DNA from: Pseudomonas fluorescens
GTDB lineage: Bacteria; Pseudomonadota; Gammaproteobacteria; Pseudomonadales; Pseudomonadaceae
Length of the DNA stretch: 64,000 bases
Assembly: GCF_001623525.1 (NCBI RefSeq)
Contig: NZ_CP015225.1
Coordinates: 2,914,001 to 2,978,000, forward strand
Reading direction: 5' to 3'
The notes below the pieces were generated by a model. It did no database searches. It saw nothing but the letters and a program-made list of their open reading frames with translations, and was not told where the DNA came from. A program made the translations under genes and the position numbers. This document shows, in pieces, positions 1 through 64,000 of this stretch; positions within the stretch are counted from its first letter, which is position 1, and every line of letters starts with the position of its first letter.

Positions 1-468
1 GTCCACCAGTTGATTCTCGACAAGCTCAAAATTGATCTCGACATCGCCGAACGCGCCGCGCAGACCGCCTACGAAACCGCGACCCACGAAGAAAACATCG
101 CCGAGAACAAATACGACACCCTGGGCCTTGAAGCTTCTTACCTCGCTGCCGGGCAAGCCCGGCGCGTGGAAGAAATACGCCAGGCCCTCGCCCTCTGCCA
201 GAACCTGACACTAAGGCCATACGACGAACAGCGCGGCATTCAGGTGGGCACGTTGATTGGTTTAGAGGATGAGGACGGTCGCCAGCAATGGCTGTTCCTG
301 GGACCGGATGCGGCGGGCTTGAAGGTCTCGCTGGTGGGCCAGCCGATCACCGTCATCACCCCTCGCTCACCGCTGGGCCGCGGCCTTTTGGGCAAGTTCG
401 AAGGGGATGAAGTAGAGATCGTGGTAGCGGGCGCCCGGCAACAGTTCGCTGTCACCGAGGCGATCTAG
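1..468 (+). CDS. GreA/GreB-family elongation-factor-like protein (5' end cut by window)
   Basis: The reading frame is open from base 1, so the true start lies left of the window; the TTG at 10 is only an internal codon. The first ~70 visible residues are rich in Glu, Ala and Leu and look like the coiled-coil arm of Gre factors. The last ~80 residues (GIQVGTLIGLEDEDG onward, ending in GDEVEIVVAG) match the C-terminal FKBP-like GreA/GreB domain. Gre factors bind the RNA polymerase secondary channel and stimulate transcript cleavage. The arm here lacks the classical [13 protein letters not shown] acidic tip that is present in the greB of this window, so a cleavage role is uncertain and an Rnk-like or other Gre-related role is possible. 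It converges on cysB with only 7 bases between the stops. Confidence 0.75.
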   Translation, partial: VHQLILDKLKIDLDIAERAAQTAYETATHEENIAENKYDTLGLEASYLAAGQARRVEEIRQALALCQNLTLRPYDEQRGIQVGTLIGLEDEDGRQQWLFLGPDAAGLKVSLVGQPITVITPRSPLGRGLLGKFEGDEVEIVVAGARQQFAVTEAI

Positions 469-475
469 AAGGGTC

Positions 476-1459
<984 letters not shown>

Positions 1460-1560
1460 TCAAAGCAGTTGGACGCCACGGGCATCAGCGACGGTATATA
1501 ACTATATGAAAGGTTTCGACAATAAATCTAGAACTTTTTATAAAAAGCCATCGTTTCGCC

Positions 1561-2061
1561 TCAGGCCTCTCCCTGGCGTCGGCGCTGTACCAGCGGTACC
1601 AGATAGACCGGCACCCGGGATAACTGCAATACCCGTGCAGCGGTTCTGCCCAAGGGGGTTTCACCGCTTGCCCCTTGGCAATGACTGCCTACGATCAGCA
1701 AGTCGACGGAGAGTTTCGCAGCCTGCTCCAGGATGACTTGGGAAGGATCGCCCTGGTACACCCTGACCGACTTGATCAGTTTCAAGTCCTGCTGCCCTTC
1801 CCCCAACTCCTCGCGGAAACTGTCGAGCACCCGCTGTTCGATATTGGCCATCACCGTATTCAGACCTTGGCGGTGAAATTCGTTCAGCGCCTGCTCGTCG
1901 AGATAGCTTTGCAACACCGACTCGGCGAACAGCCCCATCGGTTCTACCGCATGCACCACATACAACTCGGCTTCAAACGTCCGTGCTAACGCCAAGGCAT
2001 GCTGCATCACATAAGGGGCGTACAGGCCCAGGTCTGTGGCGTACAGCATCGAACGAATCAT
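1561..2061 (-). CDS. universal stress protein (UspA family)
   Basis: A 166-residue single-domain USP. It starts MIRSMLYATDLG, the typical beta-1 strand with Asp, and near the C-terminus carries GSHCQGASGETPLGRTAARVL-like spacing, matching the G-x2-G-x9-G-(S/T) nucleotide-binding signature in part. Such proteins are cytoplasmic, often dimeric, and linked to stress survival; the specific role here cannot be read from sequence. A strong Shine-Dalgarno (GAGGAGG) precedes the ATG at 2061. It sits alone between cysB and the nucleotidase, on the same strand as both. Confidence 0.9.
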   Translation of the reverse strand: MIRSMLYATDLGLYAPYVMQHALALARTFEAELYVVHAVEPMGLFAESVLQSYLDEQALNEFHRQGLNTVMANIEQRVLDSFREELGEGQQDLKLIKSVRVYQGDPSQVILEQAAKLSVDLLIVGSHCQGASGETPLGRTAARVLQLSRVPVYLVPLVQRRRQGEA

Positions 2062-2157
2062 GTGACCTCCTCGCGTGCCAAAATGGCGGAGATTGATTCA
2101 GCTTAGCAGCGCCCAGGGGACTGCGACGTGCGGCTTGACGTCCCGGACCAAGGGCAG

Positions 2158-3063
2158 TCAGGGCTTCACTTCGTTACTGATACCGTGGGGCACGTGACCG
2201 GTGGCGACCACCTCCCGGGCCAGTTCGCAATGGCCGGTCTGGTCATCGAAAAAAACATCGGCGGCGAAGGCTTCGAGGAAGGCCGATTTGGTCAGGCCAC
2301 CCAAGAACAACGACTCGTCCAGGCGAATATCCCACTCACGCAAGGTCCGGATGACCCGCTCGTGGGCCGGTGCCGAACGGGCCGTCACCAACGCCGTACG
2401 AATGGGGCAGGCGTCCTCGGGAAACTCGCGCTGCAGTGCATTGAGCGCCGCCAGGAACCCCTTGAACGGCCCGCCTCGCAGCGGCTCGCGGGCGGCCTGT
2501 CGCTCGCTGGCCTGGAAGGCCTCCAACCCATCGGCCTGATAGACGCGTTCCGACTCATCGGAAAACAGCACGGCATCGCCGTCGAAGGCAATGCGCAGTT
2601 CCTCGCTGGCCGCGCGACTGGCACCACCCGACAGGATGGTCGCGGCGGCAAACCCGGCGTCCAGGGCACTGCGCACGTCTTCAGCGTGGGTGGACAAAAA
2701 GAGATCACAACCGAACGCCTTGAGGTACGGGTACGGGCTGCGACCGCCCACGAAAGCCGCGCGCGAGATCGCCAGCCCATAATGATGGATCGAGTTGAAC
2801 ACCCGAAGGCCGGTGTCGGCGCTGTTGCGCGAAACCAGGATGACTTCGACCCGGGCACGCCCCAGGTGCTCGTTAAGGCTCAGCAGCTTTTGCACCAGGG
2901 CGAAGGCGTCGCCGGGTGCCAGGACTTCGTCCTCATGCTCGATCTGGTATTGCCGGTAGGCTTCGACACCACTCGACAAGTACACCTTGTGGCTTTCCCT
3001 CAGGTCGAACAGCGCCCGCGACGAAATCGCCAGCACCAGTTTGTCGTCGATGTTGTTTGCCAT
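2158..3063 (-). CDS. cytosolic 5'-nucleotidase I-like protein
   Basis: A 301-residue protein matching the bacterial 5'-nucleotidase family related to cN-I (PF06189 type). Visible family hallmarks are the N-terminal LVLAISSRALFDL segment, the VILVSRNSADTGLRVFNSI block, and a C-terminal DVFFDDQTGHCE motif with acidic residues expected to hold a metal ion. Members dephosphorylate nucleoside 5'-monophosphates in the cytoplasm; substrate preference is unknown here. The ATG at 3063 is 20 bases from the stop of the upstream reductase gene on the same strand, so the two are probably co-transcribed. Confidence 0.85.
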   Translation of the reverse strand: MANNIDDKLVLAISSRALFDLRESHKVYLSSGVEAYRQYQIEHEDEVLAPGDAFALVQKLLSLNEHLGRARVEVILVSRNSADTGLRVFNSIHHYGLAISRAAFVGGRSPYPYLKAFGCDLFLSTHAEDVRSALDAGFAAATILSGGASRAASEELRIAFDGDAVLFSDESERVYQADGLEAFQASERQAAREPLRGGPFKGFLAALNALQREFPEDACPIRTALVTARSAPAHERVIRTLREWDIRLDESLFLGGLTKSAFLEAFAADVFFDDQTGHCELAREVVATGHVPHGISNEVKP

Positions 3064-3083
3064 ACCGCTCCCCTTTTGCCCGC

Positions 3084-4037
3084 TCAGCGGTTATATCGGT
3101 CCACGAACGCCAACGCCTGGTACAAGGCTTCGATTTTCGGCAGCTCACACCCTGCCGCTTTCGCTGCCGCCAATGGCCGGCCGTAGATCGCGTCCAGTTC
3201 CAGCACACGCTTGTGGGAATAATCGTGGTACATGCTCGGCCAGTAGTCGGGCATCTTCTCGGTCATCGTGAACAGATACTCGGCATAACCCGGCGCGATA
3301 TGATGCCCGCAGGCTTGCGCACCGCGGACCACCTCCCCCATCAGTGCCTGGATCAATTCGCGGCTATGGTCGTTGGCCATCAACGGCGTGGTACTGGCGC
3401 CCAACAGGACCGAAAGACCGTTGTACGGCACATTCCACACCAGCTTCTGCCAGCGGGCCTGTTGCAGGCCCGGCATGGCCTGGGCGTCGATACCGGCGCT
3501 GCGGAACAACGTCGCCGCCTCTTCGACGATCACCATGCGTTGTGCCTGATCGGCGCAAGGCCCACTGTGATAACCGACGTTGACCGCGCCCAGGGCCTGG
3601 TGGGTGACGACACCAGGGCCGACGCGATGCACGCAGATCAGGCACAGGCCGCCCAACAGGTGCAACGAATCGGGCAACAAAGGGCGAAGATCGTCTTCGA
3701 CATCCAGGCCGTTCTGCAGCAAAAGGACTTTTGCCCCCTCAGCGGCAGCCTGGGTAATGACCGGGGCCAGCTCGGTATTGCTGGTGGTCTTGGCGCCAAC
3801 CAGCAGCCAGTCGCAGGGCGGCATGTCGGCTGCCGAGCGATACGCCTGGACGGGGTTGAGGGCCAGCGTACCGTGGACCGCGCTGTCGATCCGCAAACCG
3901 GCTTCGGCCACGGCGGCAAATTCGCTGCGCAGCAAGAAGTGCACGTCAAAACCGGCACGCGCCAGCATCACGCCGTAGAACCCACCGATCGCCCCGGTGC
4001 CGATCATCCCGATCCGCGGTTTCACGCCTGCCTGCAT
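3084..4037 (-). CDS. putative 2-dehydropantoate 2-reductase (PanE/ApbA family)
   Basis: A 317-residue NAD(P)-dependent reductase. Residues ~7-20 carry the Rossmann motif GMIGTGAIGGFYG. The ketopantoate reductase C-terminal helical domain follows, with the conserved KLVWNVPYNGLSVLLGA block containing the catalytic-type Lys and Asn. The start was set at ATG 4037, because AGGAG lies eight bases upstream; a longer in-frame extension to 4106 has no ribosome site and no family similarity. PanE reduces 2-dehydropantoate to pantoate for coenzyme A, but Pseudomonas often carries several paralogues, so the true substrate is uncertain. It is followed by the nucleotidase gene 20 bases downstream. Confidence 0.85.
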   Translation of the reverse strand: MQAGVKPRIGMIGTGAIGGFYGVMLARAGFDVHFLLRSEFAAVAEAGLRIDSAVHGTLALNPVQAYRSAADMPPCDWLLVGAKTTSNTELAPVITQAAAEGAKVLLLQNGLDVEDDLRPLLPDSLHLLGGLCLICVHRVGPGVVTHQALGAVNVGYHSGPCADQAQRMVIVEEAATLFRSAGIDAQAMPGLQQARWQKLVWNVPYNGLSVLLGASTTPLMANDHSRELIQALMGEVVRGAQACGHHIAPGYAEYLFTMTEKMPDYWPSMYHDYSHKRVLELDAIYGRPLAAAKAAGCELPKIEALYQALAFVDRYNR

Positions 4038-4305
4038 CTTTGCAACTCTCCTGGTAAAAAGTCCTTGCACACTATCAGCGCGAGCGGCATGGCATGCAAT
4101 CATCATTACATCTGCTCACGAATCTGCTGCAGAGCCATCGCCAAGGCCTTTTCCCCCGCCTATAGGGCATTAAACCCGTCCCAGCCCATTGTCGAGCCCC
4201 CTCGTAACGCGATAAGGTTCGGCTCCCCGACGCGCTTAAAATCCGCTGTGCACCGCCGCGCGGGGATCGCTGGCGGCCGGCACCCGTGACCTGACGAGTA
4301 ACACG

Positions 4306-5382
4306 ATGGCTGATTTACCGATCAACGACCTTAACGTCGCCTCCAACGAGACCCTCATCACGCCTGACCAGCTCAAGCGCGATATTCCCCTGAGCGACGC
4401 TGCCCTGCGCACCGTGACCAAGGGCCGGGAAGTCATCCGCAACATCCTGGACGGCACCGATCATCGCCTGTTCGTGGTCATCGGGCCCTGCTCGATCCAT
4501 GACATCAAGGCCGCCCACGAATACGCCGAGCGCCTGAAGGTGCTGGCTGCGGAAGTCTCCGACACCTTGTACCTGGTCATGCGGGTGTATTTCGAGAAGC
4601 CCCGGACCACCGTCGGCTGGAAAGGCCTGATCAACGACCCGTACCTGGATGACTCCTTCAAGATCCAGGACGGCCTGCACATCGGTCGTCAGTTGCTGCT
4701 GGACCTGGCGGAAATGGGCCTGCCGACGGCCACCGAAGCCCTGGACCCGATATCGCCGCAATACTTGCAGGACCTGATCAGCTGGTCGGCCATCGGCGCG
4801 CGCACCACAGAATCCCAGACCCACCGCGAAATGGCCTCCGGCCTGTCGTCGGCGGTGGGCTTCAAGAACGGCACCGACGGTGGCCTCACCGTGGCGATCA
4901 ACGCCTTGCAGTCGGTCTCCAGCCCACACCGTTTCCTGGGCATCAACCAGGAAGGCGGCGTGTCGATCGTCACCACCAAGGGCAACGCCTATGGTCACGT
5001 GGTACTGCGCGGCGGCAACGGCAAGCCGAACTACGATTCGGTCAGCGTCGCGCTGTGTGAACAGGCGCTGAACAAAGCCAAGATCAAGCCGAACATCATG
5101 GTCGACTGCAGCCACGCCAACTCCAACAAGGACCCGGCACTGCAGCCGCTGGTGATGGAGAACGTGGCCAACCAGATCCTGGAAGGCAACCAGTCGATTA
5201 TCGGCCTGATGGTCGAAAGCCACTTGAATTGGGGCTGCCAAGCCATTCCGAAAGACCTCGCCGACTTGCAGTACGGCGTCTCCATCACCGATGCCTGCAT
5301 CGACTGGAGTGCCACCGAGAACACCCTGCGCAGCATGCATGCCAAGCTCAAGGATGTTCTGCCGAAGCGTCAGCGCGGTTAA
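4306..5382 (+). CDS. 3-deoxy-7-phosphoheptulonate (DAHP) synthase, class I
   Basis: A 358-residue class I DAHP synthase, normal length for AroF/AroG/AroH. It joins phosphoenolpyruvate and erythrose 4-phosphate in the first step of the shikimate pathway. Motifs seen: VIGPCSIHD (~62-70) with the metal-binding Cys, FEKPRTTVGWKG (~90-101) binding PEP, and VDCSHANSNKD near residue 268 with the metal-ligand His. Feedback type (Tyr, Phe or Trp) cannot be assigned reliably, so no letter is given. The ATG at 4306 lacks a strong Shine-Dalgarno. The gene is monocistronic and ends near a bidirectional terminator at ~5500. Confidence 0.93.
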   Translation: MADLPINDLNVASNETLITPDQLKRDIPLSDAALRTVTKGREVIRNILDGTDHRLFVVIGPCSIHDIKAAHEYAERLKVLAAEVSDTLYLVMRVYFEKPRTTVGWKGLINDPYLDDSFKIQDGLHIGRQLLLDLAEMGLPTATEALDPISPQYLQDLISWSAIGARTTESQTHREMASGLSSAVGFKNGTDGGLTVAINALQSVSSPHRFLGINQEGGVSIVTTKGNAYGHVVLRGGNGKPNYDSVSVALCEQALNKAKIKPNIMVDCSHANSNKDPALQPLVMENVANQILEGNQSIIGLMVESHLNWGCQAIPKDLADLQYGVSITDACIDWSATENTLRSMHAKLKDVLPKRQRG

Positions 5383-5386
5383 AAAA

Positions 5387-5476
5387 CATCGCAGCCTCGT
5401 TTCACTCGACAACTCCTACACAGCTCCTGCACATGTTTGGAGCGGGGATGTAGGAGTTGGCGAAGCCTGCGATCCT
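5387..5476. repeat. REP-type palindrome pair (CAACTCCTACA / TGTAGGAGTTG type)
   Basis: CAACTCCTACA (about 5410-5420) and TGTAGGAGTTG (about 5450-5460) face each other. The right arm continues into GCGAAGCCTGCGATCC, and a degenerate form of that tail lies on the left. This is a different REP class from the GAGGGAGCTTGCTCC pairs elsewhere in the window. It sits just after the DAHP synthase gene. Confidence 0.7.
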
Positions 5477-5493
5477 TTACTTTCCTCAAGGCA

Positions 5494-5530
5494 TAAAAAA
5501 ACGCCGTGCTCTTCAGCCCGGCGTTTTTTA
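5494..5530. terminator. bidirectional rho-independent terminator
   Basis: AACGCCG (from 5500) pairs with CGGCGTT (to 5525) around a 12-base loop, with A-runs on the left and T-runs on the right. It can end both the DAHP synthase transcript (plus) and the GNAT transcript (minus), which converge here. Confidence 0.88.
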
Positions 5531-5546
5531 TTGGGAATCCTTTTTC

Positions 5547-5828
5547 TCAGAGTTTCGCCGCGTGCCGCTGGTGACGCTCCATGTAGCGCTCCACGTAGGA
5601 GCAAGATGGGATCACCGTGTAGCCCATTTCTTCGGCGTACTGCAGCGCACTTTCGGTCAACGCCGCCGCGATGCCCCGGCCGCGCAAGGCGTTGGGCACG
5701 AAGGTGCGATAGATATCCAGGGTCTGCTTGCCCAGGTCCATATAGGTCAGATAAGCACGATGACCGTCCACGTTGGTCTCGAACTGATGACCAGCCTGGT
5801 CATGGTGGATGGTAACCGCCTCGCTCAT
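5547..5828 (-). CDS. small GNAT-type N-acetyltransferase (YidJ-like fold)
   Basis: A 93-residue protein of the short GCN5-related acetyltransferase family (PF14542 type). The acetyl-CoA-binding loop appears as NALRGRGIAAALTESAL (residues ~47-63), preceded by the beta strand LDIYRTFV. The start is the ATG at 5828 because AGGAG lies five bases upstream; the GTG one codon before is less well placed. The acceptor substrate is not known for this family. It converges on the DAHP synthase gene and shares its terminator. Confidence 0.82.
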   Translation of the reverse strand: MSEAVTIHHDQAGHQFETNVDGHRAYLTYMDLGKQTLDIYRTFVPNALRGRGIAAALTESALQYAEEMGYTVIPSCSYVERYMERHQRHAAKL

Positions 5829-6310
5829 CACTACTCCTCGCGGGTCTGAATGCCGACCCCTACCTTACCGATGTTTTTCCGGCGAAGGAACATCTACGCC
5901 ACCCCGTGCCGTCCTGGTCACCGAGCGCCAAAATCGATCCGCTCAAACCCGAGCACGTCGTGAATAGTAGGCACCAATGACGCAAATGCTCAAGGCACGC
6001 CTGTCATCGAAGGGGTAAACCTCGTCGGGTTTATCGATTGAGCGCCATCGTCGCGCTGTAGTCGGTCACGGTGCAATAGCTGAACATCGCCAGTTGTTGA
6101 GTCTTGAGACGAGCGCGCGTAGTTAAAGTCACCGCCAATACCAATAAAGATGCCTGGGGCATTGCACAAAAAATGTACAAAAGTGTAGGTGAATCAATAA
6201 ACAACGACGTTAGCGAGGGCTGCTAGAGTTCTCCGCCGCCACGGAACTTTTTTTCGTCGACGTGCTCCAGCCAAGGGCTTTGGGCTGTATATTTTTTAAA
6301 CACCCCTTAG
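5829..6310. other. long intergenic region with no recognised gene
   Basis: About 480 bases between the GNAT gene and the oprI promoter. I saw no open frame with family similarity, no REP pair and no RNA-like structure that I can name. The left ~300 bases have coding-like GC content and may be decayed coding sequence; the right part (from about 6160) is AT-rich and leads into the oprI promoter. Confidence 0.4.
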
Positions 6311-6315
6311 AAAAG

Positions 6316-6344
6316 TTGCTCGAAAAAGAATCACCGCCTACAAT
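6316..6344 (+). promoter_or_regulatory. sigma-70-type promoter of oprI
   Basis: TTGCTC at 6316-6321 and TACAAT at 6339-6344 are separated by exactly 17 bases. The region upstream is A/T-rich, as in an UP element. Transcription starting near 6350 would give a leader of about 110 bases before the oprI ATG at 6464. oprI is among the most strongly expressed Pseudomonas genes, consistent with a near-consensus promoter. Confidence 0.75.
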
Positions 6345-6463
6345 TTTTTTGCTTCTTGCGCTACGTCAGTTTACTTACTACAAGTAATGGGTAGTATGTA
6401 CGCCGGCTAACTCCTCAGTCTGGGGAGACAGTCACTAATAGAATGTCCTTGAAGGGGAACACG

Positions 6464-6715
6464 ATGAACAACGTTCTGAAATTCTCTGCTCTGGCCCTGG
6501 CCGCAGTTCTGGCTACCGGTTGCAGCAGCGCATCGAAAGAAACCGAAGCACGTCTGACTGCTACCGAAGACGCAGCAGCTCGCTCCCAGGCTCGTGCAGA
6601 CGAAGCTTACCGTAAAGCTGATGAAGCTCTGGCTGCTGCTCAAAAAGCACAACAGACTGCTGACGAAGCTAACGAGCGTGCTCTGCGCATGCTGGAAAAA
6701 GCTAGCCGCAAGTAA
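6464..6715 (+). CDS. oprI: major outer membrane lipoprotein OprI
   Basis: An 83-residue protein with a lipoprotein signal peptide (residues 1-19) and lipobox LATGC, Cys20 being lipidated. The mature part is an Ala/Glu/Lys-rich alpha helix with heptad-like repeats and a C-terminal Lys (ASRK). Length and sequence match Pseudomonas OprI, the Braun lipoprotein homologue that tethers the outer membrane to peptidoglycan. The start is the ATG at 6464, with AAGGGG upstream, rather than the in-frame codon at 6443, because the signal peptide begins there. A strong promoter lies at 6316-6344 and a terminator at 6738-6768. The neighbouring convergent gene encodes an L,D-transpeptidase, also a cell-wall enzyme. 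Confidence 0.96.
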
Positions 6716-6737
6716 TAGTCCCCCGGGATTGTTATCG

Positions 6738-6768
6738 AGCCGACCCATTTTTGGGTCGGCTTTTTTTT
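6738..6768 (+). terminator. rho-independent terminator of oprI
   Basis: GCCGACCCA (6739-6747) pairs with TGGGTCGGC (6752-6760), followed by eight T residues. It lies 23 bases after the oprI stop. Confidence 0.92.
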
Positions 6769-6804
6769 GGGTTCGAGAGCGGCTGCCCGGTGTTTTCCCA
6801 AGCA

Positions 6805-6842
6805 ATAAAAAACCCGCCGACATCGCGAAACGTCGGCGGGTT
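6805..6842 (-). terminator. terminator of the L,D-transpeptidase gene
   Basis: AACCCGCCGAC (6811-6821) pairs with GTCGGCGGGTT (6832-6842). On the minus strand the stem is followed by a T-run (the AAAAAA before 6811). It lies just past the transpeptidase stop. Confidence 0.88.
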
Positions 6843-6855
6843 GTTGTCGAGTCTT

Positions 6856-7827
6856 TTATTGCTGCAAGTCGATCGGCGCGCTCGTGACCATCGGTGCTGA
6901 GGTATTCGGAACAGCGATTTCCACCGGCATGCCATCTTCGGCCGCCACCACGTCCCGCACCACGTCCCAGTTCATGCGCAAGTTGCTGGTGATGTCTTCA
7001 CGCTTGAGCATCGCGTTGATCACTGAGGTGTGCTTGTCCACCACCGACGGGTTGCCCTTGTCGTCCAGCGGTGTGTGAGCCTCCAAGTACACCTTGCCAC
7101 CGCTCAACCCCAGCTTGTAGGGGTCGTTGATGATCCGCACCGATGTGCCCACCGGCACCATGCCGGCCATTTCCAGCACGTTATTGTTGAACATCCGGAA
7201 GCAGCCGTGGCTGGTGCGCATGCCGATGCCGAACTTCTTGTTCGAACCATGGATCAGGTAGCCCGGGGTGCCCAGGGTGAACTTGAAGGGCCCCAGCGGG
7301 TTATCAGGGCCGGCGGGCACGACGTTCGGCAGCGGGTCGCCGTCGGCGGCGTGTTCGGCCTTGATCGATGCCGGCGGGGTCCAGGTCGGGTTCGGCGTCT
7401 TGGCGATGATGCTGGTGTGGGCGATCGGCGATCCCCAGCCCTCACGCCCGATCCCCAGCGGGAAGGTGTAGACCACGTTCCGCCCCTTGGGGAAATAGTA
7501 GAGACGGTACTCGGCAAGGTTGATCACGATGCCTTCGCGCGGGCCCGGCGGCAGGATGAAACGAGTCGGCAGCACGATCTCGGTGCCTGCGCCCGGCAAC
7601 CAGGGATCGACCCCCGGGTTGGCGGCGACCATCTCGCTGTAGCCCAGGTCATAGGTGGTGCCCAGGTCGGCGAAGGTGTCTTCGTATTTGGCCTTGATAA
7701 CCTGCACCTGGCCAACGATGTCTTCACCCGGTGGTGGCAGAGGCAGCTCCAGGGCGGCAACGTGGCCCGCCATACACAGGGCGGCAAGAGACAGGCAGCG
7801 GGCGACGGCAGGCAAGCGCGGCAACAT
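6856..7827 (-). CDS. L,D-transpeptidase with LysM domain (YkuD/ErfK family)
   Basis: A 323-residue secreted enzyme. Residues 1-25 form a signal peptide ending in AGHVAA. A LysM-like peptidoglycan-binding module follows (~40-85; TFADLGTTYDLGYSEMVAAN). The YkuD catalytic domain (~95-230) carries YLIHGSN and the active-site block SHGCFRM with the catalytic Cys and His. The start is the ATG at 7827, since AAGGA lies eight bases upstream and the signal peptide begins there; the longer reading to 7887 adds no family sequence. By family it forms 3-3 peptidoglycan cross-links or attaches lipoprotein; its neighbour oprI is the obvious candidate substrate, but that is inference. Confidence 0.92.
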   Translation of the reverse strand: MLPRLPAVARCLSLAALCMAGHVAALELPLPPPGEDIVGQVQVIKAKYEDTFADLGTTYDLGYSEMVAANPGVDPWLPGAGTEIVLPTRFILPPGPREGIVINLAEYRLYYFPKGRNVVYTFPLGIGREGWGSPIAHTSIIAKTPNPTWTPPASIKAEHAADGDPLPNVVPAGPDNPLGPFKFTLGTPGYLIHGSNKKFGIGMRTSHGCFRMFNNNVLEMAGMVPVGTSVRIINDPYKLGLSGGKVYLEAHTPLDDKGNPSVVDKHTSVINAMLKREDITSNLRMNWDVVRDVVAAEDGMPVEIAVPNTSAPMVTSAPIDLQQ

Positions 7828-7993
7828 CCAGGAAATCCTTCGCAGATCGAACAAGGGGTGATGAAAACGGCGATTGTACACTGCCACCTGTTATTTCGGG
7901 GAGAGCGGCAATCAAGCGTCCGATGCACAGCATTTTGTTCGGCATTCACCCCGCGCCCTGTGGGAGCCGCGGGTCATGGCACGCGAGAAGGGA

Positions 7994-8287
7994 TTACAAC
8001 TCGAACCGCAGCTCCGGCCAGATCGGCGATGTGCCGCGCTTCTGGGACTCCAGGATCGCCCGGCACAACGAGCACAGGCGATGATCCTGGAAAATCTTGC
8101 GATCGACGCTCGACCAGCGCGGTTGGGCCGGCAGCAGGCTGCCGCAGAGAGTCCGATCGGCCGAGCCACCGAGTTCCAACTGCCGGGTCACCAGGTGCAC
8201 CCGCACTTCCTGGCAGGCGAACAGATCCAGCTGCTCGTCAGGCTCGATCAGTTGGTAGGCAAACAGGGACCAGGCGGGACGCGGCAT
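7994..8287 (-). CDS. conserved small protein of unknown function
   Basis: A 97-residue protein that I do not place in a functional family. It begins MPRPAWSLFAYQLI and ends with a Cys pair in DHRLCSLCRAILESQ, followed by TSPIWPELRFEL. The CxxC could bind metal. There is no signal peptide or membrane segment. The ATG at 8287 has GGAG six bases upstream. It lies on the minus strand between the L,D-transpeptidase and tesA genes, in line with both, and may be transcribed with tesA (56 bases apart). Confidence 0.7.
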   Translation of the reverse strand: MPRPAWSLFAYQLIEPDEQLDLFACQEVRVHLVTRQLELGGSADRTLCGSLLPAQPRWSSVDRKIFQDHRLCSLCRAILESQKRGTSPIWPELRFEL

Positions 8288-8343
8288 CGGGGGCTCCAAA
8301 TCGGGGGCGCCACATTAGCCGAAAGCCCGCCGGTAGAAAAGCG

Positions 8344-8949
8344 TCAAAGCAGCGGTTTCAGTGTTGGCCATACATTTTCCAGCAACTTGCCCTGGGCCGC
8401 GACGGACGGGTGCAATCCGTCGCCTTGCATCATGGTCGGGATGCCACCGACGTCCTTGAGAAAAAACGGCACCAGGGGGACTTTTTTTTCCTCGGCCAGG
8501 GTGCTGTAGACCCGGGCAAAGGCTTCGGTGTAGCGCCGTCCGTAATTGGGTGGCAGTTGCATACCCAGCAAAAGCACCTGGGCACCGCTGGCGCGAGCGC
8601 TGTCGATCATCGCTGCAAGGTTTTGTTGCAATTGTGTTGGCGGTTGTCCGCGCAAGCCATCGTTGCCGCCCAGCTCCAGGATCACCAGGTCCGGCTTATG
8701 GGCTGCAAGCAGCGCCGGCAGCCGCGCCTGGCCTCCGGCGCTGGTGTCGCCACTGATGGAGGCATTGACCACTTTATCGTCAAAACCCTCGGCCTTGAGC
8801 CGTTGTTCGAGCAACGACACCCACCCTTGCCGGGTATCCAGGCCGAAAGCCGCGCTGATACTATCGCCAACGATCAGGACTGTACCCGCCGCTGCGTTCT
8901 GGGCCATGCACATCAAGGCCAGGCCGGCACTCAAAAACCACACACGCAT
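8344..8949 (-). CDS. tesA: TesA: periplasmic acyl-CoA thioesterase I / arylesterase / lysophospholipase
   Basis: A 201-residue SGNH/GDSL hydrolase. A signal peptide (residues 1-21, ending AAAG) is followed by block I VGDSISAAFG with the nucleophile Ser, block III GGNDGLRG, and block V DGLHPS with the catalytic Asp and His. TesA is a periplasmic multifunctional esterase. The start is the ATG at 8949. It is divergent from the ABC transporter gene, with only ten bases between the two starts, the same gene order as tesA-ybbA-ybbP in E. coli. Each promoter must therefore lie within the other gene. Confidence 0.94.
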   Translation of the reverse strand: MRVWFLSAGLALMCMAQNAAAGTVLIVGDSISAAFGLDTRQGWVSLLEQRLKAEGFDDKVVNASISGDTSAGGQARLPALLAAHKPDLVILELGGNDGLRGQPPTQLQQNLAAMIDSARASGAQVLLLGMQLPPNYGRRYTEAFARVYSTLAEEKKVPLVPFFLKDVGGIPTMMQGDGLHPSVAAQGKLLENVWPTLKPLL

Positions 8950-8959
8950 CGGATTCTCC

Positions 8960-9643
8960 ATGGGCTCAAGCATTCTCACCGCGACGGACCTTAGCAAAGT
9001 GGTCTCCAGCGCGGAAGGTGAACTGACCATCCTGCACGAACTCAGCCTGGAACTGAACAAAGGCGATAGCCTGGCCATCGTCGGCGCGTCCGGTTCCGGC
9101 AAATCCACCCTCCTGGGCCTGCTGGCCGGCCTCGACCTGCCCAGCAGCGGCGAGGTGACGCTCGCCGGCCGGGCCCTCAGTACTCTGGATGAAGACCAGC
9201 GTGCGCGGATCCGCGCCGAGCACGTCGGTTTCGTCTTCCAGTCGTTCCAGTTGCTCGACAGTCTCAATGCACTGGAAAACGTCATGCTGCCGCTGGAACT
9301 GGACGGGCGCAAGGATGCCCGCGAACGCGCCACGCAACTGTTGCAGCGCGTCGGCCTGGGCCAGCGCCTGACTCACTCGCCGCGCCAGCTCTCCGGCGGC
9401 GAACAGCAACGCGTGGCGATTGCCCGCGCCTTTGCCGCCGAACCCGACGTGCTGTTTGCCGACGAACCCACCGGCAACCTCGACAGCCACACCGGCGAGC
9501 GCATCAGCGACCTGCTGTTCGAATTGAACAAGGAACGCGGCACGACCCTGGTGCTGGTGACCCATGATGAACGCCTGGCCCATCGCTGCCGGCGCCTAAT
9601 CCGACTTGAAGCCGGCGAGATGGTCGCCCCTCTGGAGCCTTGA
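8960..9643 (+). CDS. ABC transporter ATP-binding protein, YbbA type
   Basis: A 227-residue ATPase of the LolD/MacB/FtsE class. It carries Walker A GASGSGKST (~40-48), a Q-loop in FVFQSFQLL, the ABC signature LSGGEQQRVAIARA, Walker B VLFADEPTGNLD, and the H-loop in LVTHDE. The start is the ATG at 8960; the frame continues upstream but only antisense to tesA. The stop overlaps the start of the downstream permease gene (TGATG), so the two are translationally coupled. With the FtsX-like permease it forms a mechanotransmission-type ABC complex; transported substrate unknown. Confidence 0.92.
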   Translation: MGSSILTATDLSKVVSSAEGELTILHELSLELNKGDSLAIVGASGSGKSTLLGLLAGLDLPSSGEVTLAGRALSTLDEDQRARIRAEHVGFVFQSFQLLDSLNALENVMLPLELDGRKDARERATQLLQRVGLGQRLTHSPRQLSGGEQQRVAIARAFAAEPDVLFADEPTGNLDSHTGERISDLLFELNKERGTTLVLVTHDERLAHRCRRLIRLEAGEMVAPLEP

Positions 9644-12147
9644 TGGCACGCTTGCCGCTGTTGCGCCTGTTCAGTCTCGCTGTCCGTCAATTGCTTCGCG
9701 ATGCCCGCGCCGGTGAGTTGCGGGTGTTGTTCTTCGCCCTGCTGGTGGCGGTGGCGGCCAGTACCGCCATCGGTTACTTCGGTGCCCGCCTCAACGGCGC
9801 GATGATGATGCGCGCCACCGAATTCCTCGGTGCCGACCTGTTGCTCGAAGGCAGTTCCCCCGCCCGCCCGGAGCAGATCCGCAACGGCACCGACCTGGGG
9901 CTGGAACACGCCCGGGTCGTGGAGTTCTCCAGTGTCGTGGCCACCGACAATGGCATCCAGCTGTCCAGCGTCAAGGCGGCCGATGACCGCTACCCATTGC
10001 GCGGCGAACTGAAAAGCAGCCCCGCCCCGTTCGCGCCGGAAGAAACCGGCGGACGCCCGAACCCTGGCGAGGCCTGGGTCGAAGCACGGTTGCTGACGGC
10101 ACTGGACCTGAAGATCGGCGACAGCATCGACGTTGGCAACCAAACCCTGCGGTTGGCCCGAGTGCTGACCTATGAACCGGATCGCGCCGGCAATTTCTAC
10201 AGCCTCACCCCGCGAGTGCTGATCAACCTCAAGGACCTGGAGGCCACCGGCGTGGTCCAGCCGGGCAGCCGTGTCAGCTATCGCGACCTGTGGCGCGGCC
10301 CGGCATCGGCGCTGCAAACCTACCGCGACCTGGTCAAGCCTGGCCTTGAAGCCAACCAGCGCCTGCAGGATGCCCGCGACGGAAACCGGCAGATCGGTGG
10401 TGCCCTGGGCAAGGCCGAGCGCTACCTGAACATGGCCAGCCTGGTGGCCGTGTTGCTGTCCGGAGTCGCCGTCGCGCTTTCGGCCAACCGCTTTGCCACC
10501 CGACGTTTCGATGCCAGTGCGCTGCTGCGTTGCCTGGGCCTGTCACGCCGGGAAACCATGGTGCTGTTCAGCCTGCAATTGACGGTGCTGGGCCTGCTCG
10601 CCAGTATCAGTGGCGCCCTGCTCGGCTGGATCGCCCAACTGGGCCTGTTCGCCCTGCTGCACGACCTGCTGCCCACCACCGTTCCGCCGGGTGGCCTGCT
10701 GCCAGCAGTCGCCGGGATCGGCACCGGGCTGGTGGCCCTGGCGGGGTTCGCCCTGCCGCCATTGGCTGCACTGGGCCGGGTACCACCGTTGCGGGTGCTG
10801 CGCCGGGATATGCTGCCGATCCCCTCCAGCTCCTGGGTGATCTACGGTGCCGCGCTGGGCGCCCTGGGCCTGATCATGTGGCGCCTGAGCCTGGACCTGG
10901 TCCTGACCTTCGCACTGCTGGGCGGTGGCGTCGTTGCCGCCCTGGTGCTCGGCGGCTTGTTGTTGCTGCTGCTCCAGAGCCTGCGTCGCCTGCTGGCCCG
11001 CGCCGCCCTGCCCTGGCGGCTGGGCCTCGGCCAATTGCTGCGCCATCCCTTGGCCGCCGCCGGTCAGGCCTTGGCGTTCGGCCTGATCCTGTTGTCCATG
11101 GCGTTGATCGCGTTGTTGCGCGGTGAATTGCTGGACACCTGGCAAAACCAGTTGCCGAAAAACGCGCCGAACTATTTCGCCCTGAATATCCTGCCCAACG
11201 ACAAACAGGCCTTCACCGACAAACTGCTGGAATTGTCCGCACAATCTGCCCCGCTCTACCCCGTGGTCCCCGGTCGCCTCATCAGCATCAATGGCGAGCC
11301 GGCCACGGAGTTCGTCACCAAGGACTCGGCGGGTGACCGGGCGCTGCAACGTGACCTGAGCCTGACCTGGGCTGCCGACCTGCCGGCGGGCAACGTTGTC
11401 ACCGCAGGGACCTGGTGGCCGCAGCAGCCACCGGACGATATCCCGGGGGTTTCGGTGGAAGGCAAAGTGGCCGAGAACCTCAAGATCAAGCTGGGCGACC
11501 GCCTGGTATTCAGCGTGGGCGGCGTCAATCGTGAAGCGAAGGTCACCAGCCTGAGAGAGATCAACTGGGACAATTTCCAACCCAACTTCTTCATGATCTT
11601 CCAGCCCGGCACATTGAAGGATCTGCCAGCGACTTATCTCACCAGTTTCTACCTGGCGTCGGGCCACGACCAACAGATCGTCGACCTGTCCCGGGCCTTT
11701 CCGGCGGTGACGATCCTGCAAGTCGAGGCCCTGCTCGAGCAACTGCGCAGCATCCTGGCCCAGGTGACCCTGGCGGTGGAGTATGTGTTGCTGTTTGTGC
11801 TGGCAGCGGGGATGGCGGTGCTGTTTTCCGGCCTGCAGGCGACCCTCGACGAGCGCATACGCCAAGGCGCGCTATTGCGCGCACTGGGCGCCGAACGGCC
11901 CCTGCTGGTCAAGGCCCGGCGCATCGAGTTCGGCCTGCTGGGCGCCGTCAGTGGCCTGCTCGCGGCCCTGGGTTCGGAACTGGTGAGCCTGGTGCTTTAC
12001 CGGTACGCCTTCGACCTGCCCTGGCATCCGCATCCTTGGCTGTTGGCATTGCCGCTGCTGGGGGCCTTGTTGATCGGCGCGGCCGGTGTGTTCGGCACCC
12101 GTCGAGCGCTCAATGCCAGCCCGCTGACAGTATTGCGCGAGGGTTGA
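9643..12147 (+). CDS. FtsX/MacB-type ABC permease, YbbP type
   Basis: An 834-residue inner-membrane protein with a first transmembrane segment at ~25-45, a long periplasmic domain, a cluster of four or more helices at ~250-430, further helices at ~460-490, a second extracytoplasmic region (~500-690), and a final FtsX-like three-helix set with [19 protein letters not shown]. This two-copy FtsX layout and length match YbbP. The ATG at 9643 overlaps the ATPase stop. The pair is next to tesA as in E. coli, suggesting a role in periplasmic lipid or envelope maintenance, but this is not demonstrated. Confidence 0.9.
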
Positions 12148-12181
12148 TAGACTCCCGGTTTCGCTATTACAAGAAGTTGCC

Positions 12182-12679
12182 ATGAGCCGTTATCGCCCAC
12201 CCCGCACTGCCGGCACCGCGCTGATCACCCCCGAGGGTGAAGCGCGGATGCGCGCTGAGTTCCATGAGCTGTGGCATGTGCGTCGTCCACAGGTGACCCA
12301 GGCGGTCAGCGAGGCGGCGGCCCAGGGTGATCGTTCGGAAAACGCCGAATACACCTACGGCAAAAAAATGCTACGGGAAATCGACAGTCGCGTGCGCTTC
12401 CTCACCAAGCGCCTTGAAGCGCTCAAAGTGGTCAGTGAAAAACCCAGCGATCCGAACAAGGTGTATTTCGGCGCCTGGGTGACGGTCGAAGATGAGGACG
12501 GCAAGGAATCACGCTATCGCATCGTCGGCCCGGACGAGCTGGACCTGAAACAGAACCTGATCAGTATCGACTCACCGTTGGCACGGGCCCTGATCGGCAA
12601 GGCCCTGGATGCCGAGGTCAGCGTCCAGACGCCTACCGGCGAAAAACGGGTCTACATCGTGGACATCACGTATCCGTAA
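12182..12679 (+). CDS. greB: transcription elongation factor GreB
   Basis: A 165-residue Gre factor. The N-terminal coiled coil (~20-80) contains the acidic tip [14 protein letters not shown], whose Asp and Glu residues coordinate catalytic Mg2+ in the RNA polymerase active site. The C-terminal FKBP-like domain (~85-160) has [13 protein letters not shown] and ends with IVDITYP. The N-terminal MSRYRPP start and the GKKMLREID segment favour GreB over GreA. The ATG at 12182 has AAGAAG upstream. It follows the YbbP gene by 34 bases on the same strand. Confidence 0.94.
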
Positions 12680-12687
12680 TCCTCGCC

Positions 12688-12996
12688 TCAGCGACGCGTG
12701 ATCAATCCCTGCCGGGCGACACGGGTCAACTGCCGGATCATTTGAGGAGCGTCCGCCGCACTGGGGGACTGGATGACGGCCAGGTCGAAACTGTCATTGG
12801 CGAACCGCGCCAGTGACTCGCCGTCTTCGACAAACTGGATCAGGAAAGCTGCGGGCCCATGGTTACGACGCGGCCAGCCGTCGAGATAGCGCAAGAGCGT
12901 TGGCTGGTGAGTGCCGCCCAGGAGAATTTTCGGGTTGCGTTGCACAAGGTTCGCCGTGATCGGCGCAAGACGTACTAGGGGGCTGGGTGCGTTCAT
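12688..12996 (-). CDS. conserved Pseudomonas protein of unknown function
   Basis: A 102-residue protein starting MNAPSPLVRLAPITANLVQ; the ATG at 12996 was chosen over an earlier in-frame codon at 13017 as the more family-like start. The stretch FDLAVIQSPSAADAPQMIRQLTRVARQGLI resembles the end of a methyltransferase-type alpha/beta fold, but the protein is too short for a whole one and no SAM motif is visible. It converges on greB with eight bases between stops. Confidence 0.6.
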   Translation of the reverse strand: MNAPSPLVRLAPITANLVQRNPKILLGGTHQPTLLRYLDGWPRRNHGPAAFLIQFVEDGESLARFANDSFDLAVIQSPSAADAPQMIRQLTRVARQGLITRR

Positions 12997-13204
12997 CGTG
13001 TCGTGTCTCTGCCTCAAAAGTCTGCATGGCAGGTGAGAGGCAACACCGAACCAGCGCTTTAGCGGTATTTCGAAGCCTTGTCTTCGGCTTCTATCGGCGA
13101 CTGGATTAAGTCACCTGGCGCCCCGCAAGTAGCTGTTTAAATCGGCGCATGAGCGGCATCCTAGAGAAGCTGACCGGCCAGTGTCAAGAATCACTTCCCA
13201 TGAA

Positions 13205-13226
13205 AAGGCCCGTACAAGACGGGCCT
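13205..13226 (-). terminator. terminator of the doxX-like gene
   Basis: AGGCCCGT (13206-13213) pairs with ACGGGCCT (13219-13226) around ACAAG. On the minus strand it is followed by TTTTC. It lies 19 bases past the DoxX stop. Confidence 0.75.
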
Positions 13227-13244
13227 CGAATTCAAATCGTGCAA

Positions 13245-13679
13245 TCAACCCGCGATGGCGCGATCGACCGATAGCTTGCCCGCACCTTCGATCAGCACGG
13301 CAATACTGCCCGCCAGCAACGCCAAGGCAAACTCATAACCGTTGTTGGCCATGAACAAGCCGTTACCGATGTGCACGGCGAAAATCGCCACCAGCGACAG
13401 GAAGGCCAGGCCCAGTGCAGCAGGACGCGCCAGCAGGCCGATGATCAGCGCCAGCCCGGCGAAAAACTCGGTACCGCCCGCCAGTGTCGCCATCACGTAG
13501 CCCGGGGTCAGGCCGATGCTTTCCATCCACTGCGCCGTGCCTGCCAGGCCGTAGCCACCGAACAGGCCGAAGAGTTTCTGCGAGCCGTGGGCAGCGAATA
13601 TCACACCAACGGCGATGCGCAGGACAGTCAGGCCGTAGCCAGCGCGGGTAAACAAGACTTTATTGATCAACGAGCTCAT
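13245..13679 (-). CDS. DoxX-family membrane protein
   Basis: A 144-residue membrane protein of the DoxX/YphA family with four predicted transmembrane helices (about 14-34, 55-75, 80-100, 110-130). The family motif GVIFAAHGSQKLFG sits in the first helix and TEFFAGLALIIG in the second. DoxX proteins are linked to thiosulfate:quinone oxidation or oxidative-stress resistance in other organisms; a specific role here is unproven. The gene stands alone, with its own terminator. Confidence 0.9.
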   Translation of the reverse strand: MSSLINKVLFTRAGYGLTVLRIAVGVIFAAHGSQKLFGLFGGYGLAGTAQWMESIGLTPGYVMATLAGGTEFFAGLALIIGLLARPAALGLAFLSLVAIFAVHIGNGLFMANNGYEFALALLAGSIAVLIEGAGKLSVDRAIAG

Positions 13680-13779
13680 GCGGGTTCATCCCTAGGTGTG
13701 TGGTTGTTGGTCGCCATATTAATCAAAAAAACTTGTACAAAAAGCGCAAAAAATGCGAGATACGAATCGAATTTATCGA

Positions 13780-15201
13780 TTATTTCCGCTGGGCGACCTT
13801 TTGATCTCCAGGTTCCAGCGACTCTCGTTCACGATCAAACGCCAAGTAGTACTTATTGACACTATTAACGTAGCTGACGGCGCCCATTCCCACCTGCTCC
13901 ATGGCAATGCGTTCGACCTGGAAAAACCACTGATTGGGGTTCAGCCCACGCCGTCGGGCCTCGGCTCGCATACCTTGGACGCGCTCGGGGCCCATGTTGT
14001 AAGCGGCCAGGACGAAGGCCATGCGCTCGCGCTCGTTGAGCTTGGGGCTGGCAAAGAACTTGCGGCGGATGAGGGCCAGGTACTTGGCGCCAGCCTGCAC
14101 ATTGGCGTCCAGGTTCTGGATGTTATCGACTCCGACCCGCTGAGCCGCCGATGGGGTGATCTGCATCAGGCCGGTGGGGCCTGTGCCGCTGCGGGCGTTA
14201 GGTTGCAGGGCTGATTCCTTGAAGGCCAGGGCCGCCAGGTTGAGCCAGTCCATGCCTTGGGCATCGGCATGTTTTTGCAGCACCGGGCGCAGTTTTTCCA
14301 GACGCTGGCGATCAGCCCGGGCCAGCGGATAGTGGACTTGGTACAAACGCCGGTAGATGCGCAGGAATGCCGCGTCTTCGTTGGCGGGCACCTTATAGGT
14401 CGCCAGGAAGCGGTCGATGCTCGCCCGCAGCATGGCGGCGTCACGGCGAACGAACCAATACTCGTCACTCGGCTCGCCGATCAGCACCTGCCGGTCGAAG
14501 CGCAACTTGGGCAGGATCTTGCTCCAGCGCTCGGCGATGGGCTGCTCGACGATGGTCAAATGGAAAATCCCACCCTGGACCATTTCCAGGACATCCTCTA
14601 CAGCCAAGGTGGGATCGACCCATTCGACCTTCACCGGCGGCAGTTTGAGCAGCGCCAGTTTCTGGTTGATCTGGCTCACCGAGTCTCCCGCAGCGCTGCC
14701 GTTGGGCAGGGCCAGGGTCTTGCCGGAAAGTTGCTCCACACGGGTGTAGCGCTTCTCGCCCTTGATACCCACCAGCAGCAACGGCACGTCGGTACGAATC
14801 GGATCGCTGGCGCTGACCGCATGGCCGGCCTGCAGTTCGAGCAACTCACCCGGTGCTACCAGATCGCCCTCCCCGCGCTGTAAAGCGCCGAGCAGTTGGT
14901 CCTTGGCCATGGGGATGATCTTGAGGGTGATTTCCTGGCCATCCCGGGCGTGGCCGTTGAGGTATTGCTCGAAGGCTCGCAACCGATGGTATTCGACGCC
15001 AATGGGTTGGCCCTGGACTTCACCGGAGCTGTTGCGGCTCTGGTTGACCAAAACCTTCAACACACGGCTGCTGCGGATTTGCGCCAGGTCGCGCACCGTG
15101 CCCGGCGCCACCGCCTGCACCGGCCCGGGCAGCCGCGCCTCGGCCGGCATTGGCAACAACAGCGAACAACACAACAGTAGCAATACCTGGGGACGTGTCA
15201 T
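13780..15201 (-). CDS. MltF-like membrane-bound lytic murein transglycosylase
   Basis: A 473-residue exported protein. A signal peptide (1-22, ending AEA) is followed by an SBP_bac_3-like solute-binding domain (~45-280) and a C-terminal SLT transglycosylase domain (~310-450). The catalytic Glu is in LAALAFKESALQPNA; the downstream GPTGLMQITPSAA and AAYNMGPERV motifs are typical of family 1 lytic transglycosylases. This two-domain order is that of MltF, but the protein is not clearly the orthologue of E. coli MltF, so no symbol is given. It cleaves peptidoglycan glycan strands to 1,6-anhydromuramyl ends. No lipobox is evident, so it may be soluble and periplasmic. Confidence 0.88.
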   Translation of the reverse strand: MTRPQVLLLLCCSLLLPMPAEARLPGPVQAVAPGTVRDLAQIRSSRVLKVLVNQSRNSSGEVQGQPIGVEYHRLRAFEQYLNGHARDGQEITLKIIPMAKDQLLGALQRGEGDLVAPGELLELQAGHAVSASDPIRTDVPLLLVGIKGEKRYTRVEQLSGKTLALPNGSAAGDSVSQINQKLALLKLPPVKVEWVDPTLAVEDVLEMVQGGIFHLTIVEQPIAERWSKILPKLRFDRQVLIGEPSDEYWFVRRDAAMLRASIDRFLATYKVPANEDAAFLRIYRRLYQVHYPLARADRQRLEKLRPVLQKHADAQGMDWLNLAALAFKESALQPNARSGTGPTGLMQITPSAAQRVGVDNIQNLDANVQAGAKYLALIRRKFFASPKLNERERMAFVLAAYNMGPERVQGMRAEARRRGLNPNQWFFQVERIAMEQVGMGAVSYVNSVNKYYLAFDRERESLEPGDQKVAQRK

Positions 15202-15437
15202 CCACTCTCCGGAAGGAATACTGCGGACCGCCTCCCTTGAAAAACGAGGCTGAGTCGACAGAAACAGAGCGCCTGGGGCGCTGAAAAAGTGCGGAAGACT
15301 GGCACAGTGATGGCTTTTATACCAACCCGATGTGTCTCGCGGCCTTAACAGACAGCCTCAACTCGTTGTAGTTCTTGGCTTTTCTTATAAATCTACAGCT
15401 CTGATATGCTTTCCAGCCTTTGGGCCGAGGTAGCACC

Positions 15438-16247
15438 ATGCAACTCATCGATATCGGCGTCAACCTGACCAACCCCAGTTTCGCCGACAAACATCAGGCG
15501 GTGCTCGAGCGCGCCTATGAATCCGGGGTCTGCCAACTGGTCTTGACCGGCACCAGTATCGAGGGCAGCGAACAGGCTCTGGAGCTGTGCCAACGCCTCG
15601 ACGAAACGGGCGAGCGGCTGTTTTCCACCGCCGGCATTCACCCCCACAGCGCCAGCGACTGGACCGCCGACAGCGCCCGGCACCTCAAGGATTTGCTGAT
15701 GCACAGCCGCATGCGCGCGGTGGGCGAATGCGGGCTGGATTTCAACCGAGACTTCTCCCCCCGACCACAACAGGAAAAGGTCCTGGAAGAACACCTCGCC
15801 TTGGCGGTCCAATTGCAATTGCCGGTGTTCCTGCATGAACGCGATGCCGATCAACGCTTGCTGGACATCCTCCGGGATTTTCGCGATCAGTTGCCGGCAG
15901 CCGTGGTGCATTGCTTTACCGGTGAAAAGAAGGCGTTGTTCAGCTATCTCGACCTGGACCTGCACATCGGCATCACTGGCTGGATCTGTGACGAACGCCG
16001 GGGCACGCACCTGCACCCGTTGGTGCGCGAAATTCCCCGCGGTCGACTGATGCTCGAAAGCGACGCGCCGTACCTGCTGCCCCGCACACTGCGGCCCAAA
16101 CCCAAGAATGGCCGCAACGAACCGGCCTACCTGACGGAGGTTCTGCGCGAAGTAGCCTTGCACCGGGGCGAAACCCAGGAAGACCTGGCAGCCCACAGCA
16201 CCGCCTGCGCCCGGGCGTTCTTTGGGTTGCCGGCCATCTCCGAATAA
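15438..16247 (+). CDS. tatD: TatD-family metal-dependent DNase
   Basis: A 269-residue TIM-barrel hydrolase. It starts [15 protein letters not shown] like E. coli TatD, and carries AGIHPHSA, the metal-binding [33 protein letters not shown] and the C-terminal [15 protein letters not shown] with NEPAYL. These blocks identify TatD itself rather than the YcfH or YjjV paralogues. TatD is a 3'-5' exonuclease active in DNA repair, not needed for Tat export. The ATG at 15438 was chosen for its GAGG upstream and its match to the family start. Confidence 0.93.
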
Positions 16248-16278
16248 CACACATCCCCTGTGGGATCTGGTTACTATT

Positions 16279-16335
16279 GGCCCACATCAAAACCCAGGGA
16301 CTTCGTTGCCTGTTGACCCACATCAAAATCCCGGC
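16279..16335 (+). repeat. short direct repeat between tatD and the chemoreceptor gene
   Basis: CCCACATCAAAACCC (about 16280) recurs as CCCACATCAAAATCC (about 16317), 37 bases apart. It lies upstream of the chemoreceptor gene, so a regulatory role is possible, but nothing identifies a factor. Confidence 0.35.
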
Positions 16336-16400
16336 ACCTGAGTAGCGGCAGAATAATGGCACCTTGCCAATGCTGTTTCCGCTATCAGAGAAGACCTTCC

Positions 16401-17882
16401 ATGGGTGCCTGGCTTAGCAATATCTCGCTGAAATACAAATTCTGGGCGGTCAATGCGGTCGCCTTTGTCACCACCTTGCTGCTGGTGCTCTACGCGGTGC
16501 ACCTCGAACAGCAGGCGCGTAACCACGCGGCCCAGGCGAACGCCCAGGCCCAGGCACACCTGCTTGATGCCTGGCCTGCCGGAACGCCCTTGCCCAAGGT
16601 CGACTATCTCCTGGCATTCCCGCGCGACCAGGTTCCCGTTCTCAACGAACAACCGTTGCCTTCGCTGGCCCAGGCCAACGGCTGGGTCGAACTCGATACC
16701 GGGCTGCTGTTTGGCGACAACCCGCTGCTGGGCGCCCAAGTGATCCATCGAGGTGAAAGCCAACGACTCGCCGTGTTGGCCCAAGGTGTGAGCCTGAGCC
16801 AAGTGTTCGGTGAACGCTTCAGCCAATACGCCGCGGCCGTGTTCGTGTTGATGCTGGCGATGCTGGGCGCCTCGCAGCTGTTGATCCGCTTTTTACTCAG
16901 CCAGCTCAACACACTTAAAGACGTGATGCTGCACGTGGAAAAAACCGGCGACCTGTCCGCCCGCGTGCCCCTGGCCTGCGAGGACGAAGTGGGCCAGATG
17001 GCGGCGGCGTTCAACGCCATGCAGGCCGGTTATCAACGGGTGGTCGACACCGTTGCCAGCACCGCCCGGCAGTTGGACAGTGGTGCCGCGCGCCTGGCGT
17101 CGAGCATGAACGATGTTCGCCACGGCATGCTCGGCCAGCAAAGCGAAACCGATCAGGCAGCCACGGCGATCAACGAAATGTCCGCCACGGTTTATCACAT
17201 CGCCCAGCATGCCGGCGCCACCCGCGATCTGTCGAAAACCGCCGACACCCTGGCCGGCAACGGTCACGACGTGGTCGCCCGGGTGCAACAGTCGATCACC
17301 GGGCTGTCTTCGGGTGTGCAGCAGACCGCCGAAATGATCCAGCGCCTGGCCGAAGACAGCCAGAAAATCAATGGCGTGGTCAGTGTGATCCACAGCATCG
17401 CCGAACAAACCAATCTGCTGGCCCTGAACGCGGCCATCGAAGCGGCGCGGGCCGGAGAAATGGGCCGAGGCTTTGCCGTGGTGGCCGACGAGGTGCGCAA
17501 CTTGGCCAAGCGCGTACAGACCTCCACGGATGAAATCACCACCATGGTTTCGGCCCTGCAGGCCGGGACCCGAGACGCGGTGGACTTCATGCAGGAGAGC
17601 TCGCTCAAGGCCGACGATTGCGTGCAACAGGCCCGCGAGGCCGGCGATGCGTTGGCACAGATCACCGCTGCGGTGGCGCAAATGCGCGAGAGCAACACCC
17701 AGATCGCTGTCGCGGCCGAACAGCAAAGCCATGTCGCCGAGGAAATGAACCGGGCGGTGGTGAGTATTCGCGACGTGACCGAGAACACCGTGCGCCAAAC
17801 CGTCGACTCAGCCACCACCAGCCATGAACTGGCGACGTTGGCGGGCGAGTTGAGCAAGGCGATCGGGCAGCTCAAACTGTAG
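16401..17882 (+). CDS. methyl-accepting chemotaxis protein
   Basis: A 493-residue chemoreceptor. TM1 (~13-35), a periplasmic sensor region of ~120 residues with no named ligand motif, and TM2 (~150-172) are followed by a HAMP domain (~173-225; [19 protein letters not shown]) and the cytoplasmic signalling hairpin. The tip [20 protein letters not shown], which contacts CheA and CheW, and [14 protein letters not shown] are intact. The periplasmic region is short for a four-helix-bundle or Cache domain. No C-terminal CheR pentapeptide is present (it ends IGQLKL). The ligand is unknown. The ATG at 16401 begins the TM1 leader. Confidence 0.93.
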
Positions 17883-17928
17883 AACGCCGGCTTGCCCGAC
17901 TCCCTTGTGGTGAAGGGATTCCCTCTGA

Positions 17929-18013
17929 GGGAGCAAGGCTTGCCCGCGATGGGTGCGATGCGGTCCTTGGTGAACCGAGGCGCCTGCATCGCGGGCAAGC
18001 CTTGCTCCCACAA
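17929..18013. repeat. REP pair (GAGCAAGGCTTGCCCGCGAT type)
   Basis: GGAGCAAGGCTTGCCCGCGA at the left end is repeated inverted at the right end as GCGGGCAAGCCTTGCTCC, with ~40 bases between, forming a long imperfect cruciform. A further fragment of the same kind (TTGTGGTGAAGGGA) lies just upstream at ~17905. Confidence 0.85.
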
Positions 18014-18140
18014 ATAAGCCCCCTCGCCACAACAGCAAAACTGTATGGCCACCTATCGCCTCGATAGCCAACCGCCATTCGCCGCCCCGGTCGCACGGAC
18101 CTATCCTTGGGTTATTCGGTTTCGTTCAAGGAATAGCATC

Positions 18141-18515
18141 ATGGGCAAACGTCACCCCAATCTTCCGACCTGGCAATGGCGCGCCTACCCAGACAATCAT
18201 CGCCACCCCACCAACCTGGTGTTGCACCTGATTGCCGTGCCGCTGTTCATCATCGCTTTTCTGCTGATTGTGTCGGGGGTGTTCAGCTTGAGCCTGGGCG
18301 ATGTCGCCATCGGCATCATCGGTCTGCTCGCGGCACTCGGCTTGCAACGTCACGGACACAGCCTGGAGACCCAGGCCTCCGAGCCGTTCAGCGATCGCAA
18401 GGATGCCGTGTCACGCCTGCTGGTGGAACAGTTCCTGACTTTTCCGCGGTTCTTTCTCAGCGGTGGCTGGTGGCGCGCCTGGCGGGAGCGCCACCGTCAC
18501 AACCGCAAGCCTTGA
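18141..18515 (+). CDS. Mpo1-like (DUF962-type) membrane protein
   Basis: A 124-residue protein with WQWRAYPDNHRHPTNLVLHL, matching the His-containing start of the Mpo1-like family, followed by two hydrophobic helices (~28-52 and ~55-72) and a hydrophilic tail. In yeast, Mpo1 is an iron-dependent dioxygenase that alpha-oxidises 2-hydroxy fatty acids; bacterial members are little studied. The start is the ATG at 18141; the frame is open further upstream but without similarity. Family assignment is from memory of the motif pattern and not certain. Confidence 0.65.
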   Translation: MGKRHPNLPTWQWRAYPDNHRHPTNLVLHLIAVPLFIIAFLLIVSGVFSLSLGDVAIGIIGLLAALGLQRHGHSLETQASEPFSDRKDAVSRLLVEQFLTFPRFFLSGGWWRAWRERHRHNRKP

Positions 18516-18542
18516 CCGAAGCAAGTCTTGATCGGAGCAGCC

Positions 18543-19340
18543 TTAGCCAAAGATCGTGACCGTCTGCCGGCTCAGGGCGATCAAGCGGCCATCGGCGCTC
18601 CAGAACTTCGCGGCGACATGGCCGTAACCGTCCTGGGCATGCTCGATCTCGGCCAGGTACTTGCACCAGTCCAATGTCGTGAGCTCCAGCAGCGGCTGGA
18701 CGAACTCGATGGTCCACGTGAGCGTGCTGCCCGGGGCCATTTGCGAAAGGTGCGGCAACAAGGCTGGCGGCCAGGCATCCACCAAGGCCAGGATATGGCT
18801 TTCGTTCAGCGGCTCCTCCTGCACATCACCGCGCAAGCGCACCCAGCCGCCCATGCTCCGGGACTTGTTGCCGCTGAATGGCAAGCCGCCAACGCTCCAG
18901 CGCATCGCCAGGTGACGCATGAATTCCGGCGTAGCGCCTTTGACATAAGGCAGTTCCTGGCATTGCTCCACACTTTTGAATTCTGGCGCGGGATCGGCCT
19001 GCACCGCCACCACGGATGAGCGCGATGCGCCGAAACTGCCTTGCACCACGGTCACTACCTGACCGTTCTGCACCGCGCGCGCCAGCACCTGGCTCACAGC
19101 CTTGCCTTCACGCAATACGTCGACTTCGAAACTGACAGGCACATCGGGTTCGACCGGGCCGACAAAGGTGATCGCCAGCGAGCGCACCGGGCGATCCGCC
19201 GGCACTTGGGCACGCATCGCCTCATATTGCAGCGCCGCCACCAACCCGCCAAAACTGGCCCGCCCCTGGCCCCATTCAGGCGCGATGCTCACCGCACCTG
19301 GCTGCCGGCGCACGGCATCGATCAAATCGGAAAAGCGCAT
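18543..19340 (-). CDS. acyl-CoA thioesterase-like, double hot-dog protein
   Basis: A 265-residue protein of the TesB-like thioesterase superfamily with two hot-dog domains. The N-terminal half has GQGRASFGGLVAALQYEAM, the usual GG-containing helix-start; the C-terminal half has SMGGWVRLR and LALVDAWPPALLP. These proteins hydrolyse acyl-CoA thioesters in the cytoplasm; chain length is unknown. It converges with the Mpo1-like gene and stands alone. Confidence 0.83.
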   Translation of the reverse strand: MRFSDLIDAVRRQPGAVSIAPEWGQGRASFGGLVAALQYEAMRAQVPADRPVRSLAITFVGPVEPDVPVSFEVDVLREGKAVSQVLARAVQNGQVVTVVQGSFGASRSSVVAVQADPAPEFKSVEQCQELPYVKGATPEFMRHLAMRWSVGGLPFSGNKSRSMGGWVRLRGDVQEEPLNESHILALVDAWPPALLPHLSQMAPGSTLTWTIEFVQPLLELTTLDWCKYLAEIEHAQDGYGHVAAKFWSADGRLIALSRQTVTIFG

Positions 19341-19471
19341 GACGACCTCGAAAACAGGGAAAAGGATGAAGGGATCTTAACCAGCCCGGGCTGGCGGCAC
19401 AGGGCTCATTCCGGCCAAAGAGACTGACAGAAAAGCCGAGGATCTTGAATTTCCCCTGTGGGAGCGTAGTA

Positions 19472-19657
19472 CTGTTCACTTAAGGCCATCGACAAACCCG
19501 TGGCAAGGGAGCTTGCTCCCGCTGGGCTGCGAAGCGGCCCCTGAATCTGCCAAATGCGCAGCATCAGACACACCGCACCCGCCGGTTTACGACTGCTTCG
19601 CAGCCGAGCGGGAGCAAGCTCCCTCGCCACAGGTCCATCATTTTCTTAAGTGAACAG
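19472..19657. repeat. REP pair with an extra outer inverted repeat
   Basis: Inner arms are AAGGGAGCTTGCTCCCGCTG (from ~19505) and its inverse (to ~19627). Outside them is a 13-base inverted repeat, CTGTTCACTTAAG at 19472-19484 and CTTAAGTGAACAG at 19645-19657, which brackets the whole unit. It occupies most of the 348-base gap between the thioesterase and CHAD genes; nothing else is seen there. Confidence 0.85.
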
Positions 19658-19688
19658 CATGACCGCTGGGAGCGGGGATGTGCTGGGT

Positions 19689-20450
19689 TCAGGATTTTTC
19701 GAAGCAACTGGCAATCAGCTTGTCGAGCACCTTGTCGGACTTGGCCTCGGCCTTTTCCATGGTGGCGTGCCAGGTTGGAACACAAGCGTGCAGATCGGTT
19801 TCTTCCTTGGCCCTGGCCAGCCACTGCCAGCAGTCGTGCCAGTCGCCCAGTGCGGCCTGGGCGGATTTGAGCCGGGGCAGGGCCGCTTCGGGCAATCGGT
19901 CGAGTTCAGGGTAGGCTTCGATGGCGTAGCGCACGCGCTTGATCAGCAGGCGCAATCGATGGCGGTCATGGGCCGGATCGCGCAGGGCTTCGCCGAGTTT
20001 CTTCCACTGTTTTTCCAAGCGCTTTTCGATGCGTTTGCGCAAACCCTTCAGCAACCCCTCGCGCTGGGAGGCACGAATGAAGCGCGGGAAGGCATCGAGG
20101 ATCATCAGCAACTGCGCCAGTTCAACACTCGCGGCCACGGCGGGGTAAGCCTCGGCCATTTGCACCTGGCGTCGCCGCGCCGCCTCGGCCTGGCCATGCT
20201 GCTCCAGGTAGGCGGCCAACACTTCCCGGTCGCGCAATGGCGTGGTCAGGCTGCCGACCGCCGAAGCAGCCGTTTCCAGCTGTTCGACGCCGGGCAAACC
20301 ACGCAATGGACGAAGCAGGCTGCGCAAACGGCGTACCGTGGTCCGCAAGTCATGCAGCGCTTCGCTGTCGGTATGGGCATTCAAGCGGGCCTGACAGGCC
20401 AACAGGCGGACTTCCAGGCCCAGTATCCGGGCCACCAGCCGATCGATCAT
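19689..20450 (-). CDS. CHAD-domain protein
   Basis: A 253-residue all-helical CHAD (conserved histidine alpha-helical domain) protein. Characteristic pieces are EALHDLRTTVRRLRSLLRPL (residues ~30-49) and HRLRLLIKRVRYAIE (~165-180), giving the conserved His and basic residues thought to bind polyphosphate. The start is the ATG at 20450; an upstream extension to 20540 runs through a repeat and is unlikely to be coding. CHAD proteins associate with polyphosphate granules. The adjacent upstream gene encodes a small lipoprotein on the same strand. Confidence 0.85.
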   Translation of the reverse strand: MIDRLVARILGLEVRLLACQARLNAHTDSEALHDLRTTVRRLRSLLRPLRGLPGVEQLETAASAVGSLTTPLRDREVLAAYLEQHGQAEAARRRQVQMAEAYPAVAASVELAQLLMILDAFPRFIRASQREGLLKGLRKRIEKRLEKQWKKLGEALRDPAHDRHRLRLLIKRVRYAIEAYPELDRLPEAALPRLKSAQAALGDWHDCWQWLARAKEETDLHACVPTWHATMEKAEAKSDKVLDKLIASCFEKS

Positions 20451-20471
20451 GGGGCGTACTCCGTACGCAGC

Positions 20472-20541
20472 TCCAAGCGTCGAGCTGCAAGCTTCAAGAG
20501 AGGAGCGGTGTGCGCCCTTCACTTGTAGCTTGCAGCTCATG
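20472..20541. repeat. inverted repeat of GAGCTGCAAGCTT type
   Basis: GAGCTGCAAGCTT (~20479) and GTAGCTTGCAGCTC (~20526) face each other. The AGCTTGCAGCT word is typical of another intergenic repeat family in fluorescens-group Pseudomonas. It lies between the CHAD and lipoprotein genes. Confidence 0.65.
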
Positions 20542-20555
20542 GCTTGTCGCTGCCG

Positions 20556-20846
20556 TTATCGTCCTGCGCGGGACTCACGAATGTAGAAACGCGCCTTCTC
20601 GGCTTTCTTGGCGCAGCCTTCGAACGCTTCGAATTGCTGCTGGGTCTTGGCGCCCGTCAGCAGGGACAGGGCCTTGGAGTAGCTGACGGTGCCGGCAAAA
20701 CCTTCGGCCTTGGCCAGGTCCAGTTCACGCCAGGCGCTGTCGAGTTGGCTGCCACAACTGTCGCGGTAAGCGGTTTTACCTGCGCAACCGGCCAGGGCCA
20801 AAACCATCAAAGAAGCCACCAAGGGCAGGCGGATCCGAGCTTTCAT
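20556..20846 (-). CDS. small lipoprotein of unknown function
   Basis: A 96-residue protein with a lipoprotein signal peptide and lipobox LAGC (Cys about residue 21), then CAGKTAYRDSCGSQLDSAWRELDLAKAEG and a helical region ending SRAGR. The helix-turn pattern around AWRELDLAKAEGF...YSKALSLLTGAKTQQQFEAFEGC resembles a short helical repeat. The start is the ATG at 20846. No function can be assigned; it may be co-transcribed with the CHAD gene ~105 bases downstream. Confidence 0.75.
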   Translation of the reverse strand: MKARIRLPLVASLMVLALAGCAGKTAYRDSCGSQLDSAWRELDLAKAEGFAGTVSYSKALSLLTGAKTQQQFEAFEGCAKKAEKARFYIRESRAGR

Positions 20847-21053
20847 CAATAACACCTCAAGTCAGGTCAACAGTCGTGCTATTAAGACGGTGGCAACGGC
20901 GAAAAGTGCCTTGCTTGACCGCGTAAATTCAAGTGTGGCCGAGCATACGCAAATGCCGTCACGGCGTGTCAAAAAACGACGCGTGCGCCACAACGATTGA
21001 GCCAAGTCGTCGATGGGTGCATTGTTGAAATCTGTTCGACAAGAGGCCGGGTC

Positions 21054-22091
21054 ATGACAAAACGTGTCGCATTGGTATTGGGTTCGGGTGGCGCCCGGGG
21101 CTATGCCCATATCGGGGTGATCGAAGAAATCGAACGACGTGGCTACGACATTGCCTGCATCGCCGGTTGTTCCATGGGCGCGGTCGTGGGTGGGATCTAT
21201 GCGGCGGGCAAGCTTGAGGAGTACCGCAACTGGATTGAAAGCCTGGATTATCTGGACGTCCTGCGCCTGGTAGACGTCAGTTTTCGCCTGGGGGCGATCC
21301 GTGGCGAAAAGGTCTTCGGACAGATCCGCAAGATCGTCGGCGAAATCAACATTGAACAATTGCGTATCCCCTACACCGCCGTCGCGACCGACCTGACCAA
21401 CCAGCAGGAAATCTGGTTCCAGGAAGGTTGCCTGCATCAGGCAATGCGCGCCTCGGCGGCGATTCCCAGCCTGTTCACGCCCGTGATGCAAGGCAACCGC
21501 ATGTTGGTGGATGGCGGCCTGCTCAACCCATTGCCGATCGTGCCGGTGGTATCGAGCCACTGCGACCTGATCATCGCGGTCAACCTCAACGCCACCAACC
21601 AGAAACAATATCGGTTACCGGTGATCCCGCGCCCCGCCGCGTTCCGGCGGCGCTTCGACACCCTGGTCAGCTCCCTGGGATCGCGCCTGCCGTTTCGCCG
21701 CAAGCAGGCCGAGCAGCTGTTGCTGCTGGAGCAGGAAGCCTTGAAGGCCGAAGCCGCTGACATCAACCCGTGGATCGACTCGGCCGAGCCCGAAGGCCAA
21801 CAACCGGCCGCCGCGCCAGAGAACGAAGGCGCACCGAAATCCGCCACCGGCTCGTTCATCATCGACAACGTCGGCCCGGCCTCGTTGCTGGACTTGATCA
21901 ACCAGAGCTTCGAAGTGATGCAGACCTCGCTGGCCCAGTACAAGATCGCCGGTTACCCGCCGGACGTGCTGATCAACGTGCCGAAACGGGTGTGCCGGTT
22001 CTTCGAGTTCTACAAGGCACCGGAGTTGATCGCACTGGGGCGGGAGATTGCCAGCGATACTTTGGATCGGTATGAGAGTGACCAGAACTGA
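21054..22091 (+). CDS. patatin-like phospholipase (RssA/NTE type)
   Basis: A 345-residue patatin-family hydrolase. The oxyanion motif GSGGARGYAHIG (~10-21), the nucleophile elbow GCSMG (Ser ~43) and the catalytic Asp in VDGGLLNP (~155) are all present, so it should be active. There is no signal peptide. The C-terminal third is variable, with a Pro/Ala/Glu-rich linker (~245-270). It likely acts on lysophospholipids or acyl esters; the physiological substrate is unknown. The start is the ATG at 21054; upstream in-frame codons lack family similarity. Confidence 0.9.
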   Translation: MTKRVALVLGSGGARGYAHIGVIEEIERRGYDIACIAGCSMGAVVGGIYAAGKLEEYRNWIESLDYLDVLRLVDVSFRLGAIRGEKVFGQIRKIVGEINIEQLRIPYTAVATDLTNQQEIWFQEGCLHQAMRASAAIPSLFTPVMQGNRMLVDGGLLNPLPIVPVVSSHCDLIIAVNLNATNQKQYRLPVIPRPAAFRRRFDTLVSSLGSRLPFRRKQAEQLLLLEQEALKAEAADINPWIDSAEPEGQQPAAAPENEGAPKSATGSFIIDNVGPASLLDLINQSFEVMQTSLAQYKIAGYPPDVLINVPKRVCRFFEFYKAPELIALGREIASDTLDRYESDQN

Positions 22092-22108
22092 GCACGATCG
22101 CTGAGCCC

Positions 22109-22240
22109 TTGTGGCGAGGGAGCTTGCTCCCGCTGGGGTGCGAAGCGCCCCCAAAACCGCACGCTCGGTGTATCAGGTTCATTGAGTTGGCTGTATCGGG
22201 GCTGCTGCGCAGCCCAGCGGGAGCAAGCTCCCTCGCCACA
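22109..22240. repeat. REP pair (GTGGCGAGGGAGCTTGCTCC type)
   Basis: GTGGCGAGGGAGCTTGCTCC at the left is repeated inverted at the right, with the inner palindromes GGTGCGAAGCGCCCC and GGGGCTGCTGCGCAGCCC. It lies between the patatin gene and the convergent kdpE. Confidence 0.9.
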
Positions 22241-22269
22241 TGAGTGCACGACTTGAAGCCTGTTCGAGG

Positions 22270-22968
22270 CTAAGCCCCACCCTCCCCCAACAACCGATAC
22301 CCCACCCCCGCCTCGGTCACAATGAACCGCGGTCGGGTCGGGTCGTCGGCCAGTTTCTGGCGCAGGTGGCCGACCACGATGCGCAGGTAGTGACTGTCTT
22401 CGGTGTGGGTCGGGCCCCAGATGTCCTTGAGCAGTTGCTGCTGGGTAATGACCCGCCCCGGGTGCCGCGCCAGTTGTGCCAGCACGGCGTACTCCTTGCG
22501 AGTCAGGGACACTTCGCTGCCGTCCAGCAGCACGCGTCGATACGCCAGGTCCACCGTCAGCGGGCCGAACTTCAGCGCGGCTTCCTGCGGCTCGCCAGCC
22601 GGGGCCTGGCGCAACAAGGCGCGGATGCGGGCGAGAAATTCCTGGATGCCGAACGGCTTGGTCACGTAATCGTTGGCACCATTGTCCAACGCCTCGACCT
22701 TCTGCGCTTCGCTGGCCCGCACCGAGAGCACCAGCACCGGCACCGTCGACCATTGGCGAAACTCGCGCAACACCTGCTGGCCGTCCATGTCCGGCAGGCC
22801 CAGGTCGAGTATCAGCAGATCGGGCTTGTTCAGCGCCGCTTGGGCAAGCCCTTCCACGCCGGTGCCGGCTTCCAGCACCTTGTAACCTTGGGAACTCAGG
22901 CTGATGCGCAGGAATTTGCGGATCTGCGGTTCGTCATCGATGACCAAAAGGGTCGCGGTCTGGCTCAT
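22270..22968 (-). CDS. kdpE: response regulator KdpE
   Basis: A 232-residue OmpR-type regulator. The receiver domain (~5-118) has acidic D11-D12, phosphoacceptor D55 in LILDLGLPD, and the K in VTKPFG. The DNA-binding winged helix is at ~135-230 (LTRKEYAVLAQLARHPG). The start is the ATG at 22968. It lies downstream of kdpD on the same strand, and the pair with kdpFABC defines it as the K+-limitation/osmotic response regulator. Confidence 0.95.
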   Translation of the reverse strand: MSQTATLLVIDDEPQIRKFLRISLSSQGYKVLEAGTGVEGLAQAALNKPDLLILDLGLPDMDGQQVLREFRQWSTVPVLVLSVRASEAQKVEALDNGANDYVTKPFGIQEFLARIRALLRQAPAGEPQEAALKFGPLTVDLAYRRVLLDGSEVSLTRKEYAVLAQLARHPGRVITQQQLLKDIWGPTHTEDSHYLRIVVGHLRQKLADDPTRPRFIVTEAGVGYRLLGEGGA

Positions 22969-23032
22969 GGCGCTCGTTCGTTGCAATCAGGTGAAAGGGC
23001 AAGCAGGTAGGACGAGAGTAACCCAGCGCCGC

Positions 23033-25684
23033 TCAAGCTTCATCGTCCATGCCCGGTTGCGCCTGTAAGGGCAGGTGCAACGTGATGCAGGTGCCGCGCC
23101 CGTCGAGGCCATCGGCCACGCTGATTCGCCCGCCATGGGCACCGACCATGCCCTGGCAGATGGCCAATCCCAACCCCGTGCCCTGCCCGCCCCGATCGCC
23201 GCGCGCGGCGGTATAGAACATGTCGAAGATGTTCTCTCGCTCTTGCTCAGGGATCCCGGGGCCCTCGTCAGCCACCGCAAAAAACACTTCGCTGTCGGTC
23301 ACGCCGGCGCTCAGCAGCAGCCGCCCGTGAACGGGTGAGAAGCGCGCAGCGTTCTCCAGCACGTTTACCAGGGCCTGTTCGATCAACGCCGCATGGACAT
23401 ACAGCAAGGGCAATTCAGCGGGCACCTCGACACTGAGCGCCAGGGGTGCCAACACCGCCCGCAGGCGGTTCAGCGCGCTGCCGACGATATCGGCTGGCGA
23501 CACCCAGTCTCGCGCCAGCTTCAGAGCGCCGTGGCCAAGACGGGTCATGTCCAGCAGGTTCTGGATGTAGCGATCCAGCCGCTCGGCCTCATCGCGGGTG
23601 CCTTCGAGCAGTTCACGGCGATCGGCCAGAGGGATCGCCTCCCCCAGCGCCAACAGGCTGTCGATGCTGCCGCGCATGGACGTCAGCGGCGTGCGCAAGT
23701 CATGGGACACCGAAGCCAGCAAGGCGCTGCGCAGTTGCTCGGTTTCACCGTGCAGGCGCGCCGCTTCCAGGTCCTGGGCCAGTTGCGCCCGGGCCAACGC
23801 CTGGGCCAATGGTTGACTGAGCGCCGCCAGTAAACGCCGACGCTGACCGCTCAGCGGCTTGCCTTCGTTCGGGCACACCCCCAGCAGCCCCAGTGGCCCG
23901 CCTTCCGCCGACAGCGGCCACCACCACCAGCGTCCGGATGGCAACGTCCCGGTGCCGGCACCGGCGGGCTGGTCATGCTGCCAAGCCCAATCGGCCGCCG
24001 CACGTTCGGCCTCGGTGAATGTCAACGGCTCGCCCGTCTCGACCTTCCAATCGCGCTGGCCGTCGCGATTGAGCAGGCAAAGCTGCAAGTCGTGCAGGCC
24101 GTTGAGGTGCTGCGCGGCGGCGCTGATCACCGCCTGGCGGTCGGTGGCGGCAGTGAGTTTGCGCGACAGGTCGAGCAGTTCGCCGGTTTCCTGCTGGGTG
24201 TCGCGCAAGGCTTGCAATTGTCGGCGCTGACGGGCCGCCAGATTGCCGGTCAGGGCCGCCATCAGCAGGAAAAACACCAGGGTCAGCACGTCTTCTTCGC
24301 GCTGGATGGTGAAGGAAAAATTCGGCGGGATGAACAGGAAGTCATAGGCCAGGAACGACAGCGCCGCGCAGGCCAGCGCCGGACCGAGGCTGCTGCGTAC
24401 CGCCACCAGCAACACTGCCATCAGGAACACCAGGGAGATATTGGGCAGCGCCAGCCACCCTGAAATACCCCAGGCCAACGCGCTGGCCGCCACGGTCGCC
24501 GTCAGCGCCAGCACATAGTCGAACCCAGTCTGGACGGCGTTCGAACGCACGCGGGCGGGACGGGGCTGTTCATCGCTGTCCAGCACGTTGATTTCCAGTC
24601 CCCGGGCATCGCGCAGCAAGCGTGAAGCCAAGCCACCGCCGAACAACCGTCGCCGCAAACGCGGCCGGGACTGGCCCACCAACAGTAGCGTGGCGCGACG
24701 TTCGGTGGCGTGCTGGATCAAGGTCTTGGCGACTTCGCCGGCCCGCAACAGCACCACTTCGCCGCCGAGGCGTTCAGCCAACTGCTGGGCATTTTGCAGA
24801 TACTGTCGCGATGACTCGTCGTGCGCGACGCCGCTGTCTACGTGGACCAGGCTCCACGGCAGATGCCGGCGCTGGGCGACGCGGCTGGCGTGGCGCACCA
24901 GACGCTCGGCCTGCACGTCGGCGCCTACCCCCACCAGCAAGCGTCCGCGCACCGCCGGCGCGGCCTGGCCCAGTTGCCGATAACCCTGGGCCAAATCGTT
25001 GTCCACCTGGGCGGCGGCGGTCTGCATGGCCAGCTCACGCAACGCGGTCAGGTTGGTCTGGGTGAAAAACGCATCGATCGCCGCTCGCGCCTGCTCCGGC
25101 ACATAGACCTTGCCATCACGCAGGCGCTCCAGCAGCTCGCGCGATGGCAGGTCGATCAACAGCAGTTCATCGGCTTCCTGCAAGACCCAATCCGGCAACG
25201 TCTCGCGCACCTGCACTCCGGTGATGCCGCGCACCTGGTCGTTGAGGCTTTCCAGGTGCTGGACATTGACGGTGGTGTAGACATCGATGCCGGCGGCGAG
25301 CAGTTCCTGGATGTCTTGCCAGCGTTTGGCATGACGACTGCCGGGGGCGTTGCTGTGGGCCAGTTCGTCCACCAGCACCAGGGCCGGGCGGGCCGCGAGC
25401 AGGCCGTCGAGATCCATTTCTTCGAGCATGACGCCACGATATTCCGAACGTACCAACGGTTGCTGCACCAGACCGCCGAGCAGTGCTTCGGTTTCGGCAC
25501 GACCGTGGGTTTCCACCACGCCGGCGACGACTTTCACGCCTTGACGCAGTTGGGTGTGGGCCGCTTGCAGCATGGCGTAGGTCTTGCCGACACCGGGCGC
25601 CGCGCCCAGGAAGACCTTGAGCCGGCCACGATCGTTACGGGGCAGATTGGCTAACAGTGCGTCGGCGCGGCCGGAGTCGCTCAT
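23033..25684 (-). CDS. kdpD: sensor histidine kinase KdpD
   Basis: An 883-residue kinase. The N-terminal KdpD domain (~18-225) has Walker A GAAPGVGKT (27-35); a USP-like domain follows (~245-365), then four transmembrane helices (~390-490), a GAF-like region (~510-620), the HisKA dimerisation domain with phosphoacceptor His in SVSHDLRTPLTSMRG, and the HATPase domain with the N box VLENAARFSP, DEGPGIP and GTGLGLAI. The start is the ATG at 25684; a longer in-frame start at 25720 runs into a REP pair. KdpD senses low K+ or turgor and phosphorylates KdpE. kdpE begins 64 bases after its stop. Confidence 0.95.
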   Translation of the reverse strand: MSDSGRADALLANLPRNDRGRLKVFLGAAPGVGKTYAMLQAAHTQLRQGVKVVAGVVETHGRAETEALLGGLVQQPLVRSEYRGVMLEEMDLDGLLAARPALVLVDELAHSNAPGSRHAKRWQDIQELLAAGIDVYTTVNVQHLESLNDQVRGITGVQVRETLPDWVLQEADELLLIDLPSRELLERLRDGKVYVPEQARAAIDAFFTQTNLTALRELAMQTAAAQVDNDLAQGYRQLGQAAPAVRGRLLVGVGADVQAERLVRHASRVAQRRHLPWSLVHVDSGVAHDESSRQYLQNAQQLAERLGGEVVLLRAGEVAKTLIQHATERRATLLLVGQSRPRLRRRLFGGGLASRLLRDARGLEINVLDSDEQPRPARVRSNAVQTGFDYVLALTATVAASALAWGISGWLALPNISLVFLMAVLLVAVRSSLGPALACAALSFLAYDFLFIPPNFSFTIQREEDVLTLVFFLLMAALTGNLAARQRRQLQALRDTQQETGELLDLSRKLTAATDRQAVISAAAQHLNGLHDLQLCLLNRDGQRDWKVETGEPLTFTEAERAAADWAWQHDQPAGAGTGTLPSGRWWWWPLSAEGGPLGLLGVCPNEGKPLSGQRRRLLAALSQPLAQALARAQLAQDLEAARLHGETEQLRSALLASVSHDLRTPLTSMRGSIDSLLALGEAIPLADRRELLEGTRDEAERLDRYIQNLLDMTRLGHGALKLARDWVSPADIVGSALNRLRAVLAPLALSVEVPAELPLLYVHAALIEQALVNVLENAARFSPVHGRLLLSAGVTDSEVFFAVADEGPGIPEQERENIFDMFYTAARGDRGGQGTGLGLAICQGMVGAHGGRISVADGLDGRGTCITLHLPLQAQPGMDDEA

Positions 25685-25721
25685 GCTGGGGATTCTCTTG
25701 TTTCGAATAGGTTCAGCCATT

Positions 25722-25813
25722 CTGTGGGAGCGAGCGCGCTCGCCATAGCGGTAGGTCAGCCAACATTGAGAGCGACCGATACACGCTCATCGCTAGCAAG
25801 CTCGCTCCCACAG
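25722..25813. repeat. REP pair between kdpC and kdpD
   Basis: CTGTGGGAGCGAGCGCGCTCGC at the left mirrors GCAAGCTCGCTCCCACAG at the right. This is the GGGAGCGAGC class. It fills the gap between the kdpC stop (25817) and the kdpD start (25684). Confidence 0.88.
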
Positions 25814-25816
25814 GTT

Positions 25817-26362
25817 CTACAGTTTTTCCAGCGCCAGGTTCAGCGCCAGCACATTCACCACTGGCGGGCCCACCAAGGATTGCTCGGTGTTGTCGTCGAG
25901 CAGTTGCTGCAAGGTCGAGGCCGGCAGGTTACGCGCTGCGGCAACACGCGCCAGTTGATAGGCAATCGCCGCCGGAGGCAAGTGCGGATCCAGCCCGCTG
26001 GCGGAGGTGGTCAGCAAGGCCAGCGGCACCGGGCCCTGGCCGGGCACCTGGAGTTTTTGGGCGTCATCGATCACCCGCGAGGCCAGAGCCGGATTGCTCG
26101 GGGAGAAGTTGCTGGCGCCGCTGGCAACCGTGGCGAAGGCACCGGCCGACGGCCGTGGATGAAACCACGCATCGCCGGTGAAATCCTGGGCGATCAGCGT
26201 CGAGCCACGGACCTTGCCGTCGGCATCGACGACCAAGCTGCCGTTGGCCTGGGCGGGAAACGCGACTTGCGCCACGCCGGTGACCACCAGCGGGTACGCG
26301 ACACCGGTGATCAGGGTCATCAGTAATAACAGGCTCAAGGCCGGGCGAATGAAGGTAAGCAT
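25817..26362 (-). CDS. kdpC: K+-transporting ATPase subunit KdpC
   Basis: A 181-residue subunit with one N-terminal transmembrane helix (~8-32; [21 protein letters not shown]) and a periplasmic domain containing [16 protein letters not shown], the ASGASN stretch, and the C-terminal [22 protein letters not shown] motif. KdpC stabilises the KdpFABC complex and affects K+ affinity. The ATG at 26362 follows kdpB by ~190 bases that contain a REP pair, an unusual gap inside this operon. Confidence 0.95.
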
Positions 26363-26389
26363 TCAACAATTCCTCAGTTGAAAATACAT

Positions 26390-26523
26390 CTGTGGCGAGG
26401 GGATTTATCCCCGCTGGGTTGCGCAGCAACCCCAAAACAATCGCCGTCGTTTTGCCTGACACCCCGGGGTATCAGGCCTGGGGGCTGCTCCGCAGCCCAG
26501 CGGGGATAAATCCCCTCGCCACA
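26390..26523. repeat. REP pair between kdpB and kdpC
   Basis: TGTGGCGAGGGGATTTATCC at the left mirrors GGATAAATCCCCTCGCCACA at the right, with inner GGGTTGCGCAGCAACCC and GGGGCTGCTCCGCAGCCC stems. This is the GGGGATTTATCCCC class. It sits inside the kdp operon. Confidence 0.9.
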
Positions 26524-26551
26524 AAGTTCAGTAGCTACATGCACTCACACC

Positions 26552-28609
26552 TCAAACCAGGTGCAACGCCGTCAGCAACATATCGATCGCCTTGATCCCC
26601 ACGAACGGCACCACGATCCCGCCCAAGCCATAGATCAGCAGATTGCGTCGCAACAGCGCCGCCGCACTTGCCGCTTGCACGCGCACGCCACGCAGGGCCA
26701 GGGGGATCAGCACGACGATGATCAAGGCGTTGAAGACGATGGCCGACACAATCGCGCTCTGGGGGCTGCTCAGGTGCATCACGTTCAACACGCCGAGCTG
26801 TGGATAAATCGAAGCGAACAGCGCCGGCAGGATCGCGAAGTACTTGGCGATGTCGTTGGCGATGGAAAAGGTGGTCAGTGCGCCACGGGTCACCAGCAGT
26901 TCCTTGCCGATCTGCACCACATCGAGCAACTTGGTCGGGTCGCTGTCGAGGTCGACCATGTTGGCCGCCTCCCGCGCGGCCTGGGTGCCGTCGTTCATCG
27001 CCATGCCGACATCGGCCTGGGCCAGGGCCGGGGCGTCGTTGGCACCGTCGCCGCACATGGCCACCAGCCGGCCGTCATTTTGCTCATGACGGATACGCGC
27101 CAGTTTTTTCTCCGGCGTGGCCTCCGCCAGCACGTCATCGACACCGGCCTCGGCGGCAATCGCCGCAGCGGTCAACGGGTTGTCGCCGGTGACCATCACC
27201 GTGCGGATCCCCAGCTTGCGCAACTCGGCAAAGCGCTCGCGAATGCCCGGCTTGACCACGTCCTTGAGGTGGATCGCGCCGAGCAGCTTGCCGTCCACGC
27301 ACACCAGCAACGGCGTGCCGCCACTCTGGGCGATCTTGTCGACCTCCCGCGCCAATGCCTGTGGCAACTCATTGCGTGCAAGGCCGATGAAGTCCAGCAA
27401 CGAATCCACGGCGCCCTTGCGGTAGATGCGGCCCTGATAGTCGACGCCGGACAAACGGGTTTCAGCACTGAACGGCACGGCCGTCAGCGCTTCGACGCCA
27501 GGCTCAGACTGCGGATGCAAGCCTCGTAGGTACTCGACGATGGACTTGCCCTCAGCGGTGTCATCAGCCAACGAGGCAAACAGAGCGCCTTCGGCCAGTT
27601 CCTTGGCACTCACACCAGGGGCGGCATAGACCGCTGTACAGCGACGATTGCCAAAGGTGATGGTGCCGGTCTTGTCCAGCATCAACACATGCACGTCCCC
27701 CGCCGCCTCGACCGCGCGGCCGGACTTGGCGATCACGTTCAGGCGCACCAGCCGATCCATCCCGGCGATGCCGATGGCCGACAGCAGCCCGCCGATGGTG
27801 GTGGGAATCAACGTCACCAACAGCGCCACCAGAAACACCAGCGGCAGGTTGGCGTTGGCGAAATGGGCGAACGGTTGCAGCGTCACCACCACCAACAGGA
27901 AGATCAGCGTCAGGCCGATCAACAGGATATCCAGCGCCACCTCGTTCGGCGTTTTCTGGCGCTTGGCACCTTCGACCAAGGCGATCATGCGGTCCAGGGT
28001 GGACTCGCCGGGATTGCTGGTGATGCGGATCAGCAGCCAGTCGGAGACCAGCCGCGTATTGCCAGTCACAGCCGAGCGATCGCCGCCGGACTCGCGGATG
28101 ACCGGCGCCGATTCGCCAGTGATCGCCGCCTCGTTGACCGCGGCGATGCCTTCGATCACTTCACCGTCGCCAGGGATCATGTCGCCGGCCTCGACGCGCA
28201 CCACGTCGCCTTTGCGCAGGCGGGTGGCGGGGATGATTTCAAAGCCGCTGGCGGTCTGGCGACGTGCGTTGAGGCCTTCGCTGCCAGCCTTGAGACTGTC
28301 GGCCCGGGCTTTGCCGCGGCCTTCGGCCAAGGCTTCGGCGAAGTTGGCGAACAGCACGGTGAACCACAGCCACAACGCAATTTGCGCAGCCACAAATGTC
28401 GGCACGGCGCTGTCGGGGATGAAGCACAACACAGTGGTGAGGATCGCGGTCAGCTCCACCACCAGCATCACCGGCGCGCGGTGCAACTGGCGTGGATCGA
28501 GCTTGACGAAGGCTTGCACCAGCGCCGGCCGCCAAAGGGCCGACAGGTGCGTCTTCGGTTGTTCCGGTGCCTTGGCGGCGACGGTTTTGCTCATCGGCAT
28601 ATTCATCAT
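26552..28609 (-). CDS. kdpB: K+-transporting P-type ATPase subunit KdpB
   Basis: A 685-residue P-type ATPase of the usual length, with TGES in [10 protein letters not shown], the phosphorylation site [13 protein letters not shown] (Asp ~ residue 308), the nucleotide-binding region KGAVDSLL, and the hinge motif [20 protein letters not shown]. Seven transmembrane segments fit the hydrophobic pattern. It hydrolyses ATP to drive K+ through KdpA. The ATG at 28609 has GAGGA just upstream and lies seven bases after the kdpA stop. Confidence 0.96.
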
Positions 28610-28616
28610 CAGGTCC

Positions 28617-30311
28617 TCAGAAGCCCATGCTCAGGTGTTCGGCAATCGGCCCCAGCGCCAGGGTCGGCAGGAAGGTCAAGCCGCCCACCAGCAGAATGGT
28701 CACGGTCAACAAGGTCACGAACAGCGGGCCGTGGGTGGGGAAGCTGTTCTGGCCAATCGGCGCGGTCCTCTTCAAGGCCAGGCTGCCGGCCAACGCCAGC
28801 ACCGGCAGGATGTAGCCGAACCGACCGATCAACATGCCCAGGCCCAGCATCAGGTTGTGGAAAGGTGTGTTGGCGCCGAACCCGGCGAATGCCGAACCGT
28901 TGTTCGCTCCCGCCGAGGTGTAGGCGTACAACAACTGGCTGAAACCGTGGGCACCCGGGTTGCTCACCGCTGCGGCCGGCCCCGGCAGACTCGCGGCGAT
29001 GGCACCCAGCACCAGCACACTCACGGGCATCACCAGCAGGGTTGCCACCAACAGCTGCACCTCCCGGGCGCCCAGCTTCTTGCCCAGGTATTCCGGGGTG
29101 CGACCGATCATCAAGCCGGCCAGGAACACGGCGATCAGTACGTTCAACAGCATCCCGTAGAGCCCGGCCCCGACGCCGCCGAAGATCACCTCGCCGACCA
29201 TCATGTTCACCAGCGCCACCATGCCGCTGAGCGGGTTGAGGCTGTCGTGCATGGCGTTGACCGAGCCGTTGGACGCGGCCGTGGTGGTCACCGACCACAG
29301 CACCGTGGCCGTGGTGCCGAAGCGTGCTTCCTTGCCTTCCAGCGGCGCGGCTTGCTCGACGGCCGGGTTGTCCAAGGCAGGGTTGGGCTGGTATTCGGCC
29401 CACAGCGACGTGGCGCCGCCAATCAGGAACAAAGCAAGCATGCAGGCGATGATCGCCCGACTCTGGCGCAAGTCCTTGACGTAATGGCCGAAGGTGAACA
29501 CCAGCGCGGCGGGAATCAGGATGATCGAAGCGACTTCGAACAGGTTGCTCCAGGCCGTCGGGTTTTCGAACGGATGTGCCGAGTTGACGCCGAAGAAACC
29601 GCCACCGTTGGTGCCCAGTTGCTTGATCGCGATCTGGCTGGCGGCCGGCCCCAACGGGATGACCTGGTCGGCGCCCTGCAGCGTGACCCCGTGCACATAA
29701 TGCGCAAAGGTCTGCGGCACGCCCTGCCAGACCAGGAACAATGCCAGCAGCAGGCACAGCGGCAACAGCCCATAGAGGGTGGCGCGGGTCATGTCGACCC
29801 AGAAGTTACCCAGCGTTGCGGCGGACTTGCGCCCGATACCGCGACACAGCGCCACCAGCACGGCCAGTCCCGTTGCGGCGCTGACAAAGTTCTGCACGGT
29901 CAGGCCGACCATCTGGCTCAGGTAGCTCAGGGACGCTTCACCGCTGTAGGACTGCCAGTTGGTGTTGGTCATGAAACTCACGGCCGTGTTGAAAGCCTGG
30001 GTCCACTCCATGCCGGGCAATTGTTCTGTATTGAGCGGCAGATATCCCTGCAGCAGCAGAATGGCGAACAGCAAGAAAAAACCCGCCAGGTTGAACGTGA
30101 GCAGGGCCAGGGTGTATTTCTGCCAGCTCTGCTCAGCGGTGGAATCGACACCGGCCAGGCGATAGCAACCGCGCTCCACCGGACCGAGGATCGGTGAAAG
30201 CCAAGTGCGCTGGCCCTCCATCACCTGGTAGTAAAAACGCCCCAGAAACGGTGCCGGAATCAGCACCAGGGCGAAAAAGCCGAGGATCAGGCCGTAGTCA
30301 TAACCGTGCAT
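28617..30311 (-). CDS. kdpA: K+-transporting ATPase subunit KdpA
   Basis: A 564-residue channel-like subunit with about ten transmembrane helices and four pseudo-repeats carrying the selectivity-loop motifs, seen as [46 protein letters not shown] and [17 protein letters not shown]. It selects and passes K+. The start is the ATG at 30311, eight bases after kdpF. It is intact. Confidence 0.96.
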
Positions 30312-30319
30312 AGCCGCTC

Positions 30320-30409
30320 CTAGTTCCGATCGGCGCGCAACAGCGCAACCAGCAGATAAATGAACAGCGCCCCTGCCAGCAGCAGCGACACCCCGTCCAG
30401 AACATTCAT
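30320..30409 (-). CDS. kdpF: KdpF, small membrane subunit of the Kdp ATPase
   Basis: A 29-residue single-helix peptide starting MNVLDGVSLLLAG and ending LLRADRN. Length, sequence and position directly before kdpA match KdpF, which stabilises the complex in the membrane. The ATG at 30409 has GGAGAAA upstream. It is too short for standard gene calling and easily missed. Confidence 0.93.
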   Translation of the reverse strand: MNVLDGVSLLLAGALFIYLLVALLRADRN

Positions 30410-30487
30410 GGGATTTCTCCGTGGTACGGCGTCGTGCCGTGTGTGGAGTGATTGTCGGCAGGGAGGCTGTAAAGGAACGAGATCGAG

Positions 30488-30524
30488 AGATCGGTTGGGG
30501 GATAAAGAATCTGTAAAAAAATCG
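30488..30524 (-). promoter_or_regulatory. possible KdpE operator upstream of kdpF
   Basis: On the minus strand the sequence reads TTTTTTTACAGATTCTTTAT, about 90-120 bases before the kdpF start. It resembles the T-rich double half-site (TTTATA/TTTACA words) bound by KdpE in E. coli. A second TTTACA lies nearer the gene (~30461). This is a visual match only; no clear -35/-10 pair was fixed. Confidence 0.35.
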
Positions 30525-30550
30525 GCTGGATGATTGGCTGGGCGGGCCTC

Positions 30551-30630
30551 TTCGCGATCAAGCCCGCTCCCACAGGAGGTCGCGATGTGAGCTCACCGCA
30601 AGTCCAGTGGGGAGCGGGCTTGCTCGCGAA
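30551..30630. repeat. REP pair (GGAGCGGGCTTGCTCGCGAA type)
   Basis: TTCGCGATCAAGCCCGCTCC at the left mirrors GGAGCGGGCTTGCTCGCGAA at the right. It lies in the ~390-base divergent gap between kdpF and the ethanolamine permease gene. The remaining ~170 bases before the permease ATG hold no other feature I can name. Confidence 0.85.
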
Positions 30631-30801
30631 GGCGGCATTACCAGCGCCAACGCCCCCAACTGGCGCACAACAGGGGCACATCAAGCAAGGAACATCCCCG
30701 ATACGACACGATTTCACCCATTACGACCGCCCCCGCCACCCTGGCACGCCCACTGCACTGCCCTCCCCAGCGCTTTTGCTATGGATCGAGGGGAGCCACC
30801 G

Positions 30802-32166
30802 ATGAACACACAACTCAAACCCACCCTGGGCACCCTGCATTTATGGGGTATTGCCGTCGGCCTGGTGATTTCCGGCGAGTATTTCGGCTGGAGCTATGGC
30901 TGGGGCGTGGCCGGGACACTGGGCTTTTTGGTGACGTCCTTCATGGTGGCGGCCATGTACACCTGCTTCATTTTCAGCTTCACCGAGCTGACCACCGCCA
31001 TTCCCCATGCCGGCGGGCCGTTTGCCTACAGCCGTCGCGCCTTCGGCGAGAAAGGCGGGTTGATTGCCGGCCTGGCGACACTGATCGAATTCGTCTTCGC
31101 CCCGCCAGCCATTGCCCTGGCCATCGGCGCCTACCTGAACGTGCAGTTCCCGGCCCTGGACCCGAAACACGCAGCGGTCGGCGCCTACATCGTGTTCATG
31201 GGCCTGAACATCCTCGGGGTCAAACTGGCCGCGACCTTCGAACTGATCGTCTGCGTCTTGGCGGTGGCCGAACTGCTGGTGTTCATGGGCGTCGTGGCCC
31301 CGGCGTTCAGTTTCAGCAGCTTTGCCCTGAACGGCTGGGCCGGTTCCGATGTGTTCGGCGCACCGGCCATCGCCGGCATGTTTGCCGCGATCCCCTTCGC
31401 CATCTGGTTCTTCCTGGCCATCGAAGGCGCGGCCATGGCCGCCGAGGAAGCCAAGGACCCGAAACGCACGATTCCCAAGGCCTACATCAGCGGCATCCTG
31501 ACCCTGGTAATCCTGGCGATGGGCGTGATGTTCTTTGCCGGTGGCGTGGGTGACTGGCGCACCCTGTCGAACATCAACGATCCCCTGCCCCAAGCCATGA
31601 AAACCGTGGTTGGCGAAAGCTCCGGCTGGCTGCACATGCTGGTGTGGATCGGCCTGTTCGGCCTGGTGGCGAGTTTCCACGGCATCATCCTTGGCTACTC
31701 GCGCCAGTTCTTCGCCCTGGCCCGCGCCGGTTACCTGCCCGCCTCCCTGGCCAAGCTGTCACGCTTCCAGACGCCGCACCGGGCGATCATCGCCGGTGGG
31801 CTGATCGGCATCGCGGCGATCTACAGCGACGGCCTGATCAACCTCGGCGGCATGACCCTGACTGCGGCGATGATCACCATGGCCGTGTTCGGTGCCATCG
31901 TCATGTACATCATGAGCATGCTCAGCCTGTTCAAACTGCGTAAAACCGAACCCAACCTGGAACGCACCTTCCGCGCGCCAGGCTATCCGATCGTGCCGGG
32001 CATCGCCCTGGTATTGGCCGTGGTGTGCCTGGTGGCAATGGCCTGGTTCAATGCGCTGATCGGGCTGATCTTCCTTGGCTTCATGGTGGTGGGTTTCGTC
32101 TACTTCATCCTCACCGCACAGTTGCGTGCAGACGCTCCCGCCGATGCGATGCTGACCGGGCTTTGA
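30802..32166 (+). CDS. eat: ethanolamine permease (APC superfamily)
   Basis: A 454-residue APC-type amino acid/amine transporter with about twelve transmembrane helices. It has the N-terminal LHLWGIAVGLVISGEYFGWS, near-identical in pattern to the ethanolamine permease subfamily, then HAGGPFAYSRRAFGE and EGAAMAAEEAKDPKRTIPKA. It should import ethanolamine with protons. The start is the ATG at 30802, with GGGGAG upstream. No eutBC genes are present in this window, so the pairing usual in Pseudomonas is not visible here. The downstream DUF2897 gene is on the same strand. Confidence 0.88.
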   Translation: MNTQLKPTLGTLHLWGIAVGLVISGEYFGWSYGWGVAGTLGFLVTSFMVAAMYTCFIFSFTELTTAIPHAGGPFAYSRRAFGEKGGLIAGLATLIEFVFAPPAIALAIGAYLNVQFPALDPKHAAVGAYIVFMGLNILGVKLAATFELIVCVLAVAELLVFMGVVAPAFSFSSFALNGWAGSDVFGAPAIAGMFAAIPFAIWFFLAIEGAAMAAEEAKDPKRTIPKAYISGILTLVILAMGVMFFAGGVGDWRTLSNINDPLPQAMKTVVGESSGWLHMLVWIGLFGLVASFHGIILGYSRQFFALARAGYLPASLAKLSRFQTPHRAIIAGGLIGIAAIYSDGLINLGGMTLTAAMITMAVFGAIVMYIMSMLSLFKLRKTEPNLERTFRAPGYPIVPGIALVLAVVCLVAMAWFNALIGLIFLGFMVVGFVYFILTAQLRADAPADAMLTGL

Positions 32167-32287
32167 GGTGAAGCCGACCGAACGGGCGTAGTATTGAACC
32201 ACTGCGAGCAACCTTCGCTCATAAGTGGTAGGTGCGATGGACCGGCGAAATGTTCGTCCGTCCATCGCCCCCCTCAAGGAGAGCCCT

Positions 32288-32455
32288 ATGCCCTGGTATG
32301 CCTGGTTGATTCTGATCGTTGCAATCGGCTCGATCGTTGGTGGTCTGATGATGCTGCGCGACACCGCCCACAAGGTCGAGTTGACCGATGAGCAACGCAA
32401 GCGCGTGGCTGAGCGTAATGCGGAGATGGATGCGAAAGAGGCCAAGGATCGTTAA
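32288..32455 (+). CDS. DUF2897-family small membrane protein
   Basis: A 55-residue peptide: one N-terminal helix (MPWYAWLILIVAIGSIVGGL, residues 1-20) and a charged tail rich in Glu, Arg and Lys. The composition and length fit the DUF2897 family. The start is the ATG at 32288, with AAGGAGAG upstream; in-frame upstream codons are not family-like. Function unknown. It lies 122 bases after the permease gene. Confidence 0.75.
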   Translation: MPWYAWLILIVAIGSIVGGLMMLRDTAHKVELTDEQRKRVAERNAEMDAKEAKDR

Positions 32456-32476
32456 CCGCTGCCTCACACACCACTC

Positions 32477-32667
32477 TTGTGGTGAGGAAGCTTCACACAC
32501 CGTACCCGTGGCGAGGGAGCTTCACGCACCTACCCGTGGCGAGGGAGCTTGCTCCCGCTGGGGCGCGAAGCGCCCCCTCAAACCTGCCGACGCGGTGCGC
32601 CAGGCTGATTGAGTCATGATTTGGGGGCTGCTGCGCAGCCCAGCGGGAGCAAGCTCCCTCGCCACAA
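32477..32667. repeat. REP pair with extra truncated arms
   Basis: The full arms GTGGCGAGGGAGCTTGCTCC (from ~32536) and its inverse (to 32665) enclose two inner stems. Upstream lie two incomplete copies, TTGTGGTGAGGAAGCTTCAC and GTGGCGAGGGAGCTTCACGC, each broken at the same point and followed by ACACACC or GCACCTACC. This looks like stepwise duplication of one arm. Confidence 0.85.
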
Positions 32668-32681
32668 GATCCCCTGCCGCC

Positions 32682-33533
32682 TTACTTCTCCCAATCCGCC
32701 TTGGCAATATGCAACCCATGCAACCCGTTGTACGCCGCCCGCTCAGGTTGGCTCCAGCCCTCCAGCAATGAATCCTCCAACCGATAGATCTCCACCCCCA
32801 GAGGACGACAGACGCTAAGGGGATCCTGCGCATCCGGCCCCCACATCGCCAGCGACAAGTCACCACCCGGGCAGGTGGACAGGGCGCACAACAGATCGAT
32901 CTCGGCAAAAAACTCCAGATAATCGCCCTTCTGCGCCGGACAGGCCTTCATGAAGTACATGTCGTCATGATTAAGCCCGGTGCACTGGAAGATATTCAGC
33001 ACGTCGTGCACATCGAACTCAGTCAGGCCGTGAGGCAACACCGCACGGGTCAGGTTCGAGTGACAGTGATGATGAAAATCCTCCCCCGTCAGCATCTTGT
33101 TCACATAGGGATCACAGCGCGTACCCAGCAGATCGTGCAGTCGGCCACCATGCTCATCGATGCCATAACCGGCCAGACTGTCATCGGTGATGGTCACCAA
33201 TGGCCGCAGGAACGGCAGGTTCGACCACAACCGATCATGGGTACTGACGTGGGCGCCCTGAAGCTGACGCGTGCGCGCCGCCCACAGGCGTTCCCGTGGA
33301 TCGTGGGCGTTCCAGACGTTGAAGTCTCCTACCTGCGGGCCCACCGGAGTCGTGACTCGGAACACATGCCCGGCTGGTACGTGCCAGGCCTTACCAGTGC
33401 GGATCGGCACTTCGAACTGCTCGATCAGGGTGCGCTTGTCCTGCTGGGTGCGGATGCGGTCGTAGAAGGGTTTGTCCACCTGCAGGGCTGAACCTTTGCT
33501 GACCTGGTAGGCGGCTGGGTAGTCTTTGTACAT
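32682..33533 (-). CDS. DUF1989-family (urea carboxylase-associated type) protein
   Basis: A 283-residue protein with the DUF1989 pattern: GKAWHVPAGHVFRVTTPVGPQVGDFNVWN near residue 47-75, and LNIFQCTGLNHDDMYFMKACPAQKGDYLEFFAEIDLLCALSTCPGGD further on, with conserved Cys and His that may bind metal. Family members sit beside urea carboxylase or amidohydrolase genes. Here it follows a GntR regulator on the same strand, 15 bases apart, suggesting a small catabolic unit. The catalysed reaction is unknown. Confidence 0.8.
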   Translation of the reverse strand: MYKDYPAAYQVSKGSALQVDKPFYDRIRTQQDKRTLIEQFEVPIRTGKAWHVPAGHVFRVTTPVGPQVGDFNVWNAHDPRERLWAARTRQLQGAHVSTHDRLWSNLPFLRPLVTITDDSLAGYGIDEHGGRLHDLLGTRCDPYVNKMLTGEDFHHHCHSNLTRAVLPHGLTEFDVHDVLNIFQCTGLNHDDMYFMKACPAQKGDYLEFFAEIDLLCALSTCPGGDLSLAMWGPDAQDPLSVCRPLGVEIYRLEDSLLEGWSQPERAAYNGLHGLHIAKADWEK

Positions 33534-33548
33534 GGCGCGGGTCCTTGA

Positions 33549-34202
33549 TCAGGGGTGATGGGTGGGCGTCAGCAGTTGCAGAAGCAGTTGCTCGGAATCG
33601 TCGAGGTAAAGACTCATGGCTTCGTGGGCCGCAAGCTTGTCGCCCTCGGCCAGGCAATCGTGGATATAGCGGTCACGGGTCAGCCACGGCGCTTGGAAAC
33701 GAGCCTCATCGGGCGCGGAGCTAAATACCAGGCGCAGTTGTGCAACCACATTGGTGAAAAACTCATCAAGTAATGGGCTGCGCATCAATCCGACGATGTG
33801 CTGATGGAACGCCAGGCCATGGGTGCCGACCGAACGCCAGTCTTCACGCTCCCGAGCCAAATCCGCCGCTTCGAGGGCTTCGAGCATCCGGTCAGATTGA
33901 TACTCGCGCAGTGGCTGACTGCCCATGATGGCTTGCAGCTCCAGAGTGCGACGGACCTTGAACAGATCTCGCACGTCATCGACACCTAACCTGCGGACCA
34001 TCACCCCTTTGTTGCGCACGTAACGGGTCAACCCTTCCTGGCCCAGGCGGTGTAAGGCTTCACGTATGGTGTTGCGCGAGGCGTTGTAGGCCGAGACCAG
34101 GTTGTTCTCCACCAGCGCCATGCCTGGCAGCAAGCGGCCACCGATGATGTCGGCGCGTAGCTCCAGAGTGATCTGGTCGGCCAAGGAAAGTGTATGGATC
34201 AT
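33549..34202 (-). CDS. GntR-family regulator, FadR/FCD subfamily
   Basis: A 217-residue regulator. The winged helix-turn-helix (~10-75) has LVSAYNASRNTIREALHRLGQEGLTRY; the all-helical FCD ligand domain (~85-210) has the metal-type acidic and His residues in TLELQAIMGSQPL and GLAFHQHIVGLMRS. The start is the ATG at 34202; an upstream in-frame extension has no similarity. It probably controls the adjacent DUF1989 gene, with an acidic metabolite as ligand; this is inferred from position. Confidence 0.88.
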   Translation of the reverse strand: MIHTLSLADQITLELRADIIGGRLLPGMALVENNLVSAYNASRNTIREALHRLGQEGLTRYVRNKGVMVRRLGVDDVRDLFKVRRTLELQAIMGSQPLREYQSDRMLEALEAADLAREREDWRSVGTHGLAFHQHIVGLMRSPLLDEFFTNVVAQLRLVFSSAPDEARFQAPWLTRDRYIHDCLAEGDKLAAHEAMSLYLDDSEQLLLQLLTPTHHP

Positions 34203-34356
34203 GGAAGAAAGGCCTCGGATTGTTGAACAATCGGTTGGCTGTAGATAATCATTATTTATGCCAACGGCGGGATGCCTCCAGAATGCGTGCAAAAATGTGC
34301 ATCCGCCAGACAGCAAAAAGGCCAGTCAATACGACCGGCCTTCTTCAATCACAAAC

Positions 34357-34692
34357 TCAATTCACTTCCAGCTTGTCACGGTTCCTGTCGAGAATCGCCT
34401 TGCCGATCCCCTTGACCTCCAACAACTCCTCCACCGAAGAGAACGGCCCATTATTCTCCCGATACGCAACAATCGCCTCGGCCTTGCCCTTCCCTATTCC
34501 TGACAGCTCGCGCTGCAGCGTGGCAGCATCCGCCCCGTTTAAATCCACCTTGGTACTCTGCGTTTTGGCTGGCTGCTCCACTGCTTGCGGCGTAGCGACC
34601 ACCTCAGGCTTGACCACTGGGGCCGCGATAGCAGCAATCGAGGCGCTGGTGAGAAAGGCAAAAACCAGAGAGTAGAAATAGCCTGTACGCAT
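34357..34692 (-). CDS. ComEA-type helix-hairpin-helix protein
   Basis: A 111-residue exported protein: signal peptide (1-24, ending IAA), a Pro/Val/Lys linker, then two helix-hairpin-helix motifs (DLNGADAATLQRELSGIGKGKAEAIVAYR and FSSVEELLEVKGIGKAILDRN). It binds double-stranded DNA and is the ComEA-like protein that follows wbpM in Pseudomonas. The stretch upstream of its ATG is duplicated at 43830-43944, where a four-codon fragment of this gene's start is found. Confidence 0.88.
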   Translation of the reverse strand: MRTGYFYSLVFAFLTSASIAAIAAPVVKPEVVATPQAVEQPAKTQSTKVDLNGADAATLQRELSGIGKGKAEAIVAYRENNGPFSSVEELLEVKGIGKAILDRNRDKLEVN

Positions 34693-34694
34693 AA

Positions 34695-35090
34695 ATGACG
34701 CTCCATGACATCGTTAAGAGAGAAGCAGCTTTTCCGAAGCTGCCTCTCAAACTTAGGCGATGAGGTGTCGCTGTCAAAAATGTGTACGTTACAGCGTATG
34801 TAACAATCAGGGTTCGAGACGGCGTTGCTGGTAGATCCAGTCGACAATCTCACCGTCCGGAGAGTAACCACTGACGGTATCGCGAAGCAGTTCACGGCCT
34901 CTGGTGGTCAATCATCCCGCTCGATGGCAATCAGCAATTCCGCCTGCTTGAATGGCTTCGCCACGCAATGCGCCAGCAGATCAACTCGCGCGAGAACCGC
35001 ATCGCGTCCGAGAAGGTCCGCGACATCCACTTTCTGGATGTCATCAACTTTGAGCCGGTCGCTCGCTAAATCTTGAACTTCGGGACGTCG
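34695..35090. repeat. outer copy of the wbpM-3'/comEA-5' direct repeat
   Basis: Same order and orientation as 43819-44090 (inner copy): GACGCTCCATGACATCGTT, a GAGA-AGCAGCTT hairpin, CGCTGTCAAAAA, GTACGTTACA, then the 3' end of wbpM. By eye about four in five bases match. The two copies bracket the flippase-polymerase-acyltransferase block. The gap 34693-35144 holds only this repeat and a wbpM remnant. Confidence 0.85.
34717..34748 (-). terminator. hairpin downstream of wbpM remnant
   Basis: GAGAGAAGCAGCTT pairs with GAAGCTGCCTCTC. It is repeated at 43856-43884 after intact wbpM, so it was probably the wbpM terminator or part of the comEA leader. The T-run is weak, so termination is uncertain. 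Confidence 0.5.
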
Positions 35091-35095
35091 AACCC
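34810..35095 (-). pseudogene. wbpM: wbpM remnant with internal deletion and frameshift
   Basis: On the minus strand, DLASDRLKVDDIQKVDVAD and LLGRDAVLARVDLLAHC match WbpM DLASGRVKVDDIQEVDIAD and the region after it. The frame then jumps to a match with the last ~45 residues (QAELLIAIERDD against LTELLAAIDRDD), hits a stop (TGA), and after a frameshift resumes as RELLRDTVSGYSPDGEIVDW to the normal end RRLEP. About 300 codons between these parts are missing. The catalytic half is lost, so it cannot be functional. It is a diverged second copy, not a fragment of the intact gene at 43.9-45.9 kb. Confidence 0.85.
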
Positions 35096-35144
35096 TCGAG
35101 CACCGCCAAAATCCACTACCGAAGCATAGGGTCAGACGACGATG

Positions 35145-36236
35145 TCATTTCGGTCGGTATGATTTCAATCGTTCAAAACCTCCCGTAAACAGCACCGCAA
35201 TTTTATTACCAATGTGGTCGAGAACGCGTCTTAGCTGCCGCGCCATAGTCCTTTCAAAAACAACATGAATAAACAGAGACATGGCAATCATAAGCGTCAC
35301 TGTCCCCCACAGTAACAAATGCGGATTGACAGCCGGATAGAGCGCGTTAAAGACCATAAAGCCAACATTTTGATGAAGCAAATAGAGTGGATATGTAATT
35401 ACGCCGAGCACCACCCATCTCCGCCCCGCCACCCACCCCATCTTCTTTTTGGCTACAAAACCCATTACTACGTAACTGATAAAAATCGTTGCAGCCACTA
35501 TAACAGCGTCGAAGTCAACGTGATAGTGGCGCTCCAACCTAGGCAGCATATTAATACCTTGATAAATAGCGAACGCGCACGAGCTTATTATCGTCGCCCA
35601 TCTCAACTTCGAAGCGCCGCTCAGCCACACGTGATAAAACATGGCTCCGGCAATGAAGTAAGTTGAGTATTCGGTAATGAAAAACCTCCGCCACCCTCTG
35701 GCATCAGTGAATTCAAGCGCTACGGACAACACGAGCCAAACACACAGTAGCGCCTCTATCCGATGAAGTTGTCGTAATAGCATAACGAGTGCTATCAGGA
35801 AATAAAAACGGATCTCGATAAACAACGACCAATACACGCCGTCAATTGGACGAATATCGAAAAAATCGCCCATCAGCGTCAAGTTACCAAGGTACTGAGG
35901 AGCTGTCGCGGAAAAACGATCTCTGCCCAAAGCAAGCGTCACCACGAAAGTTATTGAACAGCACACCCAGAATGCCGGATAAAGGCGGACCGCCCGCGAT
36001 ATCAAAAACCTCCTGAAACCTTCCCCACCGGCGGTCATCATGATGACAAAACCGCTGATCATGAAAAATAGCTCTACACCCAAATAACCATATTTTGCCA
36101 CAGGTGCTAATAACGGATAAGGCAGGAGCGACCTGTCATCGGCGGCGTAGCCTCGAAATGTATAATGAAAAAAAACTACCGACATAGCAGCTATAAACCG
36201 GAGCAGATCTATCTCATTAATTCGCTTTTGGTTCAT
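35145..36236 (-). CDS. acyltransferase-3 family membrane protein (putative O-acetyltransferase)
   Basis: A 363-residue integral membrane protein of the OafA/YrhL family (PF01757), with about ten transmembrane helices. Motifs seen: LRFIAAMSVVFFHY (~12-25) with the catalytic-type His, GVELFFMISGFVI, the RAVRLYPAFW block, and SLFIEIRFYFL. It has no SGNH domain. By family it moves acetyl groups across or at the inner membrane onto polysaccharide. GC content is lower than the flanking housekeeping genes. It is the last gene of the inserted block on this strand. Confidence 0.88.
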   Translation of the reverse strand: MNQKRINEIDLLRFIAAMSVVFFHYTFRGYAADDRSLLPYPLLAPVAKYGYLGVELFFMISGFVIMMTAGGEGFRRFLISRAVRLYPAFWVCCSITFVVTLALGRDRFSATAPQYLGNLTLMGDFFDIRPIDGVYWSLFIEIRFYFLIALVMLLRQLHRIEALLCVWLVLSVALEFTDARGWRRFFITEYSTYFIAGAMFYHVWLSGASKLRWATIISSCAFAIYQGINMLPRLERHYHVDFDAVIVAATIFISYVVMGFVAKKKMGWVAGRRWVVLGVITYPLYLLHQNVGFMVFNALYPAVNPHLLLWGTVTLMIAMSLFIHVVFERTMARQLRRVLDHIGNKIAVLFTGGFERLKSYRPK

Positions 36237-36638
36237 TTGCCGCCGTTACCTTGCATTTTAAAAGAGCGCATGATACCGAGATATCTGCTTTTATAGAACC
36301 TTTTTGAGTTAGAAGGCCTGCCACAGACTCCCCCGCCCGGCATCACCGCACCAAGCTCTGCGTGAGGTTCTCTCTTCTACTCCGAGCATGGATGAGTGAT
36401 GCTGGCGAAATCAAGCTGTCCGAACAGAAGCGAACCTGCGCCATCGGTGTGCAAATATATGATTCGGGAAGAAGCCGACAAACACTGGCCATCGCGCCGA
36501 CGCAGATCCAGTGATCAAACACACACGCAAGACCTCCGTAGGTACCGATTTGCTACTTATTTTTCATGAGGTTAAACTCGGCGGCCCCGCACATTCAAGC
36601 GGACATTCCATACCATTACGTCAAGGCCCCACGCGCTC
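36237..36638. other. non-coding gap between divergent acyltransferase genes
   Basis: Roughly 400 bases between the two divergent acyltransferase genes. It must hold both promoters, but no clear -35/-10 pair was fixed. Parts of it (36320-36500) look like debris of a coding sequence, such as a mobile-element end, but I could not identify a family. Confidence 0.4.
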
Positions 36639-38537
36639 ATGCATGCATCCCTTCGGTATAGACCAGATATTGACGGATTACGCGCGATCGCCGTTATGGC
36701 TGTCGTACTATTTCATGCATTTCCGACTATTATCCCTGGCGGCTTTATCGGCGTAGATGTGTTCTTTGTTATTTCTGGATATTTAATTACCGGAATCATA
36801 TTGAGTGGTGCTGCAAAGGGCAGATTAAACATCCTGAATTTTTACTCGAGGCGCGTCCGTAGATTGTTTCCGGCGTTAATCCTAGTCCTCTTTTGTTGCA
36901 TGGGGTTTGGTTGGTACTTTTTATTTGACCCAGAGTACAAACAGCTTGGTAAACACGTTGCTTCAGGCATAGGCTTTGTAGCAAATTTGAATTTGTGGAG
37001 CGAGTCCGGTTACTTCGATTCAGCCGCCGAAATGAAGCCACTTCTTCATTTGTGGAGCCTTGGAGTTGAAGAGCAATTCTATCTGATTTGGCCCGTAGTA
37101 GTTTGGATGGGATGGACATTCAGGAAGACTTCCTTAGTTATAATTCCCACTTTGATCCTTGCCTCCTTTATTTACAGCGTCGTGATGGTTGACTCTGATC
37201 CTGCAGGTGCTTTTTACTCACCATTTACGCGGTTTTGGGAGCTTGCATCAGGGGGGGCATTAATCTACGGATATGAATATTTCAAACAGGGCAATACTGC
37301 TCGCACGATTCCGATGTGGATGATTGAGGCGAGCTCAGTCGGCGCGCTCGTTCTGCTGATGTGTGGTTTCATTTTTATTGATAAGAACAAGCAATTCCCG
37401 GGTTTCTGGGCGGTATTGCCTGTGGCGATCTCCTTGTTACTTATTGGTCCGGCAGAAGGGTCCTGGTTAAATCGAAAAATACTGGGTAGCAAATTATTCG
37501 TATCGATAGGCTTACTCAGCTTCCCACTTTATCTTTGGCACTGGCCCCTCTTGTCGTTTGCCACTTTGACAGGCGGCGAGCTTCCAAATGCCGGCTACAG
37601 GGGGGGCGCAATAGCGGTCGCGGTAGTGCTTGCATGGACAACATATAAATATATTGAAACACCCATAAGATATTCCGAGCGCAGAAGCATGGTTGGGATT
37701 CTTGCCTCGTTGGGCTTGATAGTTGGCACCCTCGGCCTTTATGTATATGCCGGCGGTGCCACTCAACTTAGACCGGGCAAAGAAATAGCTGGAGAGATTG
37801 GGCACGAGCAGTTCTTTAACTATCTCACCGATAATTATCAGGTATGCTCAGAACCCAGCATTAGAAGTGGTGCACTGATTTACGAAGGCCATGTGAGGTG
37901 CATGCAGTCAAAGGCCGACTCTAAAATTGACGTGGCGATCATTGGGGATAGTCATGCCGAACATTTATTTAACGGTATGGCAAAGGCATTACCAAGTCTA
38001 AACGTCGCATATTATATTAAGGCCAGCCCACCCTTTGTGAGCAATATAGAATTCAAGGAAATCTATGACTTTCTCGCGCGTGAGGATGGACCAAAGAAAA
38101 TAATCATCACTATGCATTGGATAAAACGTCTTAATCAAGCTCCCGTAGGTTCGACTGTTGAAGACGAGCTTTTCACCTCGGTTGAGAGGTTGCTGGCTAG
38201 CGGCAAAGAGGTGTATTTATTCGACGACGTGCCTAGGTTTCCATTCGACCCTAAGAAGTGCATCACGAAATCTCGGGTCCTAAAAAATGAATGTTCCATT
38301 CCCTTGGCCAATGCTAATAAAGAATTCGATATATACCGAAAGCAACTGCTCAATGTCGTGCAGAGAGAGCCGCGTGTTAAATATGTCCCTATTAGTCAAT
38401 ACGTTTGCCGAAATGGGCAATGCGGCATGACTCGCAATGGTCATCTTCTCTATCGAGATAAAAACCACCTTAATGTTACCGGCTCTAATCTTATAGGTGG
38501 TTCAATAGTGAGGGATAATCCTGACTTGCTTCGTTAG
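36639..38537 (+). CDS. acyltransferase-3/SGNH fusion O-acetyltransferase (OafA/OatA-like)
   Basis: A 632-residue protein. The N-terminal acyltransferase-3 domain (~5-345) begins YRPDIDGLRAIAVMAVVLFHAFP, with the R-x10-H motif, FIGVDVFFVISGYLITGII, RRVRRLFPAL and HLWSLGVEEQFYLIWP. Ten or eleven transmembrane helices follow. The C-terminal SGNH hydrolase-like domain (~400-630) has the Ser motif IIGDSHAEHLF and the Asp-His pair DKNHLN. This is the architecture of OafA-type O-antigen acetylases, which acetylate periplasmic O units. It is on the plus strand, against the rest of the cluster, AT-rich, and abuts an IS66-type remnant right after its stop. Confidence 0.92.
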   Translation: MHASLRYRPDIDGLRAIAVMAVVLFHAFPTIIPGGFIGVDVFFVISGYLITGIILSGAAKGRLNILNFYSRRVRRLFPALILVLFCCMGFGWYFLFDPEYKQLGKHVASGIGFVANLNLWSESGYFDSAAEMKPLLHLWSLGVEEQFYLIWPVVVWMGWTFRKTSLVIIPTLILASFIYSVVMVDSDPAGAFYSPFTRFWELASGGALIYGYEYFKQGNTARTIPMWMIEASSVGALVLLMCGFIFIDKNKQFPGFWAVLPVAISLLLIGPAEGSWLNRKILGSKLFVSIGLLSFPLYLWHWPLLSFATLTGGELPNAGYRGGAIAVAVVLAWTTYKYIETPIRYSERRSMVGILASLGLIVGTLGLYVYAGGATQLRPGKEIAGEIGHEQFFNYLTDNYQVCSEPSIRSGALIYEGHVRCMQSKADSKIDVAIIGDSHAEHLFNGMAKALPSLNVAYYIKASPPFVSNIEFKEIYDFLAREDGPKKIIITMHWIKRLNQAPVGSTVEDELFTSVERLLASGKEVYLFDDVPRFPFDPKKCITKSRVLKNECSIPLANANKEFDIYRKQLLNVVQREPRVKYVPISQYVCRNGQCGMTRNGHLLYRDKNHLNVTGSNLIGGSIVRDNPDLLR

Positions 38538-38540
38538 TGA

Positions 38541-38724
38541 GAGTCGCTGCGGCAGATAGGCGCAGTTGCAGAGCCTTATGTGTGGCTGCGTCACGCACTG
38601 GAGCGCCCGCCCCGGGCATCCTCGGTCAAAATTACGACGCCTTGTTGCCGTGGAACTGCAAACCTAGGCTCCACGGCAAGCGCGCCGTCTACTTTTAACC
38701 AAGTGGGGCGTATGGAGCGCTTAC
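38541..38724 (+). mobile_element. IS66-family transposase 3' remnant and right terminal repeat
   Basis: AEPYVWLRHALERPPRASSV (38568-38627) reads like the C-terminus of the IS66 TnpC transposase; after a frameshift the reading continues as NYDALLPWNCKP (about 38633-38668), the usual TnpC ending. The segment then ends with GGAGCGCTTAC at ~38714-38724, matching the IS66 inverted repeat word GTAAGCG. No left end, no tnpA/tnpB and no complete tnpC are present. It begins right after the acyltransferase/SGNH stop. Confidence 0.75.
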
Positions 38725-38772
38725 CAACTGCTCACCGGAAATGCCACGGTAAATCCGTTATCCCGTTCGGAA

Positions 38773-39978
38773 CTAGGTGCGGTTTACGGGTCGGTTACGA
38801 TTGGACGCGATGTATTGCCCGAAAGAAGACCAGAAGGTTGTACGTCGGGTATCCAATACCGGTTGGTAGTATGACTGGGCTCTTTCGAAATTTTCCCGTG
38901 CCAAACGTAACATCGCTCCGTTATCCTGAAGCAATGCAAGGATCTTGCTCGACAGCGTCGCGTGATCACCCGCCGCGATCATCTCGGAACCCTTTAACAA
39001 CTCGGGTATACCTGCTATTGAAGTAGCAACGGCCGGACAACCGCGACTCATGGCTTCGACCAAAGCGCGAGGTAACCCTTCCTGAAAACTAGGCTGCAGA
39101 TACAAATCGACAGTATCAAGCCATTCGTATATCGCGCTGCCCGAAGGTTTCGTACCGACAAACTTGACCTTTTCATCCACTCCGAGCTTATGAGCCAAAT
39201 CGATATAGGCGCTCGCATCGCCTGAGCCGACTACCTGAAATTCCCATTCAGGAAGCTTTTCATCCGCCAGCGCCATTGCGCGAATGGCCACATCAATCCC
39301 TTTGTATTTGGATGAGTAATTTCCGATTAAGCCGATAACAATTTTTGTTTTATGTGATTCAATACGGCGTTGTCGGGCAAACAACACCTCATCCGCAACA
39401 GGCTGAATGTTCACATTGGAACAAAAAGTAGTCACTCCTACTTTGCATGGGTAGCGTTTTTGTAGAAATTTCTCCGTAACGTATAGAGCAAACGGTGCCG
39501 AAGCTACCGCTTGCCTAGTTTTCAGAGCTTCTATCGGTGCCAGAAACTTTCCTTTCCAACTACCATGGTCCCACAACGAACCCCATGCGCACCCCACCAC
39601 CTCCACTGCGTAGGGTTTTCCTTGTCTTTTAGCTTCTTTAACAAACAAGTGACCCAGTCGACTTGGAAGACGTGCAATCACGCCTTCGGAGTCAGCCACC
39701 AGAGATCGGCAAACGGCCTCCACACCAGCATGGCCTAAAAGCAAGCTCTTTAAATTTGAAATACCAGGAAGCAAGCAAAAATCAACTCCACTTGCGGAAG
39801 ACAGGGTATACCCTTCTTCCCCTTCGATAAGAGCACCACCATCCCGTCCAACGACGGTCAGCGAAGGAAAAACCTGCAGGTAGCGGGGCCATATGGCAGC
39901 AGGCAGTCCTCCCCCGGAGTAATACGCATCACCACGGTATTTGAAAATATGGTCATGAACAAACAGCACGCGCTTCAT
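38773..39978 (-). CDS. glycosyltransferase family 4-type (GT-B) protein
   Basis: A 401-residue GT-B glycosyltransferase. The C-terminal half has [31 protein letters not shown] and the donor-binding EX7E motif in [20 protein letters not shown]. No signal peptide is seen. It likely adds one sugar to the undecaprenyl-linked O unit on the cytoplasmic side. The ATG at 39978 overlaps the stop of the acetyltransferase gene (ATGA), so it is co-translated; upstream extension to 40122 is antisense-like. Specificity unknown. Confidence 0.88.
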
Positions 39979-40544
39979 ACGATACTCTTGATTATTTTCG
40001 CCGGCACTCCCGCAACTATGACGCCGGGGGGCACATCGTTTGTGACAACGGAACCCGCTGCAATGATGGAGCGCTTGCCAATGACAACGCCGGGCAGGAT
40101 ACGCACGCCGCACCCAATCCAAACGTCATCTTCAATGATGACTGGGGCCTTTTCTATCGGGTTATATTTTATAGGCTGGCTCATATCTGACCAAGTGTGA
40201 TTGAACGTAATGATAGACGTTTGATGCGCAATGGACACATCAGCCCCTATCTTCAACCCACCAATAGCATCCAAATAGCAGGAGTCATGTATCGAAACGT
40301 TATTACCCGCTGAAAACTCTGCGGGATTTTTCAGAACTACTGACTTGCCAAAATAGATATTTTTCCCAAAGTGCTTGGCACGACCTGAAACAATACAATA
40401 CCGCAGCAAAACCGCGACTTTACCACCAAAGAGTGAGACCAGATCCCACAAAAACCAGGCGACGAATGAGGGCAGCAACTTAAAGCAAGCTGAAACAACC
40501 CAAATCAAGAAAGAAAAATACTTGAAAAACATCCTACCGTTCAT
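39975..40544 (-). CDS. hexapeptide-repeat acetyltransferase (LbH, WbbJ-like)
   Basis: A 189-residue left-handed beta-helix acetyltransferase. Hexapeptide repeats run from ~60 to ~185 ([19 protein letters not shown] ... [34 protein letters not shown]), ending in [13 protein letters not shown], the usual end for sugar acetyltransferases. It probably acetylates a sugar of the O unit or nucleotide sugar, using acetyl-CoA. The ATG at 40544 has AAGGGG five bases upstream and lies two bases after the polymerase stop; the GTG at 40550 is the alternative. Confidence 0.87.
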
Positions 40545-40546
40545 AA

Positions 40547-41884
40547 TCACCCCTTATTAAGATCAGCACTTCCAGAAGGCCGCCTTAACAAATAATGCGC
40601 CATAAAAACAAACAGAACACACAGTCCGGATATTTTGAAAACCTGAGATAGCAAGTTGGCCAAATCTGCCCGCAGCGCGTATACAAAGGCTGCAAGCGCG
40701 AGGATGTAAAACGCATACCAGTAAAGTGAGCACCATCGGCGATTATAAAGAAATGCGAGCAGCCATGCATAAAAAGCCATTATCAAAACAATACCCGCCA
40801 GACCGCCGACTATGTAACCAAACCCCACTATTGTAAAGCCCCAACCTGACGTGCCATCAAACCCGTGCTCAGGCCTAAATACACGATCGAACCAAGCGAC
40901 GGTACTTTGCACACCATAATCACCCAGCAATGCGGTCGGTACAAAGGCACGCACCACGTCACTGAGCAGAAATGAAATATTTTGGCCAGCATCGAAAACC
41001 AATAGGGAATAGAAATTACGCGAAGAAGACATGAACTCGCTATACAGAATCAAATCTCCACCAAAGCGATCAAAATTCACCGTACCCGACAGCAAAACAC
41101 TCTTGAAATACTGGGACACTGGAACAACAAACAAAAGCGCGCCAAAGATAGCGATCATTTTCAGAAAACTAAAATTCCCACGCCGATCATAATAGATGAT
41201 CATAAAACCGAATAACAGTTTGAACAGACTGTCGCGTTCTCCAGTCAACAACACATAGAACACGCAGAACACCAAATAAAGCATCAAGAATAAATCTTTG
41301 TAAAAAAAGCGTCCTATTCTTGCCGCGCGCAGAAACACAAGAACAGTAAGTATCAGTATCGAAAAATCACTGATTATTTTTACAGAAGAAAAACTGTCCA
41401 GCACTTCGCGCTTTGACGTCGCATCCGAAGTCAGGATGATGGCCAATGAATAAAGAACAAAGGGGAGCGTAAAGACGAACAACAGCCGTTCCGAAGACGT
41501 ACTACGAACCTGCTGAGAACAGAATGTTGAAATCTCCACTTGTCGAGCGTTACTAATCAATAAATTTGAGACCGCAACAAAAACTAGCATTGCGATAAAT
41601 TGCAACCGCAAACTGAGGATCAAAACGCCCTCATCGAATGGTAGATTTTCCGAGCCATACAAATAAGCACGCAACGGGAAAAACGTAAAATACACGGACA
41701 TAAAAGCCAAAGGAAATACCCTTGGATCCGCCACGCCTTTTTTCGCGTAAAGGAAAACGATTAACCCTGTATAACAATACACCAACGTGACTATGACCGG
41801 AATAGAGTCGACCACACCGATTAGAAAAAGCATGAAAATGCCAAACAGAAACACTTGCAATTTCGAAACTAAACTATTCATCAT
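40547..41884 (-). CDS. putative O-antigen polymerase (Wzy-like)
   Basis: A 445-residue, very hydrophobic protein with about ten to twelve transmembrane helices and a larger extracytoplasmic loop near residues 250-340 (containing [21 protein letters not shown] and [15 protein letters not shown]). Sequence similarity among polymerases is low, so the call rests on topology, length, and position next to the flippase. It would join lipid-linked O units in the periplasm. It is the only polymerase candidate in the region. Low GC; tightly spaced with the genes on either side. Confidence 0.72.
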
Positions 41885-41893
41885 TCACCACAT

Positions 41894-43354
41894 TCATCGC
41901 TTGGCTACAAGCTTGAGAACTCCAAGCTCTTCTTTCAGGCACCTTGCAAATACGACCAACACCACTCCGAATGAAACGGCATAAATCAGGCTGGACACAA
42001 CAAACCCCAAGAGCGGACTTTTAATATCAATAAACCGATTTAAAAACATGAAAATCAGAAGCGAAATTGAAAATAAACCGAGCACTTTGAGATGACGAAG
42101 GAATACTCCCCCCACGTTAAACTTCAGTATTCTCCAGACAAGCATCATCATCATCAGATAATTGAGAACTATCGCCACCACCACACCTACCGAGGCCCCT
42201 ATCAAGCCCCATCCACTTCCCAATACCACGAGTACCACAACAGAGAGAGCGTAAAGGAATTGAATGCCCGCACGGGCATAGACTTTCCCAACCGCCATCG
42301 TTAAGCAATCACTAAATTTATAGCCAATTCTGAAATACAAACCGATTGACATAACCTCTATCAGTCTTGCTACCTCACCCCATCCATCACCGAAGAGAGC
42401 ACCTATCAGCTGATCAGAAAAAATATAGATATAGCCGCTCAGATATACAAATATAAGCAATGAAAAATAAATCGAAGAGAGGTATAGCCGTTCAAGTGCC
42501 TCATTATTATTCTGCATTTTTGCCATCAGTGGGAAAAACACCTTATCCACTACACTGCCAAATAAGATCGCGGGCATGGACATGATTTGATAGGCCCGCC
42601 CATAGAGCCCAACCGACTCGGCGCCGAGGAGCTTACCTACAACGAGGTTATCCCCCTGGCCTGCGGCATAGTTACAGAGCCGGGCCATCGAGTAGCCTAC
42701 GCCGAAGTCCAACATCCCCTTAGCGCTGGGGTAGCTAAAACCGATCTTCGCGGCATCCCTGCACAGTATCAGTATCAATATCAGAAAAATTATCGACTGA
42801 ATCCAGAATGCGGCAACCAAGGACCACATACCATATCCATGCAGCGCCATGTAAACCGAAACGCCGCCATAAGCAACCAGATAACTTGAAAACGTAACAC
42901 TCGACAACTTCTTGAATTCGAAGCGTCGTTGAAGCAACGATTGCCCTACCACAGAATATGAAATGACGGGCAGCATCCAAGCCAGTGTTCTCAATACTTC
43001 CGTCAGCTCTGGCATACTAAAAAAAAATGAAAAACTTTCAGCTGAAAAATATAAAGACATGGCCAGAATGACGCCCAACAGCAAAGACATCGAATTGGCT
43101 GTTTTGATGTCCACCGAGGATATTTCTTCTTTTTGAACCAGAGCAGGCCCTACTCCGACCTCAGAAAAAATCCTCAAAAACGCTATGATAGCGGCACCAA
43201 TGCCAACGACCCCAAATTCTACTGGCGTCAGGATTCGAGCTAGGATGAGAATTGAAATGAGCTGTACGGCGTTTTGACCAGCGGTCCCCAATAACAACCA
43301 AAAAAAACCACTTCTACTTTTTTCATTGGCCGTACTTATTGCTTTTGTCTTCAA
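41894..43354 (-). CDS. lipopolysaccharide flippase, Wzx/MOP superfamily
   Basis: A 486-residue polysaccharide-export flippase with about twelve to fourteen transmembrane helices. The N-terminal SGFFWLLLGTAGQNAVQLISILILARILTPVEFGVVGIG pattern and PALVQKEEISS match the MOP group (WzxC-like). It would flip undecaprenyl-PP-linked O units to the periplasm. No good ATG exists; TTG at 43354 is chosen because AAGGA is six bases upstream, TTG at 43360 being the alternative. It is the first gene of the inserted block read toward the polymerase. Confidence 0.87.
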   Translation of the reverse strand: MKTKAISTANEKSRSGFFWLLLGTAGQNAVQLISILILARILTPVEFGVVGIGAAIIAFLRIFSEVGVGPALVQKEEISSVDIKTANSMSLLLGVILAMSLYFSAESFSFFFSMPELTEVLRTLAWMLPVISYSVVGQSLLQRRFEFKKLSSVTFSSYLVAYGGVSVYMALHGYGMWSLVAAFWIQSIIFLILILILCRDAAKIGFSYPSAKGMLDFGVGYSMARLCNYAAGQGDNLVVGKLLGAESVGLYGRAYQIMSMPAILFGSVVDKVFFPLMAKMQNNNEALERLYLSSIYFSLLIFVYLSGYIYIFSDQLIGALFGDGWGEVARLIEVMSIGLYFRIGYKFSDCLTMAVGKVYARAGIQFLYALSVVVLVVLGSGWGLIGASVGVVVAIVLNYLMMMMLVWRILKFNVGGVFLRHLKVLGLFSISLLIFMFLNRFIDIKSPLLGFVVSSLIYAVSFGVVLVVFARCLKEELGVLKLVAKR

Positions 43355-43818
43355 AGTCAATCCTTGTATTTATTACAAACTTACATTATCAAGCAAAGCG
43401 ATACACAATCCAAACTGCAATCGCTTGATGACTTCCGGCCTAGAAATGCCAGAGGCTCTGATTACGTGCTCAGTAAACGACACATCGTGCCTTTTTATGC
43501 GGAAACTGTCCATCTGAAGGATGGTGTCTACGATTTTCTCCAGGCACGGACCGCTGTGTGCTCAAAATCCTTGGCACTCGAAGGCCAGGCCGGGCTTGAT
43601 AATTGGGATGATTCTTGAATAGGCCGATCTGCGACCAGCCCACGGGCCTGGCGAGGCCGGACCAAACCACGTCAAACGACCGCTATGGGCATGCACAAAA
43701 TACTATGGGACTGAACGTACCGGCTCTGTCTAACCTGAAAGGAAGGGTTGCAGCATTGCTCAACGCAGCAGGCCTAGAAATGGGCTTCATAGATCACAAT
43801 GGCGCCTACCTCATTAGT
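43355..43818. other. unassigned gap between flippase gene and wbpM junction
   Basis: About 460 bases with no gene I can support. A possible coding tail on the plus strand (VAALLNAAGLEMGFIDHNG, ending at ~43827) has no recognised family. AT content falls from left to right. It could hold the flippase operon promoter or leftovers of the insertion event. Confidence 0.4.
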
Positions 43819-44090
43819 TGCCTCTAAGCATTGAGACGCTCCATGACATCGTTGAGAGAAAGCAGCTTTCCGAAGCTGCTTCTCAAATATAAGTGATGGT
43901 GAAACGCTGTCAAAAACCTGCACGTTACAACATGTCAGATATGTTAAGGCTCAAGGCGACGCTGTTGATAAATCCAATCGACAATCTCGCCATCCGGGGC
44001 ATATCCACTCACCGTATCCCTAAGCAACTGTCGAACCCTGGCGTAATCATCACGGTCAATGGCAGCGAGCAGCTCGGTCAAGCTGGCCTT
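43819..44090. repeat. inner copy of the wbpM-3'/comEA-5' direct repeat
   Basis: Matches 34695-34960 in order and orientation. Starting at 43830 going left, ATGCTTAGAGGC aligns with the first four codons of comEA (ATGCGTACAGGC), then similarity stops near 43818. Going right it runs through the same hairpin (43856-43884) into the 3' end of intact wbpM. This places the insertion junction just inside comEA. Confidence 0.82.
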
Positions 44091-45938
44091 CAGCAGCTCC
44101 CAAGGCAGGTGATCCTCATTGGCGCTCATGATCATAGGGTGTTGAGTCGCGACAACGTTGTTGCCGATCAGCAGTTCTTCGTAGAGCTTCTCTCCAGGAC
44201 GCAGGCCAGTGAATTCTATCGAAATGTCCCCGTGGGGATTTTTTTCGGAGCGAACACTTAAACCTGACAGGTGGATCATTTTTTCTGCTAACTCGATGAT
44301 TTTTACCGGCTCGCCCATATCTAAAACAAATACGTCCCCACCCAACCCCATGGAGCCCGCTTGGATTACCAACTGAGCGGCTTCAGGAATTGTCATGAAA
44401 TAACGCGTGATCTTGGGGTGCGTAACGGTCAGAGGCCCCCCGGATTTGATCTGTTTGTGAAACAGGGGAATTACTGAACCGGAAGAGCCTAGTACGTTAC
44501 CAAATCGAACCATAGTGAAGCGGGTCTTATTGACCCGTGAGACGTTCGCCCTGTCGCCAAATAATACGGGGGCTAGCTCTCGACTGAGGGCTTGTAAAGT
44601 CAGCTCTGCGAGTCTCTTCGTACTTCCCATCACATTGGTGGGTCGAACTGCCTTGTCAGTCGAGATAAGCACAAAATTTGACACCCCCGCCTGCAATGCG
44701 GCCTGCGCGGTATTAAGCGTTCCGATTACGTTGTTCAGAACGCCTTCCGCAATATTGTGCTCTACCATGGGCACGTGCTTATAAGCCGCGGCGTGATAGA
44801 CCGTGTTGACGCTCCAAGTCTTCATCACGTCCAGCAATTTGTTCTCATCCCGTACCGATCCCAGAATCGGCAACACCCTTACAGACAAGGATTCCCGGGC
44901 TATTCGGGGTTCAAGTTCAGACAAAATGCTATAAAGATTGAATTCGCTATGCTCATAAAGCAACAGTGTAGTGGGTTGAAGGGCCAGGATTTGTCGGCAC
45001 AATTCAGAGCCGATCGACCCGCCGGCACCGGTCACCAATACCGATTGCCCTGCTATACAATGCTCCAACAGATCAGCCTGGGCCGGTACGGAGTCACGCC
45101 CAAGTAAATCCGCAATGTCCACCTCTTGGATGTCATCCACCTTGACCCGACCGCTTGCCAGATCCATGAATCCCGGAACACTGCGAACGTGTAACGGGAA
45201 CCCCTCCAGTAATGTCAGTATTTCCCTACGACGACCGCGTGACGAAGAAGGAACGGCCAACAGGATTTCCTGCGCGCCGGTCGCGTCAATCATCTTCTGG
45301 ATATGTTTGGGTTGATAGACCTGCAATCCTGCGATAACCCGGTCAGCGATACTCCGATCATCATCAATGAATGCAACAGGCCTCATCACCCTCCCCATAC
45401 GCAGTGCGGCGACAAGCTGGTTGCCTGCCGCACCCGCACCGTAAATCGCAACCTTGGGCAGACCATCATCGCGATTCGCAAATGGCACATGCTGGGCTGC
45501 GGAGAACCAATCGCCCAGGAAATATTGCCGCATCACCAAGCGCAGGCCGCCAAGCATGATGAGGCTCAGCCACCAGAAATTGAAAATGATAGATCGCGGT
45601 ACCAAGGTCGTATGGTTGCTGTACCAATACACCACAAGCGCCAATAGCAACGCCGAAAGACTGACGGCCTTGCTAATGGTAATCAACGCATCATTGCCGA
45701 AATAGCGCATCACCGCGCGGTACATTCCGAAACGAATGAAAATTGGAATCGCGATCACCGGGGCAGACGCAAAAAGCCAGAGATGGGTCTCGATGGGGGT
45801 AGCCCATATGTCAATACCTAACCGGACGACAAAAGCCAACCAGAGCGCGGCCCAGACTAAAACCACATCCGTGGCCACCTGGATTGCCCGCTTATGACGT
45901 CTGGGCAGCCCCAGCAACGCTGTTCTTACTTTATCCAT
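43944..45938 (-). CDS. wbpM: WbpM: UDP-GlcNAc C6 dehydratase / C4,C6 nucleotide-sugar enzyme
   Basis: A 664-residue inner-membrane protein. Four N-terminal transmembrane helices (~20-125) precede two Rossmann domains: a CoA-binding-like one with IYGAGAAGNQL (~140) and the catalytic one with VTGAGGSIGSEL (~290). The dehydratase triad is S-M-K rather than S-Y-K, seen as STDKA and NVMGSTK, as in WbpM/FlaA1 relatives. It converts UDP-GlcNAc to the 4-keto-6-deoxy intermediate for D-QuiNAc and FucNAc. The start is the ATG at 45938. It is 114 bases after wbpL. Confidence 0.94.
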   Translation of the reverse strand: MDKVRTALLGLPRRHKRAIQVATDVVLVWAALWLAFVVRLGIDIWATPIETHLWLFASAPVIAIPIFIRFGMYRAVMRYFGNDALITISKAVSLSALLLALVVYWYSNHTTLVPRSIIFNFWWLSLIMLGGLRLVMRQYFLGDWFSAAQHVPFANRDDGLPKVAIYGAGAAGNQLVAALRMGRVMRPVAFIDDDRSIADRVIAGLQVYQPKHIQKMIDATGAQEILLAVPSSSRGRRREILTLLEGFPLHVRSVPGFMDLASGRVKVDDIQEVDIADLLGRDSVPAQADLLEHCIAGQSVLVTGAGGSIGSELCRQILALQPTTLLLYEHSEFNLYSILSELEPRIARESLSVRVLPILGSVRDENKLLDVMKTWSVNTVYHAAAYKHVPMVEHNIAEGVLNNVIGTLNTAQAALQAGVSNFVLISTDKAVRPTNVMGSTKRLAELTLQALSRELAPVLFGDRANVSRVNKTRFTMVRFGNVLGSSGSVIPLFHKQIKSGGPLTVTHPKITRYFMTIPEAAQLVIQAGSMGLGGDVFVLDMGEPVKIIELAEKMIHLSGLSVRSEKNPHGDISIEFTGLRPGEKLYEELLIGNNVVATQHPMIMSANEDHLPWELLKASLTELLAAIDRDDYARVRQLLRDTVSGYAPDGEIVDWIYQQRRLEP

Positions 45939-46052
45939 AACTACCTTCACGCACCCTGACCGGGCTCTAATGCATCCATTACTGAAGTACGTTGTGAATC
46001 CGTTGCCCATTGGACAATTGCCAAACAGAAAAAACCATCCAGCAGTCTGGAG

Positions 46053-47069
46053 TCATACCTTCTCGAGCTCCCCGGCATGAAATCTAACGGCCAGGAATAC
46101 CAGCGGCGCATAAGCCACTGTCAGTGCTAACCCTCCATCAACATTCCACCATACGACACAAGCGGCCAGGGGTAGGAGCCAGAATAGATTAATGGCACCG
46201 ACGGCGAGCGTCACTGGTAAATGACGCCCGTACTGGCGTGAGGCGAACTGATAGGCATGGCTGCGATGAGCTTCGTATACCTTGTCGCCCCGCAGGAGGC
46301 GTCTCATAAGGGTGACGGTGGCATCCACGATAAAGACACCCAGTAAAATCAGCCACACCCATAGAAGCTTCGGAGAAACCCAAGCGGCTTGCAAGGAAAG
46401 CAGCCCAAGGATGATTCCCAGAAACCCACTGCCCGCATCGCCCATGAAGATACGTGCAGGGGGAAAATTCCAGTAAAGAAAACCCGCGACTACCATCGCC
46501 AACATCAGCGGCGCCAAAATAAGACCGTTAAATCCACCCAACCAGTAAATGGCGCATGCGCCGAGGCAAACGCATATCGCCTCCACGCTAGCGATACCAT
46601 CGATACCATCCATGAAGTTATAGAGATTGAGCATCCACACCAAATAAACGACCGCCAGTACGTGTCCAACCCAACTCAACGCAAACTCATGACCAAACAA
46701 GTTAATCGTGGGCAGACCACCTAGCCAACATAACGCCCAAATTGCAGCTGAGAAATGGCCAAGCAACCTCCAGCGAGCTGCTATGTGACCGTGGTCGTCC
46801 AGAAAGCCGAGAACAGCGACCCCGATACCCGCTCCCAACATCGCCCAGGCCGCGGTCCAAGACAGAAAATCGTTGCCTGCAAGTAGCGGCAGCGCCAAAA
46901 GAAAGACGATGACAAATGCCAAGCCGCCCCCCCGGGGTGTGGGTATGGTGTGTGAACTACGTCCCCCCGGGATGTCGATAATGTTCTTATGAATGGCATA
47001 TGAACGCAAAACCCAGGTTAATACCAATGAGGCACCGGTGCTGAGCAAAAGGAAAGCAAATATTTTCAT
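46053..47069 (-). CDS. wbpL: WbpL: undecaprenyl-phosphate sugar-1-phosphate transferase
   Basis: A 338-residue integral membrane protein of the MraY/WecA (GT4 PNPT) family with about eleven transmembrane segments. Motifs seen: RSSHTIPTPRGGG (substrate loop), GFLDDHGH (the DDxxD-like pair), YNFMDGIDGIA with the catalytic Asp, GDAGSGFLG, and LRGDKVYEAHRSHAYQ with the HIHH-like loop. It starts the O unit by transferring a QuiNAc- or FucNAc-1-phosphate to undecaprenyl phosphate; it may also serve A-band. Its ATG overlaps the wbpV stop by one base. Confidence 0.93.
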   Translation of the reverse strand: MKIFAFLLLSTGASLVLTWVLRSYAIHKNIIDIPGGRSSHTIPTPRGGGLAFVIVFLLALPLLAGNDFLSWTAAWAMLGAGIGVAVLGFLDDHGHIAARWRLLGHFSAAIWALCWLGGLPTINLFGHEFALSWVGHVLAVVYLVWMLNLYNFMDGIDGIASVEAICVCLGACAIYWLGGFNGLILAPLMLAMVVAGFLYWNFPPARIFMGDAGSGFLGIILGLLSLQAAWVSPKLLWVWLILLGVFIVDATVTLMRRLLRGDKVYEAHRSHAYQFASRQYGRHLPVTLAVGAINLFWLLPLAACVVWWNVDGGLALTVAYAPLVFLAVRFHAGELEKV

Positions 47070-48061
47070 TACAAAACACGCCCATGCTTAGACATTTCAC
47101 TTTTTTGCATTATATATTTACGACCGGACTGACGCAGCGCATCAATCACCGAGATGGGCGGAGTCCAACCCAGCAGGTTACGAGCCTTCGATGAATCAAT
47201 AACCAATGAACCACATAGCTGCGTGTAGGTTGATTGTTTCCGAAAGATCCTAGCACCAGTACGGAGTAAAAAATCAGGTACCGAAATGAGTCGAGGTTTC
47301 AGTCCCATGCCCTGGGCCAGAGCAGTTATCATCTCGCTTGTAGACACCGGCCTGATATCCGACACCAGAAACAGCTCGTTAGCCGCTGCAGGGTGTTCGA
47401 TGCAAAGACAAATAAAGTCAACCAGGTTTTCCAGCGAAATTAGGCTTCTAAGATTTTTTATAGCGCCGAAGGGTAAAGGCAAGCCCTTGGACACCAAACG
47501 CATCAAACGCTGGTAATTGCCCGGGGCATTCGCCGCATAAACCAAGGGTGGCCGAATAACCACCAACTCCATCGAACCTTTTTCTACCAGAGCTCGCAAT
47601 GCACATTCAGCTTCCAGCTTGGATACAGCATAGTCCGCATGCGGTTGTGGAGCTGCATCCTCATTAAATGGAGCGGAATATGTTACAGAACCGTTAACCC
47701 CGATAGAGCTAACGAAAATGAATCTTTTGGCTCCAGCCTCCATTGCCTGACGCGCCAGGTCAATTGTAGCTTCAACGTTAACGAGCCTGAATTCATGCAG
47801 AGGCCGTTCAGATTTCTCATCTAATATGTGCGCCCGTCCCGCCAAATGAATAACAGTCGCCCCCTTACTAATAGATAAAGGACGCTGAAAGGGCTTCTCA
47901 GACGGCACGACAACCTGATCTACACCCGATAAAAAACAGTCAACCTTTTTTCGAACCAACAACGTTAACTTATAATCTGAATTACCTTGCAGTTTTTCGA
48001 CTAGAGCCCGACCAACGAATCCTGTTGCGCCGGTTACAACTATGCTCTTTGGCAAGTTCAA
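47069..48061 (-). CDS. wbpV: WbpV-like UDP-sugar 4-reductase (SDR)
   Basis: A 330-residue extended SDR with the NAD(P) motif VTGATGFVGRAL (~8-19), the S of VSSIGVNG, and the catalytic pair YAVSK. Beside wbpL and wbpM it matches WbpV, which reduces the 4-keto product of WbpM to UDP-D-QuiNAc. The ATG at 48061 overlaps the upstream glycosyltransferase stop by four bases. The final specificity (QuiNAc rather than FucNAc) is inferred from family and order. Confidence 0.85.
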   Translation of the reverse strand: MNLPKSIVVTGATGFVGRALVEKLQGNSDYKLTLLVRKKVDCFLSGVDQVVVPSEKPFQRPLSISKGATVIHLAGRAHILDEKSERPLHEFRLVNVEATIDLARQAMEAGAKRFIFVSSIGVNGSVTYSAPFNEDAAPQPHADYAVSKLEAECALRALVEKGSMELVVIRPPLVYAANAPGNYQRLMRLVSKGLPLPFGAIKNLRSLISLENLVDFICLCIEHPAAANELFLVSDIRPVSTSEMITALAQGMGLKPRLISVPDFLLRTGARIFRKQSTYTQLCGSLVIDSSKARNLLGWTPPISVIDALRQSGRKYIMQKSEMSKHGRVL

Positions 48062-49188
48062 GTTTCAGCCTCAAGTGCTTGATAGACATCCAAATGGACT
48101 TTCACCACATTTTCAATGGCGAACTCACGCTCCGCCCACTTCCTTCCAGCACGACCCATTTCATGCCTTAACTCTGCATTCGAAACCAATTTCTCAATCG
48201 CGATCGCTAATGCTTCGGCGTCTTTAACCGGCACAAGCAGTCCGGTTTCTCCCGCTATAATAGCATCACGGCAGCCGGGAACGTCAGACGTGACAACAGG
48301 CCGCGCACAGGCCGCCGCCTCGATCAGGACTTTTGGTAATCCTTCTCGATAAGAGGGCAAGACTACAATATGCGAACGAGAGAATATCTTGGCCAAATCA
48401 CTCTGATAACCGAGTACACGTACATTCCCTTCGACTGTCAGGGCCTCTACCTCAGTACTGGAAAGGCTGGTGGGGTTGCCTTCATCCACATCACCGACCA
48501 GTTGAAAGACCACATCGTTCTGACGACGTTTGACTAATTGAGCGGCCTTGATAAATTCATGGACACCCTTATCCCTAAGGAATCGTCCTGCAAACGTAAC
48601 GGTTATCGTGCCGATTGGCTCTGGCAAAACCGGATAAGAAGCCAGATGGACCCCCGAGCCACGAATCAACACCGTCTTATCAGCATCCAAACCGCTCATC
48701 TTCATCACCAGGGCGCGGTCACAAGGGTTCTGAAAGATCGCCCGAAGATTGTGAGCGCCCAGCGCTAATCGATACATACGGCTCAAAACAAACGACAGAA
48801 CTTTCGACCGCAAGTCTCTTCCAATAAACACAGAACCCATGCCAGCGATGGCGGATACAACCCCCCCGACAGGAGCGAGGCGAGCAGCCATCCCCCCATA
48901 AAGAACCGGCTTAGTCGTCACCAAATGCAAAAGAGTCGGCCGTAGACGCCAAAGCAATCTCACGAACGATATCATCGCAAAGAACTCAAGGAGTGGGTTA
49001 ATACCGCCGCGCTCTAACTTGATCGTGTGATAAATAAAGCCTTCTTCAATAACTTTTCCTGACAATGGGCTCGCAATGCTCGCAACGTGCACTGCATAGC
49101 CCTTCCCTTGGGCTGCCTTGGCTATCGGCAATCGGTGCGACAAAAAATACCGCGGATCATTGACTACAATTAGCAGTATCCGGCTCAT
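48058..49188 (-). CDS. glycosyltransferase family 4-type (GT-B) protein
   Basis: A 376-residue GT-B enzyme of the WbpT/WbpU/CapM type, opening MSRILLIVVNDPRYFLSHRLPIA. Donor-site residues are GRFLRDKGVHEFIKAA and the EX7E in REGLPKVLIEAAACARPVV. It probably adds the second sugar (for example GalNAcA) to lipid-linked QuiNAc. The ATG at 49188 has a very strong GGGGGAGGG directly upstream. Between it and wbpP lies a 266-base spacer with a hexanucleotide tandem repeat, where other Pseudomonas strains carry wzx and further transferases. Confidence 0.87.
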   Translation of the reverse strand: MSRILLIVVNDPRYFLSHRLPIAKAAQGKGYAVHVASIASPLSGKVIEEGFIYHTIKLERGGINPLLEFFAMISFVRLLWRLRPTLLHLVTTKPVLYGGMAARLAPVGGVVSAIAGMGSVFIGRDLRSKVLSFVLSRMYRLALGAHNLRAIFQNPCDRALVMKMSGLDADKTVLIRGSGVHLASYPVLPEPIGTITVTFAGRFLRDKGVHEFIKAAQLVKRRQNDVVFQLVGDVDEGNPTSLSSTEVEALTVEGNVRVLGYQSDLAKIFSRSHIVVLPSYREGLPKVLIEAAACARPVVTSDVPGCRDAIIAGETGLLVPVKDAEALAIAIEKLVSNAELRHEMGRAGRKWAEREFAIENVVKVHLDVYQALEAET

Positions 49189-49296
49189 CCCTCCCCCACA
49201 TAAACTGTCAAATTAAAAATATATCCACTTGAAGACCATACACTCTTACATCAACCAAGAATAAATCGTGCAATCTACAGCTGACAGCCACAGCCC

Positions 49297-49365
49297 CAGC
49301 ATCAGCATCAGCATCAGCATCAGCATCAGCATCAGCATCAGCATCAGCATCAGCATCAGCATCAG
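49297..49365. repeat. hexanucleotide tandem repeat (CATCAG)11
   Basis: Eleven perfect CATCAG units fill 49300-49365, with a half unit (CAG) at 49297-49299. It lies ~110 bases upstream of the minus-strand glycosyltransferase start and ~90 bases after the wbpP stop, so it would be transcribed within the operon. Perfect repeats of this length can gain or lose units by slippage. It is non-coding on the operon strand. Confidence 0.95.
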
Positions 49366-49454
49366 AGTGCATCAAACCATACTTGCTGAAGACAACTCTT
49401 CCAAAGTCAGAATGACTGGATACATTTCTAATAGAGACATCAAATCAGCGCCCA

Positions 49455-50477
49455 TCAAACGTTTTTCAGATACCAAGGCATCGCCAGTCTCAAGCCCTCA
49501 GCGACGCTATAATCGGGAACGTAGCTCAAATTATTTTTTATCTTTTCAATACTTGCCTGGGAATGCAGGACATCTCCAGCCCTGAAGTCTTTATATACAG
49601 GCTCCTTTGCATAATTTACGCCCAAATCTGCCAACATAGCCTTCAACATGGAAAACAACTCTTCCAGGCTCGTTCGTGCGTTTACCGCCACATTGTAAAC
49701 ATTATTCAAAGCATAGTTTTTTTCTTCGGTTGCAGCCAGAAGATTGGCCTGAACAACGTTCTCGATAAAACAAAAATCTCGGCTTGTTGAACCATCTCCG
49801 TTAATATTGATGTTCTCATCCAAAATCATCGCCGCGGCCCATTTAGGTATCACGGCAGCATAGGCCCCATTCGGGTCCTGCCTTTTTCCAAACACATTGA
49901 AATAACGCAAGCCGATCGTGTTGAAACCATAGCTCTTGTAAAAAACATCGGCATACAGCTCATTAACATATTTCGTTACGGCATAGGGCGAAAGAGGTTT
50001 ACCGATGACGTCTTCGACTTTTGGCAGAGCCGGATGATCGCCATAAGTAGAACTACTCGCCGCATAAGTGAAGCTTTTTACCCCCGCATCACGGGCAGCA
50101 ACCAACATATTCAAAAAACCATCTATATTAGATGCGTTAGTAAGAATGGGATCGGCCAATGACCTGGGAACAGAGCCCAATGCCGCTTCATGGAGTACAT
50201 AATCGACGCCTTCGCACGCGTTTCGACAATCATCCAGAGTGCGTATGTCTCCAACTTTTAACGTGAAACGAGCCCATTGATCAGCTGAAACTTCGCCCTT
50301 GACCTCATCAAGATTTCGCTGATGGCCAGTAGCAAAGTTATCAAGACCGATGACGCTCTGATCCAGTTTTAACAGCGTCTCAAGCAGGTTAGAACCTATA
50401 AACCCCGCAACACCAGTAATGAGCCATACACGCGGGCTCTTCGGGAGAGTGGCAACCAGCTCATTATATCGACTCAT
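49455..50477 (-). CDS. wbpP: WbpP: UDP-GlcNAc C4-epimerase
   Basis: A 340-residue extended SDR, WbpP length. NAD motif [13 protein letters not shown] (~20-32), catalytic Ser in AASSSTYGD and YAVTK (~167), plus the [15 protein letters not shown] block typical of WbpP/VipB. It interconverts UDP-GlcNAc and UDP-GalNAc (and the uronic acids). The ATG at 50477 has GGAGGT close upstream; the in-frame start at 50513 is less likely. It follows wbpO by about 40 bases. Confidence 0.92.
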
Positions 50478-50519
50478 ACGACCTCCAAATTCATTCTGCA
50501 AAACAATAGACATGTATAA

Positions 50520-51815
50520 TTAAAGTCGGATATCCGACTCATCATTATCAAGCAGATATTTAAGGTCATAAAGCACGTGATTTGCCTTGCCTAATGAGCG
50601 AATGTGACGGGACCCCATATCGGCAAACTGAGAGTGCGCGACGGCCAGAACAATAGCGTCATACGAATCTGGAGCAGGCGTGGAAAGCAGCTTAATTCCA
50701 TATTCGTGCTCTGCCTCCTCAGCCGCTGCCCATGGATCAAAAACGTCGACAACGATATTATAGTCAGCCAGCTCACTAATGATGTCGATAACTCGCGTAT
50801 TTCTTAAATCCGGGCAATTCTCTTTAAACGTAAGCCCCATTATCAATACTCGTGCACCGTCCACGTGTATGCGTTTCTTAACCATCGCCTTCACGAGTTG
50901 GGAAACGACGTATTCTCCCATGCTGTCATTGAGGCGCCGCCCGGCCAGGATAATCTCCGGATGGTAACCGATGGACTGTGCTTTGTGCGTCAGATAGTAA
51001 GGATCTACGCCAATACAGTGACCGCCCACCAAACCAGGACGAAACGGTAAAAAGTTCCACTTGGTTCCTGCGGCCTTCAGAACAGACTCCGTGTCAATGC
51101 CCAGCTTATTGAAAATAATCGCCAACTCATTGATTAGCGCGATATTCAGATCCCGCTGAGTATTCTCGATGACTTTAGCAGCTTCAGCGACTTTTATTGA
51201 ACTGGCTTTATGTGTTCCGGCAATGATAATTTTCTTATACAGATTATCAATTTTTGTGGCCACTTCCGGCGTGGAGCCCGATGTCACTTTTTTGATCGTG
51301 GTGACACGATGCTCTTTATCGCCTGGATTGATCCTTTCAGGACTATATCCAACGTAGAAATCCGAATTAAATTTCAGGCCCGATACACGCTCTAAAACTG
51401 GGACGCAGTCCTCTTCGGTTGCCCCGGGATACACAGTTGACTCGTAAATTACTACGTCACCTTTTTTTAACACACTCCCAATAGTCTCAGACGCCTTCAA
51501 CAACGGAGTCAAATCCGGATTGTTATACTGATCTATGGGCGTTGGAACGGTCACTATGAAGATATTACAATTACTTAGTTTCTCCACACTGGTGGAGAAC
51601 TGCAGATTCTTAGCCTCGCCCAGCTCTTGCTCACTGACTTCGAGCGTCGAATCTCGACCTCCACTCAGCTCTTCAATCCGACGCTCACTGATATCGAAAC
51701 CCAAAACGGAATAGTGCTTGCCAAACTCCACAGCAAGAGGCAGCCCCACATAACCCAAGCCTACGATTCCAAGTTTTACATTTTCAAAGTCTTGATTATT
51801 CAATTTCACATCCAC
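50520..51815 (-). CDS. wbpO: WbpO/TviB: UDP-GlcNAc/GalNAc 6-dehydrogenase
   Basis: A 431-residue nucleotide-sugar dehydrogenase. N-terminal Rossmann [13 protein letters not shown] (~16-28), [16 protein letters not shown], the central Asn/Lys region, the catalytic Cys in [14 protein letters not shown] (~267), and a C-terminal UDP-binding domain ([19 protein letters not shown]). This identifies the TviB/WbpO subgroup, which oxidises UDP-GalNAc/GlcNAc to the uronic acid. It heads the sugar-nucleotide part of the cluster, next to wbpP. Confidence 0.93.
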
Positions 51816-51971
51816 TATAAATTGGTAGTTAGCGCAGCATTGAAATCTACCACTGTAGAATAATAGTCACTGCCGACTGAATATATACGAGCGCAATCTC
51901 CAGGACACCCGACCCGCACCGTCGCTGAGGAGGCGCTTACTCTATGTCCAGCCCCCCCTTTTGAACAACGC

Positions 51972-53021
51972 TTAAACCGGATTCCTGTCACTTCGACTGA
52001 ACAAGATACGAAGCAACGCGACAGAACAGCCTAGCAAAACGCCACCTATCACACCTAAGAGCAGGATCATCATCTTCTTCGGCTTGATGGGGCTCTCCGG
52101 CAGCTCTACTGTGCCGTCTTGGCGGTAGACCGAGATGCTCTCAGGGTCGATGTTCAATTTACTATAAAAATAGTATCGCATTTGAAGCGATCGCAAATCA
52201 GGAATAAACGCATCGTCGGAAGAGCGGGCCTGCAGCGCTTCAACCTCCGCAGACAACGCTTTACTACCCCTTTGATAGTCCAGCTTGTTTCCTGTTTCGA
52301 CCGTAATATCAACCGCAGCCGTAGAATTCACGCTGGGTGTCGTAAGACCAATTGCCTGGGCGATATTCAAGGCTTCACGTAGCTGCTGTACCCGATCCTC
52401 TCGAATGCGCTGGGCGTTTTCTCGCAAGCTGATAATCCGCTGTTCCAGATTCCGCGCCCTAACCGACGCTTCTGCCTTTACGTTCTTGATAAGCTCAGAT
52501 TCGGCCGCTTCGCTGGCGAGCTTCACATAGGTTTTAGCCCACTCTGTGGCGCGAACGGGATCTTCGTTTTTCACCGCCACTAAATAAAGATCCGGAGCAT
52601 CCTTACCTGGCCGCTTGATGACCAGTTCGCGAGAAAAACGCACGTAGACTTGATCGAGCGCCCCGTCTCGCTGCGATTCACTCAATGAGGGTAGATAAAC
52701 TTCGTTGAAAAACTTCCGACGAAGTGATTCTGCTTGTAAGTTACGAGCAAAAACTTCGTAGACATAGCCTATGGAGTAAATGTCGAGCTCGCTACTTTTA
52801 CCCCTGCCATAATTGAGTTCAGCAATGCCATTCTGAGTAGGGGGCATAATAAAAAGCTTGGCTTCATAAACAGGCTTACTGAGAAACGCATAAAGACCAG
52901 CGCCAGCAGTAATCAAAAGAGTGACGCCCAAAATTAACTTTTTCTGAGCCCACAGCCCCCGGACCAGCTCGATCAGATCAATTTCATCATCGCGACGCGC
53001 ATCAATACGATCATTTTGCAT
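51972..53021 (-). CDS. wzz: Wzz O-antigen chain-length regulator
   Basis: A 349-residue polysaccharide co-polymerase. It has an N-terminal transmembrane helix (~28-48) after DEIDLIELVRGLWAQKKLI, a long periplasmic coiled region (~50-310), and a C-terminal Pro-rich motif and helix (SPIKPKKMMILLLGVIGGVLLG). It sets O-chain modal length with the Wzy polymerase. The start is the ATG at 53021. As in other Pseudomonas, it is the first O-antigen gene after ihfB. Confidence 0.92.
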   Translation of the reverse strand: MQNDRIDARRDDEIDLIELVRGLWAQKKLILGVTLLITAGAGLYAFLSKPVYEAKLFIMPPTQNGIAELNYGRGKSSELDIYSIGYVYEVFARNLQAESLRRKFFNEVYLPSLSESQRDGALDQVYVRFSRELVIKRPGKDAPDLYLVAVKNEDPVRATEWAKTYVKLASEAAESELIKNVKAEASVRARNLEQRIISLRENAQRIREDRVQQLREALNIAQAIGLTTPSVNSTAAVDITVETGNKLDYQRGSKALSAEVEALQARSSDDAFIPDLRSLQMRYYFYSKLNIDPESISVYRQDGTVELPESPIKPKKMMILLLGVIGGVLLGCSVALLRILFSRSDRNPV

Positions 53022-53200
53022 GGGAAGCCTCGCTTGGCATTGCGTTCGTGTACACACCAAACGCATCAAAAGGCAAGACGGGCAAGGCCGTGTCGGATAT
53101 AGCGGCAAACTGAGCTAGATTAAATACGAACAAAACGCACCCAAAGTCAGAAAAATTGCAGATAGTGATCCTTACCAAGACTTCCGGGCCACACATCCAT

Positions 53201-53425
53201 TTATTTAAAGCGCCTACGCGCTCCTAAAAACCACGCAAGCGCCGGCCCGACTATCATACCAGCGAGAAGCGCCAGGATCACGAAAACCGAGACAGGAAGT
53301 TGCGGAGCTGACCAGCCCAGAAACAGTAGTGCCACTGGCTGGTTGTTTTCAAGCACGAACAGGACGATAGCTGAGGCCACGAGCAGCGCAAGTACGACAA
53401 GGGTCAAGCGTTTAAAGTTCCGCAT
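53201..53425 (-). CDS. LapA-domain (DUF1049) membrane protein
   Basis: A 74-residue protein with two transmembrane helices (~7-27 and ~43-65) and the typical NNQPVALLFLGW loop. This is the LapA/YciS type found next to ihfB, linked to lipopolysaccharide assembly in E. coli with LapB. No lapB is visible in this window. It begins 26 bases after the ihfB stop on the same strand. Confidence 0.87.
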   Translation of the reverse strand: MRNFKRLTLVVLALLVASAIVLFVLENNQPVALLFLGWSAPQLPVSVFVILALLAGMIVGPALAWFLGARRRFK

Positions 53426-53451
53426 GTGAACTCCTCTGTTTTGGGGCTCCG

Positions 53452-53748
53452 TCAGAGCTCATCCCCCTCCTCCTCATTCACACGATCCCTAAGCTCTTTG
53501 CCTGGTTTGAAATGAGGAACGAACTTTCCATCAAGGCTGACGGACTGGCCCGTTTTGGGGTTGCGCCCAACCCGCGGAGCGCGGTAGTGCAGGGAGAAGC
53601 TGCCGAAACCGCGGATCTCGATGCGATCCCCCGTAGCCAGGCACTGGGACATTTGTTCAAGCATGGTCTTGATGGCTAGCTCCACATCCTTGGATGAGAG
53701 TAGCCCTTGATGGGTGACAATTCGTTCGATCAACTCCGACTTCGTCAT
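53452..53748 (-). CDS. ihfB: integration host factor subunit beta
   Basis: A 98-residue HU/IHF-family protein starting [23 protein letters not shown]. The DNA-binding arm [22 protein letters not shown] is complete, with the Pro that intercalates. It pairs with IHF-alpha to bend DNA. AGAAGGG lies upstream of the ATG at 53748. A 9-base inverted repeat (TTTTCAAGC ... GCTTGAAAA, 53762-53792) sits just before it. Confidence 0.96.
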
Positions 53749-53761
53749 ATTTTTCCCTTCT

Positions 53762-53792
53762 TTTTCAAGCAGCTAGGAAAATCGCTTGAAAA
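53762..53792. promoter_or_regulatory. inverted repeat upstream of ihfB
   Basis: TTTTCAAGC (53762-53770) and GCTTGAAAA (53784-53792) form a symmetric site 14 bases before the ihfB start. It could be an operator or a leader hairpin; no regulator is identified. Confidence 0.4.
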
Positions 53793-53884
53793 GGTTTTAG
53801 CATGACCGGAGGGATTTGAACAGCCCAAGTATTGACATTCTTCTTGACTCCCCTACCGCCTCTTTGTGCGCAAGCAGGGAGATG

Positions 53885-54163
53885 CTATCGACAGATGACC
53901 AGCATCGTACGAGTCAGATAGCCAGCCGGATTGAAACCAAAGGGGTACTGATCTTCATCCTTCGCGTCGTCGGATCGGGTAATCACCTTGTAGCCAGCCC
54001 CCTTACACTCTCTTGCGGCCCTCTTGTGGCACTTCTCCCAACCGGAACCCAATCCCGAGCAGTCGACCTCGATACCACTGACACCATGCACTGCGTGGGT
54101 CTTGGCGCTTGTAGAGCAAGCGGCCAGCACCAAGATACTCAACACCAGAAAGAGCTTGTTCAT
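53885..54163 (-). CDS. small Cys-rich lipoprotein of unknown function
   Basis: A 92-residue protein. A lipoprotein signal ends in lipobox LAAC (Cys ~16); the mature part has four further Cys (VDCSGLG, EKCHKRA, ECKGAG and the C-terminal VICR), which could form two disulfides. No known family was recognised. It lies between rpsA and ihfB, where many Pseudomonas genomes have little or no coding sequence. Confidence 0.72.
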   Translation of the reverse strand: MNKLFLVLSILVLAACSTSAKTHAVHGVSGIEVDCSGLGSGWEKCHKRAARECKGAGYKVITRSDDAKDEDQYPFGFNPAGYLTRTMLVICR

Positions 54164-54349
54164 TCAGTTCCTTTAGACAGAGGTCCGGATCGATCATTTA
54201 TACAAGTCGGAGCCACGCCCTGAATAGATTATTGATCCGCTTCATAAAAGAGACAGCTGGGTTGATGGGTTGGTTTCGCAGCGTCCCGAATGAACTCTGC
54301 CATCGGCAGCAGCTTGCAGAGAATCTTGACATTTCGCAGGCACAAAAAA

Positions 54350-54372
54350 GGGCGACCGAAGTCGCCCTTTTT
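54350..54372 (-). terminator. rho-independent terminator of rpsA
   Basis: GGGCGAC pairs with GTCGCCC, with A-runs and T-runs on both sides; on the minus strand the stem is followed by TTTTTT. It begins 18 bases after the rpsA stop. Confidence 0.9.
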
Positions 54373-54389
54373 CTATGGTCTGACAGAAC

Positions 54390-56084
54390 TTAGTTCTGTT
54401 TTTCCATTTGTGCACGCAACAGGTCGCCCAGAGTGGTAGGACCAGCAGCAATGTCAGAGGTAGCTGGCTTGTCGCGCAGGCTCTGGATTGCTTCTTTCTC
54501 TTCAGCATCGTCTTTCGACTTGATGGAGAGCTGGATTACGCGGCTCTTGCGGTCAACGCTGATGATCTTGGCTTCTACTTCTTCGCCTTCTTTCAGAACG
54601 TTGCGCGCGTCTTCAACGCGGTCACGGCTGATTTCGGAGGCTTTCAGAGTCGCTTCGATATCGTCGGCCAGAGTGATGATGGCGCCTTTGGCGTCAACTT
54701 CTTTCACGATGCCCTTAACGATTGCGCCTTTGTCGTTCTCTTGAACGTACTCGGAGAACGGATCGCTTTCCAGTTGCTTGATGCCCAGGGAGATGCGCTC
54801 GCGCTCTGGGTCAACCGACAGGATAACGGTGTCCAGCTCGTCGCCCTTCTTGAAACGACGCACGGCTTCTTCGCCCACTTCGTTCCAGGAGATGTCGGAC
54901 AGGTGAACCAGGCCGTCGATGCCGCCGTCCAGACCAATGAAGATACCGAAATCGGTGATCGACTTGATGGTGCCGGAGATTTTATCGCCCTTGTTGAACT
55001 GGCCAGAGAAGTCTTCCCATGGGTTGGACTTGCACTGCTTGATGCCGAGGGAGATACGACGACGCTCTTCGTCGATGTCCAGAACCATGACTTCCACTTC
55101 GTCGCCGACTTGTACGACTTTCGAAGGGTGGATGTTCTTGTTGGTCCAGTCCATTTCGGAAACGTGTACCAGGCCTTCAACGCCTTCTTCCAGCTCAGCG
55201 AAGCAGCCGTAGTCGGTCAGGTTGGTAACACGAGCGGTGACGCGGGTGCTTTCTGGGTAACGGGCTTTGATAGCGACCCATGGATCTTCACCCAGTTGCT
55301 TGAGGCCCAGGGAAACACGATTGCGCTCGCGATCGTACTTCAGAACCTTGACATCGATCTCGTCGCCAACGTTGACGATTTCCGAAGGATGCTTGATACG
55401 CTTCCAGGCCATGTCGGTGATGTGCAGCAGGCCATCGACGCCACCCAGATCGACGAATGCGCCGTAATCGGTGAGGTTCTTGACAATACCCTTGACCTGC
55501 TGGCCTTCCTGCAGCGATTCCAGCAGAGCTTCACGCTCGGCGGAGTTCTCGGCTTCCAGGACACTGCGACGGGAAACGACAACGTTGTTGCGCTTCTGGT
55601 CCAGCTTGATGACCTTGAATTCCAGCTCTTTGCCTTCCAGGTGCGTGGTATCGCGCACTGGACGGACGTCAACCAGGGAACCTGGCAGGAACGCACGGAT
55701 GCCGTTAACGTCGACAGTGAAGCCGCCTTTAACCTTACCGTTGATAACGCCCTTGACCACTTCCTCAGCTGCGAAAGCCGCTTCCAGAACGATCCAGCAT
55801 TCAGCGCGCTTGGCTTTTTCACGGGACAGCTTGGTTTCACCAAAGCCATCTTCAACCGAGTCCAGCGCAACGTGAACTTCGTCACCGACGTTGATGTTCA
55901 GTTCGCCAGCGTCGTTGTAGAACTGCTCAAGCGGGATGAGTGCTTCAGACTTCAGACCAGCGTGAACGGTTACCCAGCGAGCTTGGTAATCGATATCAAC
56001 GATAACACCGGTGATGATGGAGCCTGCCTGAAGGTTCAGGGTTTTCAGGCTTTCTTCAAAGAGTTCCGCAAAGCTTTCGCTCAT
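54390..56084 (-). CDS. rpsA: 30S ribosomal protein S1
   Basis: A 564-residue protein with six S1 (OB-fold) domains, starting at ~20, 105, 190, 275, 362 and 450, e.g. [20 protein letters not shown] and [21 protein letters not shown]. It binds mRNA and helps initiation. Neighbours cmk upstream and ihfB downstream are the usual Pseudomonas order. A conserved-looking hairpin (CCACATC ... GATGTGG, 56123-56143) lies in its leader and may serve autoregulation. Confidence 0.97.
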
Positions 56085-56154
56085 TTTAATTCCTGTTGAT
56101 TAGGGCGAAGAATACGCCCGCCTCCACATCCCAGACGATGTGGGTTAGTTTCAT

Positions 56155-56200
56155 ATAAAAGAAGCATCGCAGGACTATGACTGGTCCCCTGCGAAGCTTC
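56155..56200 (-). terminator. terminator between cmk and rpsA
   Basis: On the minus strand GAAGCTTCGCAGG pairs with CCTGCGATGCTTC, followed by TTTTAT. It lies just past the cmk stop, so the aromatic/cmk operon probably ends here and rpsA has its own promoter in the ~60 bases that follow. Confidence 0.75.
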
Positions 56201-56204
56201 CTGG

Positions 56205-56894
56205 TCACCCGGCGATATCGCGAATGGCGATCTCGCTCATGATGCGTTGCAGCACCTGATCGATGGACAACTCCGTGGAATCCAGCTGTATCGCGTCGGC
56301 CGCCGGCTTGAGCGGGGCTACTGCGCGCTGGGTGTCACGCTCATCGCGTGCACGGATCTCATCTAGCAGACTCGACAGACTAACATCCTCGCCTTTGCCC
56401 TTCAACTGCAAATATCGACGACGCGCCCTCTCCTCCGCACTGGCGGTGAGGAAAATCTTCAGCGGCGCGTCAGGAAAGACCACCGTACCCATGTCGCGAC
56501 CATCGGCCACCAGCCCCGGCGGCTCCTGGAAGGCACGCTGGCGTTGCAGCAAGGCTTCGCGTACCGCTGGCAGCGCGGCGACCTGGGAGGCCCCGGCACC
56601 CACGCTTTCGGTACGAATGACGTCGCTGACTTCGTCACCTTCCAGAATGATGCGCTGGAGCTGACCGTCGGTCGCGGCAATGAATTGCACGTCCAGATGA
56701 GCCGCCAGCGCCTTGAGCAACTCTTCGTTGGTCAGGTCGACGCCATGGTTGGCGGCAGCGAACGCCAATAGACGATACAAGGCACCCGAATCGAGCAGGT
56801 TCCAGCCCAACTGCCTGGCCAGGATCCCGGCGACGGTGCCCTTGCCCGAACCGCTTGGGCCATCGATGGTGATGACCGGTGCCTTGATGTTCAC
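56205..56894 (-). CDS. cmk: cytidylate kinase
   Basis: A 229-residue NMP kinase. P-loop [12 protein letters not shown] (~11-22), the CMP-binding insert, and the lid [18 protein letters not shown]. It phosphorylates CMP and dCMP. The start is the GTG at 56894, which overlaps the TGA stop of the upstream tyrA-aroA (GTGA), so translation is coupled; upstream codons are in the aroA gene. It matches the 229-residue Pseudomonas protein. Confidence 0.95.
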
Positions 56895-59134
56895 GACTGC
56901 GCCTCTTGTGCTACTCGGATACCGACCTGGGCGCACAGCGCCAGGAAGTTCGGGAACGACGTCGCGACGTTGGCGCAGTCATGGATGCGAATCGGCGCGC
57001 TGGCGCGCAAAGACGCAACACTGAAGGCCATGGCGATGCGGTGGTCACCGTGACCATGGACTTCGCCGCCGCCGATCTGGCCGCCGTCGATGATGATGCC
57101 GTCCGGCGTTGGCTGGCACTTGACGCCCAGTGCGAGCAAGCCATCAGCCATCACCTGGATGCGATCCGACTCCTTGACCCGCAGCTCTTCGGCGCCCGTC
57201 AATACGGTGCGCCCTTCTGCACAGGCAGCCGCCACGAACAGCACCGGGAACTCGTCGATGGCCAGCGGAACCAGCGCCTCCGGAATCTCGATACCCTTGA
57301 GTTTAGCTGCTCGTACGCGCAGGTCCGCCACCGGCTCGCCGCCGACTTCACGCTGGTTTTCCAGGGTGATGTCAGCGCCCATCAGGCGCAGGATGTCAAT
57401 AACGCCGGTGCGGGTCGGGTTGATGCCGACATGCTCGAGCACCAGGTCGGAGCCTTCGGCGATCGAGGCGGCCACCAGGAAGAATGCCGACGAGGAGATG
57501 TCACCCGGCACTTCGATGTGGGTCGCGGTCAGCTTATTACCAGACTCGACGGACGCCGTGGCGCCATCGACCGTGACCGGGTAGCCGAAGCCGCGCAGCA
57601 TGCGCTCGGTATGGTCGCGGGTCGGGGCCGGTTCGGTGACGGTGGTCTTGCCTTCGGCGTAGAGACCGGCCAGCAGCAGGCAGGATTTTACCTGCGCGCT
57701 GGCCATCGGCATGGTGTAGGTCAGGCCCTTGAGCTTGTTGCCACCACGAATGATCATCGGCGGACGACCGTCGGCGGCCGTCTCGATGACCGCGCCCATT
57801 TCCCGCAACGGATTGGCAACGCGATTCATCGGGCGCTTGGACAGCGAGGCGTCACCGGTCAGGGTGCTGTCGAAGTCTTGCGCGGCCAGCAGGCCGGACA
57901 ACAGGCGCATCGAGGTCCCGGAGTTACCCAGGTAGATGGGCCCCGGAGCAGGCTTGAGGCCGTGCAGGCCGACACCATGGATGGTCACACGACCGTGGTG
58001 CGGACCTTCGATGACCACCCCCATGTCGCGAAACGCTTGCAGCGTCGCCAAGGCGTCTTCGCCCTCGAGGAAACCTTCCACTTCGGTCACACCTTCGGCC
58101 AGGGAGCCGAGCATGATCGAACGGTGGGAAATCGATTTATCGCCCGGTACACGAATACGCCCGCTCAGGGAGCCACCAGGTTGTGCCAGGAAAATCAGAT
58201 CGTTGGAGTTCATAGCGTCCACATAGGCCCGACGGGCCAGGATTTTACTGAAATGCTCGCGGGCCACCCTGGCGCGTGTGAAAACGCCCAGCAATTGGTG
58301 CCCGTCCCCTGCATCGACCGCGTCGCGCAAGGCGTCGAGGTCACTGCGAAATGTATCGAGTGTGCGCAAGACAGCTTCGCGGTTGGCGAGGAAGATGTCG
58401 TGCCACATGACCGGGTCGCTTCCAGCGATTCTCGTGAAATCGCGGAAACCGCCGGCAGCGTAACGGAAGATCTCAAGATTTTCATTGCGTTTGGCCAACG
58501 AATCCACCAGGCCGAACGCCAACAGGTGCGGCAAGTGGCTGGTGGCCGCCAACACTTCATCGTGACGCTCGACCTGCATGTGCTCGACATCGGCGCCCAG
58601 TTCGCGCCACAAACGGTCCACCACCGCCAGCGCGGCTGGATCCGTCTGGTCCAGCGGCGTGAGGATCACTTTGTGGCGACGAAACAGTTCGGCGTTGGAG
58701 GCTTCCACCCCGCTCTGCTCGGAACCGGCAATAGGATGGCCGGGCACGAAGCGCGCCGGCATCCCGCCGAAGGCCTCGGTGGCCGCACGCACGACGTTGC
58801 CCTTGGCGCTGCCGACGTCGGTCAGGATCGCTTGCCCCAGGTTCATGGTCGCCAGACGCGCCAGCAGTTTTTCCATGGCCAGGATCGGCACCGCCAATTG
58901 GATCACGTCCGCGCCCTGACAAGCGATCGCCAGGTCATCCTCGCAGCGATCGACCACCCCCAGCTCCACGGCCAGCTTGCGCGACTGCGGATCCAGATCG
59001 ACACCGACCACCTCGCGGCACAGACCGCTTTCACGCAAGCCCTTGGCAAACGAACCGCCAATCAACCCCAGGCCGACCACCACCAGGCGACCGATCATAG
59101 GGGCAGCAGGTTGCAGCGAAGTGACATCAACCAC
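56891..59134 (-). CDS. fused prephenate dehydrogenase / EPSP synthase (TyrA-AroA)
   Basis: A 747-residue fusion. The N-terminal ~300 residues are prephenate/cyclohexadienyl dehydrogenase ([30 protein letters not shown]). The C-terminal ~430 are EPSP synthase ([53 protein letters not shown]). It thus covers one tyrosine-branch and one shikimate-pathway step, a fusion usual in Pseudomonas. GTG at 59134, overlapping the hisC stop, gives [15 protein letters not shown] at 59098 (MIGRL) is the alternative, with no good Shine-Dalgarno. Confidence 0.94.
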
Positions 59135-60239
59135 GAGCCAAAACCTTGCTCAACGCCTCAAGGAAACGGTTATTTTCCGCTGGCAGGCCTATGGTGACGC
59201 GCAGGTGGTTCGGCATGCCGTAGTTAACCACCGGACGCACGATCACGCCTTCGCGCAGCAGCCCCTGGTACACCGGCGCAGCGACACGCCCCAGGTCGAC
59301 GCAGATGAAATTGCCTTTGGATGGAATCCAGCTCAAGCCCAGCTCACGGAACCCCGCTTCCAACTGCTGCATGCCGGCCGCGTTCAGGCGACGGCTTTCG
59401 GCCAGGTAGGCCTCATCCTGCAAGGCGGCACAGGCGGCTGCCAGGGCGAAGCTGTTGACGTTGAATGGCTGGCGCACGCGGTTAAGCACATCAGCCACCA
59501 CGGCGGTGGACAAGCCATAGCCAACCCGCAGCGAGGCCAGGCCGTAGGCTTTCGAGAACGTGCGCGAAACCAGCAGATTCGGGTAGGCCGCGAGGAAATC
59601 CAGGCCATCGGGCAAATCGCTGCCTTCGGCGTATTCGATGTAGGCCTCGTCCAACACCACGAGCACGTGCGCGGGCACGTCTTGCAGGAAGTCGTCCAAG
59701 GCCTGGGCGTCGAACCAGGTGCCGGTCGGGTTATTCGGGTTGGCAATGAAGACCACCCGCGTGTTGGCATCGATGGCGGCCAGCATGGCCGGCAGATCGT
59801 GCCCCCAGTCCTTGGCCGGAACCACGTGGGCATCCGCGCCCACGGCCTGGGTCGCGATCGGGTAGACCGCAAACGCGTGCTCGCTGAACACGGCGTTGAG
59901 ACCCGGCGCCAGGTACGCACGCGCCACCAGCTCAAGAATGTCGTTGGAGCCATTGCCCAGCGTCACCTGGTTCAGCTCGACGCCACAGCGCTCGGCCAGC
60001 AAGCTTTTCAACGCAAACCCATTGCCATCGGGGTAACGGGTCAGCTCGGCCAGTTCGTCGCGGATCGCCGCCAGTGCCTTGGGGCTCGCGCCCAACGGAT
60101 TTTCGTTGCTCGCCAACTTGACGATGCTGGCCGGATCCAGGTCCAGCTCGCGGGCCAGTTCGTCGACGGGCTTGCCCGGAACGTAAGGCGAGAGTTGTTG
60201 CACGCCTGGCTGAGCCAGAGCGAGGAAGTTGCCACTCAT
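59127..60239 (-). CDS. hisC: histidinol-phosphate aminotransferase (HisC-type)
   Basis: A 370-residue fold-type I PLP enzyme. Substrate region KLASNENPLGASPKAL (~39-54), GNGSNDILELVARA, PNNPTGTWF, the PLP Lys in SRTFSKAYGLASLRVGYG, and the C-terminal NHLRVTIGLPAENNRFLEAL. In this operon it probably serves aromatic amino acid as well as histidine synthesis; members with this context often accept phenylpyruvate-type substrates. The stop overlaps the start of tyrA-aroA by eight bases. It follows pheA by 13 bases. Confidence 0.92.
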   Translation of the reverse strand: MSGNFLALAQPGVQQLSPYVPGKPVDELARELDLDPASIVKLASNENPLGASPKALAAIRDELAELTRYPDGNGFALKSLLAERCGVELNQVTLGNGSNDILELVARAYLAPGLNAVFSEHAFAVYPIATQAVGADAHVVPAKDWGHDLPAMLAAIDANTRVVFIANPNNPTGTWFDAQALDDFLQDVPAHVLVVLDEAYIEYAEGSDLPDGLDFLAAYPNLLVSRTFSKAYGLASLRVGYGLSTAVVADVLNRVRQPFNVNSFALAAACAALQDEAYLAESRRLNAAGMQQLEAGFRELGLSWIPSKGNFICVDLGRVAAPVYQGLLREGVIVRPVVNYGMPNHLRVTIGLPAENNRFLEALSKVLARG

Positions 60240-60252
60240 TTGCTATCCGCCC

Positions 60253-61347
60253 TTAAAGAACTGCCTTGGGGTAGGAACCCAGCACCTTGAGTGCCACTGC
60301 TTCCTGACTGATTTTCTCCAGCACACCTTTTACCAGCGGATCGCGGTGGTGGCCGACGAAATCGATGAAGAACACGTAGGTCCATTTACCACTGCGCGAC
60401 GGACGGGTCTCGATCCGCGTCAGGTCGATACCGTTGTCGTGGAACGGCACCAGCAGTTCATGGAGCGCGCCGGGCTTGTTGCTCATGGAGACGATGATCG
60501 ACGTCTTGTCGTCGCCGGTCGGCGGTACTTCCTGGCTGCCGATCATCAGGAACCGCGTGGAGTTGTCCGGGCGATCCTCGATTTTCTCGGCCAGGCGCGT
60601 CAGCCCGTAGAGGCCGGCCGCCATATCACCAGCGATCGCCGCCGAGTTCCACTCACCCTTGACCCGCTTGGCCGCTTCGGCGTTGCTCGATACCGCTACG
60701 CGCTCGACGTTCGGGTAATGGGCGTCCAGCCACTTGCGGCACTGGGCCAACGATTGGGCGTGGGAATAGATCCGGCTGATGCTGTCGGTCTTGGTGTTCT
60801 CGCCGACCAACAGGTGATGGTGGATACGCAGCTCGACTTCGCCGCAGATCACCATGTCATGCTCGAGGAAGCTGTCCAGCGTGTGGTTGACCGCGCCTTC
60901 GGTAGAGTTTTCCACCGGCACCACGCCAAAATTCACCGCGCCGGCCGCCACTTCACGGAAGACTTCGTCGATGGCCGCCATTGGCTTGCTGATCACGGCG
61001 TGACCAAAGTGCTTCATGGCGGCGGCCTGGGTGAAGGTCCCTTCCGGCCCCAGGTAGGCGACTTTCAGCGGCTGCTCGAGCGCCAGGCACGAGGACATGA
61101 TTTCGCGGAACAACCGCGCCATCTCTTCGTTGCCCAACGGCCCCTTGTTGCGCTCCATGACACGCTTGAGCACCTGGGCTTCACGCTCAGGACGATAGAA
61201 CACCGGCACTTCGCCTTCGGCCAGGGAGGCCATCTTCACCCGGGCGACTTCCTGGGCGCAGCGCGCACGCTCGCTGATCAGCTCCAGGACCTTTTCGTCC
61301 AGGGCATCGATGCGCAGGCGCAGCGCCTTGAGTTCTTGCTCAGACAT
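60253..61347 (-). CDS. pheA: bifunctional chorismate mutase / prephenate dehydratase (P-protein)
   Basis: A 364-residue enzyme with an AroQ chorismate mutase domain (~1-90; LRLRIDALDEKVLELISERARCAQEVA), a prephenate dehydratase domain (~95-275; GPEGTFTQAAAMKHFG, VPVENSTEGAVNHTLD) and a C-terminal ACT domain (~285-360; NKPGALHELLVPFHDNGIDLTRIETRPS) for Phe feedback. The start is the ATG at 61347, overlapping the serC stop by one base (TGATG). Confidence 0.95.
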   Translation of the reverse strand: MSEQELKALRLRIDALDEKVLELISERARCAQEVARVKMASLAEGEVPVFYRPEREAQVLKRVMERNKGPLGNEEMARLFREIMSSCLALEQPLKVAYLGPEGTFTQAAAMKHFGHAVISKPMAAIDEVFREVAAGAVNFGVVPVENSTEGAVNHTLDSFLEHDMVICGEVELRIHHHLLVGENTKTDSISRIYSHAQSLAQCRKWLDAHYPNVERVAVSSNAEAAKRVKGEWNSAAIAGDMAAGLYGLTRLAEKIEDRPDNSTRFLMIGSQEVPPTGDDKTSIIVSMSNKPGALHELLVPFHDNGIDLTRIETRPSRSGKWTYVFFIDFVGHHRDPLVKGVLEKISQEAVALKVLGSYPKAVL

Positions 61348-62432
61348 CAGCCATGTTCCTTCTCGAACTCTGCCATGTAGGCGATCAACGCATTGACGGC
61401 GTTGATGTCGACGGCGTTGTAGATGGAGGCACGCATGCCACCGACCGAACGGTGGCCCTTGAGGTTCAGCAGTCCACGCTCGTCGGCACCGGCCAGGAAC
61501 GGCTTGTCCAGACGGTCGTCGGCCAGGCGGAATGGCACGTTCATCCACGAACGATCAGTCTTGTTGATCGGGTTGCTGTAGAGGCCGCTGGCGTCGATGA
61601 AGTCATACAGCGTGCGCTGCTTGACTTCATTGAGCTTGCCGATGGCCTCGACACCGCCCTGCTCCTTCAGCCATTCGAATACCAGGCCAGAGAGGTACCA
61701 GGCCAGGGTCGGCGGAGTGTTGTACATCGAGCCGTTGTCGGCCGCGACCTTGTAGTTGAGCATGGTCGGGCACAGGGAACGGGCACGCCCCAGCAGGTCT
61801 TCACGAATGATGCTGACCAGGATGCCGCTAGGGCCGATGTTTTTCTGGGCGCCGGCGTAGATCATGCCGAAACGGGAGATATCCACAGGGCGCGAGAGAA
61901 TGTCCGAGGACATGTCGGCCACCAATGGCACGTCGCCGGTTTCCGGGATCCAGTTGAATTCCAGGCCACCGATGGTTTCGTTCGGCGCGTAGTGAACGTA
62001 GGCCGCGTCCTTGGACAGGTTCCATTCGTTCTGGCCGGGAATCGCGAAATAGTCGTAGGGCTTGGCGGTGGCAGCCACGTTGACGTGACCGTAGCGCGAA
62101 GCTTCTTCGATGGCTTTCTGCGACCAGATACCGGTGTCGATGTAGTCGGCCTTGCCACTTTCCGGCAGCAGGTTCAACGGGATCTGGGCGAACTGCTGGC
62201 TGGCGCCGCCCTGCAGGAACAACACCTTGTAGTTGGACGGGATGTTCAGCAGATCACGCAGGTCCTGCTCGGCCTTGGTGGCAATGGATACGAACTCATC
62301 GCTGCGATGGCTCATTTCCATGACCGACAGGCCCTTGCCGTGCCAGTCGAGAAGTTCACCCTGGGCACGCTTCAGGACCGCTTCAGGCAACGCCGCCGGG
62401 CCGGCACAGAAGTTATAGGCTCTCTTGCTCAC
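61347..62432 (-). CDS. serC: phosphoserine aminotransferase
   Basis: A 361-residue PLP aminotransferase starting MSKRAYNFCAGPAALPEAVL. The PLP Lys is in YAGAQKNIGPSG, and GGMRASIYNAV is the usual C-terminal block. It makes phosphoserine (and a B6 precursor). GTG at 62432 is the start, because the family N-terminus begins there; the longer ATG reading to 62477 is not family-like. It lies between gyrA and pheA. Confidence 0.95.
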   Translation of the reverse strand: MSKRAYNFCAGPAALPEAVLKRAQGELLDWHGKGLSVMEMSHRSDEFVSIATKAEQDLRDLLNIPSNYKVLFLQGGASQQFAQIPLNLLPESGKADYIDTGIWSQKAIEEASRYGHVNVAATAKPYDYFAIPGQNEWNLSKDAAYVHYAPNETIGGLEFNWIPETGDVPLVADMSSDILSRPVDISRFGMIYAGAQKNIGPSGILVSIIREDLLGRARSLCPTMLNYKVAADNGSMYNTPPTLAWYLSGLVFEWLKEQGGVEAIGKLNEVKQRTLYDFIDASGLYSNPINKTDRSWMNVPFRLADDRLDKPFLAGADERGLLNLKGHRSVGGMRASIYNAVDINAVNALIAYMAEFEKEHG

Positions 62433-62509
62433 ATCCAATCTCGCTCTGATCTGGTGGTCACTTAAATCTTCATTCACCCATCACCCGATGGTAGCTACCG
62501 CTCATGTAA

Positions 62510-62645
62510 GGATTGCCCTGAACCTGTGGCGAGGGAGCTTGCTCCCGCTGGGCTGCGCAGCAGACCCATTCTATGGGCGCTTCGCACCCAAGCGGGAGCA
62601 AGCTCCCTCGCCACAATGAATCAAACAAACCTTAAGTGAGCAGCA
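62510..62645. repeat. REP pair (GTGGCGAGGGAGCTTGCTCC type) with outer CTTAAGTGAGCAG
   Basis: Arms lie at about 62525-62549 and 62600-62615. On the right CTTAAGTGAGCAGCAT follows (about 62631), near-identical to the outer repeat at 19645-19660; on the left a degenerate CGCTCATGTAAGG matches in part. It fills most of the 304-base gap between serC and gyrA. Confidence 0.8.
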
Positions 62646-62701
62646 TCAGCCCCACAGGAGAATGTGCAGTGTCGCAAATTTTTAAACGGGACAAACAACA
62701 A

Positions 62702-62725
62702 GGGGGCGAATCTTCATCCGCCCCC
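62702..62725 (-). terminator. terminator of gyrA
   Basis: GGGGGCG pairs with CGCCCCC around an 10-base loop, followed on the minus strand by TTGTTTGT. It lies just after the gyrA stop at 62737. The T-run is imperfect. Confidence 0.65.
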
Positions 62726-62736
62726 CGCGTGTCCGC

Positions 62737-64000
62737 TTAGTCCTGCGGTTCTTCTTCGTCTGCGGCAGCGTCGAGCGGTTGGTCACCGGTCATGTCGTCG
62801 ACATCGGCACCCAGGGTGCCGTCGAACGCCACGCCTTCCTCGCCTTCCAGCTCCTCGCCTTCGACTTCCGATGGCTCCTGCACCCGCTCAAGCCCTACCA
62901 GCGTTTCGTCGCTGGCCAGCTTGATCAGCGTCACGCCCTGGGTGTTACGACCCAGGCTCGAGACTTCGGCGACCCGCGTACGCACCAAGGTACCCTGGTC
63001 GGAGATCAACATGATCTCCTCGCCATCGAGCACCTGGACAGCGCCAACCAGACGACCGTTACGCTCGTTGCTGACCATGGCGATCACGCCCTGGCCGCCA
63101 CGCTTGTACTCAGGGAACTCGCTGATGGCCGTGCGCTTGCCATAACCACGCGCCGAAGCGGTGAGGATCTGGCTGCCCTCTTCTGGGATCAGCATGGAAA
63201 TCAGCTTCTGGCCTTCCGGCAGGCGCATGCCGCGCACACCGCGGGCGGTACGGCCCATGGCGCGAACGTCGGATTCCTTGAAGCGAGTGACCTTGCCGCC
63301 GTCGGAGAACAGCATGACTTCACGCTCGCCGTCGGTGATGGCGGCGGAAATCAGCACGTCGCCTTCGTCCAGCTCCAGGGCAATCAGGCCGACGCTACGC
63401 TGGCGACTGAAGGATTCCAGCGGGGTCTTCTTCACGGTGCCGTTGGCGGTCGCCATGAAGATGTAGTGGCCTTCGGTGTATTCCTCCACCGGCAGCATGG
63501 TGGTGATGTATTCACCGTCGTCCAGCGGCAGCAGGTTGACCAGCGGACGACCACGGGCTGCGCGGGACGCTTCGGGGATTTCGTAGGTCTTGAGCCAGTA
63601 CACCTTGCCCTTGCTGGAGAACAGCAACAGCGTGGTGTGGCTGTTGGCAACCAGCAGGTGAGCGATGTAGTCCTCGTCCTTGACGCCTGTAGCCGACTTG
63701 CCTTTGCCGCCGCGACGCTGGGCCTGGTAGGCGGCCAGCGGCTGGGTCTTGGCGTAGCCGCCGTGGGAAATGGTCACCACGCGCTCTTCTTCCGGGATCA
63801 TGTCGCCCAGGGTCAGGTCGAGGCGCGCATCGAGAATCTCGGTGCGACGCACGTCGCCGTACTCGGCGCGGATCACTTCCAGCTCTTCGCGGATCACTTC
63901 CATCAGGCGCGTGGCGCTGTTGAGGATGCGGATCAGCTCGCCGATCTGGTTGAGGATCTCCTGGTACTCGGCCAGCAGCTTCTCGTGTTCCAGGCCGGTC
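62737..64000 (-). CDS. gyrA: DNA gyrase subunit A, C-terminal part (5' end beyond window)
   Basis: The frame stays open to base 64000, where it reads TGLEHEKLLAEYQEILNQIG, so the start is right of the window; the ATG at 63903 is internal. The visible ~420 residues include the end of the breakage-reunion domain and the beta-pinwheel DNA-wrapping domain, with GyrA-box-like QRRGGKGKS (~ near 63720) and repeated blades (GYGKRTAISEFPEY, RNTQGVTLIKL). The C-terminal tail is strongly acidic (EVEGEELEGEEG ... ADEEEPQD), a usual regulatory tail. The quinolone-resistance region is outside the window. Confidence 0.95.
   Translation of the reverse strand, partial: TGLEHEKLLAEYQEILNQIGELIRILNSATRLMEVIREELEVIRAEYGDVRRTEILDARLDLTLGDMIPEEERVVTISHGGYAKTQPLAAYQAQRRGGKGKSATGVKDEDYIAHLLVANSHTTLLLFSSKGKVYWLKTYEIPEASRAARGRPLVNLLPLDDGEYITTMLPVEEYTEGHYIFMATANGTVKKTPLESFSRQRSVGLIALELDEGDVLISAAITDGEREVMLFSDGGKVTRFKESDVRAMGRTARGVRGMRLPEGQKLISMLIPEEGSQILTASARGYGKRTAISEFPEYKRGGQGVIAMVSNERNGRLVGAVQVLDGEEIMLISDQGTLVRTRVAEVSSLGRNTQGVTLIKLASDETLVGLERVQEPSEVEGEELEGEEGVAFDGTLGADVDDMTGDQPLDAAADEEEPQD

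Follow-up and report, generated by a model that had tools for sequence, protein, structure and literature searches.

How did the junction between wbpM and comEA come to be present twice in one Pseudomonas fluorescens O-antigen locus, with the flippase and polymerase genes lying between the two copies? The locus lies in a 64,000-nucleotide stretch of DNA (the window), and the initial annotation had read the two junctions as direct repeats left by integration of foreign DNA carrying its own wbpM-comEA end. Alignment confirmed the repeat: outer positions 34681-34929 match inner positions 43820-44064 in direct orientation over 252 columns (74% nucleotide identity, E 2e-34), and a local alignment extended the match to outer 34936 and inner 44071 with a score of 232; none of 200 shuffles of two-base blocks scored above 39. 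A second pair, outer 34966-35072 and inner 45058-45164, is 70% identical. The significant similarity expected from the base-by-base alignment was therefore present, though in two pieces rather than as a single continuous stretch. As two separate outer pieces match distant inner stretches, about 1 kb is missing from within the outer wbpM. The copies differ at 26-30% of positions, rather than at about one base in five as first estimated; a recent tandem duplication, from which near-identical copies would be expected, is ruled out by their 70-74% identity. The elements of the two junctions are as follows, with native and foreign as assigned from the sequence comparisons described below.

34357..34692, minus strand: intact comEA, native (TIGR00426, above cut-off; 91.7% nucleotide identity to G039)
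34693..34806, minus strand: outer leader with hairpin, native (97.7-98.4% identical to G039, G334, G254 and G169)
34807..35084, minus strand: outer wbpM relic with an internal deletion of ~1 kb, a frameshift and a missing 5' part (tblastn pieces; trees)
43361..43819, no strand: filler of 459 bp, source not found (89.7% identical to P. zanjanensis)
43820..43831, minus strand: second comEA, its first four codons only
43832..43943, minus strand: inner leader, foreign (at most 75% global identity to compared rows except P. zanjanensis)
43944..46010, minus strand: intact inner wbpM of a foreign lineage, 688 aa (PF02719; best 80% nucleotide identity over 43820-45050, 398 genomes)

Read outward, the outer copy runs from the wbpM relic through the leader into intact comEA, and tblastn showed that the pseudogene retains residues ~279-320 and ~646-688 (numbered as in the window), plus a frameshift. 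The inner copy does keep the first four comEA codons (43820-43831), as initially described. Beyond them lies the filler, which gave no Pfam match in its two open frames and, besides its own genome, just one 46-bp match in another among 398 genomes of the genus (designated here by G numbers). A filler without an identified source is a point against the explanation that we prefer, in which two clusters were stacked.

The close relatives include genomes with an uninterrupted junction, so that the finding which would have spoken against the initial reading, a lack of such genomes, did not occur. A single wbpM lies directly before comEA in G169 and G039 (comEA 96% and 93% identical at the amino acid level), while G325 and G334 (95% and 94%) have wbpM directly before comEA plus a second wbpM upstream. 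Among 70 genus relatives, wbpM and comEA are no more than 400 bp apart in 45 (manual count); in 15 they are separated by 1.4-19 kb or, in G006, a second comEA lies farther on; and in the remaining 10 they are far apart or on different contigs. The same arrangement as in the window, relic included, was found in P. zanjanensis SWRI12, where the relic is 90.6% identical, most cluster genes are 95-97% identical and comEA is 91% identical. Since the arrangement is common to both, the event is either older than the species split or was passed between them.

The two copies differ sharply in their affinities. Over 129 columns that take in the start of comEA, the outer leader shares 98.4% identity with G039 and G334 and 97.7% with G169 and G254, as anticipated for relatives with wbpM directly before comEA that should lie closer to one copy. 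The inner leader, in global alignments with gaps counted, reaches at most 75% to all compared rows except P. zanjanensis (94.6%), its best local stretch being 86.6% to G010 over 97 columns; inner and outer leaders are 72% identical globally and 81% locally. At the whole-gene level, wbpM genes of G169, G039, G254 and G325 are mutually 88.5-92.1% identical and that of G334 is 83.0-85.2% identical to them, while the inner wbpM is only 77.7-79.6% identical to these five; over 43820-45050, its best nucleotide identity among the matches listed from the 398 genomes, its own aside, was 80%.

In the first and second wbpM trees, the relic clustered with the comEA-proximal wbpM of G254, G249, G325, G039 and G169 (UFBoot 100), and in a third tree of 22 rows it grouped with G039, G169, G325 and G254 (UFBoot 88). 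The first tree included G222_1 and G381_1, in which an in-frame stop upsets the codon alignment, and G024_1; all three were left out of the second. Treating the inner wbpM as native was rejected in the third tree (AU p 0.019). Because the placement of the inner wbpM shifted among the three trees, we name no donor, and wbpM itself seems to be mosaic. The leader identity of about 98% and the grouping of the relic with relatives, set against an inner wbpM at 80% or less, indicate that the outer relic, leader and comEA are native and that the inner wbpM and leader are from a foreign lineage. The differing identities of both leaders and wbpM to relatives thus bear out the initial view that the donor was another lineage. 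A clean cluster replacement that left nothing of the former cluster is ruled out by the native wbpM relic at 34807-35084.

The junction could instead have been duplicated in place and then diverged. Sisterhood of inner and outer wbpM was not rejected by AU tests (p 0.138 in the second tree and 0.111 in the third), a grouping that survives because the relic is short and that counts against our preferred explanation, as does the shifting placement of the inner wbpM. Divergence in place would, however, have to account for an intact inner wbpM this far from native genes that closely resemble one another, and for an outer leader that has stayed near-identical to relatives and is so unlike the inner one. 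We therefore regard in-place duplication as very improbable.

We next considered what the stacking of two clusters would have left in terms of gene content. In transcription order, the locus runs ihfB, wzz, tviB, tviC, a gene-free 266 bp, a GT4 gene, a wbpV-like gene, wbpL, wbpM and the leader with the start of comEA; then the 459-bp filler, wzx, wzy, a hexapeptide transferase, a second GT4 gene and an IS66 relic; and finally AT3-SGNH (on the opposite strand), AT3, the wbpM relic, the leader and comEA. The features outside the two junctions are:

35145..36236, minus strand: acyltransferase, AT3 family (PF01757; 52% amino acid identity to G125)
36639..38537, plus strand: AT3-SGNH acyltransferase (PF01757, PF19040)
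38571..38671, plus strand: remnant of an IS66 transposase, 3' end, frameshifted (E 4e-7 in tblastn, G046 transposase as query)
38726..38753, no strand: short piece, 28 nt identical to an IS66 end in G006
38773..40122, minus strand: GT4 glycosyltransferase, GTa (PF13692, PF00534)
39975..40550, minus strand: hexapeptide transferase (PF00132)
40547..41884, minus strand: Wzy, O-unit polymerase (TIGR04370, above cut-off)
41894..43360, minus strand: Wzx, flippase (PF13440, PF01943)
46053..47069, minus strand: wbpL-like initiating transferase (PF00953)
47069..48061, minus strand: wbpV-like epimerase/reductase (PF01370)
48058..49188, minus strand: GT4 glycosyltransferase, GTu (PF00534)
49189..49454, no strand: empty slot (five open frames, including a flippase, at the same place in G035)
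49455..50513, minus strand: tviC-like epimerase (PF01370; PRK15181 match below cut-off)
50520..51815, minus strand: tviB-like dehydrogenase (PRK15182, above cut-off)
51972..53108, minus strand: wzz chain-length regulator (PF02706)
53452..53748, minus strand: ihfB, the upstream border (TIGR00988)

The true start of GTa is probably inside the listed frame, since that frame overlaps the next gene, and Wzy (40547-41884) gave no Pfam match. The claim that the region's only flippase and polymerase lie between the copies held from ihfB to comEA, where no other candidate for either was found among open frames of at least 180 aa. The locus follows ihfB and wzz and includes wbpL and wbpM, as a Pseudomonas OSA locus does, and as judged by sequence alone it encodes Wzx, Wzy, Wzz and an initiating transferase. 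It departs from that layout in that wbpM is not the last gene: wzx, wzy, a glycosyltransferase and acyltransferases lie beyond the inner copy. A single Rfam match in the analysis, to sR1, was far under the gathering score and was taken as chance.

Relatives of this Wzy at E 1e-40 or better were found in two of the 398 genomes besides its own, and also in P. zanjanensis; a scan of genome contigs with the Wzy alignment gave 3 loci, and a protein search gave 30 Wzy relatives. The genome of Pseudomonas sp. LB-090624 (G125) carries nearly the gene set of the window in one unsplit cluster, in the order ihfB-wzz-(second wzz-like)-wzx-wzy-GTa-tviB-tviC-GT-wbpV-wbpL-wbpM-AT, at 44-76% amino acid identity. 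There, wzx-wzy-GTa stands before tviB; in the window it stands after wbpM. G125 has no AT3-SGNH counterpart and its AT gene follows wbpM, which counts against our preferred explanation. In G035, the tviC-GT interval that is empty in the window is filled by the five open frames. Given the unsplit set in G125 and the filled slot in G035, the split cluster of the window plausibly amounts to one complete pathway.

A doubled wbpM is not confined to the window. A wbpM DNA search at 1e-100, scoring two candidates per genome, gave two matches in 19 of 398 genomes, and in 13 of these 19 a second wbpM copy or its remains lies at the comEA locus. The copies are distributed as follows:

Second wbpM or remains at the comEA locus: G046, G123, G173, G222, G249, G254, G325, G334, G358, G381, G385
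Main wbpM copy on a different contig, with remains next to comEA: G179
Both wbpM copies on the comEA contig, the nearer one 3.4 kb away: G322
Tandem wbpM pair on a contig without comEA: G384
wbpM copies on different contigs: G026, G116, G328, G414
wbpM copies 289 kb apart: G018

Shorter wbpM remains were found at fetched loci of G055, G312, G204, G131 and G006, the last of which also has a wbpL relic and two comEA copies. Together, at least 19 of 398 genomes, the window's included, carry at the comEA locus either a second wbpM or a relic of this kind, a lower bound on genomes and not on independent events, several of which may share one origin. The second copies range from intact to truncated, and the relatives look like several stages of one process:

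Intact wbpM pairs about 150-640 bp apart: G334, G254, G385, G249
Intact wbpM pairs with more DNA between: G325, G358, G173, G123
Frameshifted wbpM: G046, G381
Truncated wbpM: G222, G131, G179, G312, G204, G055, window

The clearest neighbor case is G123, in which wzz-tviB-tviC ... wbpV-wbpL-wbpM1 is followed by 8.4 kb and then by a wbpL relic, wbpM2 and comEA, as would be expected had one cluster been stacked onto another's tail. G312 and G204 have wbpM1 almost directly after wzz (accompanied in G204 by a wbpL relic), and about 17 kb on a wbpM relic precedes comEA; genes for a Wzy_C protein (PF04932), for sugar enzymes and for a glycosyltransferase lie in the G312 interior, as does a weak flippase match (PF01943, below cut-off). 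The window looks like an intermediate outcome to which parts of both clusters contribute.

A comEA start after the upstream wbpM was also found in G222 (~111 nt), G381 (~54 nt) and G006 (whole), and part of the leader is kept there in G312 and G204; in ten of 17 loci tested, the window and P. zanjanensis aside, neither a comEA start nor a leader follows the upstream wbpM. One rival explanation is a single-crossover (Campbell-type) integration, in which circular or excised DNA that bears an internal fragment running from wbpM to comEA, together with the wzx-wzy-GT-acyltransferase block, enters the wbpM-comEA junction. Of the two copies, the upstream one should then keep wbpM whole with comEA cut, and the downstream one the reverse, and the anatomy of both the window and G222 is exactly as predicted. 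This route would, however, make the inner wbpM native, contrary to its 77.7-79.6% identity to native genes and the AU test (p 0.019), and the intact tandem pairs that lack a comEA piece (G334, G254, G385, G249) require no circle. Nor was a circular carrier seen: Wzy had no match in 72,556 plasmid records, and the 304 that matched Wzx were all below 60% identity, none covering 80% of it, so that a plasmid origin of the block was rejected. On balance, we find Campbell-type integration rather unlikely.

The IS66 traces suggest another route, in which transposition brought the wzx-wzy-GT block behind wbpM. A relic does lie in the block, and of 35 loci scanned, four of them without any wbpM-comEA interval, 8 had IS66 sequence between the upstream wbpM and comEA, the window and P. 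zanjanensis representing a single event. The relic at 38571-38671, the sole site of IS66 tblastn matches in the window (G046 transposase query), is nevertheless interior, with no IS copies at the two block ends, so that a composite IS66 transposon is not supported either, and transposition would leave the duplicated wbpM-comEA ends unexplained. We regard this route as very improbable. An IS66 end adjoins the truncated wbpM in G222, and this, with the 8 of 35 loci, suggests that insertion sequences may help wbpM deletions. In P. aeruginosa O5, IS407 lies between wbpL and wbpM.

We consider it probable that the ihfB-comEA locus is the remains of two stacked O-antigen clusters that then partly decayed. 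Donor DNA that ended in a wbpM-leader-comEA fragment of its own would have entered the locus by recombination and left the resident wbpM-comEA end in place, and the resident wbpM, now redundant, would then have been stripped of its 5' part and of about 1 kb of its interior. Through losses that complemented each other, the two clusters would have been reduced to one split but complete Wzx/Wzy pathway, the upstream share supplying precursors, initiation and wbpM and the downstream share the flippase, polymerase, glycosyltransferase and acylation, with the IS66 relic marking one seam within the block. The interior block may be either incoming DNA or the rest of an older resident cluster; of the integration proposed initially, the foreign origin of the inner wbpM stands and that of the block is possible.

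More tentatively, it is possible that exchange of O-antigen clusters in Pseudomonas often proceeds by stacking beside comEA, foreign wbpM-leader-comEA end included, and not by clean replacement, with complementary decay yielding split or permuted hybrids, so that the state of the outer wbpM (intact pair, frameshifted, truncated or stub) would be a fossil record of exchanges, and a route to new surface types. If so, past changes of surface type can be read from the locus, and split hybrid clusters are to be expected. Where annotation takes wbpM as the end of the cluster, wzx and wzy located farther on can be overlooked. According to the available parts of two reports, phages and tailocins use O-antigen as a receptor in environmental pseudomonads (PMC10715155, PMC9213528).

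The window shares with the Pseudomonas OSA locus its described border genes, wzz and wbpM (PMC6804347), and resembles the OBC3 cluster, which P. protegens acquired horizontally, in being a rearranged, acquired O-polysaccharide cluster, although OBC3 sits elsewhere in the genome (PMC10715155). The accessible portions of these accounts mention neither a second wbpM nor wzx or wzy between wbpM and comEA for either locus (PMC6804347, PMC10715155), and we found no description of a doubled wbpM at comEA in the open-licence literature, as far as its accessible text extends. Cluster exchange that leaves remnants is known in Salmonella, and in that accessible literature we found this Pseudomonas form undescribed. 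As set out in the available part of the Salmonella account, O-antigen groups D2, B1 and D1 have hybrid clusters formed by inter-cluster recombination, with gene remnants, an IS-like (H-repeat) remnant at a junction and decay by serial deletion, a picture that the window resembles (PMC3715488). It differs in that the Salmonella locus is galF-gnd, for which the same part describes no doubled border gene beside a fixed flank and no decay series (PMC3715488). Within the genus, the excerpted account of P. aeruginosa ST111 describes a serotype switch from O4 to O12 by replacement of the native cluster, likewise with an O-antigen cluster that was transferred horizontally and recombined; in the window, unlike in that replacement, the native end stays and decays (PMC11637443).

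The leader between wbpM and comEA, present in the window as an outer copy (34693-34806) and an inner copy (43832-43943), contains a hairpin; a TTGACA-like stretch in it is likewise conserved across many of the aligned species. Where DNA has been inserted, this leader remains with comEA. A comparison of the leader with Rfam returned no family.

In G006 (locus L046), comEA is present whole in two copies, ~9.3 kb apart and 82% identical at the nucleotide level, with a wbpL relic preceding the second. Six genomes (L110, L111, L112, L119, L124 and L126) carry a second type of wbpM, 78-79% identical in amino acids to that of the window and linked to wbpV-wbpL; a wbpM of the 91-93% type lies downstream of it and adjoins comEA. 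Both appear intact and both may be functional. In G010 (L066/L088), a fragment of the wbpM 3' end and IS66 sequence lie upstream of an intact wbpM, hinting that relics may occur on the other side too.

P. syringae PA-4-7F (L095/L062) has genes related to wzx, wzy and GTa of the window, at 61-65% amino acid identity; they lie upstream of wbpM-comEA and in the orientation opposite to wbpM.

Elsewhere in the window, five sites of ~90-190 bp share a palindromic repeat and are similar to one another:

19472-19657, dispersed palindromic repeat
22110-22240, dispersed palindromic repeat
26391-26523, dispersed palindromic repeat
32536-32666, dispersed palindromic repeat
62525-62615, dispersed palindromic repeat

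These repeats look like REPIN-type elements.
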